Shown here: positions 1-49,661 of the stretch, piece after piece
Position numbering within the stretch: the stretch's first letter is position 1
Layout of the letters: every line of letters starts with the position of its first letter
Made by a program: the position numbers and the translations under genes
The notes under the pieces: generated by a model
What the model saw: the letters and a program-made list of their open reading frames with translations, nothing else
Database searches by the model: none
Told to the model about the DNA's origin: nothing
Source: an uncultured Anaeroplasma sp.
GTDB taxonomy: Bacteria > Bacillota_I > Bacilli_A > Acholeplasmatales > Anaeroplasmataceae
Length of the DNA stretch: 49,661 nt
Direction of reading: 5' to 3'
NCBI GenBank assembly: GCA_945919465.1
Contig: CAMEJG010000009.1
Coordinates: 1 to 49,661 of the forward strand

Positions 1-2
1 TT

Positions 3-77
3 ATCCATCCTAAGCAATTAGTAAAAGATGAAAATGGTCTTAGAATTCCACCATATATGTTTATATTCATTTTATAA
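3..77 (+). CDS. 3' end of an unidentified gene
   Basis: An open frame enters from the left edge and ends at a TAA at 75-77, giving 24 residues ending in PPYMFIFIL. It is followed by a gene-free stretch up to the DUF1016 cassette. The fragment is too short to assign a family, and it could be a chance frame. Confidence 0.35.
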   Translation: MHPKQLVKDENGLRIPPYMFIFIL

Positions 78-142
78 ATTCATACATTTCATAATGGTTT
101 TTTGATGCATTTTGAGTTATTTTTGGTGAAAACTCGAAAAAT

Positions 143-230
143 CCGTTGAGACGAATTTTTAATTTTCGCTAAAAAAATCTCAAAGAAATAGAATTGCAAT
201 CTAGCAATAAAATGAAATATGTGATACAAT
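143..230 (+). promoter_or_regulatory. Cassette 1 boundary motif and promoter
   Basis: CCGTTGAGAC at 143-152 is the left edge of the repeated DUF1016 cassette; the same edge recurs at 1369. At 222-230 TGATACAAT fits an extended -10 (TGnTAnnAT). No convincing -35 is present, as expected for extended -10 promoters. Transcription would start near 236, just ahead of the leader peptide. Confidence 0.6.
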
Positions 231-256
231 AAGACTATCTTAAGGAGCTGGTAATT

Positions 257-301
257 ATGATATTACAATATGCCCAATTTAATATAACTATTATCCTGTA
301 A
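257..301 (+). CDS. 14-residue leader peptide of DUF1016 cassette 1
   Basis: ATG at 257 is preceded by AAGGAG and encodes MILQYAQFNITIIL, ending at TAA 299-301. The stop codon lies inside the left arm of a terminator-like hairpin (294-319). The same leader precedes the copies at 1483 (identical) and 28403 (one residue changed, I to T, frame intact). A good ribosome binding site and frame conservation suggest it is translated. A ribosome finishing the leader would cover the left arm and favour readthrough into the nuclease gene; that mechanism is inference. Confidence 0.6.
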   Translation: MILQYAQFNITIIL

Positions 302-325
302 GGCTTAAGCTTTGCAGGATTTTTT
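294..325 (+). terminator. Attenuator hairpin before DUF1016 gene 1
   Basis: TCCTGTAAGGC (294-304) pairs along all 11 bases (with G-T pairs) with GCTTTGCAGGA (309-319), around a TTAA loop and followed by six T. It has the form of an intrinsic terminator but lies between promoter and gene, so the nuclease gene needs readthrough. It overlaps the leader stop codon. Confidence 0.7.
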
Positions 326-347
326 GAGAAAAGAGGAAATAAATACT

Positions 348-1331
348 ATGATTAAAACAAAAGAAATAACAATTTTAGAGAAAGATTATTTAGAGGATTT
401 AAATAAAATAAAAGAAACTATTAGAACTAACCAAGCTAAAGCAATGGTTGTAGTTAATAGTGCCATGATTATGACTTATTATGAAATAGGTAGAATTATC
501 AATGAAAGAAAAATATGGGGAAATAAATATATTGAAAGATTATCCAATGATTTAAAAGATTATGGAAAAGGATATTCTATTCAAAATCTATATAGAATGT
601 CTTTATTTTCAAAAGAATTTTCAACTGAAGAATTTTTCTCACAACCTGTGAGAGAAATATCATGGGGAACTTTATCTAATATAATTATACCTAGATCAAG
701 CTCTCATGAAGAAATTTTATGGTATATCAATCAAACCCATAAAAATAGATGGTCAAGAAGCCAAGTAGAATTACAATTTAAAGCTAAAGCTTATGAAAGA
801 TATTTAATAAATCCAGATACTTCTATACAAGATAGTGAAGTAGCTATTAATTCTGAATTAAATGAAATAGTAAAAGATACCTATGTTTTAGATTTCATAG
901 GAGTAAATGATATAATTTCTGAAAACAAATTACAAAATAGTATATTATCTAATATTCAAAAATTTATCTTAGAACTAGGTCAAGGTTTTTCCTTTGTTAG
1001 AGAAAAATATAGATTACCTATTGATGATATAGAATATGAAATAGATCTTTTATTTTATCATATTCCTAGTCATTCATATGTTGTTATAGAATTAAAAACA
1101 ACAAAGTTCAAACCTGAATATATAGGACAATTATTATTCTATACAAATTATATTGATGAATATATTAAAAGCGATTTAGATTCGCCTACTATTGGTATTG
1201 TACTATGTAGTGAAGCTAATAGCGTTGTATGTAAAACAACACTTAAGAATATTAAAAATTTAGCAATTTCAAAATATAAGGTGATTGAAGAATTAACAGA
1301 GTATTTAGAAAGAAAGTTAAATGAAAAATAA
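348..1331 (+). CDS. DUF1016 (YhcG-type) PDDEXK nuclease, intact copy
   Basis: This 327-residue protein has an N-terminal DUF1016 helical region and a C-terminal PD-(D/E)xK nuclease-like domain. The core reads EIDLLFYH, then a VVIELKTT strand giving the D...ExK residues. ATG 348 follows GAGGAAATAAAT at good spacing; an upstream in-frame TTG at 312 lies inside the hairpin and was not used. Family members are common in defence islands beside restriction genes, but none are visible here. Residues about 85-125 differ strongly from the other two copies, while the last 130 codons are almost identical in DNA to copy 2. A role in DNA cleavage or protection is inferred. Confidence 0.85.
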   Translation: MIKTKEITILEKDYLEDLNKIKETIRTNQAKAMVVVNSAMIMTYYEIGRIINERKIWGNKYIERLSNDLKDYGKGYSIQNLYRMSLFSKEFSTEEFFSQPVREISWGTLSNIIIPRSSSHEEILWYINQTHKNRWSRSQVELQFKAKAYERYLINPDTSIQDSEVAINSELNEIVKDTYVLDFIGVNDIISENKLQNSILSNIQKFILELGQGFSFVREKYRLPIDDIEYEIDLLFYHIPSHSYVVIELKTTKFKPEYIGQLLFYTNYIDEYIKSDLDSPTIGIVLCSEANSVVCKTTLKNIKNLAISKYKVIEELTEYLERKLNEK

Positions 1332-1368
1332 TATTTTGAGTTTTTCTATCGCTCACCCACAAGGTAAT

Positions 1369-1456
1369 CCGTTGAGACGAATTTTTAATTTTCGCTAAAA
1401 AAATCCCAAAGAAATAGAATTGCAATCTAGCAATAAAATGGAATATGCGATACAAT
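1369..1456 (+). promoter_or_regulatory. Cassette 2 boundary motif and promoter
   Basis: CCGTTGAGAC at 1369-1378 starts the second cassette. The upstream region is nearly identical to that of cassette 1. The -10 TACAAT (1451-1456) is kept, but the upstream TG of the extended -10 has become CG, which may weaken it. Just upstream, 1342-1360 carries TTTTCTATCGCTCACCCAC, found again at 25095. Confidence 0.5.
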
Positions 1457-1482
1457 AAAAATATCTTAAGGAGCTGGTAATT

Positions 1483-1527
1483 ATGATATTACAATATGCC
1501 CAATTTAATATAACTATTATCCTGTAA
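1483..1527 (+). CDS. 14-residue leader peptide of DUF1016 cassette 2
   Basis: Identical in sequence to the leader at 257, with the same AAGGAG site. The TAA again falls inside the left arm of the following hairpin. Confidence 0.6.
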   Translation: MILQYAQFNITIIL

Positions 1528-1551
1528 GGCTTAAGCTTTGCAGGATTTTTT
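1520..1551 (+). terminator. Attenuator hairpin before DUF1016 gene 2
   Basis: Same 11-bp stem, TTAA loop and six-T tail as at 294-325. It lies between the leader peptide and the broken nuclease gene. Confidence 0.7.
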
Positions 1552-1573
1552 GAGAAAAGAGGAAATAAATACT

Positions 1574-2553
1574 ATGATTAAAACAAAAGAAATAACAATT
1601 ATTGAGAAAGGTTATTTAGAGGATTTAAATAAAATAAAAGAAACTATTAAATATAACCAAGCTAAAGCTATGGTAGTAGTTAATAGTGCTATGATTATGA
1701 CCTATTATGAAATAGGCACTATTATTAATCAAAGAAAAGTATGGGGAGCAAATATATTAAAAATCTAGCTAATGATTTAAAGGAATATGGGAAAGGATAT
1801 TCTTATGATAATTTAAATTACATGAGAAGATTTTCTTTTGAATTTTCTTATCATGAAATATTCGAGCAGCCTGCTCGACTAATTGCTTGGTTTACTTATG
1901 TAATTATTATGCAAAAGTCACATTCTCATAAAGAAATGCTATGGTATATTGAACAAACATATAAAAACAAATGGTCAAGAAGCCAAGTAGAACTACAGTT
2001 TAAAGCTAAAGCTTATGAGAGATATTTAATTAATCTAGATACTTCTATACAAGATAGGGAAGTATCTATTAATACTGAATTAAATGAAATTGTAAAAGAT
2101 ACTTATGTTTTGGATTTTATAGGAGTAAATGATATTACTTCCGAGAAGAAATTACAAAATAGTATATTATCTAATATTCAAAAATTTATCTTAGAACTAG
2201 GTCAAGGTTTTTCCTTTGTTAGAGAAAAATATAGATTACCTATTGATGATATAGAATATGAAATAGATCTTTTATTTTATCATATTCCTAGTCATTCATA
2301 TGTTGTTATAGAATTAAAAACAACAAAGTTCAAACCTGAATATATAGGACAATTATTATTCTATACAAATTATATTGATGAATATATTAAAAGCGATTTA
2401 GATTCGCCTACTATTGGTATTGTACTATGTAGTGAAGCTAATAGCGTTGTATGTAAAACAACACTTAAGAATACTAAAAATTTAGCAATTTCAAAATATA
2501 AGGTAATTGAAGAATTAACAGAGTACCTAGAAAGAAAGTTAAATGAAAAATAA
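1574..2553 (+). pseudogene. DUF1016 nuclease copy 2, frameshifted
   Basis: The gene starts at ATG 1574 like copy 1. It loses one base near 1746: copy 3 has GGGGAAGCAAA where this copy has GGGGAGCAAA, and the first frame then ends at 1768. The second part reopens at ATG 1741 (MGSKYIKN) and runs 270 residues to 2553 with an intact nuclease core. Reinitiation could make an N-terminally shortened protein. From about 2150 onward it differs from copy 1 by only a few bases, whereas its middle (GYSYDNLNYMRRFSFEF) is clearly different. It could act as a sequence donor for copy 1; that is inference. Confidence 0.8.
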
Positions 2554-2850
2554 TATTTTGAGTTTTTATTGACTATGAAAAATTTCCCGTTGAGAGGGGC
2601 TCACACATGTGTGATTTGAGGAAAAAAACAAAGTAATTATCTATGATAATTATTGTATATTCTTAAGAATTCTGTTATAGTTGCTACTATATTTTCTATG
2701 TAATTTATCTTGATGATAAGAAAATTAGTTATGGTTTTATTAAATAAAAAAGTGCTATATTACAAATAAGTTATTGTCAAACTTGTTGGTATCATATGAT
2801 ACAATAAAGTCGAAGAAGGTGTTGAAACGGATTATAATATAAGCGAAGAT
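2554..2850. other. Intergenic: cassette edge and palindromes
   Basis: CCGTTGAGAG occurs at 2587-2596. Directly after it, TCACACATGTGTGA (2601-2614) is a perfect 14-base palindrome. Upstream of the next gene GTATCATATGATAC (2789-2802) is a second perfect palindrome that overlaps the -10 TACAAT (2800-2805), so it is a likely operator for the downstream gene. Confidence 0.5.
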
Positions 2851-3435
2851 ATGAAAATTGTTAGAGAACTATTAAGCATAACTCAAGAAGAGTTTGCAGA
2901 TGCAATAGAAGTTGAAACATTAACAATTAAAAGAATTGAAAATGGTATAACTAGAACTTCCAAAAGAACTCATGATTTGTTTTATGATTTTGTCTATAAG
3001 AAGAAAATTTATTTAAATAAAATTAAGGAAATGTTTTATAAAGAAGAATTAACAAATGAGATATTATTATTTCATGGAGCTAAGTCAGCTATATTAGGTG
3101 ATATAAATATAAGTAAATCAAGGAAAAACAATGATTTTGGTCAAGGGTTTTATTGTGGTGAGTCATATGAACAATCAGCTTCATTTGTAGAAAACTTTGA
3201 AAATTCATCAGTGTATTATTTTTCATTTGACACTTCAAATTTAAAATGTATGAAGTATGATGTTAATCGTGAATGGATGTTGACAATAGCTTATTTTAGA
3301 GAAACATTAAATAAATATAAAGACTCTTCTATTATTAAAAACTTAATATCAAAATTAGATAATATTGATTATGTTATCGCTCCTACTATAGATAATAAGA
3401 TGTTTAGCTACATTAAAAAAGTTAGGTTATATTGA
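2851..3435 (+). pseudogene. HTH + DUF3990 protein, C-terminally truncated chimera
   Basis: The product has an Xre-like helix-turn-helix at residues 1-45 (LLSITQEEFADAIEVETLTI). A DUF3990-like domain follows (LLFHGAKSAI, SRKNNDFGQGFYCG, ending APTIDNKMFSYI). DUF3990 proteins resemble ADP-ribosyltransferase folds and often appear in toxin-antitoxin-like settings. The normal C-terminus is missing: from about 3408 the DNA matches the 3' end of the AlbA_2 gene at 26631 in another frame, so the last residues are junk. It is open from its own ATG and may be expressed, but is probably inactive. The palindrome over its -10 suggests regulation by its own HTH. Confidence 0.65.
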
Positions 3436-3520
3436 ACGAGTAGGTTCTAATAAGACTGGTTATTGGAAAGTGTTAGAATAAAAAATATAATATACTACCA
3501 CATATGATTGCTGCAGTAGA
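3408..3520 (+). repeat. Duplicated tail of the AlbA_2 regulator gene
   Basis: This stretch copies the 3' end and downstream region of the gene at 25309-26703 (matching about 26631-26745) with few changes. It contains the codons for IERVGSNKTGYWKV and the following AT-rich spacer. It is joined to the DUF3990 gene in a different reading frame, which marks a recombination junction near 3405. Confidence 0.8.
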
Positions 3521-3555
3521 AGATGCTTTAAAACATTTTAATATATTGTCTAATG

Positions 3556-3589
3556 AGCAAACTATTTAATATACGGTTTGCTTTTTTTT
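3556..3589 (+). terminator. Intrinsic terminator
   Basis: AGCAAAC (3556-3562) pairs with GTTTGCT (3576-3582) and is followed by a run of T. It ends transcription from the DUF3990/AlbA_2-tail region. Confidence 0.7.
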
Positions 3590-3660
3590 ATTATTAATAT
3601 AAATTCACTTTTTTTGTTCCGTTATGAAAAATATGCTGTTTCACAATGGTGTTGTCAAAT

Positions 3661-3720
3661 CCGTTGAGACTGGAGCCACCCCATTTCATTTTTTGCTATT
3701 TAGCAAAGTAAAAATGAAAA
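3661..3720 (+). repeat. Insertion-element-end-like repeat with hairpin
   Basis: Starts CCGTTGAGACTGGAGCCACC and continues with a CATTTCATTTT stretch, then a TTTGCT/AGCAAA hairpin (3692-3707). A related sequence lies at 47309-47361 in the same orientation and a partial inverted match at 26800-26842. The conserved part is CACCCCATTT plus the AAAGTAAAA hairpin arm. I read these as remnants of one kind of element end; no transposase remains. Confidence 0.45.
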
Positions 3721-3807
3721 GATTTTATGTTAATTATATTTGTATAATTAAAATGCTTAAAAATGATTTGATATGGTTTAAATCATTGCAGATATTTATA
3801 ATTTAAA

Positions 3808-3867
3808 TGAAAAAGATATTAGAAGAATTGAGAGTACTGCAATAAAAAAATGCGAAATGTTTTAAGG
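3808..3867 (+). pseudogene. C-terminal remnant of an HTH or sigma-like protein
   Basis: A short frame ends NEKDIRRIESTAIKKCEMF followed by TAA. The pattern is like the end of a sigma-factor region 4 or similar HTH, where an xVRRIExxAL motif is usual. Nothing of the body survives upstream. It is followed by a terminator at 3878. Confidence 0.3.
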
Positions 3868-3877
3868 AATAAATAAA

Positions 3878-3906
3878 AACAGGTCTAATAATGATCTGTT
3901 TTTTTG
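3878..3906 (+). terminator. Intrinsic terminator
   Basis: AACAGGTC (3878-3885) pairs with GATCTGTT (3893-3900), including one G-T pair, and is followed by seven T. It separates the remnant upstream from the promoter of the next gene. Confidence 0.65.
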
Positions 3907-3913
3907 TTTGGTC

Positions 3914-3943
3914 CATAAATAATGTTGCATTGAAAGATATTAT
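3914..3943 (+). promoter_or_regulatory. Shared upstream element, copy 1
   Basis: CATAAATAATGTTGCATT followed by a TATTAT box. The same element precedes genes or remnants at 5286, 7640 and 8139. The constant core is AATAATGTTGCATT (GTATT in copy 2), 5-7 bases before an AT-rich -10-like box. The core is too close to that box to be a -35, so it may be an activator or alternative sigma site. Confidence 0.5.
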
Positions 3944-3965
3944 GTAAGTGAAGGTGGTGTTATTA

Positions 3966-4217
3966 ATGGAAAATAAAAAAGATTTAGAAAAATTTGCAGG
4001 CGTATATGATAAAAGCTTCTTTTATAATTTGAGGTCTTTATTAATTATGTGTTTAGATGAAAATGAACATGTTTCAATTAATAGAATCCAACAAGAAATT
4101 GGGTGTGGATTTAATGTTGGAATGAAACTAAAAAACATTTTAATTGATTTACATTATATTAATGAAAAGGGATATGTGATTGTTAGTAAAGAAGAAATCA
4201 ATGAAATAGGGTGTTGA
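3966..4217 (+). CDS. Small winged-helix protein, FtsK-gamma-like
   Basis: An 83-residue protein. Residues about 38-66 (SINRIQQEIGCGFNVGMKLK) resemble the FtsK gamma winged helix, in which a serine-led helix precedes a GYNRA-like recognition helix. There is no motor domain, so it is probably a small DNA-binding protein. ATG 3966 sits after AAGGTGGTG, so I preferred it to the GTG at 3948. The next gene starts one base after its TGA, so the two are likely co-translated. Confidence 0.7.
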   Translation: MENKKDLEKFAGVYDKSFFYNLRSLLIMCLDENEHVSINRIQQEIGCGFNVGMKLKNILIDLHYINEKGYVIVSKEEINEIGC

Positions 4218-4218
4218 T

Positions 4219-5277
4219 ATGGAAAATAATTTTGTTTTAGATTTTATTAAATCAAAGGATATAAAAGAACATTTATTAAAGCTTAAATATAACTTTAGCA
4301 CATTAGAAAAAGCTTTTGTGATTTTTCATGCTGATCATAAAACTTTAAGCGAAAAACATGATGCTTATAAGCTGTTGATCGAAACTGAAAAGGATACTGA
4401 AATACTAAAACGTAATAATACTAATTATTATCCAAGTCTATTTGAGTTATTAAATAAGTATATGGAAATTGAAGATAGTATTATAAAAGAATTTTATGAT
4501 GAGGAAAATGCTGTATATCGCTTTAAGTATATGTGCTGTGATGATAAAGAATTCTGTGAAGATTTTTCTACCATTTATCCTACATTAGATGATTGTATGT
4601 TGCAATGTGAAACGGAAATTGCTGATGACGATGTAGTTAGATTTTATGTTGTAAGAAAAGATTCATTAAATCAAACTGGCGATTTTGTAGAATTAACTTT
4701 TAATCCGAGTGGAAAAATACTTTCTATTTATAAGTATCCTATGGATATTAAAGAATCTGATATTTTATCTACATTTGAAGGTATGTGGTTTCCAATACCA
4801 ATACCTTTTAAAAGAGGAGATATTATAATCCCTAATTTTATCTATCGTTATAAAAAACATGGTGAACCAATGGTGCTACTTAATTCAACAACTTGGAATC
4901 TCCAGGAATATTTAGAGAACGGATATACAAATAGAGACTATAATTTAGAAAAAATAAATAAAAGATTCGATAACTTACTTAAATTTGGTGATGATTCAGA
5001 TATGACTTTTACTGGATATTTTGTAACTGACGAAGGCGATATTTATCATGAATGTGATTGGAACTTCTTTAATTATGAATATTATAATGGTGATTATGAT
5101 GGTCATTTAAAGATGTTAAAGGTAATGTCTGCATTTGAAAAAGGAGAAGTTGATCTTACTTTTGTTTTAGATGCATATCAAAGAATAAAGGATTCTATTA
5201 AGTTAAACAATGATAAGAAATGTTTTAATTATATTAAAGAGTGGTATGAATCATTTGGTATAAAATTTGATGATTAA
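4219..5277 (+). CDS. Conserved hypothetical protein, 352 aa
   Basis: An acidic, cysteine-containing protein with no signal peptide or membrane segment. It has an N-terminal helical part (residues 1-95), then a mixed domain with FVELTFNPSGKI and MWFPIPIPFKRGDII strands, and a helical tail. It looks like a type of hypothetical protein widespread in gut Firmicutes, but I cannot name a domain or function. It follows the winged-helix gene by one base, and both lie behind the AATAATGTTGCATT element. The last bases of the gene and the next 70 bases recur at 7613-7690. Confidence 0.7.
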   Translation: MENNFVLDFIKSKDIKEHLLKLKYNFSTLEKAFVIFHADHKTLSEKHDAYKLLIETEKDTEILKRNNTNYYPSLFELLNKYMEIEDSIIKEFYDEENAVYRFKYMCCDDKEFCEDFSTIYPTLDDCMLQCETEIADDDVVRFYVVRKDSLNQTGDFVELTFNPSGKILSIYKYPMDIKESDILSTFEGMWFPIPIPFKRGDIIIPNFIYRYKKHGEPMVLLNSTTWNLQEYLENGYTNRDYNLEKINKRFDNLLKFGDDSDMTFTGYFVTDEGDIYHECDWNFFNYEYYNGDYDGHLKMLKVMSAFEKGEVDLTFVLDAYQRIKDSIKLNNDKKCFNYIKEWYESFGIKFDD

Positions 5278-5285
5278 ATTTATTC

Positions 5286-5320
5286 CATACATAAATAATG
5301 TTGTATTAACATATAAAATG
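5286..5320 (+). promoter_or_regulatory. Shared upstream element, copy 2
   Basis: CATAAATAATGTTGTATT then ACATATAAAATG, almost the same as at 7640-7672. It precedes a GAGGTAAATAAG ribosome-site remnant and a broken gene, so it now drives at most the remnant and possibly the Ntn-hydrolase genes. Confidence 0.5.
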
Positions 5321-5384
5321 TTGTTGCAAGGTAAAAGAAAGAGGTAAATAAGTTGGAAAAACTATATTGTATAGAGAAATGGCA

Positions 5385-5486
5385 TAGGATTTCTTAAAAG
5401 AAGCTAAGCTTGACTTGTCAATCGATGAAGATAGTAATTCGATTCAAGTACAAATCAATTTTGATATCTCAGATAACACCGATTAG
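5385..5486 (+). pseudogene. Remnant of a paralog of the duplicated-domain gene at 10897
   Basis: After a TAG the frame reads DFLKEAKLDLSIDED, then a segment with IQVQINFDI, and stops at 5484-5486. This matches the second repeat of the 10897 product (GLDVELELDIDDS, then VQVQINVKP). Only the start of one repeat remains, behind an apparently working promoter element and ribosome site. It points to a lost second copy of the kinase/vWA system. Confidence 0.55.
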
Positions 5487-5610
5487 TTTGCTTTGTTTTC
5501 TATAATATAGGTGCATAGGGAAGAAATTCCTAATGAAGAAAGGTATAGATAACACATGATAGTAAAAGTACACACAAGTAACTCAATTAATAGAAGGGGG
5601 AATGAATAAT

Positions 5611-6198
5611 ATGAGTTTAACAATTGCATTAAAACACGAAGGAATTATTTATATGGGGTCGGATTCTATAGCCTGTAGAGATGTAAAGCATTATCTTACA
5701 AATCCAAATAGTTACAGAATCTTTCCTGTAAAGGGATGTGACAACATGCTTATGTCTTTAGATGGAAGAATCGTAGAGCATAATGTTGCTAGATGTAATT
5801 ATTTAGTTCCAGAGACTGTAGCTATGAAGGGAGAAATTGATTTCGAATTTATGGTGAATGAATTTGTTCCACATCTATTTGATCTATTTGATGATAGACA
5901 TGTCTTAAAGTGTAAAGACAATGACTATTCCTGTGAATCAGATATGATTGTCGCCTACAGGGATAAGTTATTTGAAATATTCTCAGATGGAGCTGTAGTC
6001 GAATGTGACGATTATGCAGCAATCGGTAGTGGGGTTGAAGAAGCATTAGGAAGCTTACTTACTACATCAGACATTAAAGATCCTAAAGAAAGAATCTTAA
6101 TGGCATTAAAAGCTGGATTAGCTAACAAGATTAGAGTTGCATATCCATTAGTTATTACAAACACAGAAACTTGTGAATTTGAAACAATTGAAGAATAG
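5611..6198 (+). CDS. Proteasome-fold Ntn-hydrolase-like protein, paralog 1
   Basis: A 195-residue protein with the HslV/proteasome beta-subunit pattern. After Met removal Ser is residue 1, and Asp sits at position 17 in GSDS as in HslV and proteasomes. A late AIGSG turn (YAAIGSGVEEALGSL) matches the conserved region after the second sheet. The basic residue equivalent to Lys33 appears as Arg (SYRIFPV), so activity is uncertain. ATG 5611 was chosen because it lies 10 bases after AGGGGG and aligns with paralog 2; the earlier ATG at 5602 would bury the nucleophile. No HslU-type partner is adjacent, but an AAA ATPase is encoded at 11756. Confidence 0.7.
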   Translation: MSLTIALKHEGIIYMGSDSIACRDVKHYLTNPNSYRIFPVKGCDNMLMSLDGRIVEHNVARCNYLVPETVAMKGEIDFEFMVNEFVPHLFDLFDDRHVLKCKDNDYSCESDMIVAYRDKLFEIFSDGAVVECDDYAAIGSGVEEALGSLLTTSDIKDPKERILMALKAGLANKIRVAYPLVITNTETCEFETIEE

Positions 6199-6209
6199 GG
6201 TGTGATTTA

Positions 6210-6854
6210 ATGAGCGTTGTAATTGCAATTAAAGATAAGGATAAGGTTTATTTAGCAGCTGATAGCCAATGTACTTGTGGCGCATCAAAGTTAACTTTAT
6301 CAAATCCTAATAATTATAAGATTTGGAAGACAAAAGGCTTAGACAATTCAATTATGTGTCATACAGGTGCTTGTCGTGACATGGGAGTTATTAGATTCAA
6401 TAATTTCATACCTGAGACAAGAGCACTTCGTGGAGATATTGATATTGAATTTGTTCAAGGTGAAATGGTCTATGATATGTTCGATGCTCTTAAAGAATAT
6501 GAGTTTACAGAAAGTGAAGAAGGTCCTCATATGGCATCTGGATACTTATTTGCTTATAAGGATAAGGTCTATGAGATTTCTAGATGGATGTATGTTATCG
6601 AAATTGATGACTACACCGCAATGGGATCAGGTAGAGATAGTGCGATGGGTTCTTTAGCTGCTACAGTTGGAGAGCCAATTGAAAGTAGATTACTTAAAGC
6701 AGTAATAGCTGCAGCAAACATTGATCTATGTGTAGGTTATCCAATCATTATTACTGATACTGAATCATGTGAATTTAAGATATTCGATGAGGAAGATATT
6801 AAGAAGACACTAAAGATTGAAAACATATCTAGGACATCCAGAATGTGTTTATAA
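6210..6854 (+). CDS. Proteasome-fold Ntn-hydrolase-like protein, paralog 2
   Basis: A 214-residue paralog of the preceding gene, starting 11 bases after its stop and probably in the same transcript. Processing of Met would expose Ser1; Asp17 is present in AADS, and the Lys33-like residue is kept (NYKIWKT). AMGSGRDSAMGSL matches the conserved glycine turn. Both catalytic elements are therefore better preserved than in paralog 1, and a mixed ring of one active and one modified subunit is possible. Role unknown: peptidase, amidase or a sensing subunit are all open. Confidence 0.7.
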   Translation: MSVVIAIKDKDKVYLAADSQCTCGASKLTLSNPNNYKIWKTKGLDNSIMCHTGACRDMGVIRFNNFIPETRALRGDIDIEFVQGEMVYDMFDALKEYEFTESEEGPHMASGYLFAYKDKVYEISRWMYVIEIDDYTAMGSGRDSAMGSLAATVGEPIESRLLKAVIAAANIDLCVGYPIIITDTESCEFKIFDEEDIKKTLKIENISRTSRMCL

Positions 6855-6872
6855 ATTTATTAATAAGATGTT

Positions 6873-7010
6873 ATGAGTAAGATGAAACCTTATATTAGAT
6901 ATATCAAAAAGGAATACAATATAAAGATTCTTAAAAACATAATTGAAAAGGATCTTATCAATAAGAAGAGAGACAGTTACAATTATTCAAATGAATACCA
7001 TGCATATTAA
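6873..7010 (+). CDS. Possible 45-residue basic protein
   Basis: The frame ATG 6873 to TAA 7010 encodes a Lys/Tyr-rich helical peptide beginning MSKMKPYIRYIKKEYNI. It fits the gap between two same-strand genes, but its ribosome site is weak. It could be a small protein or a fragment of a larger one. Nothing identifies a function. Confidence 0.35.
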   Translation: MSKMKPYIRYIKKEYNIKILKNIIEKDLINKKRDSYNYSNEYHAY

Positions 7011-7030
7011 GAAAAGGTAGGTAATTAAAT

Positions 7031-7489
7031 ATGTTAGGTTGGATATTAGGAGCAATAGCAGTAGGAGCTTTATGTAGTGCAGTCGGTGATAGCAGAAGTG
7101 AAAGAAATGGAAGCTCATATTATCAAGATAGATGCAGAAATCTTGAATATGAGAATAACTATTTAAAAAGAGAAAACAATAATCTAAGAGTTACATTCAC
7201 TAACCACATGAGTTTATTAGCGGATTTCGATAGAGTTAATAGTTACGCAAAGAGTATAGGTCACAAAGGTGCTGTTGATTTCTTCTATTACTTAGCTAAA
7301 AACCATGATTATAGATTTGAACACTTTGCAAGATTCCTTAATAAGGTTAAGCATGTTAGAAACGATGTAGCACATAATGGTGTGGTTTATAACATCAATC
7401 AAGGATTCTTAAATAAGCTTAGTGCTTGCGTAGAAGTATGCAACGCATACCAAAGATTGCCATATGGTAGAACATTATATTTAAATTAG
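7031..7489 (+). CDS. Membrane-anchored coiled-coil protein with HEPN-like domain
   Basis: A 152-residue protein. Residues 1-19 (MLGWILGAIAVGALCSAVG) form a short glycine-rich hydrophobic anchor. Residues 35-55 are coiled coil. The C-terminal helical part contains KHVRNDVAHNG, an R-x4-H motif as in HEPN RNase-type domains (Arg110, His115). HEPN proteins with this motif often cut RNA in toxin and defence systems; activity here is inferred from the motif alone. AAAAGGTAGG precedes the ATG. Confidence 0.6.
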   Translation: MLGWILGAIAVGALCSAVGDSRSERNGSSYYQDRCRNLEYENNYLKRENNNLRVTFTNHMSLLADFDRVNSYAKSIGHKGAVDFFYYLAKNHDYRFEHFARFLNKVKHVRNDVAHNGVVYNINQGFLNKLSACVEVCNAYQRLPYGRTLYLN

Positions 7490-7497
7490 GATGGAGA

Positions 7498-7608
7498 ATG
7501 AAATTAAATAAGAATCAAAAGATTCAAACTGGAGATGGTAAAAAGCTAACTTTAAAGAAGTTTTTAGGAGAAAGAGGTCAGGGATAAGTATACTTAGTGT
7601 TATTCCAA
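7498..7608 (+). pseudogene. N-terminal remnant of a second Ser/Thr kinase
   Basis: The frame starts ATG 7498 and reads a kinase glycine loop FLGERGQG, then TAA (7585-7587), then VYLV. This matches LLGEGGQGEVYLV of the kinase at 9566, with the Glu codon GAA changed to TAA. About 20 bases further the sequence switches to a copy of the 3' end of the 4219 gene. It is the wreck of a paralogous kinase gene, deleted after the glycine loop. Confidence 0.75.
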
Positions 7609-7612
7609 TCGT

Positions 7613-7690
7613 AACCGATTTGATGATTAAATTTATTCCATACATAAATAATGTTGCATTTACATATAAAATGTAGTTGTAAATTAAAAG
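7613..7690 (+). repeat. Duplicated gene tail plus promoter, copy of 5266-5350
   Basis: The last codons and stop of the 4219 gene and the following promoter element are repeated here almost unchanged, directly after the kinase remnant. The duplication suggests recombination between repeated promoter regions. Confidence 0.75.
7640..7672 (+). promoter_or_regulatory. Shared upstream element, copy 3
   Basis: CATAAATAATGTTGCATT followed by a TATAAA box, ahead of the Sel1-like gene at 7706 with its AGAGGTAAATAAA ribosome site. Confidence 0.5.
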
Positions 7691-7705
7691 ATAGAGGTAA
7701 ATAAA

Positions 7706-8116
7706 ATGGAAAAATCAAAATATAGGGAAATGGCATATGAATGTTTAGAAGATGGTGAAAATAATGACGCTATCAAATACTTATTAAAAGCAATTGAAGA
7801 GGGTGATGCACTTGCATGTATCGATATGGCACTTGAAATAAAGTATATAAGTATTGATTATGATTATACAGCTGAATCACTTGAAGCAATTCAACCATCT
7901 AAATTTGGCTATTATTTAGATTTAGGAATTGAGCTTGGTTCACTTGATTGTATGTTTTATAAAGCTAGAGAGCAATTTATGGGTGATGGATTAATTGAAT
8001 TTAATACTGAAGAGGCTAAAAAGGCATTTATTAAGCTTAAAGAGTTAGATTATGAGCCAGATTATTTTGATGATGATTATTCGATAGATGATTATCTGAA
8101 CATATTAAAAAATTAA
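7706..8116 (+). CDS. Sel1/TPR-like repeat protein
   Basis: A 136-residue acidic helical protein with two to three Sel1-like units, such as AYECLEDGENNDAIKYLLKA followed by an alanine-rich second helix. These solenoids usually mediate protein contacts. ATG 7706 follows AGAGGTAAATAAA. It has its own copy of the shared promoter element, so it probably belongs to the same regulon as its neighbours. Confidence 0.6.
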   Translation: MEKSKYREMAYECLEDGENNDAIKYLLKAIEEGDALACIDMALEIKYISIDYDYTAESLEAIQPSKFGYYLDLGIELGSLDCMFYKAREQFMGDGLIEFNTEEAKKAFIKLKELDYEPDYFDDDYSIDDYLNILKN

Positions 8117-8138
8117 AATATTTGAAAAAATATTTCCA

Positions 8139-8173
8139 ACACAAATAATGTTGCATTGAATTGTATTATATAG
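8139..8173 (+). promoter_or_regulatory. Shared upstream element, copy 4
   Basis: ACACAAATAATGTTGCATT followed by a TATTATATAG box. It lies about 55 bases before the start of the next gene. Confidence 0.5.
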
Positions 8174-8223
8174 GTGTAAAGCGAAAGCTTAACATAAAAA
8201 TTCTAGAAAAAAAGGTAAGGGTT

Positions 8224-9012
8224 ATGAACAAGAATTTAAAAGAATTATTAGAAGTAAACAATTTGACAATGGAAGATTTAGGATTGGATCCAGAAAAAGA
8301 AGAATTTACATTTGAACAAATATTTAATTTATCATTAGAAATAAAATTACCACTTAAGAGAGTATTTTCTTCAATCTTAAGAAATAAAACTTATTATAAT
8401 GTAAGAGAATTTGAAAAAGGTGTACTAAATGGAGAATTTGATAAAGTTCTTAATTGTGTGATTGGTGGTTATATTATAAATGTTAATGATAGATTTTATT
8501 TTATTAATTCTACATTAAGAGTAAGTGACAAAGCAATTGTAAGTGAAGAAGCTTCTATTAAATTATTAGAATTGTTATTAATTAATAACGAATGGGCTCT
8601 AGCAAGACGCTTAAGTAGTAAAAACTTCTTCTATAAATTCGACAATATTTATGATGAAAGATTTCCTAAAGGTGCATTATTGAATTATTTATTAGGCGAA
8701 TATGATTTTGAATCAAATATAACTGTTGATTTAGATTACTACTCTGATTATTTATTTAATAATCTAGAACCTAAATCTAAAGAAGAAGTTAAAAGCTTAT
8801 TAATGGAAAACTATAGGTGTTTATTAAAAGCATATCATTTTGGAAAAGAAAAAGGTGAAAAGTTTGAAATTGGTAAAAACTACTTTGCATATTTCATTAA
8901 AGAGAATGAAGAAAATCAAACATATTACATGCATTTTATAACTGATATTTATAAAAACTTTAGTGATGAAGAACAAAAAGAAGTTATTACTATTTTAGAG
9001 GCAATTAAGTAG
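8224..9012 (+). CDS. Hypothetical protein, 262 aa
   Basis: ATG 8224 follows AAGGTAAGG, a better start than the upstream in-frame ATG at 8161, which overlaps the promoter element. The first 50 residues (LLEVNNLTMEDLGLDPEKEE) look like a helical DNA-binding or capping segment, and the rest is a soluble alpha-rich protein. No family is recognised. It is followed 19 bases later by a small membrane protein gene. Confidence 0.65.
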   Translation: MNKNLKELLEVNNLTMEDLGLDPEKEEFTFEQIFNLSLEIKLPLKRVFSSILRNKTYYNVREFEKGVLNGEFDKVLNCVIGGYIINVNDRFYFINSTLRVSDKAIVSEEASIKLLELLLINNEWALARRLSSKNFFYKFDNIYDERFPKGALLNYLLGEYDFESNITVDLDYYSDYLFNNLEPKSKEEVKSLLMENYRCLLKAYHFGKEKGEKFEIGKNYFAYFIKENEENQTYYMHFITDIYKNFSDEEQKEVITILEAIK

Positions 9013-9031
9013 AAGAGAGATAGTTTTATTT

Positions 9032-9259
9032 ATGAATCCAGTAACAATTTTATTTATAAGTATTTCAATTGTATTAGTAACATTTGTAATATTAATTCCA
9101 TTTATAATGAGTGTATTAGATCCACATAATATTCCTGCTAGTTTGGCTAATTATTATAAATCAAAGAAAATCAAGGTTACATTAATTTTTAGTGTTATTG
9201 TATTAGTAATTATAGCTGTAATCTGGATATGCGCATATGAATTTGGATTATTAGCTTAA
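9032..9259 (+). CDS. Small two-helix membrane protein
   Basis: A 75-residue protein with hydrophobic helices at about 4-28 and 48-70, joined by a polar loop (SLANYYKSKKIK). It follows the 262-residue gene and ends the transcript at the terminator at 9269. AGAAGAGAGA precedes the start. Function unknown. Confidence 0.6.
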   Translation: MNPVTILFISISIVLVTFVILIPFIMSVLDPHNIPASLANYYKSKKIKVTLIFSVIVLVIIAVIWICAYEFGLLA

Positions 9260-9268
9260 ATGTTAGTC

Positions 9269-9331
9269 TAGAATAGCTGTTAATTAATGTCAGTCCTCCT
9301 TTTTATATAAATTAACAGCTATTCTATTTTT
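9269..9331 (+). terminator. Long-stem intrinsic terminator
   Basis: AGAATAGCTGTTAATT (9270-9285) pairs perfectly with 9310-9325, with one more T-A pair outside, and is followed by a T tract. The loop contains CCTCCTTT, which resembles the anti-Shine-Dalgarno end of 16S rRNA; that may be chance. It separates the 3.9-9.3 kb genes from the kinase operon. Confidence 0.75.
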
Positions 9332-9565
9332 AGAAGCAAAGGTTATACTAGAAGAAAACTAATTGTTGATAGTGGTCAGTTAATTAATGGAATTACATTT
9401 TTGAAAATATAATATTATTAATTCTTTAAGTAATTCTAATGTTTTAAATTAACTAATTCTAAAAATATGAATGTATAAGTGATTGTAACTAAATAAACTT
9501 TGAAACTTAATGAGGTGTATGTGTTTACACAAAAGTGAATGTAGAAAGGTATAAGATAATAATAT
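9332..9565. other. Leader region of the kinase operon
   Basis: AT-rich, with no open gene. GAAAGG at about 9543 is 18 bases from the kinase ATG, so the kinase seems to have a weak ribosome site. No clear promoter could be singled out. Confidence 0.4.
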
Positions 9566-10900
9566 ATGAGGTTTAGTAAAAATGAATCATTTAATTTAAA
9601 TGGTAAAAATATAAAAATTTTAGATTTGTTAGGTGAAGGTGGGCAAGGCGAAGTTTATTTAGTGACTGATGGGACAAGTCAGTTTGCTTTTAAATATTAT
9701 AAATATATTCCGTCAGATGATTTCAAATATAATTTAAAAAATAATATTGCAAAAGGTAGTCCATCGAACAATTTTTTATGGCCTAAAAAATATATTGAAT
9801 TTGAAGATAAAAGTTGTGGATATTTAATGGAATTAAGACCCAAAAATTATGCATCTTTTATTTCATATTTAACTGGTAAAACTAGATTCAAAACAACTAG
9901 AGTAATGTTGAATTGGTGTATAGAACTTGTTCAAAGTTTTAAAGCATTACACGAAAAAGGCTATTCATATCAAGATTTAAACGATGGATCATTTTTCTTA
10001 GATCCTGACACTGGTGGGTTATTGATTTGTGATAACGATAATGTAACAGCAGATAAACGTAATCTTGGAGTATTAGGCAAGATGCGTTACATGGCCCCTG
10101 AAATAGTAAGAGGTGATAAAGACAACTATACAGGAGATAGACAAATGCCGGATACACATTCAGATAGATTTAGTCTAGCAATCATACTATTTTTAGCATT
10201 TTGTCTCGGTAATCCTTTTGAAGGTGAGTGTTTAAAGAAATATATAATCATAGATGAAAATGCAGAATATGAAATGTTTGGTGAATCTCCTGTTTACATA
10301 TATGATGAATTTAATAATTCAAATAGACCTATTAGAGGATACCATACGGCTGTTTTGAATAGATATCCTAATCTTCCTTCATACATAAAAGAAGCATTTC
10401 ATAAGACTTTTACTTTAGGTTTAACGGATAGAGAAAATTCAAGAACAACTGAGATAGAATGGTTAAAACTATTATGTAAGTGGCGCGATGAATTAATTAC
10501 ATGTGATTGTGGTAAGGAATATATTTATGGATTTAATGAAAAGAAGCAGAATGAAAAATGCCCTTATTGCAGAAATAAAACTAGAATTTTTTGTTATCTA
10601 CATGTAGGCAAAAATAAAATTATCTTAGAGCCTAATAAATATCTTTATAAGATTCATATTGATAAGTATTCTAATGGATATAATGAACCTGTTGCTAAAA
10701 TTATAAAAAACAAGAAAAATCCTGGTTTATGGGGAATTGAATTAAGATTAGATAAGGATATTTATATAAAGGATAAAGAAGGTAAAGAGAAGATTATAAA
10801 GAAAGATGGAGTGATTCCCATTATTTCAAATTTAAAGATTAAATTTAATGATGGAGTAATAGGAGAAATTTTAAATAATAATGGAGGATCTAGATTATGA
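9566..10900 (+). CDS. Ser/Thr protein kinase with zinc ribbon (TerY-P type)
   Basis: A 444-residue kinase. The glycine loop is GEGGQGEVY (residues 23-31) and the ATP-binding lysine is in FAFKYYK (43). The catalytic loop is YQDLNDGSFF: Asp is kept, but the HRD histidine is Tyr and the usual Asn is Ser. DFG is replaced by DND (ICDNDNV). An APE motif follows (MAPEIV). Residues about 312-336 form a zinc ribbon with CDCG and CPYC, followed by a beta-rich domain. Kinases with a zinc ribbon accompany TerY vWA proteins and PP2C phosphatases in TerY-P triads, as found here. The next gene overlaps its stop (ATGA). Confidence 0.85.
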   Translation: MRFSKNESFNLNGKNIKILDLLGEGGQGEVYLVTDGTSQFAFKYYKYIPSDDFKYNLKNNIAKGSPSNNFLWPKKYIEFEDKSCGYLMELRPKNYASFISYLTGKTRFKTTRVMLNWCIELVQSFKALHEKGYSYQDLNDGSFFLDPDTGGLLICDNDNVTADKRNLGVLGKMRYMAPEIVRGDKDNYTGDRQMPDTHSDRFSLAIILFLAFCLGNPFEGECLKKYIIIDENAEYEMFGESPVYIYDEFNNSNRPIRGYHTAVLNRYPNLPSYIKEAFHKTFTLGLTDRENSRTTEIEWLKLLCKWRDELITCDCGKEYIYGFNEKKQNEKCPYCRNKTRIFCYLHVGKNKIILEPNKYLYKIHIDKYSNGYNEPVAKIIKNKKNPGLWGIELRLDKDIYIKDKEGKEKIIKKDGVIPIISNLKIKFNDGVIGEILNNNGGSRL

Positions 10901-11736
10901 ATACAATGCAAATTACTAATTTAATATTAAGAAAGGCATACGAGAAGGACATAACAGTAGAAACTCATTTTAGTGTTTTTAATAATGGAATGGATCCTGC
11001 TCAACCAATGATTCAATTAAATTTGAAAACTAAATATTTTAAAGATTTTGCTTTCTATTATGCTTTATATGATCGTTATTTTAATTATTCAGCTACCTTT
11101 GTAGTTGATGATAATAAAGATATAAAAGCAAAGAGATTATTTAACTTAGACAAGGGAATTTTTAATGAATATAGCACAAATGATGATTATAGTATTATTG
11201 AGCTAGTAAATGAGATTGAGGTTGAATCTATTAATGAAGAAGATATAGATAATATCTTTGAATACATTACAAGTGAACATGAATTAATTAATCATTTGAA
11301 TGATATTAATAATGGTAAAGAATTAATTTTAGAAGGTGATGAAAATACTGATTTATTATTAAAGAAACTTTATAAGTCAGGTTTAGATGTTGAATTAGAG
11401 TTAGATATTGATGATTCAGTAGATGATGCAGTCCAAGTCCAAATCAATGTTAAACCTAAGTATTTTAGGGATTTTGCAATATTTTATGGTACAAAGGATA
11501 ATAAATTAAATTTCTCTTCTATATTTGAGGTTGATAATAAAAATGATTTTAACGCCAAAAAATTATTCGATAAAAATAATGGGATATTTAAATCATTTAT
11601 AGTTGATGAAGACGATGAAAAGATTCATTTATATACTGAAATATCATTTAAAGATTTAAATGATAAGTTTATTGATGAAATTATAAAATATTTAAGTGAG
11701 GAGCATGAATTAATAAACTATTTAAATAGAATATAA
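10897..11736 (+). CDS. Protein with two tandem copies of an unknown domain
   Basis: A 279-residue soluble acidic protein built of two repeats (about 5-138 and 150-279). Shared marks are KYFKDFAFYY / KYFRDFAIFY, AKRLFNLDKGIF / AKKLFDKNNGIF and SEHELINHLNDI / EEHELINYLNRI. The alternating beta-strand and helix pattern suggests a small alpha/beta fold. It is translationally coupled to the kinase (ATGA overlap). A fragment of a related gene lies at 5385. No named family is recognised; an adaptor or substrate of the kinase is a guess. Confidence 0.75.
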   Translation: MNTMQITNLILRKAYEKDITVETHFSVFNNGMDPAQPMIQLNLKTKYFKDFAFYYALYDRYFNYSATFVVDDNKDIKAKRLFNLDKGIFNEYSTNDDYSIIELVNEIEVESINEEDIDNIFEYITSEHELINHLNDINNGKELILEGDENTDLLLKKLYKSGLDVELELDIDDSVDDAVQVQINVKPKYFRDFAIFYGTKDNKLNFSSIFEVDNKNDFNAKKLFDKNNGIFKSFIVDEDDEKIHLYTEISFKDLNDKFIDEIIKYLSEEHELINYLNRI

Positions 11737-11755
11737 AATTAATAAAGGAGATCCG

Positions 11756-12868
11756 ATGACAATAGTACAATATCTTTCTAAGATTAATGATTTGTTATGT
11801 AGAAGTATTGGTAAGAAAATAGAGCATTTAACCTATGGTATAGGCTATATAAAGTCTTTAGAGGCTGAAAATGTTATAGTTAAATTTGATGAGTTAGATG
11901 AATTTAAAGTTTTTAGGAAGGAAAATTTCTTTAAATTTAATTACCCAGTAGATGAAGATTTAATTACCGAATATCAAGCTATTAATTGTGAATACGAGCT
12001 ATCTAAAAATATCAAACAAGAGGATCGTTCAAATAGCATATCAGCCCCTATTATTAAATCAGATAAGATAACATTTGATGATGTAATAGGGCTAGATAAT
12101 GTTAAGGATGAGGTTAATAGATTAATTGTATATCCCTTTAAATATCAAGAGATTTATAGAGCATTTAAACGCAAATCAGGTGGTGGAATACTTTTATATG
12201 GAGCGCCAGGCTGTGGTAAGACAATGATTGTTAAAGCAATTGCAAATGAGGTCAATGCTAAATTATTTGTGGTAAAATGTAGCGATATTAAATCTAAATG
12301 GTATGGTCAATCAGAACAAAAGATTAGGGATATATTTAATGAGGCTAGAATGCATCATAAATCGATAATATTCTTTGATGAATTTGATGCATTAGGTATA
12401 AATAGAGATAAAGATGATTCTAGAATTGATAAGAATATAGTTGCTGAACTATTAACACAAATTGATGGGTTTGACAGCAAGGATTCAAAAAACACATTAT
12501 TATTGATTGCAGCAACTAATAAGCCTTGGAATATAGATAGTGCTTTAATTAGAAATGGTAGATTTGGTAAGAAGATATATGTTGGATTACCAACTAATGA
12601 TGCGATAACAAGGATAATAAAGCATGAATTATCTGATTTGCCAATTGAAGAAATTGATTTTAATGAGATTTCAGCTGATTTGGATAATATGAGTCCTGCA
12701 GATATTGTAGCTTTATGTAATGAGGCTAAGGACTTAGCAATTAAAAGAAGTATAGAAAATAGTACTATTAGTCCTATTAATAAATTAGATTTAATAAAGG
12801 CTAAGGATATAATTAAATCAACAATTAATGTTAATGAATTAAAGAGATTAGAAAATTTTAGTATATAG
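11756..12868 (+). CDS. AAA+ ATPase, Vps4/katanin-like
   Basis: A 370-residue protein. An N-terminal small beta-barrel-like segment (YGIGYIKSLEAENVIVKFDE, about 27-58) precedes one classical AAA module. Walker A is GAPGCGKT (about 148), Walker B IIFFDEFDA, sensor 1 AATNKP, and arginine finger RNGRFG. KWYGQSEQKI after strand 2 is as in Vps4/spastin/proteasomal ATPases. Such ATPases remodel or unfold proteins as hexamers. It could serve the vWA proteins, or be an unfoldase for the Ntn-hydrolase-like proteins upstream (inference). AAAGGAG precedes the ATG. Confidence 0.85.
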   Translation: MTIVQYLSKINDLLCRSIGKKIEHLTYGIGYIKSLEAENVIVKFDELDEFKVFRKENFFKFNYPVDEDLITEYQAINCEYELSKNIKQEDRSNSISAPIIKSDKITFDDVIGLDNVKDEVNRLIVYPFKYQEIYRAFKRKSGGGILLYGAPGCGKTMIVKAIANEVNAKLFVVKCSDIKSKWYGQSEQKIRDIFNEARMHHKSIIFFDEFDALGINRDKDDSRIDKNIVAELLTQIDGFDSKDSKNTLLLIAATNKPWNIDSALIRNGRFGKKIYVGLPTNDAITRIIKHELSDLPIEEIDFNEISADLDNMSPADIVALCNEAKDLAIKRSIENSTISPINKLDLIKAKDIIKSTINVNELKRLENFSI

Positions 12869-12878
12869 GTAGATAATT

Positions 12879-13601
12879 ATGAAGGATAGAACATTAGTTG
12901 AAGGAATTAAAAGACAAGAATTAAATTTATTATTTGTTATTGATAATAGTGGTTCAATGGAAGGTGAAAAAATTGGTGCAGTTAATAATGCGATTAGAGA
13001 TATTATGACAATTATGCCTGAAATCCAAGAAGACACAAGCGATGCTGATATTATGATTAGTGCATTGACTTTTTCGGATGATGCTAAATGGGTATATGCT
13101 GAACCTCAAAGAGTAACAGAATTTAAATGGAAAGATATAAGAACTGATGGTTGTACAAATTTAAGTTGTGCATATGATGAATTATCTAAGTTTTTATGTA
13201 GAAGATCAAATGGAGGGAAAATGCCTGATATTGGTGGAGTTGCGCCAATAATCATTTTAATGAGTGATGGTATGCCAACTAGTTATGATTGGGAAGACCA
13301 TTTAAAAGAATTAAAGAAAAAAGGTTGGTTTAAAGTCGCACTAAAATACGCACTTGCAATTCAAATAGATACCCAAGAAGCAATGGATGTATTAAGTAAA
13401 TTTACTGGTAATAACGAAACAGTTTTAAAGGTTTATACAGCTGAAGCATTACGCCAGGTTATTAAAGTTATAGCAGTAACTGCAAGCAAGGTTAAGTCCT
13501 CATCAAGTATTATAAATGGAAGTAATTTAGTTAATAAAGAAGAGTTAGCTAAGCAAGAAATTAATAAAGGTTTAGAAGAAATTAGTAATGTAGAATGGTA
13601 G
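12879..13601 (+). CDS. TerY-like von Willebrand A protein, paralog 1
   Basis: A 240-residue vWA domain with a complete metal (MIDAS) site: DNSGS (DxSxS), Thr in DGCTNLS and Asp in MSDGMPT. Size and layout match TerY of TerY-P systems, where vWA proteins bind metal and partner proteins. It starts ten bases after the AAA gene. Confidence 0.85.
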   Translation: MKDRTLVEGIKRQELNLLFVIDNSGSMEGEKIGAVNNAIRDIMTIMPEIQEDTSDADIMISALTFSDDAKWVYAEPQRVTEFKWKDIRTDGCTNLSCAYDELSKFLCRRSNGGKMPDIGGVAPIIILMSDGMPTSYDWEDHLKELKKKGWFKVALKYALAIQIDTQEAMDVLSKFTGNNETVLKVYTAEALRQVIKVIAVTASKVKSSSSIINGSNLVNKEELAKQEINKGLEEISNVEW

Positions 13602-13606
13602 GATTT

Positions 13607-14317
13607 ATGAAAGATAGAATCGCTAAAGAAAGATTAAATATTATTTTATTAGTTGATGCTTCTAAATCTATGAGTGGTAAAAGAATTGAACAAGTTGATT
13701 CTGCAATATGTGATATAAAAAAGTATTTAGTAGATTTGCAATCTGAAAATACAAATGTTGATTTTTATATGACAATAATCCCATTTTCTAATAATGCTAG
13801 TTTTTATAATAACAAAGAAATGATTAATATTGATCAGTTTAAATATGATGGTATTAAAACTGGTGGATGGAGTAATTTACATTTTGCATATGAAAAGCTA
13901 GGAGATATTTTAAAAAAGGAATCTAAAGGTGGAATTATGCCTGATTTTGGAGGCGCAGCTCCAATCATATTGCTTTTAACAGATGGACATCCTACTGGAA
14001 AAGAATATAAAGAAAAATTGAAGATGATTGAAAATATCCCATGGTTTAAAGCGGCATTAAGATATGGAATAGCAATAGAACTAGATGATAAATTAACTAC
14101 AAGTGTTTTAAGAGATTTTGTTGGAAATAATGGAGATGTAATAAAGTGTTATGATTCTTCAATGCTAAAAAATATAATTAAGATTATTGTATTAACCGCT
14201 TCAAAAGTAAAATCTACAAGTGCAAATGTTAGTTATAATCCAAAAGAATCACAAAATAAAATAGTTCAACAACAAATAGCAGAAGCATTAAGTGAAACTG
14301 AAGATTGGGAGTGGTAG
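13607..14317 (+). CDS. TerY-like von Willebrand A protein, paralog 2
   Basis: A paralog of the previous gene. ATG 13607 was chosen because it gives the same MKDR start as paralog 1; an ATG at 13595 overlaps the upstream stop. The MIDAS motif is DASKS, the Thr position is Ser (GGWSNLH), and Asp is in LTDGHPT. Two diverged vWA proteins side by side suggest a heteromeric complex. Both end in a WEW/EW tail (EDWEW here, VEW in paralog 1). Confidence 0.85.
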   Translation: MKDRIAKERLNIILLVDASKSMSGKRIEQVDSAICDIKKYLVDLQSENTNVDFYMTIIPFSNNASFYNNKEMINIDQFKYDGIKTGGWSNLHFAYEKLGDILKKESKGGIMPDFGGAAPIILLLTDGHPTGKEYKEKLKMIENIPWFKAALRYGIAIELDDKLTTSVLRDFVGNNGDVIKCYDSSMLKNIIKIIVLTASKVKSTSANVSYNPKESQNKIVQQQIAEALSETEDWEW

Positions 14318-14318
14318 T

Positions 14319-15137
14319 ATGTTATATGTTTTTTCAAAATCAAGTATAGGCTATTCTCATATTAAAGAAAAGAAAAAATGTCAAGATTTTAGCGCAACAT
14401 ATAAAGATACAGAAAGAACGATTGTTACATGCTGTGATGGACATGGAGGAAAAAAATACATTAGAAGTCATATAGGTTCACATATGGCTTCTAATGCCAT
14501 AATCAATGTGTTTAATTCTATCCATCCTAGTTTTTTTAGATTAAAGGATAATGAAATAGAAAATAAAATTAAATTGTCTATTTTATGTGAATGGAATAAA
14601 TTGATAGAAGGACAAATGTCATATAAATCAATAAAAAAACACGAACTAGTTAATTTAGATGAAGATGAAATTTTAGCATTAAAATCTAATCCAGCTACAG
14701 CTTATGGAACAACACTTACAGGTGCATTACTTTTAGGTAATAAATTATTAGTTGTTAAGATAGGTGATACAGAATGCATTGGTATTAAAAGAGGAGAATT
14801 AGTTGATATCTTTGATAGTTCTGATGAACCAGCTGCAAACGTAACATATTCGATGTGTCAAGATGATGCGTTTAAATATTTAAAAGTAAAGGTATTAGAT
14901 TTTAGGGATTTAGATGGAATTATATTATGCACAGATGGACTAACAAGCCCATATCAATCATATGATAATTTTAAAAAATCTTTTATAAAACCAATGATCA
15001 ATAAAATTATTAACACTAATAGTTTAAGTTATATTGACGAATTTATAGATGATATAGCTACAAATTTAGGTGTTGGTGATGATGTGAGTTTATCATTTAT
15101 TTTAAGTGATAATATATCAAAAAAATATTATAAATAG
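14319..15137 (+). CDS. PP2C-family Ser/Thr phosphatase
   Basis: A 272-residue phosphatase with the metal-binding motifs of PP2C: CQDF near the start, CDGHGG, GTTLTGALL, IGDTE, CTDGL and a C-terminal GDDVSLS. It would reverse phosphorylation by the kinase at 9566 and completes the TerY-P triad. ATG 14319 begins one base after the stop of the vWA gene, with GGGAGTGG in front; an earlier in-frame ATG at 14292 lies inside that gene. Confidence 0.85.
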   Translation: MLYVFSKSSIGYSHIKEKKKCQDFSATYKDTERTIVTCCDGHGGKKYIRSHIGSHMASNAIINVFNSIHPSFFRLKDNEIENKIKLSILCEWNKLIEGQMSYKSIKKHELVNLDEDEILALKSNPATAYGTTLTGALLLGNKLLVVKIGDTECIGIKRGELVDIFDSSDEPAANVTYSMCQDDAFKYLKVKVLDFRDLDGIILCTDGLTSPYQSYDNFKKSFIKPMINKIINTNSLSYIDEFIDDIATNLGVGDDVSLSFILSDNISKKYYK

Positions 15138-15149
15138 GAGTGAAATAGG

Positions 15150-15455
15150 ATGAGTTTTAAAGAAGCTTTAAACAAATTAATTCATGAATATGGGATTGAG
15201 ATTTTGAATGATAAATTTAAAACTCGTTCTTTTTTATGTGATTGTGTTGGTTCTAATTATTATGAAAACAGATTAATTGAAAACTTTATACTAATTAATT
15301 GTATATTTGATTTAGTTTATGTTTTTAGTAATAAAGGATTAAAACAAGGTAGGGTATTTTTGCAAGATAAGTATGAAATTTTTAAATCAGATATTACTAA
15401 AAAAGAATATGTTGATTCTATTAACCCTATAGCTGAGATAATATGTATTAATTAA
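15150..15455 (+). CDS. Small hypothetical protein at the operon end
   Basis: A 101-residue soluble protein beginning MSFKEALNKLIHEYG, with hydrophobic strands in the middle (LIENFILINCIFDLVYVF). It starts 12 bases after the phosphatase with AGGAG in front, so it belongs to the operon. No family is recognised. It has the size of a small regulatory subunit, chaperone or adaptor. Confidence 0.6.
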   Translation: MSFKEALNKLIHEYGIEILNDKFKTRSFLCDCVGSNYYENRLIENFILINCIFDLVYVFSNKGLKQGRVFLQDKYEIFKSDITKKEYVDSINPIAEIICIN

Positions 15456-15574
15456 TTATCAAAGAACATAAGAGAATAAGTGTAAAATACATAAAAATAT
15501 TATATATATATATTTTTTTTTTGATAAATTATGATAAAATAATAAAAAATACGATGTGAATTGAGGGTGTAATA

Positions 15575-16516
15575 ATGGGTAAAGCTGCAATGTGTATACA
15601 AATGCTGCAAATATTGAACACTGGACGAGTATATAAAATATCAGAACTTGCAGAAATGCTTGAAACCAATCCAAGAAATATTGTCGAATATAAAAAAGAA
15701 TTAGAAGAGTGTGGTTATTACATTGATACAATTCCTGGTAGATACGGTGGATATAAATTAGATCAAAGTGAAATTTTGCCCGCTTTTAAATTTACACTTA
15801 ATGAAATAGATGTTATTGATGAAGCTACTAATTATTTATTAACTAGAAATGATTTTATGCTTAAAGATAAATTTCATGGAGTTATGACAAAAATTTATTC
15901 TTCTATATCTAAAGAAAATTTTATAAACGAATTAACTGTAATTAATAGATATCCTTTGGCAATGCCTGAGGAAGAATTAAATAAGAGATTTGAAATTATT
16001 AGAACAGCTATTATTAATAAACGTGTTTTGAAATTAAAATATGTATCTCAAAAAAATATAGAAAGAGAACATCTATATCATCCTTATGATTTATTTATGT
16101 ATAATAACGCTTGGTTTGTTATTGGGTGGTGTGAAACTTGGAATGATGTTATTTATTTTAAATTAAATAGAATAACAGAAATTTCTCAAACAAGTAAAAT
16201 CTTTAGAGTTTATAAATTTTATAATAAACGAGATTATATTGATGATTTTGGTTTTAAGAAAAATGGTGAGTGGCATCATATTGAATTTGAAGCTTATGAT
16301 ACTTATGCTTCTTTAGTTAAAGAAAGAATTTATGGTAAGAATCAAGAAATCATACCTATAGATGAAAAAAAGACTTTGGTAAAAGTTGATATGCAAAATA
16401 AAGAAAATATTTTAGTATTTATACTAGGCTTTAATAAACATATAAAAGTTTTAGAACCACAATGGTTAATTGATGAGTTAAAAGATTTTAAAGAATATTT
16501 GTCGAATTCATATTAA
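15575..16516 (+). CDS. WYL-domain transcription regulator
   Basis: A 313-residue protein with a DeoR/YafY-type helix-turn-helix (residues 5-60, ELAEMLETNPRNIVEYKKEL). A WYL domain follows (about 145-210, ending in YFKLNRITEI), then a WCX-like C-terminal part. WYL regulators sense ligands, often nucleic acids, and control defence and stress operons. It lies just after the TerY-P operon on the same strand, so it is a good candidate regulator of it. GAGGGTG precedes the start; the 120-base gap before it is AT-rich with TATA runs. Confidence 0.85.
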   Translation: MGKAAMCIQMLQILNTGRVYKISELAEMLETNPRNIVEYKKELEECGYYIDTIPGRYGGYKLDQSEILPAFKFTLNEIDVIDEATNYLLTRNDFMLKDKFHGVMTKIYSSISKENFINELTVINRYPLAMPEEELNKRFEIIRTAIINKRVLKLKYVSQKNIEREHLYHPYDLFMYNNAWFVIGWCETWNDVIYFKLNRITEISQTSKIFRVYKFYNKRDYIDDFGFKKNGEWHHIEFEAYDTYASLVKERIYGKNQEIIPIDEKKTLVKVDMQNKENILVFILGFNKHIKVLEPQWLIDELKDFKEYLSNSY

Positions 16517-16615
16517 AATAAGTATAATTCATTTTTTTATAATCACTTTTCACTTGACAATATATATATATATATATCAAATAGAAAAGAACGAATGTAA
16601 AATGAGGGGCAATAA

Positions 16616-17152
16616 ATGAAAAAAGTATTTATTTTATTATGACTATAATGTCGTTGTTTACATTATCTTCGTGTTTTATTTATGATTAGGCTAACAATAT
16701 TGCTGATGTTGTGGTTGATAATTATATCGATGATTTCAGTTCGGATTTGAATTCTCCGACCACAAATTGTCATCGTGGAGTTAATGAGAAAATATTATAT
16801 GAAACAGTTTTGATCGAAGATGTCTTAAGAGAGAATTTATTAACAGAAGAAATTATAAGAGAAAAATAATAACTGAGATTGAATATGATGAATTACTAAT
16901 ACAAGAAGAAATAGTTATTGAAAAATTGAGAGTAGAGATTTATGATGATACTTATGAATTAGAAGAAGATTTCTTATGCTAATTATATCATTCTGTGGAC
17001 TTGGATTATTCATATATTGGGCAAAGAATTGCTGCATGTTGTAGTTTTGTATTAACAGAAATTATTAAGGTTCATACGTATTTAAAGTGACATATACTAA
17101 TGCTGGTGACGCAACAAAAACTATTTGTGTTTCGATAGATCTCAAATTGTAA
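16616..17152 (+). pseudogene. Decayed lipoprotein gene
   Basis: AATGAGGGGC precedes an ATG at 16616. After a frameshift around 16638 the sequence reads MTIMSLFTLSSCFIYD, a lipobox-type signal, then TAG. Further frames read DLNSPTTNCHRGVNEKILYE and an acidic helical stretch, broken by two more shifts. The last coding-like piece ends FKVTYTNAGDATKTICVSID. At least four lesions make this a dead gene. Its family is not recognised. Confidence 0.6.
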
Positions 17153-17160
17153 AAATAGTT

Positions 17161-17200
17161 CTTACGATTATATTATTTGTAATCGTAAGGATATGGTTTT
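17161..17200 (+). terminator. Terminator-like hairpin
   Basis: CTTACGATTA (17161-17170) pairs perfectly with TAATCGTAAG (17180-17189). The T tract after it is poor (GGTTTT). It follows the decayed lipoprotein gene. Confidence 0.5.
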
Positions 17201-17397
17201 AATAAAACAAGAATATAGATTATGAAATTTTTAGGTTGGGTTTTTACAATTTTTTCTTGCAAGAGGCAAAACAAGGAAAATATTTTACATTTTATTCTTG
17301 GTCTTAGAAGCAAATGCGAGGTTCTTAAAAACGAATGGTTGAAGGAGAAAGTTGTTGAAACAATAGATAAACTAGTACGAAAAGGAAGATGGTTAAA

Positions 17398-20300
17398 ATG
17401 AGAAAAAACAAATTATTATTGGGCTTAAATTTTATATTTATTTGCTCATTGAGCATTGTGTTTATAATATTAAATGTATTTGCAATAAGGGCGGAAAGCA
17501 ATTCTATAACTGTTAATGCAAAGACCTATGAATTTGACGCTAACAATGATTATAGCTTTTCTTCTGCATCTGAGGTTTCTACTATGTCTTATGGTAGAAA
17601 ACAAATGGGTACTTTAACTATTTCAGGTAATATTACGGATAAATCCACATTTAAGAACAAGACGGCTTATGGCGTTGGTGATTATAGCGTAATATCCTTT
17701 TCGTATTCTTACGATGGAGCTTATCAAACTTCCGTAAAAGAAGATTGGAACTTGCGTTCTGATTCAGGTACAAAGGTTGACGAATTTGATTTAAGTGGTA
17801 GCATAGACAAAGGTGTATTGCTTGTGCAAATATCTTCTGATGGCTCAACTTGGGTTAATGCTGTAAATCCTATTACTAATTTCTATGCTTCTAATTCGTC
17901 GGGAAAGGCCGACTTTTATACAACCGACGGCTCTGATGTTGCACAAGGTAAATACTATCGTGTAATCTTGGCGTATCAAACGGGTAGAAAAATCGGCGAG
18001 TCAGGTGCGCTTTGGTGGAAAGAAGATGTCTATGAAGATAAACGCCACGTAGAATTGTATGAATTTTATTTGGTAGTAAATAGTGGTACTATTTCCGTAC
18101 ACAACTTGGCTGTTGATGAATCTTCTCTTCCTGAAATCGAAGGGTTTACCCAAGAAACTATTAAAAGAGGAGAAACTTTGCTTGATGGTTCTACAACAAC
18201 GAAAGGTTTTTCTATCGATAAGTTAGGAACATCTTACTTGGTAAGTGTTTCAAAAGACGGTGGCACAGCTTCCTATGTCAACGATGGTGCTACCTTTACT
18301 GAAAACGGCAAATATACCATTACCACAATCACAAAACTTGGGAAGCAATTAACCCAAACAGTTTACGTTTTCAACGGAGGAGCTGATAGTGGTTATTCTA
18401 CATATTTTGGCGATTCAATCGTAGATGGTAATCGTGTGTTCAGATACGGCGATTATCCTACATATGCAAAAGGTTCATCCGTACAAATTAATGCTGTCGC
18501 TAATAATGTTCCGATATTAAACGGCAAGATTATTAATACTGTAAGCGGCGAAGAAATTACCTTTGCTTCTAATCGAAACGGTCAGAAAATTGATTTAGAC
18601 GCAGGTTCTTATTGTGTTGATTGTTATAGCGGAGAAACCACATCAGGTACAGTATATCACTATAAAGCATATTTTAATGTCATTGACGAAGATTCTGCTC
18701 CTTATGTGAATTATGACAACTTGATGAAAACACAAAGGCTGTCTGACTTGACTTCCAAACATTATGAAGTCGCATATCAAACAACTGCCGGTGGATACAT
18801 TTTTGTTTGTTTTGATTTGGATTCCTACGATGAAGCATTTAATTATGCTTATGAAATAGAAAAAAGATTTATTGAGCAAACCGACGATGGATTGTACTAT
18901 AAATCCCAAGAAAACCCTAACGTAAAGGTTAAATATTACGATTACGTTGCAATGACGAGCGTTTTAAATTATTATGCTCGCAAAAATGTTGAATACAACT
19001 ATTTTAATCCGATTGATGCTTTTACGTATCAAACTTATGCAGATGATTTATTGGAGCAATTAGAGTCGTTGTCTATTAGAGAAAGCATCAAAGTATTCCC
19101 ATCACAAGCCGAAAAGGATAAGTTGATTAACCGTCAACCTTTCATTAACGATTTTACTTTTATTAAAGTAGCTGATTATGACGTTGTTTCGGTAAATGCT
19201 TATTGCCATAAGAACGGAAGGAATTATGCTATTGAGTTTGGTAAAGATGTTTCACAACAATTGACCGTTTCATCTAAATACACAATTACGGAAACTAATG
19301 TGTATGGAGATACAAAGGTTTACGATGTGTATTATGCCAACGAGAATCAAACAACATCTATTTGGGACGTTTCTTATAACGGAGTAGATTCTAAGTTAAC
19401 CGTTTCAAGCTCTATGCTTGTAAATAATAAGATAGAAATAACGGCGGACACAATCTCTATTTCATCTATCGAAAACAATTTTGACGTCAATTCTATCGTT
19501 ACAATTAAAGCTCCCGAAGTTTACAGCTTTGAAATCAAGTGCTTGATTTCCGAATTGGAAAACGTAGGTTTATACAAAAAAGGAAAATATGAATTAACCT
19601 TCGTTGACCGTATTGGTAATTCGTATCAGTTGATTATCAATATCACGGGAAAATCTCGTTATTCTGACGTTGTAACAATGTCAACTCGTTCATATACAAG
19701 CTTCTACAATGCAGTTTATCTGAACGATAGAACTGAAAGCGAAGAAATAATTTATGACGTAATAGCATTAAAGACTGCTATTGACAGAGTTGTTGATGCT
19801 AATTTGTACACACCAAGCAGCTACGCTAATTACACACGTTATTTGCAAGAAGCTCGCAATGTGTATGAAAATCAAAATGCTACTCAGGAACAAATCAATT
19901 CGGCTACATTGAACTTGGAAACTGCATATTCTGCTCTTGTTAGAACTGCTGATAAAACATCATTGTCTAATGAGTTAAATAAGTTTGAAACGATAAATAT
20001 GGGAGCTTATACAACGGCATCCTATAATGCCTATAAGTCTGCTTATTATTCGGCACTTGTAGTTTATGAAAAAGATGAACCAACAGTTGAAGAAATTGCA
20101 CTTGCTGTTCAATCGTTGAAAAACGCTTATGATTCTTTGGCTTTGAGAGGAGATAAGACTGCATTATATACCAAGATGCAGGAAATAAAAGGTGTTGATT
20201 GCTCTTTATATACTCCTAATAGTGTGGAATCTTTGAATGAGGCATATGAGCAAGCTGCTACTGTTTTTGCTAATATCGATGCAACACAAACCGAAATTGA

Positions 20301-21153
20301 TGCAATGATTAGTTTATTGAATAATAGAAAATCTGCATTGGTTTTCGTAGCTGATTTTAGTAGCTTGCTGACAGCAATTCAACAAGTTCAGGCTATTGAT
20401 GAAACACTTTATACTACTGCAACGATTGAAACGTTAAAAATCAAATATAACGAAGCTGTTGCAGTTTATAAAGATAGAAATAATACGCAGAGCGTTGTAA
20501 CTGCGGCAAAGAATGCTTTGGTTCAAGCAAAGAATGCTTTGGTTGCTTGCGGTAATTCGACAGCGTTAAAGAATTTGACTGACGAAATAGCAGAACTTCC
20601 TTATATGATTTATTCTAAGGAAACGATTGAACCGTTGCTCACCAAATATAATGAAGCTTTAACGATATTAAGCGCACGTTACATTCAAAGCGAAATTGAT
20701 ACAATTAAAACTGAGCTAACGTTATTAAAGAATGGCTTAGTAATTAGAGAAGATAAGCAAGAACTATACAACACTCTTACCGAAATGGCTCAAATAGATA
20801 TTTCGGTATATTCAAAAGAAAAACAAGAAGCTTTCTTTTCTGCTTACAATTCTGCGTTGACAATATTAAATTCTTTGGATTCGACCGAAGAGCAAGTTTC
20901 GTTCGCAAAGCAAAGTATTCAAGAATCTAAGATCAATTTGGAAAGTAAAGATGGAATGCATTGGGCATTGTGGGTATTGCTTATTATTTTAGCAATTGTC
21001 GGAGTGATTCTACTTATTTGTTGGATTTATTTCGGTTTTGTTGAAGGTGATTGGGATATAGAAGCTTATCCTTGGATTGAATTTGCTATTGGTTTGATTT
21101 TGCTCGTTGGTTCGGTATTGATTATGATATTATTTGGTATATTAGGAATGTGA
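17398..21153 (+). CDS. Large surface protein with six FIVAR-type repeats
   Basis: A protein of about 1251 residues with an N-terminal signal (LLLGLNFIFICSLSIVFIIL). A long beta-rich region with Ig-like segments runs to about residue 785. Six helical repeats of about 65 residues follow (about 786-1184), each with a LYT/VYS...Y...A...L pattern and ending near AL or NL. Two C-terminal membrane helices end the protein. FIVAR repeats occur in cell-wall-bound adhesins and polymer-binding proteins. There is no LPxTG, so anchoring is by the terminal helices. ATG 17398 has AAAGGA at 11 bases; ATG 17389 is too close. Base composition is less AT-rich than upstream genes, suggesting transfer. Confidence 0.8.
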   Translation: MRKNKLLLGLNFIFICSLSIVFIILNVFAIRAESNSITVNAKTYEFDANNDYSFSSASEVSTMSYGRKQMGTLTISGNITDKSTFKNKTAYGVGDYSVISFSYSYDGAYQTSVKEDWNLRSDSGTKVDEFDLSGSIDKGVLLVQISSDGSTWVNAVNPITNFYASNSSGKADFYTTDGSDVAQGKYYRVILAYQTGRKIGESGALWWKEDVYEDKRHVELYEFYLVVNSGTISVHNLAVDESSLPEIEGFTQETIKRGETLLDGSTTTKGFSIDKLGTSYLVSVSKDGGTASYVNDGATFTENGKYTITTITKLGKQLTQTVYVFNGGADSGYSTYFGDSIVDGNRVFRYGDYPTYAKGSSVQINAVANNVPILNGKIINTVSGEEITFASNRNGQKIDLDAGSYCVDCYSGETTSGTVYHYKAYFNVIDEDSAPYVNYDNLMKTQRLSDLTSKHYEVAYQTTAGGYIFVCFDLDSYDEAFNYAYEIEKRFIEQTDDGLYYKSQENPNVKVKYYDYVAMTSVLNYYARKNVEYNYFNPIDAFTYQTYADDLLEQLESLSIRESIKVFPSQAEKDKLINRQPFINDFTFIKVADYDVVSVNAYCHKNGRNYAIEFGKDVSQQLTVSSKYTITETNVYGDTKVYDVYYANENQTTSIWDVSYNGVDSKLTVSSSMLVNNKIEITADTISISSIENNFDVNSIVTIKAPEVYSFEIKCLISELENVGLYKKGKYELTFVDRIGNSYQLIINITGKSRYSDVVTMSTRSYTSFYNAVYLNDRTESEEIIYDVIALKTAIDRVVDANLYTPSSYANYTRYLQEARNVYENQNATQEQINSATLNLETAYSALVRTADKTSLSNELNKFETINMGAYTTASYNAYKSAYYSALVVYEKDEPTVEEIALAVQSLKNAYDSLALRGDKTALYTKMQEIKGVDCSLYTPNSVESLNEAYEQAATVFANIDATQTEIDAMISLLNNRKSALVFVADFSSLLTAIQQVQAIDETLYTTATIETLKIKYNEAVAVYKDRNNTQSVVTAAKNALVQAKNALVACGNSTALKNLTDEIAELPYMIYSKETIEPLLTKYNEALTILSARYIQSEIDTIKTELTLLKNGLVIREDKQELYNTLTEMAQIDISVYSKEKQEAFFSAYNSALTILNSLDSTEEQVSFAKQSIQESKINLESKDGMHWALWVLLIILAIVGVILLICWIYFGFVEGDWDIEAYPWIEFAIGLILLVGSVLIMILFGILGM

Positions 21154-21168
21154 ATGTGAGGTGGATAT

Positions 21169-23379
21169 ATGAAAATACATTATTATAGAATTATTTCATT
21201 TATATTATGTTGCGTAATGGTGTTTTCGCTTTGCGCTTGTAGCGGTGGTAATATTGATGGTGATCAAGTAAGTCTTACTCCACCATCTAATTCTGATTTT
21301 TGGGGCAAACCAGGCGATTCATCATCTCAAAGCGGTGGCAGTTGGGATACTGACTTAACACCGAATATCAATGTAACCATTATTGGTGACAATTCTAATA
21401 GCGATGAAATCATATACGATAATCTCGAAGGAGAAGAAACAGTTTATGATTTAGTTTACGAAAACATTTCTTATTCTTTGACAAACATAGGATTTGTTAC
21501 AAAAAATGCTATGGCAGTAAATTGCGATGATGATGTTGGAACTTCCGCTGTTGGTATGATGTATTATCGTGAAGACGTACCAATTTTTGCAGATGAGTCT
21601 TATCAAGGAACAGGCTTTTACGAAATATTAAGTGAACCTGAAAATATTACTCAACTTGAAAGCTCAGAAGCATTGTTTGTAAAAAACTTAGAGGATGAAA
21701 CTGATGTAACAACTTATTTGGTAGCGTATGATTATCAAAACATTGGCTATGATCATTTTGTGTATGATGGTAAATATGTTGTTTACTATCAGGAAAGTGA
21801 TAACGTAATTAGATATATCGAAAAGGATAATATTAGAGAAGAATACGATTTATCTCTTGGTAGTTTGTTCGACTATGATAAGGGAGAATATATCTACGAT
21901 GCTTCTATTTTTGATGATTATATAGGGCATTCGGGTAATTCGTTAATAAGCAAACAAGATTATGAAAAATTAGAAAACGAATTAAAAGTGTTATCTGAAC
22001 AACAACTTGCCAACGGATACATAGTATCAGAGTATAACATCGTTTATATTTCCCCTGAAAGCATACAAGCTTATTTATCAAGTGAAGAGGAAGATACTTT
22101 CTTTGGCTATAATGTTGACGAATTAACAGCAGAATTTGGTCTTGGAACAGCTTTAACCTATAATGGAAGCACTTTTGAAAAATCAACTATTATTTCCGAA
22201 GAAGAAGGTTATAATTGGAGATCTTTCTTGATGAAAATGGGTATTGGCTGTGGTATTATTTTAGTAGGGGCAATACTCTCACCTGTTACAGGTGGCGCTT
22301 CTTTCGGTTGTGCGTTGCTTACAATTAGTAAAGTTGCTGTTTCATTTGCATTATCATCTGCAATAGGTACACTCGCAATTGAAACTGTATCAGGATTGAT
22401 ACAAGGGCAATCAATTGAAGATGCATTGAAAAATGCAACACATAAAGGTCTTGATGCTTTTGCTAACGGATTTATGATTGGGGCGGCTGTTGGAAGTGTG
22501 GGGCTACTAACCGGTGCTATAAAACCGTCAGCATGTTTCGTGGCAGGAACATCAATAGCTATGGCGTATAATGTTTTTAAACCAATAGAATCGATTTGTA
22601 TTGGCGATTATGTGTTGTCATATAACGAAAAAGATGGCACTATTTCTCGCCAAAAAGTAATTGATACTTTTAGCAAACAAGTTTATCAAACAACAGGCTT
22701 AACTATCAATGGTGAATATATTGAAACAACATATAATCACCCGTTCTATTCTCCGATTTATAAATGCTGGGTTCAGGCAGGAAGTTTACGTGTTGGTGAT
22801 TATCTTGTAGATTCCAATGGTAATTGTCAGATGGTTCAAGCTACTCAAACAAACAATTATGATTATCCCGTAACGGTTTACAATTTTACGGTTGAAAGCA
22901 ATCATACATATTATGTTGGAGATAGTGAAATTCTTGTTCATAATAAGTGTAATGATGTTTTCCGTAAGGCAGGTAACGATGCAGGCAAAAAAGCTAAAGC
23001 GCAAGCATTAGATGATATTGTTGCGGGTCGTAACTATAAAAAGTGGGGATTAAATCCTTCTAACCCCAAAGATATGGAAGTAATCAAGTATGTTCAAAAG
23101 TATAAGACATTCAAAGGGTCAGGGTGTGAATTTGCTCACGCCATAGACGTTAACGCAATAAAGAGTGCATATAAGAGTGGGAAAATTACTTATCAACAAG
23201 CACTAGATTTTTGTGCTAATCCTAATAACGGTATTTTAACAAGCCATTATACGCATCATATTATAATTCACGCAGGGAATTATAATAATCCATCAAACAT
23301 ATCAGTTATATTAAAAGCTCGACCTTCTATTAAGGGGACTATCGAAATGATACAAACTGCTTTGGGTGTGGTTGCATAG
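21169..23379 (+). CDS. Lipoprotein-type polymorphic toxin with Hint domain and nuclease-like tip
   Basis: A 736-residue protein. Residues 1-24 are a lipoprotein signal with LCAC lipobox. A low-complexity and beta-rich region follows, then glycine-rich hydrophobic helices (about 360-450). A pretoxin Hint domain follows (about 453-591): CFVAGTSI start, TTYNHPFYSP histidine block, NHTYYVGDSEILVHN end. This autoprotease domain releases C-terminal toxins. The last 145 residues carry GCEFAHAIDV and HYTHHIIIHAGN, resembling an HNH-like nuclease; the exact family is uncertain. The next gene looks like its immunity protein. A lipobox on a Hint toxin is unusual. It follows the FIVAR gene by 15 bases. 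Confidence 0.8.
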   Translation: MKIHYYRIISFILCCVMVFSLCACSGGNIDGDQVSLTPPSNSDFWGKPGDSSSQSGGSWDTDLTPNINVTIIGDNSNSDEIIYDNLEGEETVYDLVYENISYSLTNIGFVTKNAMAVNCDDDVGTSAVGMMYYREDVPIFADESYQGTGFYEILSEPENITQLESSEALFVKNLEDETDVTTYLVAYDYQNIGYDHFVYDGKYVVYYQESDNVIRYIEKDNIREEYDLSLGSLFDYDKGEYIYDASIFDDYIGHSGNSLISKQDYEKLENELKVLSEQQLANGYIVSEYNIVYISPESIQAYLSSEEEDTFFGYNVDELTAEFGLGTALTYNGSTFEKSTIISEEEGYNWRSFLMKMGIGCGIILVGAILSPVTGGASFGCALLTISKVAVSFALSSAIGTLAIETVSGLIQGQSIEDALKNATHKGLDAFANGFMIGAAVGSVGLLTGAIKPSACFVAGTSIAMAYNVFKPIESICIGDYVLSYNEKDGTISRQKVIDTFSKQVYQTTGLTINGEYIETTYNHPFYSPIYKCWVQAGSLRVGDYLVDSNGNCQMVQATQTNNYDYPVTVYNFTVESNHTYYVGDSEILVHNKCNDVFRKAGNDAGKKAKAQALDDIVAGRNYKKWGLNPSNPKDMEVIKYVQKYKTFKGSGCEFAHAIDVNAIKSAYKSGKITYQQALDFCANPNNGILTSHYTHHIIIHAGNYNNPSNISVILKARPSIKGTIEMIQTALGVVA

Positions 23380-23391
23380 CGGAGGATAAAT

Positions 23392-23982
23392 ATGAAGAAA
23401 ATAATAGAAAAACTTGAAAACAAATGGAAATCTTTTGAAAGAGATACGTTTTATCTTAAGCAATGTGATACAAGTCATAACAAAAAGCAATCATATTTAA
23501 ATGTTTTGTTTAATGCGACTAATGTTTCAAAATTACAAGATGTTCAAGAAGCTTTCTCTTGCGAATTCCATCCTGAAATAAAAGATTTTTATAAAAATTT
23601 TAACGGAATAATGTTGTTTTCCGAAAGTTTAAGGATATATGGTATTGAATCTAACTATGAGGCACTATATGATTCATACGATATAATTGAACAAAATGAA
23701 AATGATTGTATTGAAAGTTACGGCGATGAATATTTAAATTTCATTGTGTTTGGGTATTATTCTTATTGTCTTTTCTGCTTTGATAAAACTGATTTTGAAT
23801 TCTTATACGTTTTTGACACAAGGCAAGAAAAAGTAGTGTATAAATTCAAAAAACTATCAGAGCTGCTTTCGCACTATGTTGATTATTTATACGATGAATA
23901 TGATAATCAAGGAATGAAGATACATTATGATAAGAGCTTAAAAGGCTTGCCTATCGCAAATGTATCAACAGAATTTATTTAA
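23392..23982 (+). CDS. SUKH-family (SMI1/KNR4) immunity protein
   Basis: A 196-residue soluble protein with the SUKH pattern: LPxDxxxFYxxxNG seen as FHPEIKDFYKNFNGIMLF, followed by IYGIES and a central beta sheet (FIVFGYYSYCLFCFD). SUKH proteins neutralise nuclease and other toxins of polymorphic systems. It starts 12 bases after the toxin gene with GGAGG in front, the usual toxin-immunity order. Confidence 0.8.
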   Translation: MKKIIEKLENKWKSFERDTFYLKQCDTSHNKKQSYLNVLFNATNVSKLQDVQEAFSCEFHPEIKDFYKNFNGIMLFSESLRIYGIESNYEALYDSYDIIEQNENDCIESYGDEYLNFIVFGYYSYCLFCFDKTDFEFLYVFDTRQEKVVYKFKKLSELLSHYVDYLYDEYDNQGMKIHYDKSLKGLPIANVSTEFI

Positions 23983-24001
23983 TAAACTTGGAGGATGAAA
24001 A

Positions 24002-24250
24002 ATGAAAAAAATATTTGTGGTTCTTTTGGCAATGTTAATGCTTGTTAATATGTTCGCCCTTACCGCTTGTGATGGCGATGACCATACTCATTCTTACGGT
24101 TCTTGGTCTGTTACAAGTAATGCTACGTGCACAACTGACGGTTCAAGAAGTAAATCTTGTTCTTGTGGTGATATAATTACCGAAACAATTCCTGCAACCG
24201 GACACAATATGGTTGGTGGCGTTTGTACCGATTGTGGTGCAACTGAATAA
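24002..24250 (+). CDS. Small cysteine-rich lipoprotein
   Basis: An 82-residue product. The signal ends in the lipobox ALTAC (residues 19-23). The mature part has HTHSYGSWSV, CSCG, and ATGHN followed by VCTDCG, a cysteine/histidine repeat common in secreted proteins of gut Firmicutes. It may bind metal. It is 19 bases after the immunity gene and shares the island's base composition. Confidence 0.75.
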   Translation: MKKIFVVLLAMLMLVNMFALTACDGDDHTHSYGSWSVTSNATCTTDGSRSKSCSCGDIITETIPATGHNMVGGVCTDCGATE

Positions 24251-24275
24251 TATTTGAAAACACATAATATAGCGT

Positions 24276-24842
24276 ATGATAAAGTACATTCACAAGATTA
24301 AGCACATAAGCAAGTGGGAAAACAAGAATAAAAGAGCTTTTGATGAGTTTTTATTCTTGAAAATAAGATTGCTTTTTTGTCCTAAAATTTTAATGGTGGG
24401 AATAAATCCATCAGCTAAACAAAATGAATTTTGTGACACTACAAACTTGAAGTTAATAAATGCTCTTCTTAAATTTAATGAAACTTCGCAAACAAAATTT
24501 AAGGGATATAGACTTACAAACTTTTCGTCTAAAGTAGCTTCTGAATGGAAAAAGTTAGGTGTTGCTGATTATGACTTCGAGTTAAAGTTTTTAGAGAAAT
24601 GGTTAAGTATGGATAAACCAATATGTTTCTTTTATGGGCCATATTTTATCAATTATTCAATCAATGCCGTAAAGAATAAAATCTTTACAGTAGAATTTAG
24701 AAGTTTGATAGAAGCACATAAAGAAAACATTTATATTACAACGTATCAAGATGAATTCGCTCATCCAAGTTATAAACCGAATGTTGAAATAGTGAAATAC
24801 AATCCCACTAAGCACAAAATATATCCCGAAAATAAAGAATGA
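24276..24842 (+). CDS. UDG-like or DUF1643-like protein
   Basis: A 188-residue soluble protein. ILMVGINPSAKQNEFCDTTN resembles the N-terminal motif of the uracil-DNA-glycosylase fold and of DUF1643 (LxNPSxA...D). A late HPSYKPN motif is consistent with this fold. The start at 24276 lacks a clear ribosome site. Its role in the island is unknown. Confidence 0.55.
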   Translation: MIKYIHKIKHISKWENKNKRAFDEFLFLKIRLLFCPKILMVGINPSAKQNEFCDTTNLKLINALLKFNETSQTKFKGYRLTNFSSKVASEWKKLGVADYDFELKFLEKWLSMDKPICFFYGPYFINYSINAVKNKIFTVEFRSLIEAHKENIYITTYQDEFAHPSYKPNVEIVKYNPTKHKIYPENKE

Positions 24843-25308
24843 ATAATGCTCAATCCTAAATACTAAGATGACAAAGTAAAAGACGTGTTGATTCGACAAT
24901 GATTGAACCATATATCATTGATTTATTAAAAAATATTATTCATTCAGGCATTTTGCAATGATATATTTAGAAACTTTTATTGCAACTGAAAGTTTGTATG
25001 GATCTAAATATAAAGTCTGGTAAATACTCCAGGCTTTTTTCATTAATAGTATTTGATATGAATTATGACAAATTATACATCAAGATAAAGATGGTTTTCT
25101 ATCGCTCACCCACCTGCTAACCCGTTGAGAGAGTCTTTACCTGATTTTAATTTCTATAAAACTCCAAACGAAAAATTAATTATTAATTATATGCATTAAT
25201 AATAAATACATATTTCTATTTTTAAATGAGCCAACAATAATGTCGGAAAACAATTGAATTATTACCCATATAATTATATAATAATATTGAAAAAAAGTGG
25301 GTGTTAAA
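24843..25308. other. Intergenic: terminator, repeat and cassette edge
   Basis: AAAGTCTGG (25012-25020) pairs with CCAGGCTTT (25029-25037) and T run, an intrinsic terminator. TTTTCTATCGCTCACCCAC (25095-25113) and CCGTTGAGAG (25122-25131) repeat the arrangement at 1342-1378, so a cassette edge lies here. No gene is visible. Confidence 0.6.
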
Positions 25309-26703
25309 ATGGAAAATATTAAAGAAATAATAAGAGAATGTCTTTCATATGAAGATGAACGTGAGTGGTTCGAATTTAAAGAAAATTTTTTTATCATTGA
25401 ACAAATAGGTGAATACATATCTTCATTATCAAATAGTGCTGCTATCTTAGGGAGAAAATTCGCTTATTTAATATGGGGAGTAAATGATAAAACTCATGAA
25501 ATAGTTGGAACCATCATTGATTATGATAAATCTATTAACAACGAGCCAATTAAACATTATTTGGCAAGAAATTTAAATCCAAGTGTTTCTTTTGAATTTG
25601 TTGAAACGATTATGGATAATAAAAGAGTAGTGGTTTTAATAATTCCTGCAGCAAAGATTATTCCTACATCTTTCAATGATGTTCGCTATATTAGAATAGG
25701 TTCTAGTAAGGAATCTTTAAAAAAATATCCAGAAAGAGAAGCAAGATTGTTTTCGATATTAACATTTGGATTACCAACTATAAATAATACAGCATCTGAA
25801 TATCAAGAATTAACATTTAATCAGCTTATTACATATTATAGTACAAAAGGGATAACATTAAATGCTAACAATTTCAAAACAAATTTGCATTTATTAACAA
25901 GTGATGGAAAGTATAATATTATGGCTCAATTACTTTCGGATAATTCACATGTGCCAATAAGAATTGCAATATTTGAAGGAAAGACAAAAGCAAGTAAATT
26001 ATATTCTGTAAAAGAATTTGGTTATAAGTGCTTATTATATTCTTTATATGAAGTGTTAAATTATGGTGAAATATTAAATATTCCACAAGCAGATGAAAAA
26101 GAAAGAATAATGGAAAGAAATGAAATTTCATTATTTGATTTTGATGTATATAGAGAAGCTGTTATTAATGCTTTTCTTCATAATGAATGGACAAATTTAA
26201 ATGAACCAATGATCACAGTATATTCAGACAGAATAGAAATTCTATCAAGAGGAACACTTTCTCCTCTTCAAACATTGGAGGGCTTTTATAAAGGTCATTC
26301 TATACCCATAAATGATAAACTTTCAGAATTATTCTTACAATTACATATAAGTGAAAAAACTGGCAGGGGAATCCCAAAAATTATTAGTGTTTATGGTAAA
26401 GAAGCTATTGAAGTGACTGACAATAATGTGATAGTTACAATTCCTCTAAATAGAACTCAAGAAAACATTACTAAAATGGGTAATAAAGTGGGTAATAAAG
26501 TGGGTAATAAAAAAATGAACAATTCTCAAATAAAAGTATTAGCTGAAATTAGAAATAATCCTAACATTACTAAACAGCAACTGATGTTAGTTTGTGAATT
26601 GGGTAAAACATCAATAGATAATATCATAGCTACATTAAAAAAGTTAGGTTATATTGAACGAGTAGGTTCTAATAAGACTGGTTATTGGAAAGTGATAGAA
26701 TAA
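25309..26703 (+). CDS. AlbA_2/Schlafen-type domain + HATPase + winged-helix regulator
   Basis: A 464-residue protein. The N-terminal AlbA_2 (Schlafen AAA-type) domain carries EWFEFKENFF and GRKFAYLIWGV. A central HATPase_c_4-type domain follows (DVYREAVINAFLHNEW, GRGIPKI). The C-terminal winged helix has IGxVGxxKTGYWKV at the end. Such proteins are ATP-dependent or RNA/DNA-binding regulators frequent in mobile regions. Three 12-base repeats between the domains encode GNKVGNKVGNK. ATG 25309 was chosen over the GTG at 25297. Its tail is duplicated at 3408. Confidence 0.8.
   Translation: MENIKEIIRECLSYEDEREWFEFKENFFIIEQIGEYISSLSNSAAILGRKFAYLIWGVNDKTHEIVGTIIDYDKSINNEPIKHYLARNLNPSVSFEFVETIMDNKRVVVLIIPAAKIIPTSFNDVRYIRIGSSKESLKKYPEREARLFSILTFGLPTINNTASEYQELTFNQLITYYSTKGITLNANNFKTNLHLLTSDGKYNIMAQLLSDNSHVPIRIAIFEGKTKASKLYSVKEFGYKCLLYSLYEVLNYGEILNIPQADEKERIMERNEISLFDFDVYREAVINAFLHNEWTNLNEPMITVYSDRIEILSRGTLSPLQTLEGFYKGHSIPINDKLSELFLQLHISEKTGRGIPKIISVYGKEAIEVTDNNVIVTIPLNRTQENITKMGNKVGNKVGNKKMNNSQIKVLAEIRNNPNITKQQLMLVCELGKTSIDNIIATLKKLGYIERVGSNKTGYWKVIE
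26477..26512 (+). repeat. Three tandem 12-base repeats inside the AlbA_2 gene
   Basis: TGGGTAATAAAG occurs three times in a row (last copy ends AA). It encodes repeated GNKV units in the linker between the HATPase and winged-helix domains. Gain or loss of a unit keeps the frame, so linker length may vary. Confidence 0.85.
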
Positions 26704-27071
26704 AAAATATAATATACTACCACATATGATTGTAGCATTAGAAGGTGCTAAAAACTTTTAAATATATTGTTTTTAATTTAGTTTGGGGAATTTGGATTTG
26801 ACAAAATGGGGTAACCACAGTCGAGTGTGTGGCTCTTTTGTCGCTGAAAAATGGATAGAATAAAGTGTATATAAGGAACTGAAATACTGATTCTAGTTCC
26901 TTATATTATTTTACACATATATAATTGAACTATAGTTTATAAACAAGTTTGTTTACTTAACAGTTTTTAAACAAAATGCAAAAGTGTTCATTACTGGCTA
27001 ACATTTTAATTGATTTTCATTAAAATGTTCAGTATAATATAAATGTAATATAGACGATTGGAGCGCTTGAA
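26704..27071. other. Intergenic: hairpin repeat, terminator and promoter
   Basis: GACAAAA (26800-26806) pairs with TTTTGTC (26836-26842) around a partial inner stem; AAATGGGGT at 26804-26812 matches the inverse of the repeat at 3661. TATAAGGAACT (26870-26880) pairs with 26895-26905 and is followed by TTATTTT, a terminator. For the next gene, TTGATT (27010-27015), 17 bases and TATAAT (27033-27038) form a good sigma-A promoter. Confidence 0.6.
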
Positions 27072-28256
27072 ATGATAAAAAGAGAAAAGTATATAAGCCA
27101 AATAAGAAACTTTTATGACAGTGATTTAGTAAAAGTTATAGTTGGAATAAGAAGATGTGGAAAATCAGTTATTCTTCAATCTGTAATGGAAGAAATAAAA
27201 GAAAAATCAGATAATATTATTTATTTAAATTTTGAAAAAACAGTAGATCTTATGAAGGCATCAAACGCTATTGAATTAGTTGAATATATTGAAAAACATA
27301 AAAGGACTGGAAAATGCTATATCTTTTTAGATGAAATTCAAGAAGTAGATGATTGGCAAATTGCAGTAAAAGATTTACGTTTAGATTCTAATAATTCTAT
27401 ATTTATTACAGGAAGTAATTCCAAGCTTTTATCTAGTGAAATATTGACATTATTAAGCGGACGATTTGTGTCATTTAGAATTAGACCTTTTGTCTATAAA
27501 GAAATATTGGAGTATTGCAATCAAATTAATAAAGATATTACTCCTATAGATTATGTTATTTGGGGAGGTTTTCCTGCTAGATTTAATATCAATGATAATG
27601 AATCAACTAAGCTATATTTAGAAGATTTAGAAAATACTATTGTATTTAATGATTTAATTAAGCGATATAAAATAAAAAAAGTTGTAGCGTTTAAAAAAAT
27701 CGTAAGTTATATATTAATGAATAATTCTAGAGTTTATTCTTCTAGATCAATTCACAAAAACATTAAAACACAATGTGAGAATATTTCATTAAATACAGTG
27801 ATTAAATATTTAGATTATCTAAAAGATGCTTATATTATAGATGAAATACCTCAATATAGTACAAAAGCAAAAAAAGAGTTATCATATTATGGTAAAATTT
27901 ATAATGCTGATGTATGTTTCAACTCTTTAAAGGTTAATAATAATAGATTTGATATTGATCATAATTTAGAAAATATTGTATATAATGAATTATTATATAT
28001 GGGATATAGTGTTAAGCTATATGATAATAATGGAAAAGAAATAGACTTTATTGCAACAAAAAATAATAAAACATATTTGATACAGGTCGCTTATAGTGTT
28101 GTTGATGAAAAAGCTTATTTAAGAGAATTTGGTGCATTTGCTGATATGGATAATACAAATCAAAAGATTTTAATAACAAATGATGACATTGATTTTTCAA
28201 CTAGTACAGTTAGACATATTAAGTTAGAAGATTTTTTAAATTTACAGGAATTATAA
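27072..28256 (+). CDS. AAA_14/DUF4143 family ATPase
   Basis: A 394-residue protein. The N-terminal AAA_14 domain has a Walker A-like GIRRCGKS, Walker B CYIFLDEIQE and sensor FITGSNS. A C-terminal DUF4143 nuclease-like domain has GKEIDFIA and then TYLIQVAYSV, the usual D...QxxY pattern. The family is common in mobile and variable gene regions; its cellular role is unsettled. GGAGCG precedes the ATG. A fragment of a near-identical gene occurs at 45235. Confidence 0.85.
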   Translation: MIKREKYISQIRNFYDSDLVKVIVGIRRCGKSVILQSVMEEIKEKSDNIIYLNFEKTVDLMKASNAIELVEYIEKHKRTGKCYIFLDEIQEVDDWQIAVKDLRLDSNNSIFITGSNSKLLSSEILTLLSGRFVSFRIRPFVYKEILEYCNQINKDITPIDYVIWGGFPARFNINDNESTKLYLEDLENTIVFNDLIKRYKIKKVVAFKKIVSYILMNNSRVYSSRSIHKNIKTQCENISLNTVIKYLDYLKDAYIIDEIPQYSTKAKKELSYYGKIYNADVCFNSLKVNNNRFDIDHNLENIVYNELLYMGYSVKLYDNNGKEIDFIATKNNKTYLIQVAYSVVDEKAYLREFGAFADMDNTNQKILITNDDIDFSTSTVRHIKLEDFLNLQEL

Positions 28257-28290
28257 ATAGTGGACATCTGTTTTGTAACAAACGTGCTAT

Positions 28291-28376
28291 CGTTGAGAGA
28301 GATTTTTGAACTTGCTAAAAAAATCCCAATGAAATAGACTTGCGATCTAGTAATAAAGAGGAATATGTGATACAAT
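28291..28376 (+). promoter_or_regulatory. Cassette 3 boundary motif and promoter
   Basis: CGTTGAGAGA at 28291-28300 begins the third DUF1016 cassette, which is diverged from cassettes 1 and 2. TGATACAAT (28368-28376) keeps the extended -10. Confidence 0.5.
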
Positions 28377-28402
28377 GAGACTATCTTAAGGAGCTGGTAA
28401 TT

Positions 28403-28447
28403 ATGATATTACAATATGCCCAATTTAATATAACCACAATCCTGTAA
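28403..28447 (+). CDS. 14-residue leader peptide of DUF1016 cassette 3
   Basis: The frame encodes MILQYAQFNITTIL and differs from the other copies by one residue. The ribosome site AAGGAG and the stop inside the hairpin are kept, although the gene behind it is dead. Confidence 0.55.
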   Translation: MILQYAQFNITTIL

Positions 28448-28467
28448 GGCTTAAAGCTTTGCAGGAT
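28440..28467 (+). terminator. Attenuator hairpin before DUF1016 remnant
   Basis: Same stem as at 294, with a one-base longer loop and seven T after the stem. Confidence 0.65.
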
Positions 28468-28495
28468 TTTTTTGAGAAAAGAGGAGCTTAATACT

Positions 28496-28997
28496 ATGAT
28501 TAAAACAAAAGAAATAACAATTATTGAGAAAGATTATTTGCAGGATTTAAATAAATAAAAGAAACTATTAGAACTAACCAAAATAAAGCAATGGTTGTTG
28601 TTAATAGTGCCATGATAATGACCTATTATGAAATAGGCCTATTATTAATTAAAGAAAAGTATGGGGAAGCAAATATATAGAGAATCTAGCTAATGATTTA
28701 AAAGAATATGGTAAAGGATATTCCTATGAACAATTAAAAAGAATGAGTCATTTAGCAAATGAATTTTCTAATGAGGAAATTAGGTCACACCCTGTGACCC
28801 AAATTCCATGGAGCACATTAATAACTGTTATTATGTCAAAATCAAAATCACACGCAGAAATGCTATGGTATATTGAACAAACATATAAAAACAAATGGTC
28901 AAGAAGCCAAGTAGAATTACAATTTAAAGCTAAAGCTATTGACTATAAAAAAAATTTCCAGTTGAGACGGATTTTTAATTTTGATTTAGAAAAATAA
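28496..28997 (+). pseudogene. DUF1016 nuclease copy 3, decayed
   Basis: The gene starts at ATG 28496 but loses a base near 28552 (an AATAAAATAAAAG tract is shortened), giving an early stop. The reading frame resumes at 28743 with its own variable middle (HLANEFSNEEIRSHPVTQIP). It ends after QVELQFKAKA, where the C-terminal nuclease half has been deleted. The sequence jumps to ATTGACTATAAAA and a GTTGAGAC edge, the same kind of 3' edge that follows copy 2. Confidence 0.8.
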
Positions 28998-29110
28998 AAC
29001 AGCACGTACTCGTTCGACAAAAATGTAGATTTCTACATATATGCCGAATTAATAATTGAATTATATTTAAAATTATGATATAAACAATTTTTCTTCTAGA
29101 ATCTAATATA
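28998..29110. other. Intergenic between convergent units
   Basis: ATGTAGA and TCTACAT (29021-29036) form a short hairpin without a strong T run. Otherwise AT-rich with nothing recognisable. Confidence 0.3.
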
Positions 29111-29638
29111 TTAATTACTTCTCTCTGTAAAAAAATTATAGGTATTTGTTAATATTACAAAGAAAATCAATTGAATAGTTGTTCTATCTCTTCTTGGGAT
29201 ATTAGGCTCTAAATAATGTCTTTTTTCAGTATATCTTAAATATTGACTTTTAGCTGTAGGATCAAACATAAATAATAATAGTATTGTTTCTATGCTATCT
29301 TCTATTATTTCTTTAGCATCAATTTCAAAGTTTATATTAAAATTATATTCTACTAATAAATATACATAATTATATGCAATAGTAGAGAATAATACCACAG
29401 CAAATGGATCTAAAAATATTAATAATACTCCAGCTACCATACCACTAGCTACTGAAGCATAATATTGACTAATATTAGAAATATTAACATCATTAACTAA
29501 TATTTCTCCTTCCTCTAATAAAAAGGTTATTATTAAATCTGATAAGAATTGAGCTATTATACCTTGAGTAGCTCCGTTTAATAGATTAGGAAGAATATGT
29601 GCTCTATCTAAATATTTATGATATTCTAAATTGTACAT
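29111..29638 (-). CDS. Integral membrane protein of the minus-strand surface operon
   Basis: A 175-residue protein with several hydrophobic helices (about 20-40, 62-82, 84-98, and one near 155-168) and an acidic loop. AAAGGAAG lies 5 bases before the ATG. It is 76 bases downstream of the surface-protein gene but beyond a terminator-like hairpin at 29696, so its expression may be reduced relative to the operon. No family recognised. Confidence 0.6.
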   Translation of the reverse strand: MYNLEYHKYLDRAHILPNLLNGATQGIIAQFLSDLIITFLLEEGEILVNDVNISNISQYYASVASGMVAGVLLIFLDPFAVVLFSTIAYNYVYLLVEYNFNINFEIDAKEIIEDSIETILLLFMFDPTAKSQYLRYTEKRHYLEPNIPRRDRTTIQLIFFVILTNTYNFFTERSN

Positions 29639-29690
29639 ATTAATCTTCCTTTCTATTTATTATATGTATCATTATATTTATTTTATATGA

Positions 29691-29716
29691 TAAAAAAGCA
29701 AGATATAATCTTGCTT
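29691..29716 (-). terminator. Terminator overlapping the stop of the surface-protein gene
   Basis: On the minus strand AAGCAAGAT pairs with ATCTTGCTT around a TAT loop (29696-29716) and is followed by a T run. The stop codon of the upstream gene falls inside the hairpin. It may be a partial terminator inside the operon. Confidence 0.7.
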
Positions 29717-31718
29717 AATTGAAATCTGTTTCTTTACCTTCATTTGAATTACCATTACCAGCTTTAGTAATGTATCCATTAGTAGAAGGACTTACATAAT
29801 AATAAACAACAGCTGTATTATTATTAGATATTCTTTTAAAATAGAATATAACTGTATTACTATTTGTTATTGAGAAGGTTACATTACTCTTATCAGAAAA
29901 TGCTGAATATATATCATTAATTTTATATACAAAATCAACATTCTCTATTACATTAGTATTAGTAGTACTACCTCCATTAGTGCCTATATCAAGATATACA
30001 AAGTAAGCACCATTAGAATCACCCTTAAGTAATAAATATTCTGTATTTCCATCATTAATTTCATCTTCAGTTATTTCATATTCATAATATAAAAATAAAT
30101 ACTGAGGAAGGTTTTCAGTTATAAACGGCTTGCCATTTGAACTAGTAATTTTTTCTCCACTAATAGTATTTTCGCCCTTGCTATTATAACTAATAAAGGG
30201 ATTATTTTTGTCTGCATTAGCTCTTGTTATTTTAATCAAGCTAAATGAATTATTGCTAGTATTATTTCCTGAGAATACGACAAATTTGATTTTTCCAGCA
30301 ATTTGTGGTTTGAACCAGATACCATTATTAGGAAGAATTACTTTTTCATATTCTTTACCAAAATATTCTATGGTACCATGATCACTCCAAGCATCATTTT
30401 GATCTCCAGAAACAATACTAATGCTTCCTGACCATCTTTGACTGAGTCTTAAAACAGAATAATTAATGGTTTTTTGAGTATCAGGTAATAAATTTTTAAT
30501 ATTTTCAGGTAGTGAATTATAGGTTTCATCAGAAATTGGTCTAATTGTATTAGGATGATAATCACCATTAGCGCCTATCATTTCAAAAAACTGAAGTGGA
30601 ACCTTTTCTGATTCCATTGGAGTTTTATTATCTTCATTAAGATAATTTTTATTATTGTCAATATTACCATTATTATCCATTTGAGCATTTAATTTAGATG
30701 AGAAGGTGATAGTTTTATCATTAATCTTTATTTGGTTTCCTAAAAGGTATCCTATATTTTCGCTAGAAATATCTTCTTTAGCATTGGCACCAGAATAATT
30801 AGCTTCTGTGATGGAATCAGGATTAACAGTTAATGGAATCTTTTGTAATGAACCAAGAACGTTTTGTTTTTCCATAGTAGGTAGAAATGGGGATGGGGTA
30901 GAGCTTTGTTTATTATTATATATAAGTAATAATCTTTTAGCTAGCTTCTGAACATCGAAGCTACTACCATAGCCTAATCCTTCACTACCTGTATCATCCT
31001 TCCATTCAATAGAGTTTTTATTATAATCTCCAAATAGGGTATATTTACTTAATACACTATAGCTATCTAGTGGAGTGATTTTTGCTTGATAGCTTATTTT
31101 TGCATAATGAATACCGACTTTTTCAGCTTTTCCATTGATATATCCTGCAAGGATACCACTTAGTGATTTTGAATTATCTGATACTATTGTTTGATAGTTA
31201 TCAATATAAAAATTACTAACATAAGGAATATTAGTACTATCATAGGTTGTATCTAAGCTTCCTATTATTCCAAACATTCCTACATAGGCTGATGAGATAT
31301 TTGTTATAGAATTTGGTTTATTTGTTAATGAATTATAATCATTAGTTGCTGAAAAATTTGAAATAGTATAATTATTTCCATTAAACTCTCCTATAAATGG
31401 ATAAGTATCTGTACCTATTGGAGGTATTACCATGCCATTCATATTTATATCATTATTCACTTCAAAATAGTATTTTCTATTTTGAAATTTTCCAAAATAT
31501 TGTAGCCAAGCTAGGTTATATATATGATTTTTATTTTTTATTATATATGGATTTTCTTTTGTGCCATCACCACCAGCAAAATAACCACCACTTACGCTTG
31601 TATCAACATCTACTTTCTTTTCATTATTATTCACATACCATGCATAGGTCAATGTAAATGTAGTGATGAAAAGTAATATAACTCCTATTATTCTTAAATA
31701 TCTAGTAGATTTATTCAT
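29715..31718 (-). CDS. Surface protein with SipW-type (TYAWY) signal
   Basis: A 667-residue protein. The N-terminal membrane segment ends FTLTYAWYVNN, the TYAW signature of SipW-type signals shared with the genes at 38.3-43.6 kb. The mature part begins with GTKENPYIIKNKNHIYNLAWL, then FIGEFNGNNYTIS, a GLUG-like beta-helix start found in surface adhesins; the rest is Asn/Ser-rich. It overlaps the preceding gene by ATGA, so the two are coupled, and it is controlled by the c-di-GMP riboswitch at 32415. Confidence 0.8.
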   Translation of the reverse strand: MNKSTRYLRIIGVILLFITTFTLTYAWYVNNNEKKVDVDTSVSGGYFAGGDGTKENPYIIKNKNHIYNLAWLQYFGKFQNRKYYFEVNNDINMNGMVIPPIGTDTYPFIGEFNGNNYTISNFSATNDYNSLTNKPNSITNISSAYVGMFGIIGSLDTTYDSTNIPYVSNFYIDNYQTIVSDNSKSLSGILAGYINGKAEKVGIHYAKISYQAKITPLDSYSVLSKYTLFGDYNKNSIEWKDDTGSEGLGYGSSFDVQKLAKRLLLIYNNKQSSTPSPFLPTMEKQNVLGSLQKIPLTVNPDSITEANYSGANAKEDISSENIGYLLGNQIKINDKTITFSSKLNAQMDNNGNIDNNKNYLNEDNKTPMESEKVPLQFFEMIGANGDYHPNTIRPISDETYNSLPENIKNLLPDTQKTINYSVLRLSQRWSGSISIVSGDQNDAWSDHGTIEYFGKEYEKVILPNNGIWFKPQIAGKIKFVVFSGNNTSNNSFSLIKITRANADKNNPFISYNSKGENTISGEKITSSNGKPFITENLPQYLFLYYEYEITEDEINDGNTEYLLLKGDSNGAYFVYLDIGTNGGSTTNTNVIENVDFVYKINDIYSAFSDKSNVTFSITNSNTVIFYFKRISNNNTAVVYYYVSPSTNGYITKAGNGNSNEGKETDFN

Positions 31719-32398
31719 AGGTTATCCCTCATTTCCATTTTTAATGAAATATCATTAGTAATTTCTATGGATGTAGATAAATCTGCTTTATCTGAAAATT
31801 GAGACAATAATAAATCATATAAATTCATTATTAGCTCTTCATTAAAATCAATTATATAATAAATATAATTAGTATTATTATCATCAATATATGAATCAAA
31901 TAGTTTGTAATTATTAGTTTTAATACCATTTATATTATTATAAAAGGTAAAACTTCCATTTTTTAAATACTTATTATTTATAATTGTAGTATTAAATATT
32001 TCTATTGTATTAGAAAATCCTGTATGAAAGCTATTATCCAATGAATTATTATAAATTGAATAATTAGTATTATTATTTATTGTTATTTGGTAATTATTAA
32101 AATCATTTACCTGATATTCTATTTCTAATAATACTGCAGTAATAGTATTATTTAAATTGTTATATGATGGCATAATATTTGTTTCTTTACCTTTTATATA
32201 ATAATCATTTTCTATAGTTAAATTATATAATTTGATATTAAATTTATTTATTTCATCATCCTTCGTTGTAGCAAAGATTCCGCCTGCTGAAACCTCGGTA
32301 TTAGATACATACCACGCACAACAAATCACTACTAATAAAAAAGATGTCACTGTTAGTGATATTAGTGACATGTATAATTGTATTTTAGTTTTCATCAT
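31715..32398 (-). CDS. Surface protein with CAWY signal, first gene of the minus-strand operon
   Basis: A 227-residue protein. The hydrophobic N-terminus ends ICCAWYVSNTEVSAGG, close to the TYAW type of its neighbours. The mature part is Asn/Thr/Tyr-rich, as in small fiber or pilin-like subunits. ATG 32398 is 6 bases from AAGGAG, so it was chosen over the GTG at 32401. The ribosome site lies in a hairpin linked to the upstream c-di-GMP riboswitch. Function is inferred as a structural surface protein. Confidence 0.75.
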   Translation of the reverse strand: MMKTKIQLYMSLISLTVTSFLLVVICCAWYVSNTEVSAGGIFATTKDDEINKFNIKLYNLTIENDYYIKGKETNIMPSYNNLNNTITAVLLEIEYQVNDFNNYQITINNNTNYSIYNNSLDNSFHTGFSNTIEIFNTTIINNKYLKNGSFTFYNNINGIKTNNYKLFDSYIDDNNTNYIYYIIDFNEELIMNLYDLLLSQFSDKADLSTSIEITNDISLKMEMRDNL

Positions 32399-32400
32399 CA

Positions 32401-32425
32401 CCAGCTCCTTTTTTATTGCAGCTGG
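32401..32425 (-). promoter_or_regulatory. Ribosome-site sequestering hairpin
   Basis: On the minus strand CCAGCT (32420-32425) pairs with AGCTGG (32401-32406), holding AAGGAG (32405-32410) partly in the stem and loop. CCAGCT overlaps the 3' strand of the riboswitch base stem, so ligand-bound and SD-sequestered forms compete. Confidence 0.6.
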
Positions 32426-32485
32426 CTGCCAGTTAAAAGGCCCTTTAGCTTTGCGTCACTTGGTTTCCCAAGCTTTGCCAATTTT
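32415..32485 (-). promoter_or_regulatory. c-di-GMP-I (GEMM) riboswitch, minus strand
   Basis: Reading the minus strand: GGCAAAGC, a TTGG-GAAA-CCAA hairpin with a GNRA tetraloop, then GTGACGCAAAGC, a GGGCC stem, CTGGCAGCC and the closing strand TGCAAT. These are the conserved elements of the class I c-di-GMP aptamer, including the GACGCAAAGC core. It would act at translation through the adjoining hairpin; an ON switch fits the overlap of base stem and sequestering arm. Confidence 0.85.
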
Positions 32486-32908
32486 TTATATTTTAACATT
32501 TTAAAATTAAAAAATTAATAATTTTTAAGAATTAATTATTTTTTTATTAATTATTAATTCTATAAATAACATTTATTATATATTAAATGAAAAGTATCAT
32601 TTTTTCATCTTAAATACATTTAAAATAAGCTTGATTTATATGGTAACACAGATTATCAATGATAGTGTCTAATCTAATATTAGAGGGAATTTAAATTTTT
32701 TAATTTGTTAACTAAGAAATTCTAAGAATATGATTATTTAAAAACAATTGAAATTATAGCAAAGCAGTTAATTTTTCTTAAGAACATTTAAATAGAAAAT
32801 AGTTATTTTAGGTTCTAATAGAAAAGATTTATTATATTTATAAATACCAAAGTTTCTATTATTGCTATAAAAAGGCAATGAAAACAACTGAAAGATTATG
32901 AAAATTAA
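32486..32908. other. Divergent intergenic region
   Basis: AT-rich spacer between the minus-strand surface operon and the pectate lyase gene. It must hold the minus-strand promoter; a TAAAAT box about 10-20 bases before the riboswitch is a candidate. No other structure was recognised. Confidence 0.4.
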
Positions 32909-32946
32909 TGAAAACGCTTTACAATATTTTTTTGATATGTTATATT
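32909..32946 (+). promoter_or_regulatory. Promoter with cre-like operator for pectate lyase
   Basis: TTTACA (32918-32923), 17 bases, TATATT (32941-32946) form the promoter. TGAAAACGCTTTAC (32909-32922) matches the CcpA cre consensus at 12 of 14 positions and covers the -35 box. Carbon catabolite repression of a pectin-degrading enzyme is expected; CcpA control is inferred. Confidence 0.65.
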
Positions 32947-32981
32947 ATTTTTTATATTTTTTTTAAAAAGGGAGAATAAAT

Positions 32982-35900
32982 ATGAAGTTTAAAAAAATCA
33001 TAGGATTATCAATCGCATCTCTAGCGATGATATCCGTTGCATCATGTGGAGGACCAAAAACTGGTTCCTCCTCAACAAGTGTAGATAATTCTACAACTAG
33101 TGTTACAAGCACTCCAACAAGTGCTCCAACAAGTGCACCAACAAGCACTCCAACAAGTGCACCAACAAGTACACCAACAAGCAAACCAACAAGTACTCCA
33201 ACAAGTACACCAACAGGACCAATTGAAAATGGTTCATCAGAGGGTTCTTTAGATTCTGGTAATGGTGAGGTTGTATCTCAAAAGGACGTTGTAATCACAA
33301 GCTGCTCAGGAACTAATGAAGCAGCATATGTAGAATATGCTAAGGTTCCTAACGCTACTGATTATGCAGTATATTTTAAATCAGCAAAAGATTCAGCTTA
33401 TGCAAAAGCTGATAAAAATATTGCATTTACTCAATATTTAAGTGACAATAAGGTAAGAACTGATTTAGTTGGTTTAAAGCCAGGAAGCTACAATGTAAAG
33501 ATTGTTCCTATTATTAATGATAGTGAACAAGCTGAAAGAGAATCAATAGTTTTAGTAAATGTAGTTGCTTATGATAGATCAGGCTATGCACATTTTAACT
33601 ATACCGATGGTGTAGGTGCATATAAGGATGATGGTACATTAAAGGACAATGCAATTGTACTTTATGTAACAGATGCAAATAAGAATACAGTAACATTAAC
33701 ATATGGTGATACTACAGTTACAGGTATTGGTAATATTCTAAACTCTGCTGGTCAAGAATGTGGTGAAGTGGGTCATGAGGGACAATGTAAAAAGGTTTCA
33801 GGTGGTAAAACCTATTACGCTACAGCAAATGGCAATAAGGGTATTATTAAGACTTTAGCTGAAAATGATATTCCACTAGTAATCAGAATTGTAGGTACAG
33901 TATCTGAATCAGGCTTAGGTGCTCCAGGTACATTTAATGCAAATTCAGAGGGCTTGATCGATGGATTAACAGCATACGATGGAAATGATTATGGTGGAAC
34001 TGCAGGTGACAATGGTCATATGGCTCGTATGAAGAGTGGTAAAAACATTACAATTGAGGGCATTGGTAATGATGCAGCAATTGATGGTTGGGGAATTCAC
34101 TTTATGTGTGAATCTGCCGCACCACAATATGCTAAAAACTTCGAAGTACGTAATATCACATTTATGAACAATCCAGAAGATGCCTTAGGAATGGAAGGTG
34201 TTCAAGCTAATAATCAAATTACTGCATCTGTTGAAAGATGTTGGATTCATCATAATTCCTTCTTAAAGCCAACAATTACAAGTGAAGCAGAATCAGATAA
34301 GTCTGAGGGCGATGGTTCTTGTGACTTTAAACGTGGTAGATATTTCACTAATAGCTATAACTATTATGAAAATTGTCATAAAACTAACCTAATGGGTAGT
34401 TCAGATGATAGCTTACAATTCCATTTATCATTCCATCATAATTTATGGTATGGATGTAAGGCTCGTCAACCATTAGTAAGAAATTCAAATGTTCATTTCT
34501 ATAATAACTATATAGTAGGTACTACAGATTATGTAGCATCAGTTAGAGCTAATGCTTATCTATATACTGAAAATAATTATTATTTAGGCTGTAAGAACGC
34601 TGTTCAAACAACATCAGGTGGTACAGCTAAATCATATGGAGATATTATGGTTGGTGGATATGAAGATAATATGGCTACAATCGCAACTTCAAGAGAGCAA
34701 TCAATTTCAAGCTCAAATTTATATGCTAACTTTGATACAAATCCTGAAATATTCTATTATGATTCAGTTAATAAAGTATCTAATTGTTATTTAACAGATG
34801 CAAATACAGCAAGAAAAGAATGCTTATTATATTCTGGTTCTCCATATAGAACAGTATTAAATAAAACAGAATTAAAAACTACATTGGACATTACTTCTAT
34901 AGCTTCTTCAGCAACAGTAGGCGCAACAGATACATTATCAGTAGCTAAAGCAAAGGGTATTGTAAAGGTATTTACATTAACTGCTCCTGCATCAGTTACT
35001 ATTTCTGCAACTGGTACAGCAGGCTATAGCCCAGCATTCTTAGTTAAGAAGGATGGTACCTTCATTTGTGCTATTACTTCAACTGCTCAAAAGGTTGAAG
35101 GACTAGAACCAGGTGAATATGTAATTATTTCTGGTGCATATGATCCAGTTTCAGGAAAGAATAGTAAGGAAGCTAGTGCTGAATTAGTATTTGAGGAATT
35201 CAATTCAGAAGAATTAGATAATAAATTAATTGCAGCATATAATGATGCAGTAAATGCTATTCCTGAAGAAATCACCTTCTCTACTACATGCTATAACGCA
35301 ATTAAGAATGCAGAAGCAGCATATAAGGCTTTAGGCTCAAGATTACAACCTAGTGTTGATTATTCTAAGCTTACTACTAAGGTTAGTGCTTATAAAGCAG
35401 CAGGTGTTACCAAGGTTGAAGCATTAATCAATGCAATTGGTACAGTTAATGAAAATAGTGGTGCTGCAATTACTCAAGCAAGAACTGCTTATGATACATT
35501 AGTATCTCAATATAGTGATGTTACAGTTAGCAATTACAATACATTAACTCAAGCAGAGGCTAGTTTCAAGGAATATGCAGTTACAGCTGCAATCAATGCA
35601 ATCAATGCCATTGGTACAGTTGATTTAACTAAGGGTGAATTAATTACTACTGCAAGAAATCTATATGAAACATTAACAACAGAAGATAAAGCACTTGTAA
35701 CAAATTACAATACATTAACAGAAGCAGAGGCTAAATATTCTGATCTAGTTAAGATTGATAATGTTAATACATTAATTAATAATTGTGATACTACATCATT
35801 AGAATCAATTAATGAAGCATTAAATGCTTATAATGCATTAACAGATACATTAAAATTAGAAATTGATTCAGCTAAGGTATCTAGCTTAAAAGTTAAACAA

Positions 35901-36452
35901 GTTGAATTATTAATTGCTGCAATTCCAGAAACAATTGAATTTACAGCAAAAGCTTCAATTGATGCAGCTAATAATGCCTATAATCTATTAACAGATGCAG
36001 AAAAAGCATCAGTTACAAATGTAGCTAAGCTTACAAAAGCTTTAGAAGATTATGAAGCATTAGGTATTCAAACTCTTGCATCATTAGAAGTTACTACAGG
36101 CTTTGATACTTATTTTGAGGTAACAGGTGATCCAAGTTCAATTTCAGCATCACATTCATATGAATTAAAATCATTATTAATGTTTGATAATTTATCATCA
36201 ATATCTATTACATCATCAGTAACAGATAAGGGTACAACTTCAATTAAGGTTTACTACTCTACTGATGGTGAGACTTGGACTGATTGTGGTACTGAATTTA
36301 AACCATCATCAAATAATTCTGCAGCTACAGTTACTGCATCATTAAATGTAACAGGTCCTGTATATATTAAGATTGTTGTAACCTGCTCAAAACCTGATAC
36401 AAACCCTAAGGCAGTAACAGTTTCTGCAATTAAGGTTAATAAAGAAAATTAA
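32982..36452 (+). CDS. Lipoprotein pectate lyase (PL1-like), multidomain
   Basis: A 1156-residue protein. The lipoprotein signal ends VASC (residue about 22), followed by a TPTSAPTS linker (42-78). An fn3-like domain spans about 100-190. The catalytic parallel beta-helix (about 215-600) resembles pectate lyase family 1: ITIEGIGNDAAI, RGRYFTNSYNYYENC, MGSSDDS and FHHNLWYGCKARQPLVRN with the RxPxxR block. Helical repeats follow (about 740-1030, VNxxIxxIGTV...A..Y pattern). A C-terminal beta-sandwich binds carbohydrate by likeness (about 1035-1156). It would cleave pectin by beta-elimination at the cell surface. AAAAAGGGAG precedes the ATG. Confidence 0.85.
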   Translation: MKFKKIIGLSIASLAMISVASCGGPKTGSSSTSVDNSTTSVTSTPTSAPTSAPTSTPTSAPTSTPTSKPTSTPTSTPTGPIENGSSEGSLDSGNGEVVSQKDVVITSCSGTNEAAYVEYAKVPNATDYAVYFKSAKDSAYAKADKNIAFTQYLSDNKVRTDLVGLKPGSYNVKIVPIINDSEQAERESIVLVNVVAYDRSGYAHFNYTDGVGAYKDDGTLKDNAIVLYVTDANKNTVTLTYGDTTVTGIGNILNSAGQECGEVGHEGQCKKVSGGKTYYATANGNKGIIKTLAENDIPLVIRIVGTVSESGLGAPGTFNANSEGLIDGLTAYDGNDYGGTAGDNGHMARMKSGKNITIEGIGNDAAIDGWGIHFMCESAAPQYAKNFEVRNITFMNNPEDALGMEGVQANNQITASVERCWIHHNSFLKPTITSEAESDKSEGDGSCDFKRGRYFTNSYNYYENCHKTNLMGSSDDSLQFHLSFHHNLWYGCKARQPLVRNSNVHFYNNYIVGTTDYVASVRANAYLYTENNYYLGCKNAVQTTSGGTAKSYGDIMVGGYEDNMATIATSREQSISSSNLYANFDTNPEIFYYDSVNKVSNCYLTDANTARKECLLYSGSPYRTVLNKTELKTTLDITSIASSATVGATDTLSVAKAKGIVKVFTLTAPASVTISATGTAGYSPAFLVKKDGTFICAITSTAQKVEGLEPGEYVIISGAYDPVSGKNSKEASAELVFEEFNSEELDNKLIAAYNDAVNAIPEEITFSTTCYNAIKNAEAAYKALGSRLQPSVDYSKLTTKVSAYKAAGVTKVEALINAIGTVNENSGAAITQARTAYDTLVSQYSDVTVSNYNTLTQAEASFKEYAVTAAINAINAIGTVDLTKGELITTARNLYETLTTEDKALVTNYNTLTEAEAKYSDLVKIDNVNTLINNCDTTSLESINEALNAYNALTDTLKLEIDSAKVSSLKVKQVELLIAAIPETIEFTAKASIDAANNAYNLLTDAEKASVTNVAKLTKALEDYEALGIQTLASLEVTTGFDTYFEVTGDPSSISASHSYELKSLLMFDNLSSISITSSVTDKGTTSIKVYYSTDGETWTDCGTEFKPSSNNSAATVTASLNVTGPVYIKIVVTCSKPDTNPKAVTVSAIKVNKEN
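33105..33216 (+). repeat. Ser/Thr/Pro linker repeats in the lyase gene
   Basis: A 12-base unit (ACAAGTGCTCCA and variants) repeated about nine times, encoding TSxP units. It is a coding low-complexity linker, likely to vary in copy number. Confidence 0.8.
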
Positions 36453-36464
36453 TTTTATACTATT

Positions 36465-36491
36465 AGGCATGATAAAAAACATATCATGCCT
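36465..36491 (+). terminator. Terminator after pectate lyase
   Basis: AGGCATGATA pairs perfectly with TATCATGCCT (36482-36491), followed by TTAT. The T tract is short. Confidence 0.65.
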
Positions 36492-36633
36492 TTATAGTTA
36501 TTAAAAAGTATAAATTATTGTAATAAAAATAAAAAAAAATAATAGAATTCAATTAAAAAATTGATATTTTTAAATAAATAATATATAATATTTATGCAAA
36601 TAGACGATTCAATATAAAAATAGAGGTAATATA

Positions 36634-36852
36634 ATGTTTTTCAAGAGAAAGAAAAAAGAAAAGGTTGTTATTGATTCTAAATACCAAATTGGTGAGCTAG
36701 TATATTTTAGATATAATGGTGATTTAAGATTTGGAAAAGTATCTAACATATATATCTATAATGATGAAATTTGCTATTCAGTACAAATGGGTGGAGAATG
36801 TCCAGTAGAAATTAATAACCTTCCAGAAAAATCATTAGTTAAAAGGAATTAA
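36634..36852 (+). CDS. Small SH3-like protein
   Basis: A 72-residue protein with a basic start (MFFKRKKKEK) and a small beta barrel-like core (GELVYFRYNGDLRFGKVSNI). AGAGGTAATATA precedes the ATG. It is one base upstream of the DUF4279-like gene and co-transcribed with it. Function unknown. Confidence 0.6.
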   Translation: MFFKRKKKEKVVIDSKYQIGELVYFRYNGDLRFGKVSNIYIYNDEICYSVQMGGECPVEINNLPEKSLVKRN

Positions 36853-36853
36853 A

Positions 36854-37234
36854 ATGAATTGTAAAACAGTATTTAAAATTAATGTAGCCTGTATTAGTGA
36901 AGAAGAAGTATTCTCAATTATTGATTATATAGGAATTGAACCAGGAATCACTGATAATTTCTTATATTATGGATTAATGAGTAAAGATACAGAAGAAGAA
37001 CACTATACCCTACATGATCAATTAAATGAAACTCTAAGTCTTTTATATGATAAAGCTGATATTTTAGTTTCACTAAAAAATCAATATAATATATATTATT
37101 CAATTGATGTAAAATTTTCTGATATAGAAGAGGAAATATATAGAAAAACCTCATTTACGATAGACGATAAAGCTAAATCTTTTATAGAAAAGGTAGATGC
37201 TTTTTATAATTTAAACGATGGATATTTTGAATAA
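36854..37234 (+). CDS. DUF4279-like protein
   Basis: A 126-residue protein. FKINVACISEEEVFSIIDYIGIEPG followed by a helical LHDQLNETLSLLYDKADILVS stretch fits DUF4279, small proteins sometimes found as immunity or unknown partners. Its ribosome site overlaps the end of the previous gene. No toxin is adjacent, so function stays open. Confidence 0.6.
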   Translation: MNCKTVFKINVACISEEEVFSIIDYIGIEPGITDNFLYYGLMSKDTEEEHYTLHDQLNETLSLLYDKADILVSLKNQYNIYYSIDVKFSDIEEEIYRKTSFTIDDKAKSFIEKVDAFYNLNDGYFE

Positions 37235-37259
37235 TTTAATAAAATCAATGGTTTTTGCC

Positions 37260-37296
37260 CTAAAAAATACCAAAAATTTCTATTTTTTAGTTTTTA
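37260..37296 (+). terminator. Terminator before the c-di-GMP operon
   Basis: CTAAAAAATA (37260-37269) pairs perfectly with TATTTTTTAG (37281-37290), then TTTTTA. The stem is AT-only apart from its end, so strength is uncertain. Confidence 0.5.
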
Positions 37297-37300
37297 TTTA

Positions 37301-37329
37301 TTGACACTATTAGCGTTTTCATTTATAAT
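37301..37329 (+). promoter_or_regulatory. Consensus sigma-A promoter
   Basis: TTGACA (37301-37306), exactly 17 bases, TATAAT (37324-37329): both boxes are perfect consensus. The start site is near 37336, just ahead of the riboswitch. Confidence 0.9.
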
Positions 37330-37340
37330 TAACGTGAATT

Positions 37341-37406
37341 AAGGGCAAAACTAGAGGAATCTAGTGACGCAAAGCTATAGGGTCCCTAAAAGGATAGCCA
37401 GTTGCC
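37341..37406 (+). promoter_or_regulatory. c-di-GMP-I (GEMM) riboswitch, plus strand
   Basis: GGGCAAAACTAG, a CTAGAGGAATCTAG hairpin, GTGACGCAAAGC, AGGGTCCCTAA, AGGATAGCCAGTTGCC: the class I c-di-GMP aptamer. GGCAA (37344-37348) pairs with TTGCC (37402-37406) to close it. It directly precedes a terminator that uses part of this closing strand, so c-di-GMP binding would favour readthrough (ON switch, inferred). Confidence 0.9.
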
Positions 37407-37441
37407 ATTGATGTTATGTCAAACATGGATGGCTTTTTTTA
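37404..37441 (+). terminator. Riboswitch-controlled terminator
   Basis: GCCATTGATGTT (37404-37415) pairs with AACATGGATGGC (37422-37433), with a two-base mismatch, followed by seven T. Its left arm starts inside the closing strand of the aptamer, so the two structures exclude each other. Confidence 0.85.
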
Positions 37442-37466
37442 TTTTTCAAAGAAGGAGGGAATACTA

Positions 37467-38288
37467 GTGAAAGGCTTCGTATCATTATTTAAAAGTAAAT
37501 TCTTTAAAGTTGCAATATTATTAGTATTATTCCTTGCTTCATCAATAATTATCGCATCAGTATTACTAGGAGATGAGGCAGGCTCCTTCGTTATTCAGGT
37601 TAAAAACGAAGACCCATCAGCTAGTATTTCAGTTACTGAAGTAGATATGGAAGCTTTAAAGCTTGAAGGAAAAAGCCCTGAATCTTCAGACTTAGCTTCA
37701 ATGCTAGCACCAGAAGGTGTAGTTTCATTTTTAGACTATACCCCAAAAAGATTCTTAGAAAATGATTATCAAACTTTAAAGGAATATTCAACTCACCTAG
37801 GTAGATACTTGCCAGTAGGTGATGAAGTTTCTGGATATAACCTTTATTGTTATACTTTCTTTATAGTAAATACAGGTTCTTCAGCAGTAAATGTAAAAAT
37901 ATCAATGGATTATAGTAAAGTAGTAAATTATTTTGATGATATCGCAAGAGTATTAACCTATACTACAAGAAGATTAAGTGGAGAAAACCAAGTTAATATT
38001 TATCAAAAGAAAGATGAAATTACTAAAGATTATTCTCAAGTAGGCTATACAGTAGCCCCTAAATCCTTTGCAGTAGAAGGAAATGGTAGTGGAGTAATTT
38101 ATAATAATGAAAATATTCTATTATACGCACCAGAAGTTAGAACTGATGGTTCAAAAGAATATGATTTTGCAAAATACAGTGTATTTTTCTGGTTAGAGGG
38201 AGAAGACCCAGATAGTGATAAATACGGTGAAAAACTATATGGTGGTTCAATTAAATATAGTATGAGTATTGATGTATCAAATGATTAA
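37467..38288 (+). CDS. Surface protein 1 of the c-di-GMP operon
   Basis: A 273-residue protein starting at GTG 37467 with AAGGAGGG in front. The in-frame ATG at 37416 lies within the terminator and was rejected. A signal-anchor helix (FKVAILLVLFLASSIIIASVLL) lacks the TYAW motif of the next genes, then GSFVIQVKNEDPS begins the mature part. Near the end FFWLEGEDPDSDKYG matches the WLEGWDSD motif of its neighbours. It may be the anchor or base subunit of the structure. Confidence 0.75.
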   Translation: MKGFVSLFKSKFFKVAILLVLFLASSIIIASVLLGDEAGSFVIQVKNEDPSASISVTEVDMEALKLEGKSPESSDLASMLAPEGVVSFLDYTPKRFLENDYQTLKEYSTHLGRYLPVGDEVSGYNLYCYTFFIVNTGSSAVNVKISMDYSKVVNYFDDIARVLTYTTRRLSGENQVNIYQKKDEITKDYSQVGYTVAPKSFAVEGNGSGVIYNNENILLYAPEVRTDGSKEYDFAKYSVFFWLEGEDPDSDKYGEKLYGGSIKYSMSIDVSND

Positions 38289-38307
38289 TTAAGGGAGGGA
38301 ATGGCAT

Positions 38308-39384
38308 ATGAATAAAGTAGCTCGTAAGTTAATACTAAGTATCTCTGCATGTGCCATGACTTTAGTTACATTAACCTCAACTACTTATGCATGGTTCGCG
38401 AGAAATAACGATGCATGGACTGATGAATTTACCCTAGAGATAGAACAACATGATGGATTAGTTATTTCTATTGACGGAGTCAATTATGTTAACTCAATTA
38501 CTAATGATAATCTTTTTAAAGCAGTAGCTGCAAAAAGATTAAATAAGTCAGTTAATGAAATAACAAATGAAGAAATATTAGAAGCTAAAAAAACAATTTT
38601 AGCTCCAGTATCAACTTCAAATTTATTAAATTTCACAACAGTAAATTTAAATTCAACTATAGAAAATGGTTATTATATGCCACAACAAGCAGCAATAGAT
38701 AGCTATTTATCATTTGATTTATATTTCAAAATAGATCAATCAAAGCTAGATAATCAAAAAAATTATTATTTAACCTTTGTAGATCAATTAAGTGTAGATG
38801 CCCAAGATGATTCAAAAACAAATATAGGGTCTTATGTAAAGGGTACTGATAATACAATTAAGCTTCATAATGAGCTTATAGTACCAAGCTATAAAGCAGA
38901 TACCCTTCATCCAGACGGAATATATCATAGTAATGAGGTAATAACAGTTAATACTCGTGATTCAATTAGAATCGGAGTATTAGGAGATAATACCTACATT
39001 TATGAACCATATATGGGATATGGCTCATATGCACTTGATGGAGATTTATCAAGCTATAATTTAGATGAAAATCAATTAAGCCTATATAATCCTAATCAAA
39101 ATGCAATGCTTACTTATTTTAATAATACTCATGTAGAGAAATTAAAGCCTTTAGATAATCAAGAAGACTTTAATACCTATATAAATACAAAAAAAGATTT
39201 TAATGGCTTAGATAACCTAGGAGTCTTTACAAAGACAGAGGATAGCTACAATCCAGTTAAAATCACAGTGTTTATTTGGCTTGAGGGTTATGATTCAGAT
39301 TTCATTAGAGGAGTAGATAACCCTAAAATCTCTTGTTACCTTAATTTTATGAAAAAGGAGGTAACAGAAGATGAAATTGCGTAA
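38308..39384 (+). CDS. Surface protein 2, SipW-type signal (TTYAWF)
   Basis: A 358-residue protein. The signal ends TLTSTTYAWFARNND, as in SipW-dependent substrates. The mature protein opens with EFTLEIEQHDGLVISIDGVNY and ends with FIWLEGYDSDFIRG before a last strand. Its size and plan match the next four genes. GGGAGGG precedes the ATG. It is a likely structural subunit by analogy to TasA/camelysin-like proteins, though sequence similarity to these is limited to the signal. Confidence 0.75.
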   Translation: MNKVARKLILSISACAMTLVTLTSTTYAWFARNNDAWTDEFTLEIEQHDGLVISIDGVNYVNSITNDNLFKAVAAKRLNKSVNEITNEEILEAKKTILAPVSTSNLLNFTTVNLNSTIENGYYMPQQAAIDSYLSFDLYFKIDQSKLDNQKNYYLTFVDQLSVDAQDDSKTNIGSYVKGTDNTIKLHNELIVPSYKADTLHPDGIYHSNEVITVNTRDSIRIGVLGDNTYIYEPYMGYGSYALDGDLSSYNLDENQLSLYNPNQNAMLTYFNNTHVEKLKPLDNQEDFNTYINTKKDFNGLDNLGVFTKTEDSYNPVKITVFIWLEGYDSDFIRGVDNPKISCYLNFMKKEVTEDEIA

Positions 39385-40375
39385 ATTAATCTTAAGTAGC
39401 TTATCAAGTATATTTTTAGTATCAACATTAGTAACTGCAACCTACGCTTATGTAGTGTTAGATACTACAAGTGATGTTAGAGAATTCGAATTCAATGTTG
39501 AAGGTACTAAAGGCTTACTAGTATCCCTAGATGGAATTAACTTCTCACAGGATATTAGTAATTCTCAAATTACAGAATATATCCTAACAAGCGCAAAAGA
39601 ATCAAATTCAAGCTTAACAAGCTTTGAAGAATTAAAATTTACAGGTGTAACACCTAAATTAAATGAAACAAATAATGTATTATTCACAAATAATACAATG
39701 CAGTTTCAAAAGAATGTTACAGTATCTACAGGCTTCAATAGTTATGAACATAAATATATTGATGCAGTAAATAATATAGATTATATTTCATTTGATTTAT
39801 ACTTCAAGGTAATAGATACAAACAATAAAGATAATTATAATCTATATATTACAAATAACTCCTATATTACAGGACAACTAGTAGAAACTACATTAGTAAA
39901 TAAACTAACAACCTCTACAAATACCTATAATAGTGGAGATAAAATATCTGTAAATCCTCAAAACGCAATGCGTTTAGCAATATCAGAATTAAAAGATAAT
40001 TCATTAAATACAAATTATTATGAAATAATAGATTCAAATAATTTAGGAAGTACAGCAATAGAGGGTAGTCAAGATACATCACATAATCCAAATTTCAATG
40101 CAATGTATACTTACTACAATAATTGCTTCCCAAATTCACAATTTATTCAAGCAGCAACAGATAATGAATCTTTTAATACAAAGAGTAGTTATAGTATAGA
40201 TGATAATGATTATTTATCTCAATTTATTTATGATACCAATTCTAATGATTATAATATAATCCATACAAAATTATACCTATACCTAGAAGGTTGGGATAGT
40301 GATTATTTTATGGGTTTACCATTAGAATGTAATAAATTAAATATCGGATTACAATTTGAAATAAAAAAATCGTAA
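39371..40375 (+). CDS. Surface protein 3, SipW-type signal (ATYAYV)
   Basis: A 334-residue protein whose start overlaps the end of the previous gene by 14 bases; AAGGAGG of its ribosome site lies in that gene. The signal ends LVTATYAYVV. The mature part shares FEFNVEGTKGLLVSLDGINF with neighbours and ends LYLYLEGWDSDYFMG before the final strand. Operon subunit by family and context. Confidence 0.75.
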   Translation: MKLRKLILSSLSSIFLVSTLVTATYAYVVLDTTSDVREFEFNVEGTKGLLVSLDGINFSQDISNSQITEYILTSAKESNSSLTSFEELKFTGVTPKLNETNNVLFTNNTMQFQKNVTVSTGFNSYEHKYIDAVNNIDYISFDLYFKVIDTNNKDNYNLYITNNSYITGQLVETTLVNKLTTSTNTYNSGDKISVNPQNAMRLAISELKDNSLNTNYYEIIDSNNLGSTAIEGSQDTSHNPNFNAMYTYYNNCFPNSQFIQAATDNESFNTKSSYSIDDNDYLSQFIYDTNSNDYNIIHTKLYLYLEGWDSDYFMGLPLECNKLNIGLQFEIKKS

Positions 40376-40408
40376 TCTATCAATTTATTACTTGAGAGGG
40401 GGAATGTG

Positions 40409-41497
40409 ATGAAAATTAGAAAGAAAATCATCTTAGGTATTATATCAATAATGTTACTAGCAGTAACATTTACATCTACTACCTATGCATGGTTTAAACT
40501 AAACAGTCACGCCGGTGTTGATTTCGAATTTAAGGTTAACGGTGGTTTAGGTTTCTTAGTTTCAGTAGATGGTGAAAACTACTCAAATGATCTAACAACC
40601 GATCAAATAAAAATAGCAATGATTCAAGGCTATAATCCTGACAGATACATCGTTCAAAATAATTCTTTAAAAGAAATATCTGGAGATAATTATTTTGATG
40701 TATCAGATGATAAAGTAAATGAATTATTTACTAAATCATTGTTATTATCACCAATAACCTCACATGATGGTTTGAATTTTACAAATTTAGCAGGTTCTAA
40801 GGTTCAACAATCTTCTGGAAAATATATTCAGTTTAGCGTATATTTTAAAGCTACTTCTGAACTAGTAGAAGATAACTTTAGTTATAATATATATTTATGT
40901 GGGGAGGATATAGAATCTATTAATGGTACTATTGCTACTAAAACAACAATAAAATCCAATGATGTAAATATAATTACATTATTAGATGATATGGTTTTAT
41001 ACAATGGTACTGAAGAGGGATTAGTCGTAGGACCTGAAAAGACTCAAAAATCCATTAATGTGTATACTTCGAACGCACTAAGACTTAGTATCGAAGACAC
41101 TTCATTGGAAGAGCCAAAAGCTACAATCTTTGAGTTGACAGACGAAAATGATTTAGGTAGCTACGCAACAAATTATAATAAAGAAACAGATGCATCGGAC
41201 CTTACAGATGAACAAAAGGAAGAAAATAACAGATTATACAACTCAAATTATAATGCAATGTTTACTTATTATAATAATTTAAGACCATATTCTCAATTAA
41301 CAGCAATGAATTATGAGGATATGCCTAAAACCGTAAGGACATTATCTGAAGACGTTATATTAACAAATGTCAAATCAGGTGGTCCAGCAAAATTGTTAAC
41401 ATTTAGATTTTGGTTAGAAGGTTGGGATTCCGACTGTTTTGATGGCCTATCAGAATCAATTAATGTTAAGCTATTATTTAATTCTGTAATAGCATAA
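40409..41497 (+). CDS. Surface protein 4, SipW-type signal (TTYAWF)
   Basis: A 362-residue protein. ATG 40409 lies after GAGAGGGGG; the in-frame GTG 40406 is too close. The signal ends TFTSTTYAWFKLN, and the mature start has FEFKVNGGLGFLVSVDGENY. FRFWLEGWDSDCFDG occurs near the C-terminus. Same plan as proteins 2 and 3, differing in the central region, so related but distinct subunits. Confidence 0.75.
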   Translation: MKIRKKIILGIISIMLLAVTFTSTTYAWFKLNSHAGVDFEFKVNGGLGFLVSVDGENYSNDLTTDQIKIAMIQGYNPDRYIVQNNSLKEISGDNYFDVSDDKVNELFTKSLLLSPITSHDGLNFTNLAGSKVQQSSGKYIQFSVYFKATSELVEDNFSYNIYLCGEDIESINGTIATKTTIKSNDVNIITLLDDMVLYNGTEEGLVVGPEKTQKSINVYTSNALRLSIEDTSLEEPKATIFELTDENDLGSYATNYNKETDASDLTDEQKEENNRLYNSNYNAMFTYYNNLRPYSQLTAMNYEDMPKTVRTLSEDVILTNVKSGGPAKLLTFRFWLEGWDSDCFDGLSESINVKLLFNSVIA

Positions 41498-41524
41498 AAA
41501 TAAAAAAGAAAGAGGAAAAAAAAC

Positions 41525-42472
41525 ATGAAATTAAAAAGCAAATTAATTATGTCTGGTGTTGCTTTAGCAGCATGTGCAGCAACACTAACATCTACAACTT
41601 ATGCATGGTATACAAATAATACTAGTGTTTCTACAAATTCTGTAAGCGGTTCAACTGCAACATCAGGTTCAGACTTATTATTGATTTCAGCAGATAATAC
41701 AACTTGGGGAACTACATGTACACCAGATATTGATGGTACTGCATTAAAACCATTAACATATAATTCAGAAACTAAGGCTCTAAATACATTAAATTATTCA
41801 ACTGGAGAAATTGGAACAGAAACAACTGATCAAGCTGGATATGATAGTTTTACATTATATTTTAAATTGCAGTCAACAACTGCTGCTCATTTATATGTTA
41901 AAAGTTTTACAGTGACTAATACTACAGGCTCCTTACCTTCAAAAAGTGTCATAGGAGATAATTGGAGTTTAATTTCTGGTAAAACTGCTGCAACTTCTTA
42001 TACAGTTGACATGTTAAGAGCACTTAAATTAAAAATGGAAATAACCCCATATACTGATCCAACAGGCGATGTAACAGCTTCTGCAGGAGAAACTACAACA
42101 ACCATTTATGATATTTCTACTTTGCAAACATTTGGTGATTCAACCGATTCTATTGGTACATATTCTAGTTATAATGCTCATTCATATTTAAATAGTGTTA
42201 TGGAAAAATCATGGACAATAGCTCCAGATTATAAAGACAAAAATGTATATCCTACTGGTACAACAGTATCAGATGTTTCAAATTGGGATTTAGGTGTACT
42301 ACCTACTGCTGGCACTAGTGATACTTTAGGAAGTTATTATCAAGTAGTATTTAAGTTCTATTTAGATGGTTCAAATAAAGCATGTTTTGATGCATGTCAA
42401 GGACAAAGTTTTTCTGTTACAGCTTCATTTTCAACAGAAAGCACAAATGTTTTAAAAATAAAAGAGAATTAA
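41525..42472 (+). CDS. Surface protein 5, short SipW-type signal (TTYAWY)
   Basis: A 315-residue Thr/Ser-rich protein with signal TLTSTTYAWYTNN. The C-terminal motif is altered to KFYLDGSNKACFDACQG. The mature part is small and beta-rich, closest in composition to the abundant TasA-like fiber subunits, so it may be the major subunit (inference). AGAAAGAGG precedes the ATG. Confidence 0.75.
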   Translation: MKLKSKLIMSGVALAACAATLTSTTYAWYTNNTSVSTNSVSGSTATSGSDLLLISADNTTWGTTCTPDIDGTALKPLTYNSETKALNTLNYSTGEIGTETTDQAGYDSFTLYFKLQSTTAAHLYVKSFTVTNTTGSLPSKSVIGDNWSLISGKTAATSYTVDMLRALKLKMEITPYTDPTGDVTASAGETTTTIYDISTLQTFGDSTDSIGTYSSYNAHSYLNSVMEKSWTIAPDYKDKNVYPTGTTVSDVSNWDLGVLPTAGTSDTLGSYYQVVFKFYLDGSNKACFDACQGQSFSVTASFSTESTNVLKIKEN

Positions 42473-42521
42473 TTATTTATTTTTATAAAATCTTAATTTA
42501 TTCTTTAAGGAGGTATAACCC

Positions 42522-43634
42522 ATGCGTGGTATAACAAAGAAGATATTTTTAAGTATACTAACATGTTCAGTTGTTCTTGTAACAATGTTCGCAACAACTT
42601 ACGCATGGGTTGGTATCCTCACTTATTCTTCAACAGATACATTTAATTTAAATTTAAAAGTTGAAGATTTAAATAATGAGTATTTTCTTACAATATCAGA
42701 TACAGGTGAACAAGGCACATTTGGAGAAGAAATTCAATTAGATGTAATTCAAAAACAAATTATGGACAATCTAAATATTAATTATGATATGATTGATTCA
42801 TCAAACCCAGAAGCAGTTAATAGATTTTTTTCTGATAAAACCAAATTAATGCCAATCACTCCAATATTAGATAATAATAAAAATATAAATTATTTTGAAG
42901 AAATAAATAATTTAGCTTCAGGTAATTTATATTATTCAAATAGTAAAAAATACTATAAATTTGATATTTATTTATCTGTTGATACGAAAGAAGGTATTCA
43001 ACCAAATACAAATATTTCAGCAAGTGTTGCATTAGATGAAATAGGGAATTCATTAGAAGGTACAATATCTCCATATGTTTTATATAATGGAAATACTATT
43101 CTATCAAATTACAATAAGCCATCAGATTTTAATATTGATAGATATCCTATATTAAAAGATTTACCTACTAGTTTTTCGATTGATTCTTCATCTTCAGCTA
43201 GATTTGCCTTAGAGATTTATGAACCAATTAGTATTGATTCAACTTATTCTGAACAAACACCTTTAAAAACAATAATTTATCAAGGAGGAACAGCTAATCC
43301 TTCTATTACAAATAATTTATATTGTTTAGGTGGTATTCTTCCGGAAGAATATAATTTAGCTATACAAGAAATGAACAAATTTTATAGGAGAAATCTAGTT
43401 ATTCCTGATAATGTTAGAAATAGAGAAGAATTAGAATTGATTGATGCGAATAGAAAAATTTATTTAGCAGAGGATTACCCATCTTATAATTTAGGAGTAA
43501 AAGATGGCATTCAAACTAAATTAAAAATATCAGTATATTTTTGGTTTGAAGGTTGGGATGCGGATTGTATTAAGGCAATTGATGAAATGCCTGTAGCATT
43601 AAATTTATCATTTACTGCTGATATCGATGAATAA
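42522..43634 (+). CDS. Surface protein 6, SipW-type signal (TTYAWV)
   Basis: A 370-residue protein, last of the operon, with signal TMFATTYAWVGIL and C-terminal YFWFEGWDADCIKA. Same plan as the others. AAGGAGG lies eight bases before the ATG. The terminator at 43642 follows. Confidence 0.75.
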   Translation: MRGITKKIFLSILTCSVVLVTMFATTYAWVGILTYSSTDTFNLNLKVEDLNNEYFLTISDTGEQGTFGEEIQLDVIQKQIMDNLNINYDMIDSSNPEAVNRFFSDKTKLMPITPILDNNKNINYFEEINNLASGNLYYSNSKKYYKFDIYLSVDTKEGIQPNTNISASVALDEIGNSLEGTISPYVLYNGNTILSNYNKPSDFNIDRYPILKDLPTSFSIDSSSSARFALEIYEPISIDSTYSEQTPLKTIIYQGGTANPSITNNLYCLGGILPEEYNLAIQEMNKFYRRNLVIPDNVRNREELELIDANRKIYLAEDYPSYNLGVKDGIQTKLKISVYFWFEGWDADCIKAIDEMPVALNLSFTADIDE

Positions 43635-43641
43635 AACTAAG

Positions 43642-43679
43642 TGAGGCAAGAAATGTCTCTTGCCTCATTTATTTTTTAT
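43642..43679 (+). terminator. Terminator of the c-di-GMP surface operon
   Basis: TGAGGCAAGA (43642-43651) pairs perfectly with TCTTGCCTCA (43658-43667), followed by TTTATTTTTT. Confidence 0.85.
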
Positions 43680-43798
43680 TTAAATAGAAATAAAAGAATT
43701 AGTAATCTAGTTTTTTTATTTGTGTTTTAATAAAAATATGATACAATATATATAAATATTGTAAACTTTTGTAATAATAGAAAGGATTGGTGACTTTA

Positions 43799-44767
43799 AT
43801 GGAAAATTCCAATGTTGAAAATGCAATAGAATCTAAGTCAACTAAAGAAAAAGTCCTATTTATTTTAAAAATAGTAGGTAATGTTATATTTTACTTAATT
43901 ATTATTATGCTATTTTTATTTTCAATAATGAATATAAATTCTGGTGGTGCTAATAGAGCTCCTAACATTTTTGGTAAAGGATTTTTATCTGTTCAGTCCA
44001 ACTCAATGGAAAAAATGGGAGATTATCCAGCTAAATATGCAGAAGCATATGAAAGTTATGAGATAAAAGGATTTTCTAAAGGTGATCTTTTAAATGTTGA
44101 TATTCTAAATGAAAATGATAAATTTAATTTAAAGGTTGGAGATGTAATTACATTTGAAACAACAATAAATGGTACTGTAGCTTTAAACACCCATAGAATT
44201 GTTTATGCTTCATATGATGAAAATAATAAACTAGTTTCAATTTCAACTCAAGGAGATTATTCAGCTACTGTAAAAGGATTAGTATTCGATCCAACAGATA
44301 ATGATAATGCTGATAAAATGTTAAATCTTGAGCAATCAGGAGATATTGATACTTTCAATGTTGATAATTTTGATAAAATTATTTACAAGGTAACTGGAGT
44401 ATCAAAAGGTGCTGGTGCTGTATTAGATAATATTCAAGCAAACTGGTTATGGTATTTTGTATTCCCTGTTGCTGTATTATTAATCTTTGAATTATTTATG
44501 GTAATAAAGAATTTCATGGATTTAAAGGGTACAAAACAAAAAGCTGCTCTTGCAACAGACAAGGAAGCATTACTTGCTGAAGTGCAAGCAGAAAAAGAGA
44601 AAATGCGTCAAGAGCTATTAGCTGAATTAAAAGCTCAACAAGAAGCTGAAGCTAATGCTACAAAAACTGAAACAGTTGAAGAAGTAAAAGAAGAAACTCC
44701 TACTGAAGAAGTAGAAGAACCAACAGAAACTTCTAAACAAGAAACAAAATCTGAAGAAGAACAATAA
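43799..44767 (+). CDS. sipW: SipW-type signal peptidase I
   Basis: A 322-residue membrane peptidase. One helix is at about 25-47 and a second at about 222-240. VQSNSMEKMG holds the nucleophilic Ser, and NTHRIVYAS holds the His that replaces the Lys of ordinary bacterial signal peptidases in SipW/ER-type enzymes. VGDVITFET and GDYSATVKG match other conserved boxes. The C-terminal tail is long, charged and Glu-rich. It would process the TYAW-type precursors encoded upstream and on the minus strand. ATG 43799 has GGTG in front; the TTG at 43787 is less likely. TACAAT at about 43742 serves as its own -10. Confidence 0.85.
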   Translation: MENSNVENAIESKSTKEKVLFILKIVGNVIFYLIIIMLFLFSIMNINSGGANRAPNIFGKGFLSVQSNSMEKMGDYPAKYAEAYESYEIKGFSKGDLLNVDILNENDKFNLKVGDVITFETTINGTVALNTHRIVYASYDENNKLVSISTQGDYSATVKGLVFDPTDNDNADKMLNLEQSGDIDTFNVDNFDKIIYKVTGVSKGAGAVLDNIQANWLWYFVFPVAVLLIFELFMVIKNFMDLKGTKQKAALATDKEALLAEVQAEKEKMRQELLAELKAQQEAEANATKTETVEEVKEETPTEEVEEPTETSKQETKSEEEQ

Positions 44768-44779
44768 TAACATATAAGG

Positions 44780-44805
44780 ACCAATCAATTATGATTGGTT
44801 TTTAT
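44780..44805 (+). terminator. Terminator after sipW
   Basis: ACCAATCA (44780-44787) pairs perfectly with TGATTGGT (44792-44799), followed by five T. Confidence 0.8.
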
Positions 44806-45234
44806 TAATTATGAGTGATTAAATCATTATGAAAAAATAAAAATTTTGTGTAGAGTAAAATGAAACTGAGCCACTTATAAAAAAATATCATTACTAATAG
44901 TAGTAAGGAGTTGAAAGGAATGATAAATATCATAAACAAGAATAAAGTGATAGTAAGATTTCGAAGTGGCGAAAAAAAGAGCAATAATTAAATGTATCTA
45001 TATACCTAAAAAATAAAATACTGATGATTGAAGATATATAAAAAATTTTAATATCGTTAATGATGATTAGGATATTAAATAATAAGTCTGATTTTTTTTT
45101 ATAAAATATTTCATTTTATGAACATAGTTTTAATGAAATGAGGTAATATTGTGCTTAAAAATAAAAAAGTGATCAAACTCGGTACGGACCGAAAGATTAA
45201 ACTTTATGATAAGATGTTAAAGGTACTTAAATAA
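44806..45234. other. Gene-poor region with short frames
   Basis: A 23-residue frame (44922, MINIINKNKVIVRFRSGEKK...) and a 27-residue frame starting GTG 45151 (MLKNKKVIKLGTDRKIKLYD...) each have ribosome-site-like sequences (GGAGTTGAAAGG; GAGGTAATATT). They may be small peptides or fragments of lost genes. No family is recognised. Confidence 0.3.
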
Positions 45235-45274
45235 GAAACTTTTATGACAGTGATTTAGTAAAAATTATAGTTTA
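45235..45274 (+). pseudogene. Fragment of the AAA_14 ATPase gene
   Basis: About 40 bases match 27103-27142 with one or two changes, encoding RNFYDSDLVKIIV. The rest of the gene is missing, and the sequence continues into the truncated AlbA_2-type gene. Confidence 0.8.
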
Positions 45275-45284
45275 ATTTAGTTAT

Positions 45285-46115
45285 TTGAGTGATAATTTAA
45301 TTAAAGCGATTGGCTTGAATTCGTTTAATTTAGACACCTTAAAAAGTTTAAATTTATATAATTCTAAATTTGGATACAACAATGCCGCATTGCTATTAGC
45401 TGATAGTAATAATTTTCCAGGTCTTGATATTGCCGTTTTTGGAAATTCAATAAATATTTTTAAGAAAAGAATATCGTATGCAGGTGAATCTATATTAAAA
45501 CAATATTATGATGTGTTAGAAATTTTTAGGAGTGAATATATTGTTGAAAAAATTGAAGATGGTTTTAGGCAAAAAATAGAATTGGTTCCATTTGATGCAT
45601 TTAGAGAAGCTGTAGCTAATGCATTAGTACATAGAACTTGGGATATAAAAGCTAATACAAAAATTGAGATGCATCCAGATAGGATTATTATTTCATCACC
45701 TGGTGGATTGGTAGCAGATATGTCAAAAGAAGACTACATTAATGGGAATTATTCCTATTTAAGGAATCCAATTATTGCTAATGTTTTTAGAAGACTTAAT
45801 ATTATTGAAGCCTTTGCTACTGGAATTAAAAGAATAAATGAGGCATATAAGGATGCAATAGTTAAACCAATTTATGATGTTACTAGTAGTTCTATATCAG
45901 TTACATTACCTATTATTGATCAGGCTAGCTTATCATTCAATGAGAAAAAGGTTTACGATGCTATGAAACAAAATTACTCATATAGTAGATTAGAATTAGA
46001 AGAGATAAGTGGTTTTGCTAAAGATACATTAATTAGAATTCTAAATTCTTTAGTTGAAAAAGGAATTGTTGAAAAAAGTGGAAAAGCTAGAGCAACAATG
46101 TATGTAAAAAAATAA
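45285..46115 (+). pseudogene. AlbA_2/HATPase regulator, N-terminally truncated
   Basis: 276 residues remain. The AlbA_2 domain is lost; the product begins near SDNLIKAIGL. It keeps the HATPase_c_4-type block (AFREAVANALVHRTWDI, HPDRIIISSPGG, FRRLNIIEAFATGIKRI) and a C-terminal winged helix. No ribosome site lies at the TTG start, so it is probably silent. It is joined directly to the ATPase fragment, which marks a deletion or recombination. Confidence 0.7.
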
Positions 46116-46162
46116 TCGTTGCAAAATCGTTGAAAAAATGCAACGATTTGAATATGTCAACT

Positions 46163-46194
46163 AAGATAGTCTTTAAAATAGATTATCTTTTTTT
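46163..46194 (+). terminator. Intrinsic terminator
   Basis: AAGATAGTCT (46163-46172) pairs with AGATTATCTT (46180-46189) with one G-T pair, then T7. Just upstream, AATCGTTGCA (46114-46123) and TGCAACGATT (46139-46148) form a second stem. Confidence 0.7.
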
Positions 46195-46212
46195 GGTTTA
46201 TACCTTTATTAT

Positions 46213-46233
46213 GTATCACAATTGTGATACAAT
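46213..46233 (+). promoter_or_regulatory. Palindromic operator at the RelB-Fic promoter
   Basis: GTATCACAATTGTGATAC (46213-46230) is a perfect 18-base palindrome whose right end overlaps the -10 TACAAT (46228-46233). It is a fitting site for autorepression by the RelB-type antitoxin. Confidence 0.7.
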
Positions 46234-46252
46234 ATATGTGTAGGTGATGATT

Positions 46253-46573
46253 GTGAAAAATGAAGTTATACATGCAAGAATATCAGAAGATATTAAAAAA
46301 GAATGTGAAAGTATTCTATCTAATATTGGTATATCTATGTCACAAGCAATAGATTTATATTTAAGGCAAATAGTATTAAAAAGAGGGATACCATTTGAAT
46401 TAAATGAAATTGAAAAGGAAACTCCAACAGAAGAATTAGCATATATCATTAATTCTGTTGATGGTGGTGAAGTTCCTAAAGAAGCTAAAAAGATTATTCA
46501 TTTATATACAAAGGGTGATATTGATCTTGAAACTGCTAAATTTGCTATAGGAAGGATTGTTGCAAGATGGTAG
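46253..46573 (+). CDS. RelB/DinJ-type antitoxin paired with Fic
   Basis: A 106-residue protein. The start IHARISEDIKKECESIL...SMSQAIDLYLRQIV matches the ribbon-helix-helix of RelB/DinJ. GIPFELNE follows, then a C-terminal helical part (KGDIDLETAKFAIGRIV) likely contacting the toxin. GTG 46253 is 5 bases from AGGTGATG, so it was preferred to GTG 46244 or ATG 46247. It overlaps the fic-like gene by seven bases, so the two are coupled. Confidence 0.8.
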   Translation: MKNEVIHARISEDIKKECESILSNIGISMSQAIDLYLRQIVLKRGIPFELNEIEKETPTEELAYIINSVDGGEVPKEAKKIIHLYTKGDIDLETAKFAIGRIVARW

Positions 46574-47253
46574 ATAAGTATTTATATCCTGGGACTAATG
46601 TATTAATTAATAAGCTTAATATAAAAGATGGTTTGAAACTCGAAAAAGCTGAATACACATATGTATCACTTAATATTTCAGCTATAATTAATAATCTGAT
46701 TGAGATTAAATCTTTGTTCGATATTTGTAAAATACATAAGTTATTATTTGGTGATTTATATGATTGGGCAGGAGAATATAGAACTATTAATATTTATAAA
46801 GAAGAGCCAGTTCTTTCGGGATTATCTGTTAAATATAGTGAATATAAAAACATAGAAAAAGATTTAAAAACTTTAGATAATAAATTTAAAATAATAGAAT
46901 GGAAAGATTTATCTCATAAGGAAATAATAGATGAAATAGTAAAGATGATTTCTAGCTTATGGAGAATTCATTGTTTTAGAGAAGGCAACACCAGAACTGT
47001 TACAACATTTTTATATATTTTAATGAAACAGTTAAACTTAAAAGTTAATGTAAAATTTATTGGTGAGCACGCTAAGTATTTTAGAAATGCATTGGTTTTA
47101 GCATCTATCGATGAGTATAGCGAATATGAATATTTGGCAAATATTCTAATGGATTCAATATCTATGAAGAACATAAATGAAAATAAGTATAAAACTATAC
47201 GCGATTATGAGGTAGAAAAATACGAATATAGAAACCATAAATATGATAAATAA
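46567..47253 (+). CDS. Fic/Doc-family protein (toxin)
   Basis: A 228-residue Fic-domain protein. The active loop IHCFREGNTRT fits HxFx(D/E)GNxR, and YDWAGEYRTIN precedes it. Fic proteins transfer AMP or other groups to target proteins. The inhibitory [ST]xxxE[GN] helix is not evident in it, so inhibition would come from the overlapping antitoxin. Activity is inferred; key loop residues are present. Confidence 0.85.
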   Translation: MVDKYLYPGTNVLINKLNIKDGLKLEKAEYTYVSLNISAIINNLIEIKSLFDICKIHKLLFGDLYDWAGEYRTINIYKEEPVLSGLSVKYSEYKNIEKDLKTLDNKFKIIEWKDLSHKEIIDEIVKMISSLWRIHCFREGNTRTVTTFLYILMKQLNLKVNVKFIGEHAKYFRNALVLASIDEYSEYEYLANILMDSISMKNINENKYKTIRDYEVEKYEYRNHKYDK

Positions 47254-47308
47254 TACTTCATATTTAGCTAAATCCAATTATTATTTCATTCGGGTTTTAA
47301 AGGATTAC

Positions 47309-47361
47309 GTTAAACCGGAATTCACCCCATTTTATTTTGAACTATCTACCAAAGTAAAATG
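47309..47361 (+). repeat. Insertion-element-end-like repeat with hairpin
   Basis: GTTAAACCGGAATTCACCCC aligns with GTTGAGACTGGAGCCACCCC at 3663. CATTTTATTTTG (47328-47339) pairs with CAAAGTAAAATG (47350-47361) with one mismatch. It lies between the two toxin-antitoxin loci. Confidence 0.45.
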
Positions 47362-47446
47362 AAAAAGAATATAATAATTATGTACAATTAGATTTTAGAT
47401 AATAATTAACATAATTAATTTTTCATATATTATAGGTACAATGACA

Positions 47447-47475
47447 TTGAAAAAATAACATAATTATGCTATAAT
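47447..47475 (+). promoter_or_regulatory. Promoter and operator of the Phd-ParE pair
   Basis: TTGAAA (47447-47452), 17 bases, TATAAT (47470-47475). CATAATTATG (47459-47468) is a perfect palindrome between the boxes, and TAATTATG repeats right after, a likely operator for the antitoxin. Confidence 0.75.
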
Positions 47476-47500
47476 TATGTCAAAGAAAGAGGGTGCTGTT

Positions 47501-47758
47501 ATGCAAATAATTCCAATTAAAGATTTAAGAGATACAAATAAAATATCAGATTTATGTAATGAAAGCAATGAACCAATTTTTATTACTAAAAATGGGTATG
47601 GTGATATGGTTGTTATGAGTATAAAAACATATGAAGAAAAATTAGAAAGAATTGAAATGTATGAATCTATACTTAATGGTCTTGCAAATGTAGAAGAAGG
47701 CAAAATAAAAGATGGTCCATGTGCATTAAAGGATTTAAAAGCTAAATATGATTTATAA
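47501..47758 (+). CDS. Phd/YefM-type antitoxin
   Basis: An 85-residue protein beginning MQIIPIKDLRDTNKISDLCN, then EPIFITKNGYGDMVVMS, the Phd/YefM DNA-binding fold, with a C-terminal helix for toxin binding. AAAGAGGG precedes the ATG; the frame could start upstream at 47477, but that codon overlaps the promoter. It overlaps the toxin gene by 11 bases. Confidence 0.85.
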   Translation: MQIIPIKDLRDTNKISDLCNESNEPIFITKNGYGDMVVMSIKTYEEKLERIEMYESILNGLANVEEGKIKDGPCALKDLKAKYDL

Positions 47759-48047
47759 TTATGAATTTACAGAATTAGCTATTAATGATATTGATGAAAC
47801 ATTAAATTATATTACAAATAATCTTTGCAATAAAAAAGCAGCAGTAGATTTGATGAAAGATATTGAAAAAAGCATTAATAATATTTGTATGTTTCCACTG
47901 GCATATCCTGATTGTAAATATTATTATATTAAAGATGAAAATATTAGACATGCTATTATTAACAATTACATTTTACTTTTTAAGATTTATGAAACGAAGA
48001 TAGTTTTTCTTAGATTTAAATATTCAAAACAAAATAAAGTATTATAA
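47748..48047 (+). CDS. RelE/ParE-family toxin
   Basis: A 99-residue protein with the RelE/ParE pattern: FTELAINDIDETLNYITNNL, MFPLAYPDCKYY, then RHAIINNYILLFKI and a final beta strand with FLRFKYS. Members cut mRNA on the ribosome or poison gyrase; which applies cannot be told here. Its gene overlaps that of its antitoxin. Confidence 0.85.
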   Translation: MIYNYEFTELAINDIDETLNYITNNLCNKKAAVDLMKDIEKSINNICMFPLAYPDCKYYYIKDENIRHAIINNYILLFKIYETKIVFLRFKYSKQNKVL

Positions 48048-48048
48048 G

Positions 48049-48078
48049 ATCAAGTGTTATGTTCCACTTGATTTTTTT
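48049..48078 (+). terminator. Terminator of the Phd-ParE operon
   Basis: ATCAAGTG (48049-48056) pairs perfectly with CACTTGAT (48065-48072), followed by seven T. Confidence 0.85.
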
Positions 48079-48207
48079 GAGGTAACTTCATTGCATTTTG
48101 TTAATGTCTAACATATAATTAAAAACAACCAGCAGTTGATTTTTATTCAAATAAGAATATATGGTTAATACTATAATTTCTATATATAATGATTGTGAAG
48201 AGGAAAA

Positions 48208-48261
48208 ATGATGCAATTAAATATAGGTAAAAGGATAAAGGCATTAAGAAAAAATAAGTAA
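48208..48261 (+). pseudogene. Start of an Xre-type regulator gene
   Basis: AGAGGAAAA precedes an ATG whose frame reads MMQLNIGKRIKALRKNK and then stops. This is the typical first helix of an Xre-family helix-turn-helix, and nothing more follows. Probably a deletion remnant. Confidence 0.5.
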
Positions 48262-48335
48262 AATTTATAATTTTCATCTTAATATTAACATTTGGGGTCA
48301 AATGTAATATAATATATATGAAAGGCGATGATATT

Positions 48336-48722
48336 ATGTTTAATCAACAAAAATACATAAATTCATTTATAAAAGATAATTATAAAACAATAAAGCTTAG
48401 AATTAGAAAAGATGATAGATTAATAATTGATAAGATAAGCTCAGTAGATAATATTAATAAGTATATAAAAGACTTAATAATGAATGATATTTTAGATAAT
48501 AGAACATTTCATTTTATAAATAATGATGTCATGATAGATTTCGAATTATCACCTACATTAAATGATCTCATTAACAAAGCAGAAAATGCGGATTTATATA
48601 ACGATTATGGGTTATATATGAATTTGGTTGATGCTATTGATTCGCAAGCAAAAAAAGAGACTACAAAACATATTATTTCAGAATCACAATGGAATAAACT
48701 TATGAGGAGGTATTCGCTATAA
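48336..48722 (+). CDS. Antitoxin-like protein upstream of a broken kinase
   Basis: A 128-residue protein. The N-terminal 50 residues (INSFIKDNYKTIKLRIRKDD) resemble short DNA-binding antitoxins. The C-terminal part (DLYNDYGLYMNLVDAIDSQAKKET) is helical. AAAGGCGATG precedes ATG 48336. It lies right before the HipA/CtkA-like pseudogene, and its end carries AGGAGG that would have served the kinase. Probable DNA-binding antitoxin of that pair. Confidence 0.6.
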   Translation: MFNQQKYINSFIKDNYKTIKLRIRKDDRLIIDKISSVDNINKYIKDLIMNDILDNRTFHFINNDVMIDFELSPTLNDLINKAENADLYNDYGLYMNLVDAIDSQAKKETTKHIISESQWNKLMRRYSL

Positions 48723-49614
48723 TTGAAATTATTGATTTCACGGATTTCTTAGTGATAGGGATTTACAATATGCAGGTCGTGCGGGAGAAAAAAGATGAAT
48801 AATCTATAATGGTGATTATTGGTTTTTAAAGTTTCCCAAGAATACTATAGGAATGAATCGTGTTACAGGTATATCATACGTCACATCACCACTAAGTGAA
48901 TATATTGGAAGTCATATTTATGAAATATTAGGTTATGATGTTCATAAAACCATTTTAGGAATATGTAATGATGGTAAAAGAAATAAAGTTGTATGTGCAT
49001 GCAAGGATTTTATTAAAGATGATACAAATGAAATACTTATTCCGTATACAGCTTTAAGAAATGATACTAATCCATTAATTATGGAACGAAATGATAAATC
49101 AGTTTTATCAGCATCTAATATTAATGAAATTATATTTCAACTAGAGCATAACACGATATTAGGATCAATTTCAGAAGCAAAGGAAAGATTTTAGGATGTT
49201 GCTATCATAGATATGCTGATAAATAATAATGATAGAAATGAAGATAATTGGGGAGTAATTAAATATAAAAAAGAAAATGAATATAAGCTTGCTCCAATAT
49301 ATGATTGTGGGAATTGTTTTTATGGAAAGACAAGCGAAGAAAGAATTGAAGCTATCATGTCTGATTCTGAAAAACTATATAGCAGTGCAATTAATGGAAT
49401 AACAGCATATGAAGATGATGAGGAAAAAAGGATTTCTGCAAGAGATATTTTAAAAATAAACAACTCTATTTTGAAAGAAAGAAAAAAGTATATTTCAACG
49501 CTTATAAATGAAAAGATTTCCTTGATAGAAAACTTTATTAATTCAATTCCAAATTCTTATGGTGATATTGATATTATGTCAGAAGCAAGAAAAACATATT
49601 ATATAGAAACGTAA
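48718..49614 (+). pseudogene. CtkA/HipA-like kinase gene, decayed
   Basis: Read across its lesions the gene resembles CtkA/HipA-type Ser/Thr kinases: IEIIDFTDF start, YAGRAGEKR...IIYNGDYWFLKFP, then DVAIIDMLINNNDRNEDNWG (the catalytic DRxxxNxG segment) and YDCGNCF. Lesions: ATA where a start would be after AGGAGG, a frameshift near 48748, a TGA (48796-48798) where Gly is expected, and a TAG (49192-49194) where the family has Trp. The rest of the frame is intact, so decay is recent. HipA-like kinases act as toxins phosphorylating translation factors. Confidence 0.75.
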
Positions 49615-49661
49615 GCATATTTGATAGACAGGTATAATAAAATTCTCAAAATCAACACTAA

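What the first reader, a model, noticed from the sequence alone, without database searches (positions are those of the whole stretch)
9566..15455. Extended TerY-P system: kinase, duplicated-domain protein, AAA ATPase, two vWA proteins, PP2C
The kinase-vWA-PP2C triad is known from Ter-associated systems and has been tied to stress and phage defence. Here it is extended by a Vps4-like AAA ATPase, two vWA paralogs with different MIDAS residues, an unknown two-repeat protein and a small protein, in one tight operon with a WYL gene behind. The whole set is not a combination I recognise.
Basis: partly seen in the sequence, partly recalled or inferred. Interest (0 to 1): 0.75.

Follow-up and report, generated by a model that had tools for sequence, protein, structure and literature searches.

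The report
TerY-P phospho-switch with protease and toxin
A gut bacterium carries a kinase–phosphatase switch of a known defence-associated type; in its relatives the same switch sits in one gene array with a proteasome-like protease and secreted surface or toxin proteins, which suggests protease and surface partners for this signalling module that I did not find described.

Summary
The eight ORFs are real and tightly packed. The kinase has a C-terminal zinc ribbon; with vWA and PP2C it is a TerY-P triad. The two vWAs are old paralogues (37% identical) with different MIDAS residues, conserved across loci.

The six-gene set is not a unit. In the six closest loci, the shared core is kinase–vWA1–vWA2–PP2C–adaptor. 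The AAA and the two-repeat gene occur inside this core only in the window. The 'small protein' is a shortened adaptor; relatives are 329–368 aa.

(1) A proteasome/HslV-like peptidase family, in array with the kinase in 5 of 6 relatives; two copies at 5611–6854 here. (2) A large surface protein and a lipoprotein pretoxin with SUKH immunity gene (17389–23982), syntenic in relatives; two others carry a MACPF protein there.

The two-repeat protein has no detectable relatives, but its half models as a type III secretion-chaperone/YbjN fold. Duplicated TerY vWAs with a CDC48-type AAA are already described in Type III-A CoCoNuTs (PMC11090510). Verdict: new variant of TerY-P; protease and surface/toxin links are the interesting part; mechanism inferred.

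The parts
5611..6198 (+). proteasome/HslV-like Ntn-hydrolase family protein, copy 1 (starts MSLTIAL; Ser at the Thr1 position, Asp at the D17 spacing, R in place of the K of the KI motif)
   Evidence: PF00227 E=0.003 for this copy; nearest rows by tree path are the TerY-P-linked copies
6210..6854 (+). proteasome/HslV-like Ntn-hydrolase family protein, copy 2 (starts MSVVIAIK...AADSQ; KI motif present)
   Evidence: PF00227 7e-5, just over the curated cut-off; profile A1 matches BPH 5ovu 3.5e-6 and HslV 1m4y 3e-5
9269..9326 (+). strong RNA hairpin followed by T-run, probable terminator separating the upstream genes from the kinase operon
   Evidence: -22.2 kcal/mol, z -3.5
9566..10900 (+). Ser/Thr kinase with C-terminal zinc ribbon (CxC...CxxC); Lys and catalytic Asp kept, HRD reads YQD, DFG reads DND
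10897..11736 (+). two-repeat protein; half predicted as a type III secretion-chaperone/YbjN-like domain
11756..12868 (+). classic AAA ATPase (CDC48-D2/PAN/Vps4 class) with Walker A GAPGCGKT, Walker B IIFFDEFD, sensor 1 ATNKP; short N-terminal beta-rich region
12879..13601 (+). vWA1, complete MIDAS, C-terminus VEW
13595..14317 (+). vWA2, variant MIDAS (DASKS, Ser for Thr), C-terminus WEW
14319..15137 (+). PP2C phosphatase, metal-binding Asp motifs kept (QD, DGHGG, TDG, GDD)
15150..15455 (+). adaptor-domain protein, N-terminal 100 aa only (relatives 329-368 aa)
15575..16516 (+). HTH-WYL-WCX regulator, syntenic in 4 related loci
17389..21153 (+). 1254-aa secreted/membrane-anchored surface protein (FIVAR repeats), syntenic with L028 3328-7302 and L036 8225-11941
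21169..23379 (+). lipoprotein pretoxin: PT-HINT domain, C-terminal domain of unassigned (possibly HNH-like) type; N-terminal part homologous to pretoxin of L028, which ends in a WHH nuclease domain
23392..23982 (+). SUKH-1 (SMI1/KNR4) immunity-like protein
   Evidence: PF09346 3e-6, over cut-off

Best explanation
The window carries a TerY-P-type phosphorylation switch (zinc-ribbon kinase, PP2C phosphatase, two vWA scaffolds) with a helical adaptor protein as its output. It belongs to a conserved array in gut Bacilli/Clostridia whose other parts are a proteasome-like peptidase, a lipoprotein, a WYL regulator and a cassette of secreted surface/toxin proteins. In this genome a tandem secretion-chaperone-like protein and a CDC48-class AAA ATPase sit between kinase and vWA1. 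Proposed working: a signal (metal, envelope or cell-contact stress; unknown) shifts the kinase/phosphatase balance on the vWA or adaptor proteins. vWA1 acts as a metal-dependent docking module, vWA2 as a metal-altered partner. The phosphorylation state gates client proteins that are held by the two-repeat protein, unfolded by the AAA and possibly cut by the proteasome-like peptidase. It also gates deployment of the surface/toxin cassette through WYL. Shown: gene content, motifs, synteny and domain families. Inferred: all biochemical steps, the AAA-peptidase coupling, the signal and the output.
For: Triad plus zinc ribbon. Core order kin-vWA1-vWA2-PP2C-adaptor in all six closest loci (a lipoprotein gene lies between PP2C and adaptor in two). 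Peptidase family upstream of the kinase on the same strand in 5 of 6 loci, in an array with gaps of at most 119 bp, although the family is found in only 7 of 395 genomes of the class. No HslV over cut-off and no HslU over cut-off in the genome, so the window copies have no usual partner. Surface protein and/or pretoxin downstream in window, L028, L036 and L033; MACPF proteins in L034 and L037. Two-repeat protein modelled as secretion-chaperone/YbjN fold. AAA also among TerY-P genes in L026 and L027.
Against: In the window the peptidase genes lie 2.7 kb upstream behind other genes and a probable terminator, so they need not be co-expressed with the kinase. AAA and two-repeat gene are missing from the six nearest loci, and the loci that have the AAA (L026, L027) have no peptidase within the fetched region, so AAA-peptidase coupling rests on the window alone. 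The AAA tail (FSI) shows no HbYX docking motif (read from sequence). One peptidase copy has R for the active-site K. No expression or activity data. The chaperone fold rests on a two-row model with pLDDT 68. Locus counts are small and come from MAGs.
Confidence: 0.42

Rival explanations
1. An anti-phage defence module: the TerY-P switch senses infection and triggers a toxic response; the AAA/two-repeat pair, peptidase and pretoxin are separate neighbours in a defence/toxin island.
For: TerY-P triads act against T7-like phages (PMC7699616; Gao et al. 2020 as cited in PMC11090510). The AAA scores against IetA models, 2e-38. Island context: YhcG nuclease, SLFN_AlbA_2, AAA_14/DUF4143, SUKH. Other TerY-P loci here carry nuclease- or helicase-like partners.
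Against: PADLOC matches nothing for vWA, PP2C, the two-repeat or the 101-aa protein. No nuclease or other clear suicide effector inside the operon. The surface/toxin cassette is syntenic, not random, in several loci.
Confidence: 0.33
2. The core is an ordinary TerY-P triad of unknown housekeeping or stress role (metal or envelope stress), and the extra genes (AAA, two-repeat, peptidase, surface proteins) are passengers.
For: AAA and two-repeat gene are not conserved in nearest relatives; the adaptor is truncated here, as if decaying; peptidase relatives also occur in phage-like contexts.
Against: Peptidase gene in tight array with the kinase in 5 of 6 loci; same surface protein plus pretoxin order in window, L028 and L036.
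Confidence: 0.2
3. A diverged CoCoNuT (Type III-A) extension detached from its McrBC/UPF1 core.
For: Same signature: duplicated TerY vWAs, the second lacking the MIDAS Thr, plus a CDC48-like AAA (PMC11090510). A Klebsiella plasmid locus with that look (vWA, AAA, CARF, PP2C, kinase, AAA-domain protein) was picked up.
Against: No McrB, McrC, UPF1-like helicase or HEPN gene among the neighbours scanned. The AAA has one ATPase domain and lies between kinase and vWA1, not between the vWAs; 28% identity to the plasmid AAA.
Confidence: 0.05

Closest known systems
TerY-P triad (Anantharaman 2012, as summarised in PMC11090510; anti-T7-like activity per PMC7699616)
   Same: TerY-like vWA, PP2C, Ser/Thr kinase with C-terminal zinc ribbon, one operon
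   Different: two vWA paralogues, adaptor protein, proteasome-like peptidase, WYL and surface/toxin genes; AAA and two-repeat protein in this genome
Type III-A CoCoNuT 5' extensions with SpoVK/CDC48-like AAA (PMC11090510)
   Same: duplicated vWAs, second lacking the MIDAS Thr; CDC48-class AAA inserted among TerY-P genes
   Different: no McrBC/UPF1 core seen nearby; single-domain AAA between kinase and vWA1; other partner genes
Proteasome homologues of bacteria and phages: HslV, BPH, firmicute clusters FC1-5 (PMC8665760); PHROG 1040
   Same: fold family by profile, N-terminal nucleophile (Ser) and D17 spacing
   Different: in array with a TerY-P kinase; that paper's main text has no mention of kinase, phosphatase or von Willebrand; assignment to a named cluster not tested
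YbjN/DR1245 and class I type III secretion chaperones (PMC3575483, PMC5398634)
   Same: predicted fold of a half of the two-repeat protein (VIA Z 9.1 SycT, 8.6 DR1245, 7.3 YbjN)
   Different: tandem fusion, no sequence similarity detected, no secretion system implied
Polymorphic toxin-immunity loci (PT-HINT pretoxins, WHH nucleases, SUKH immunity)
   Same: window 21169-23982
   Different: syntenic with a TerY-P array

Membership tests
TerY-P triad | TerY-like vWA domain | tested here: met
   PF00092 over cut-off for both; complete MIDAS in vWA1
TerY-P triad | PP2C phosphatase with metal-binding Asp residues | tested here: met
   PF13672 8e-30; motifs conserved
TerY-P triad | Ser/Thr kinase fused to C-terminal zinc ribbon | tested here: met
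   PF00069 4e-12; four Cys invariant in 13 sequences
TerY-P triad | linkage to Ter genes (TerD/TerC) or restriction genes | tested here: inconclusive
   none among the neighbours scanned by Pfam; whole genome not searched for TerD
TerY-P triad | anti-phage activity | not testable with these tools
   needs phage challenge
Type III-A CoCoNuT | duplicated vWAs, second without MIDAS Thr, with inserted ATPase | tested here: met
   but the ATPase sits between kinase and vWA1 rather than between the vWAs
Type III-A CoCoNuT | McrB/McrC-like and UPF1-helicase/HEPN core genes | tested here: not met
   absent from the Pfam-scanned neighbours; a few small flanking ORFs were not scanned
Proteasome/HslV-like peptidase (5611-6854) | profile match and N-terminal nucleophile with D17 and K33 equivalents | tested here: met
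   PF00227 1e-9 in L033, 7e-5 in window copy 2, 0.003 in copy 1; BPH 3.5e-6; PHROG 1040 6e-14 in L033. K equivalent present in copy 2, R in copy 1
Proteasome/HslV-like peptidase (5611-6854) | ring assembly with cognate AAA and proteolysis | not testable with these tools
   biochemistry needed
YbjN / secretion-chaperone fold (10897-11736) | alpha-beta chaperone fold | tested here: inconclusive
   two-row AF2 model pLDDT 68; Foldseek best E 0.02, prob 0.96-0.97; VIA Z up to 9.1

The most novel reading that the evidence does not exclude
A TerY-P phospho-switch operates a small compartmental protease (proteasome-like peptidase, with a CDC48-class unfoldase and a tandem secretion-chaperone-like client holder in this genome) and thereby controls deployment of secreted polymorphic toxins or MACPF proteins: a bacterial kinase-phosphatase-proteasome circuit wired to interbacterial weapons rather than, or besides, phage defence.
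Probability: 0.17. Interest if true: 0.8.

Novelty: new variant of a known kind. Interest (0 to 1): 0.52.

Why it matters
TerY-P triads recur in defence and stress loci, but what they switch is not settled. A lineage where the triad is consistently in an array with a proteasome-like peptidase and with secreted surface/toxin genes gives concrete candidate outputs and a testable substrate route. It would also give proteasome-like proteins of Firmicutes, uncharacterised in PMC8665760, a genetic context with a signalling system.

Tried and rejected
Six-gene unit as such: rejected, because AAA and two-repeat gene are absent from the six nearest loci. Two-repeat protein as a diverged form of the X250 lipoprotein, the adaptor, or the zinc-ribbon protein of L026/L027: not supported by profile comparison (probability below 1%). 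Relatives of the two-repeat protein: none credible in 160 genomes of the order, 195 of the phylum, plasmids or IMG/VR; two hits at E 0.003-0.004 (L094, L095) were not followed further. Full-length AF2 model of it: pLDDT 37, unusable. PADLOC, PHROGs and NCBIfam gave no family for vWA, PP2C or small proteins that names the system. Promoter scan: below the shuffled expectation, uninformative. IMG/VR search with the vWA profile: two distant kin-vWA-PP2C loci without the extras. Tree of peptidases: too weak to show that the TerY-P-linked copies are one clade. Anantharaman 2012 is not held, so prior mention there of a proteasome-like partner could not be checked.

Full report
Observation. Families: kinase, AAA, two vWA, PP2C and WYL, all over Pfam cut-offs; the two-repeat and 101-aa proteins match nothing. 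PP2C most likely starts at 14319.

Kinase, vWA and PP2C. The kinase carries four invariant Cys in a C-terminal zinc ribbon and keeps the ATP Lys and catalytic Asp; HRD reads YQD and DFG reads DND. vWA1 has a complete MIDAS. vWA2 has DASKS with Ser for Thr, and the Ser holds across its orthologues, mostly (one has T at SNL: GGWTNL in L037). vWA1 orthologues are 71-80% identical to the window's among the six closest loci and vWA2 57-71%, while the two paralogues are 37% identical, so the duplication is older than the divergence of these loci. PP2C metal-binding motifs are kept. These are the features of the TerY-P triad (PMC11090510; PMC7699616).

Neighbourhood survey. A scan of GTDB contigs with vWA1 gave six close loci (L033-L037, L039) and genome searches gave more distant ones. 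In all six, the order is kinase-vWA1-vWA2-PP2C-adaptor (with a lipoprotein gene, X250, between PP2C and adaptor in L033 and L039), with WYL behind in L033, L034 and L037, and also in the partial locus L028. The kinase is directly followed by vWA1 there; only the window has the two-repeat gene and the AAA in between. The AAA (E<1e-50) is in 12 of 395 genomes of the class and lies in a TerY-P locus in three: the window, L026 and L027.

The 'small protein'. It matches the N-terminal 100 residues of 329-368-aa proteins at the same place in six other loci; a 124-aa version is in L034. It is best read as an adaptor domain whose C-terminal part has been lost here.

Upstream: proteasome-like peptidases. 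A family related to BPH/HslV (PF00227 1e-9 in L033; PHROG 1040 6e-14; PDB BPH 3.5e-6 by profile) sits just upstream of the kinase in L033, L035, L036, L037 and L039. Gaps between successive genes in these arrays are -41 to +119 bp. G150 (L023) has four divergent copies downstream on the other strand. The window has two at 5611-6854, closest to the TerY-P-linked copies (44-46% identity). Sequences begin M-S, with the Ser at the Thr1 position and Asp at the right spacing. In the class the family is in only 7 of 395 genomes; some other members lie in phage-like contexts. In the window a probable terminator and other genes separate these copies from the kinase. The genome has no HslV or HslU over cut-off.

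Downstream: surface protein and pretoxin. Window 17389-21153 matches L028 and L036 proteins at the same place (27-30% identity, E down to 1e-53). Window 21169-23379 is a lipoprotein with a PT-HINT domain, whose N-terminal part matches pretoxins in L028 and L036; the L028 and L033 proteins, related to each other, end in WHH nuclease domains. 23392-23982 is a SUKH-1 immunity-like protein. L034 and L037 have MACPF proteins there instead. In L033, L036 and L037 the array from peptidase to toxin or MACPF gene runs with no gap above 119 bp.

The two-repeat protein. Its halves are 39% identical. It has no credible relatives in the collections searched. A model of the second half built with the first as second row reached pLDDT 68 and resembles class I type III secretion chaperones and YbjN/DR1245 proteins (VIA Z 9.1 SycT, 8.6 DR1245, 7.3 YbjN; Foldseek probability 0.96-0.97 but E only 0.02). 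DR1245 was found as a partner of DdrB (PMC3575483, abstract), so client or partner binding next to an AAA unfoldase is a reasonable inference, no more.

What is known. Duplicated TerY vWAs, the second lacking the MIDAS Thr, with a CDC48-like AAA inserted, are described for Type III-A CoCoNuTs (PMC11090510); the McrBC/UPF1 core that defines CoCoNuTs is not seen among the neighbours scanned here. The proteasome-homologue survey (PMC8665760) does not mention kinase, phosphatase or von Willebrand in its main text, and the CoCoNuT paper does not mention proteasomes. The original TerY-P paper could not be read, so novelty of the peptidase link is provisional.

Mechanism. Most likely a phosphorylation switch gating proteostasis and surface/toxin deployment; phage defence is the main rival. 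All biochemical steps are inferred.

Noticed in passing
window 12879-14317 and orthologues: Most vWA1 and all vWA2 proteins of this clade end in a short tail with a terminal Trp (VEW, WEW, WDW, SGW); possible C-terminal docking motif, unexplained.
   Followed up: partly
window 312-2553: Two copies of YhcG-type (DUF1016 + PDDEXK) nuclease sequence in tandem, the second split over two ORFs.
   Followed up: no
window 2851-3435: HTH fused to DUF3990, with weak similarity to the PARP catalytic domain.
   Followed up: no
window 25297-28256: SLFN_AlbA_2/HATPase_c_4 protein and AAA_14-DUF4143 ATPase nearby; further ORFs at 46244-48047 look like toxin-antitoxin pairs (unscanned).
   Followed up: no
window 38308-43634: Tandem array of secreted paralogues, starting with a signal peptide and an ATYAW-like motif.
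   Followed up: no
L022 (NZ_CP084774.1): Klebsiella plasmid carrying mcr-10.1 also carries a vWA/AAA/CARF/PP2C/kinase locus that looks like a Type III-A CoCoNuT.
   Followed up: no
L026, L027: TerY-P arrays (double in L026) with band-7 and zinc-ribbon proteins, AAA and an RCC1-repeat protein; the AAAs there have a helical, possibly MIT-like N-terminus, unlike the window AAA.
   Followed up: partly
L023 15305-17602: Four proteasome-like copies in a row, two of which lack the usual N-terminal MS motif, so possibly a mixed active/inactive set.
   Followed up: no
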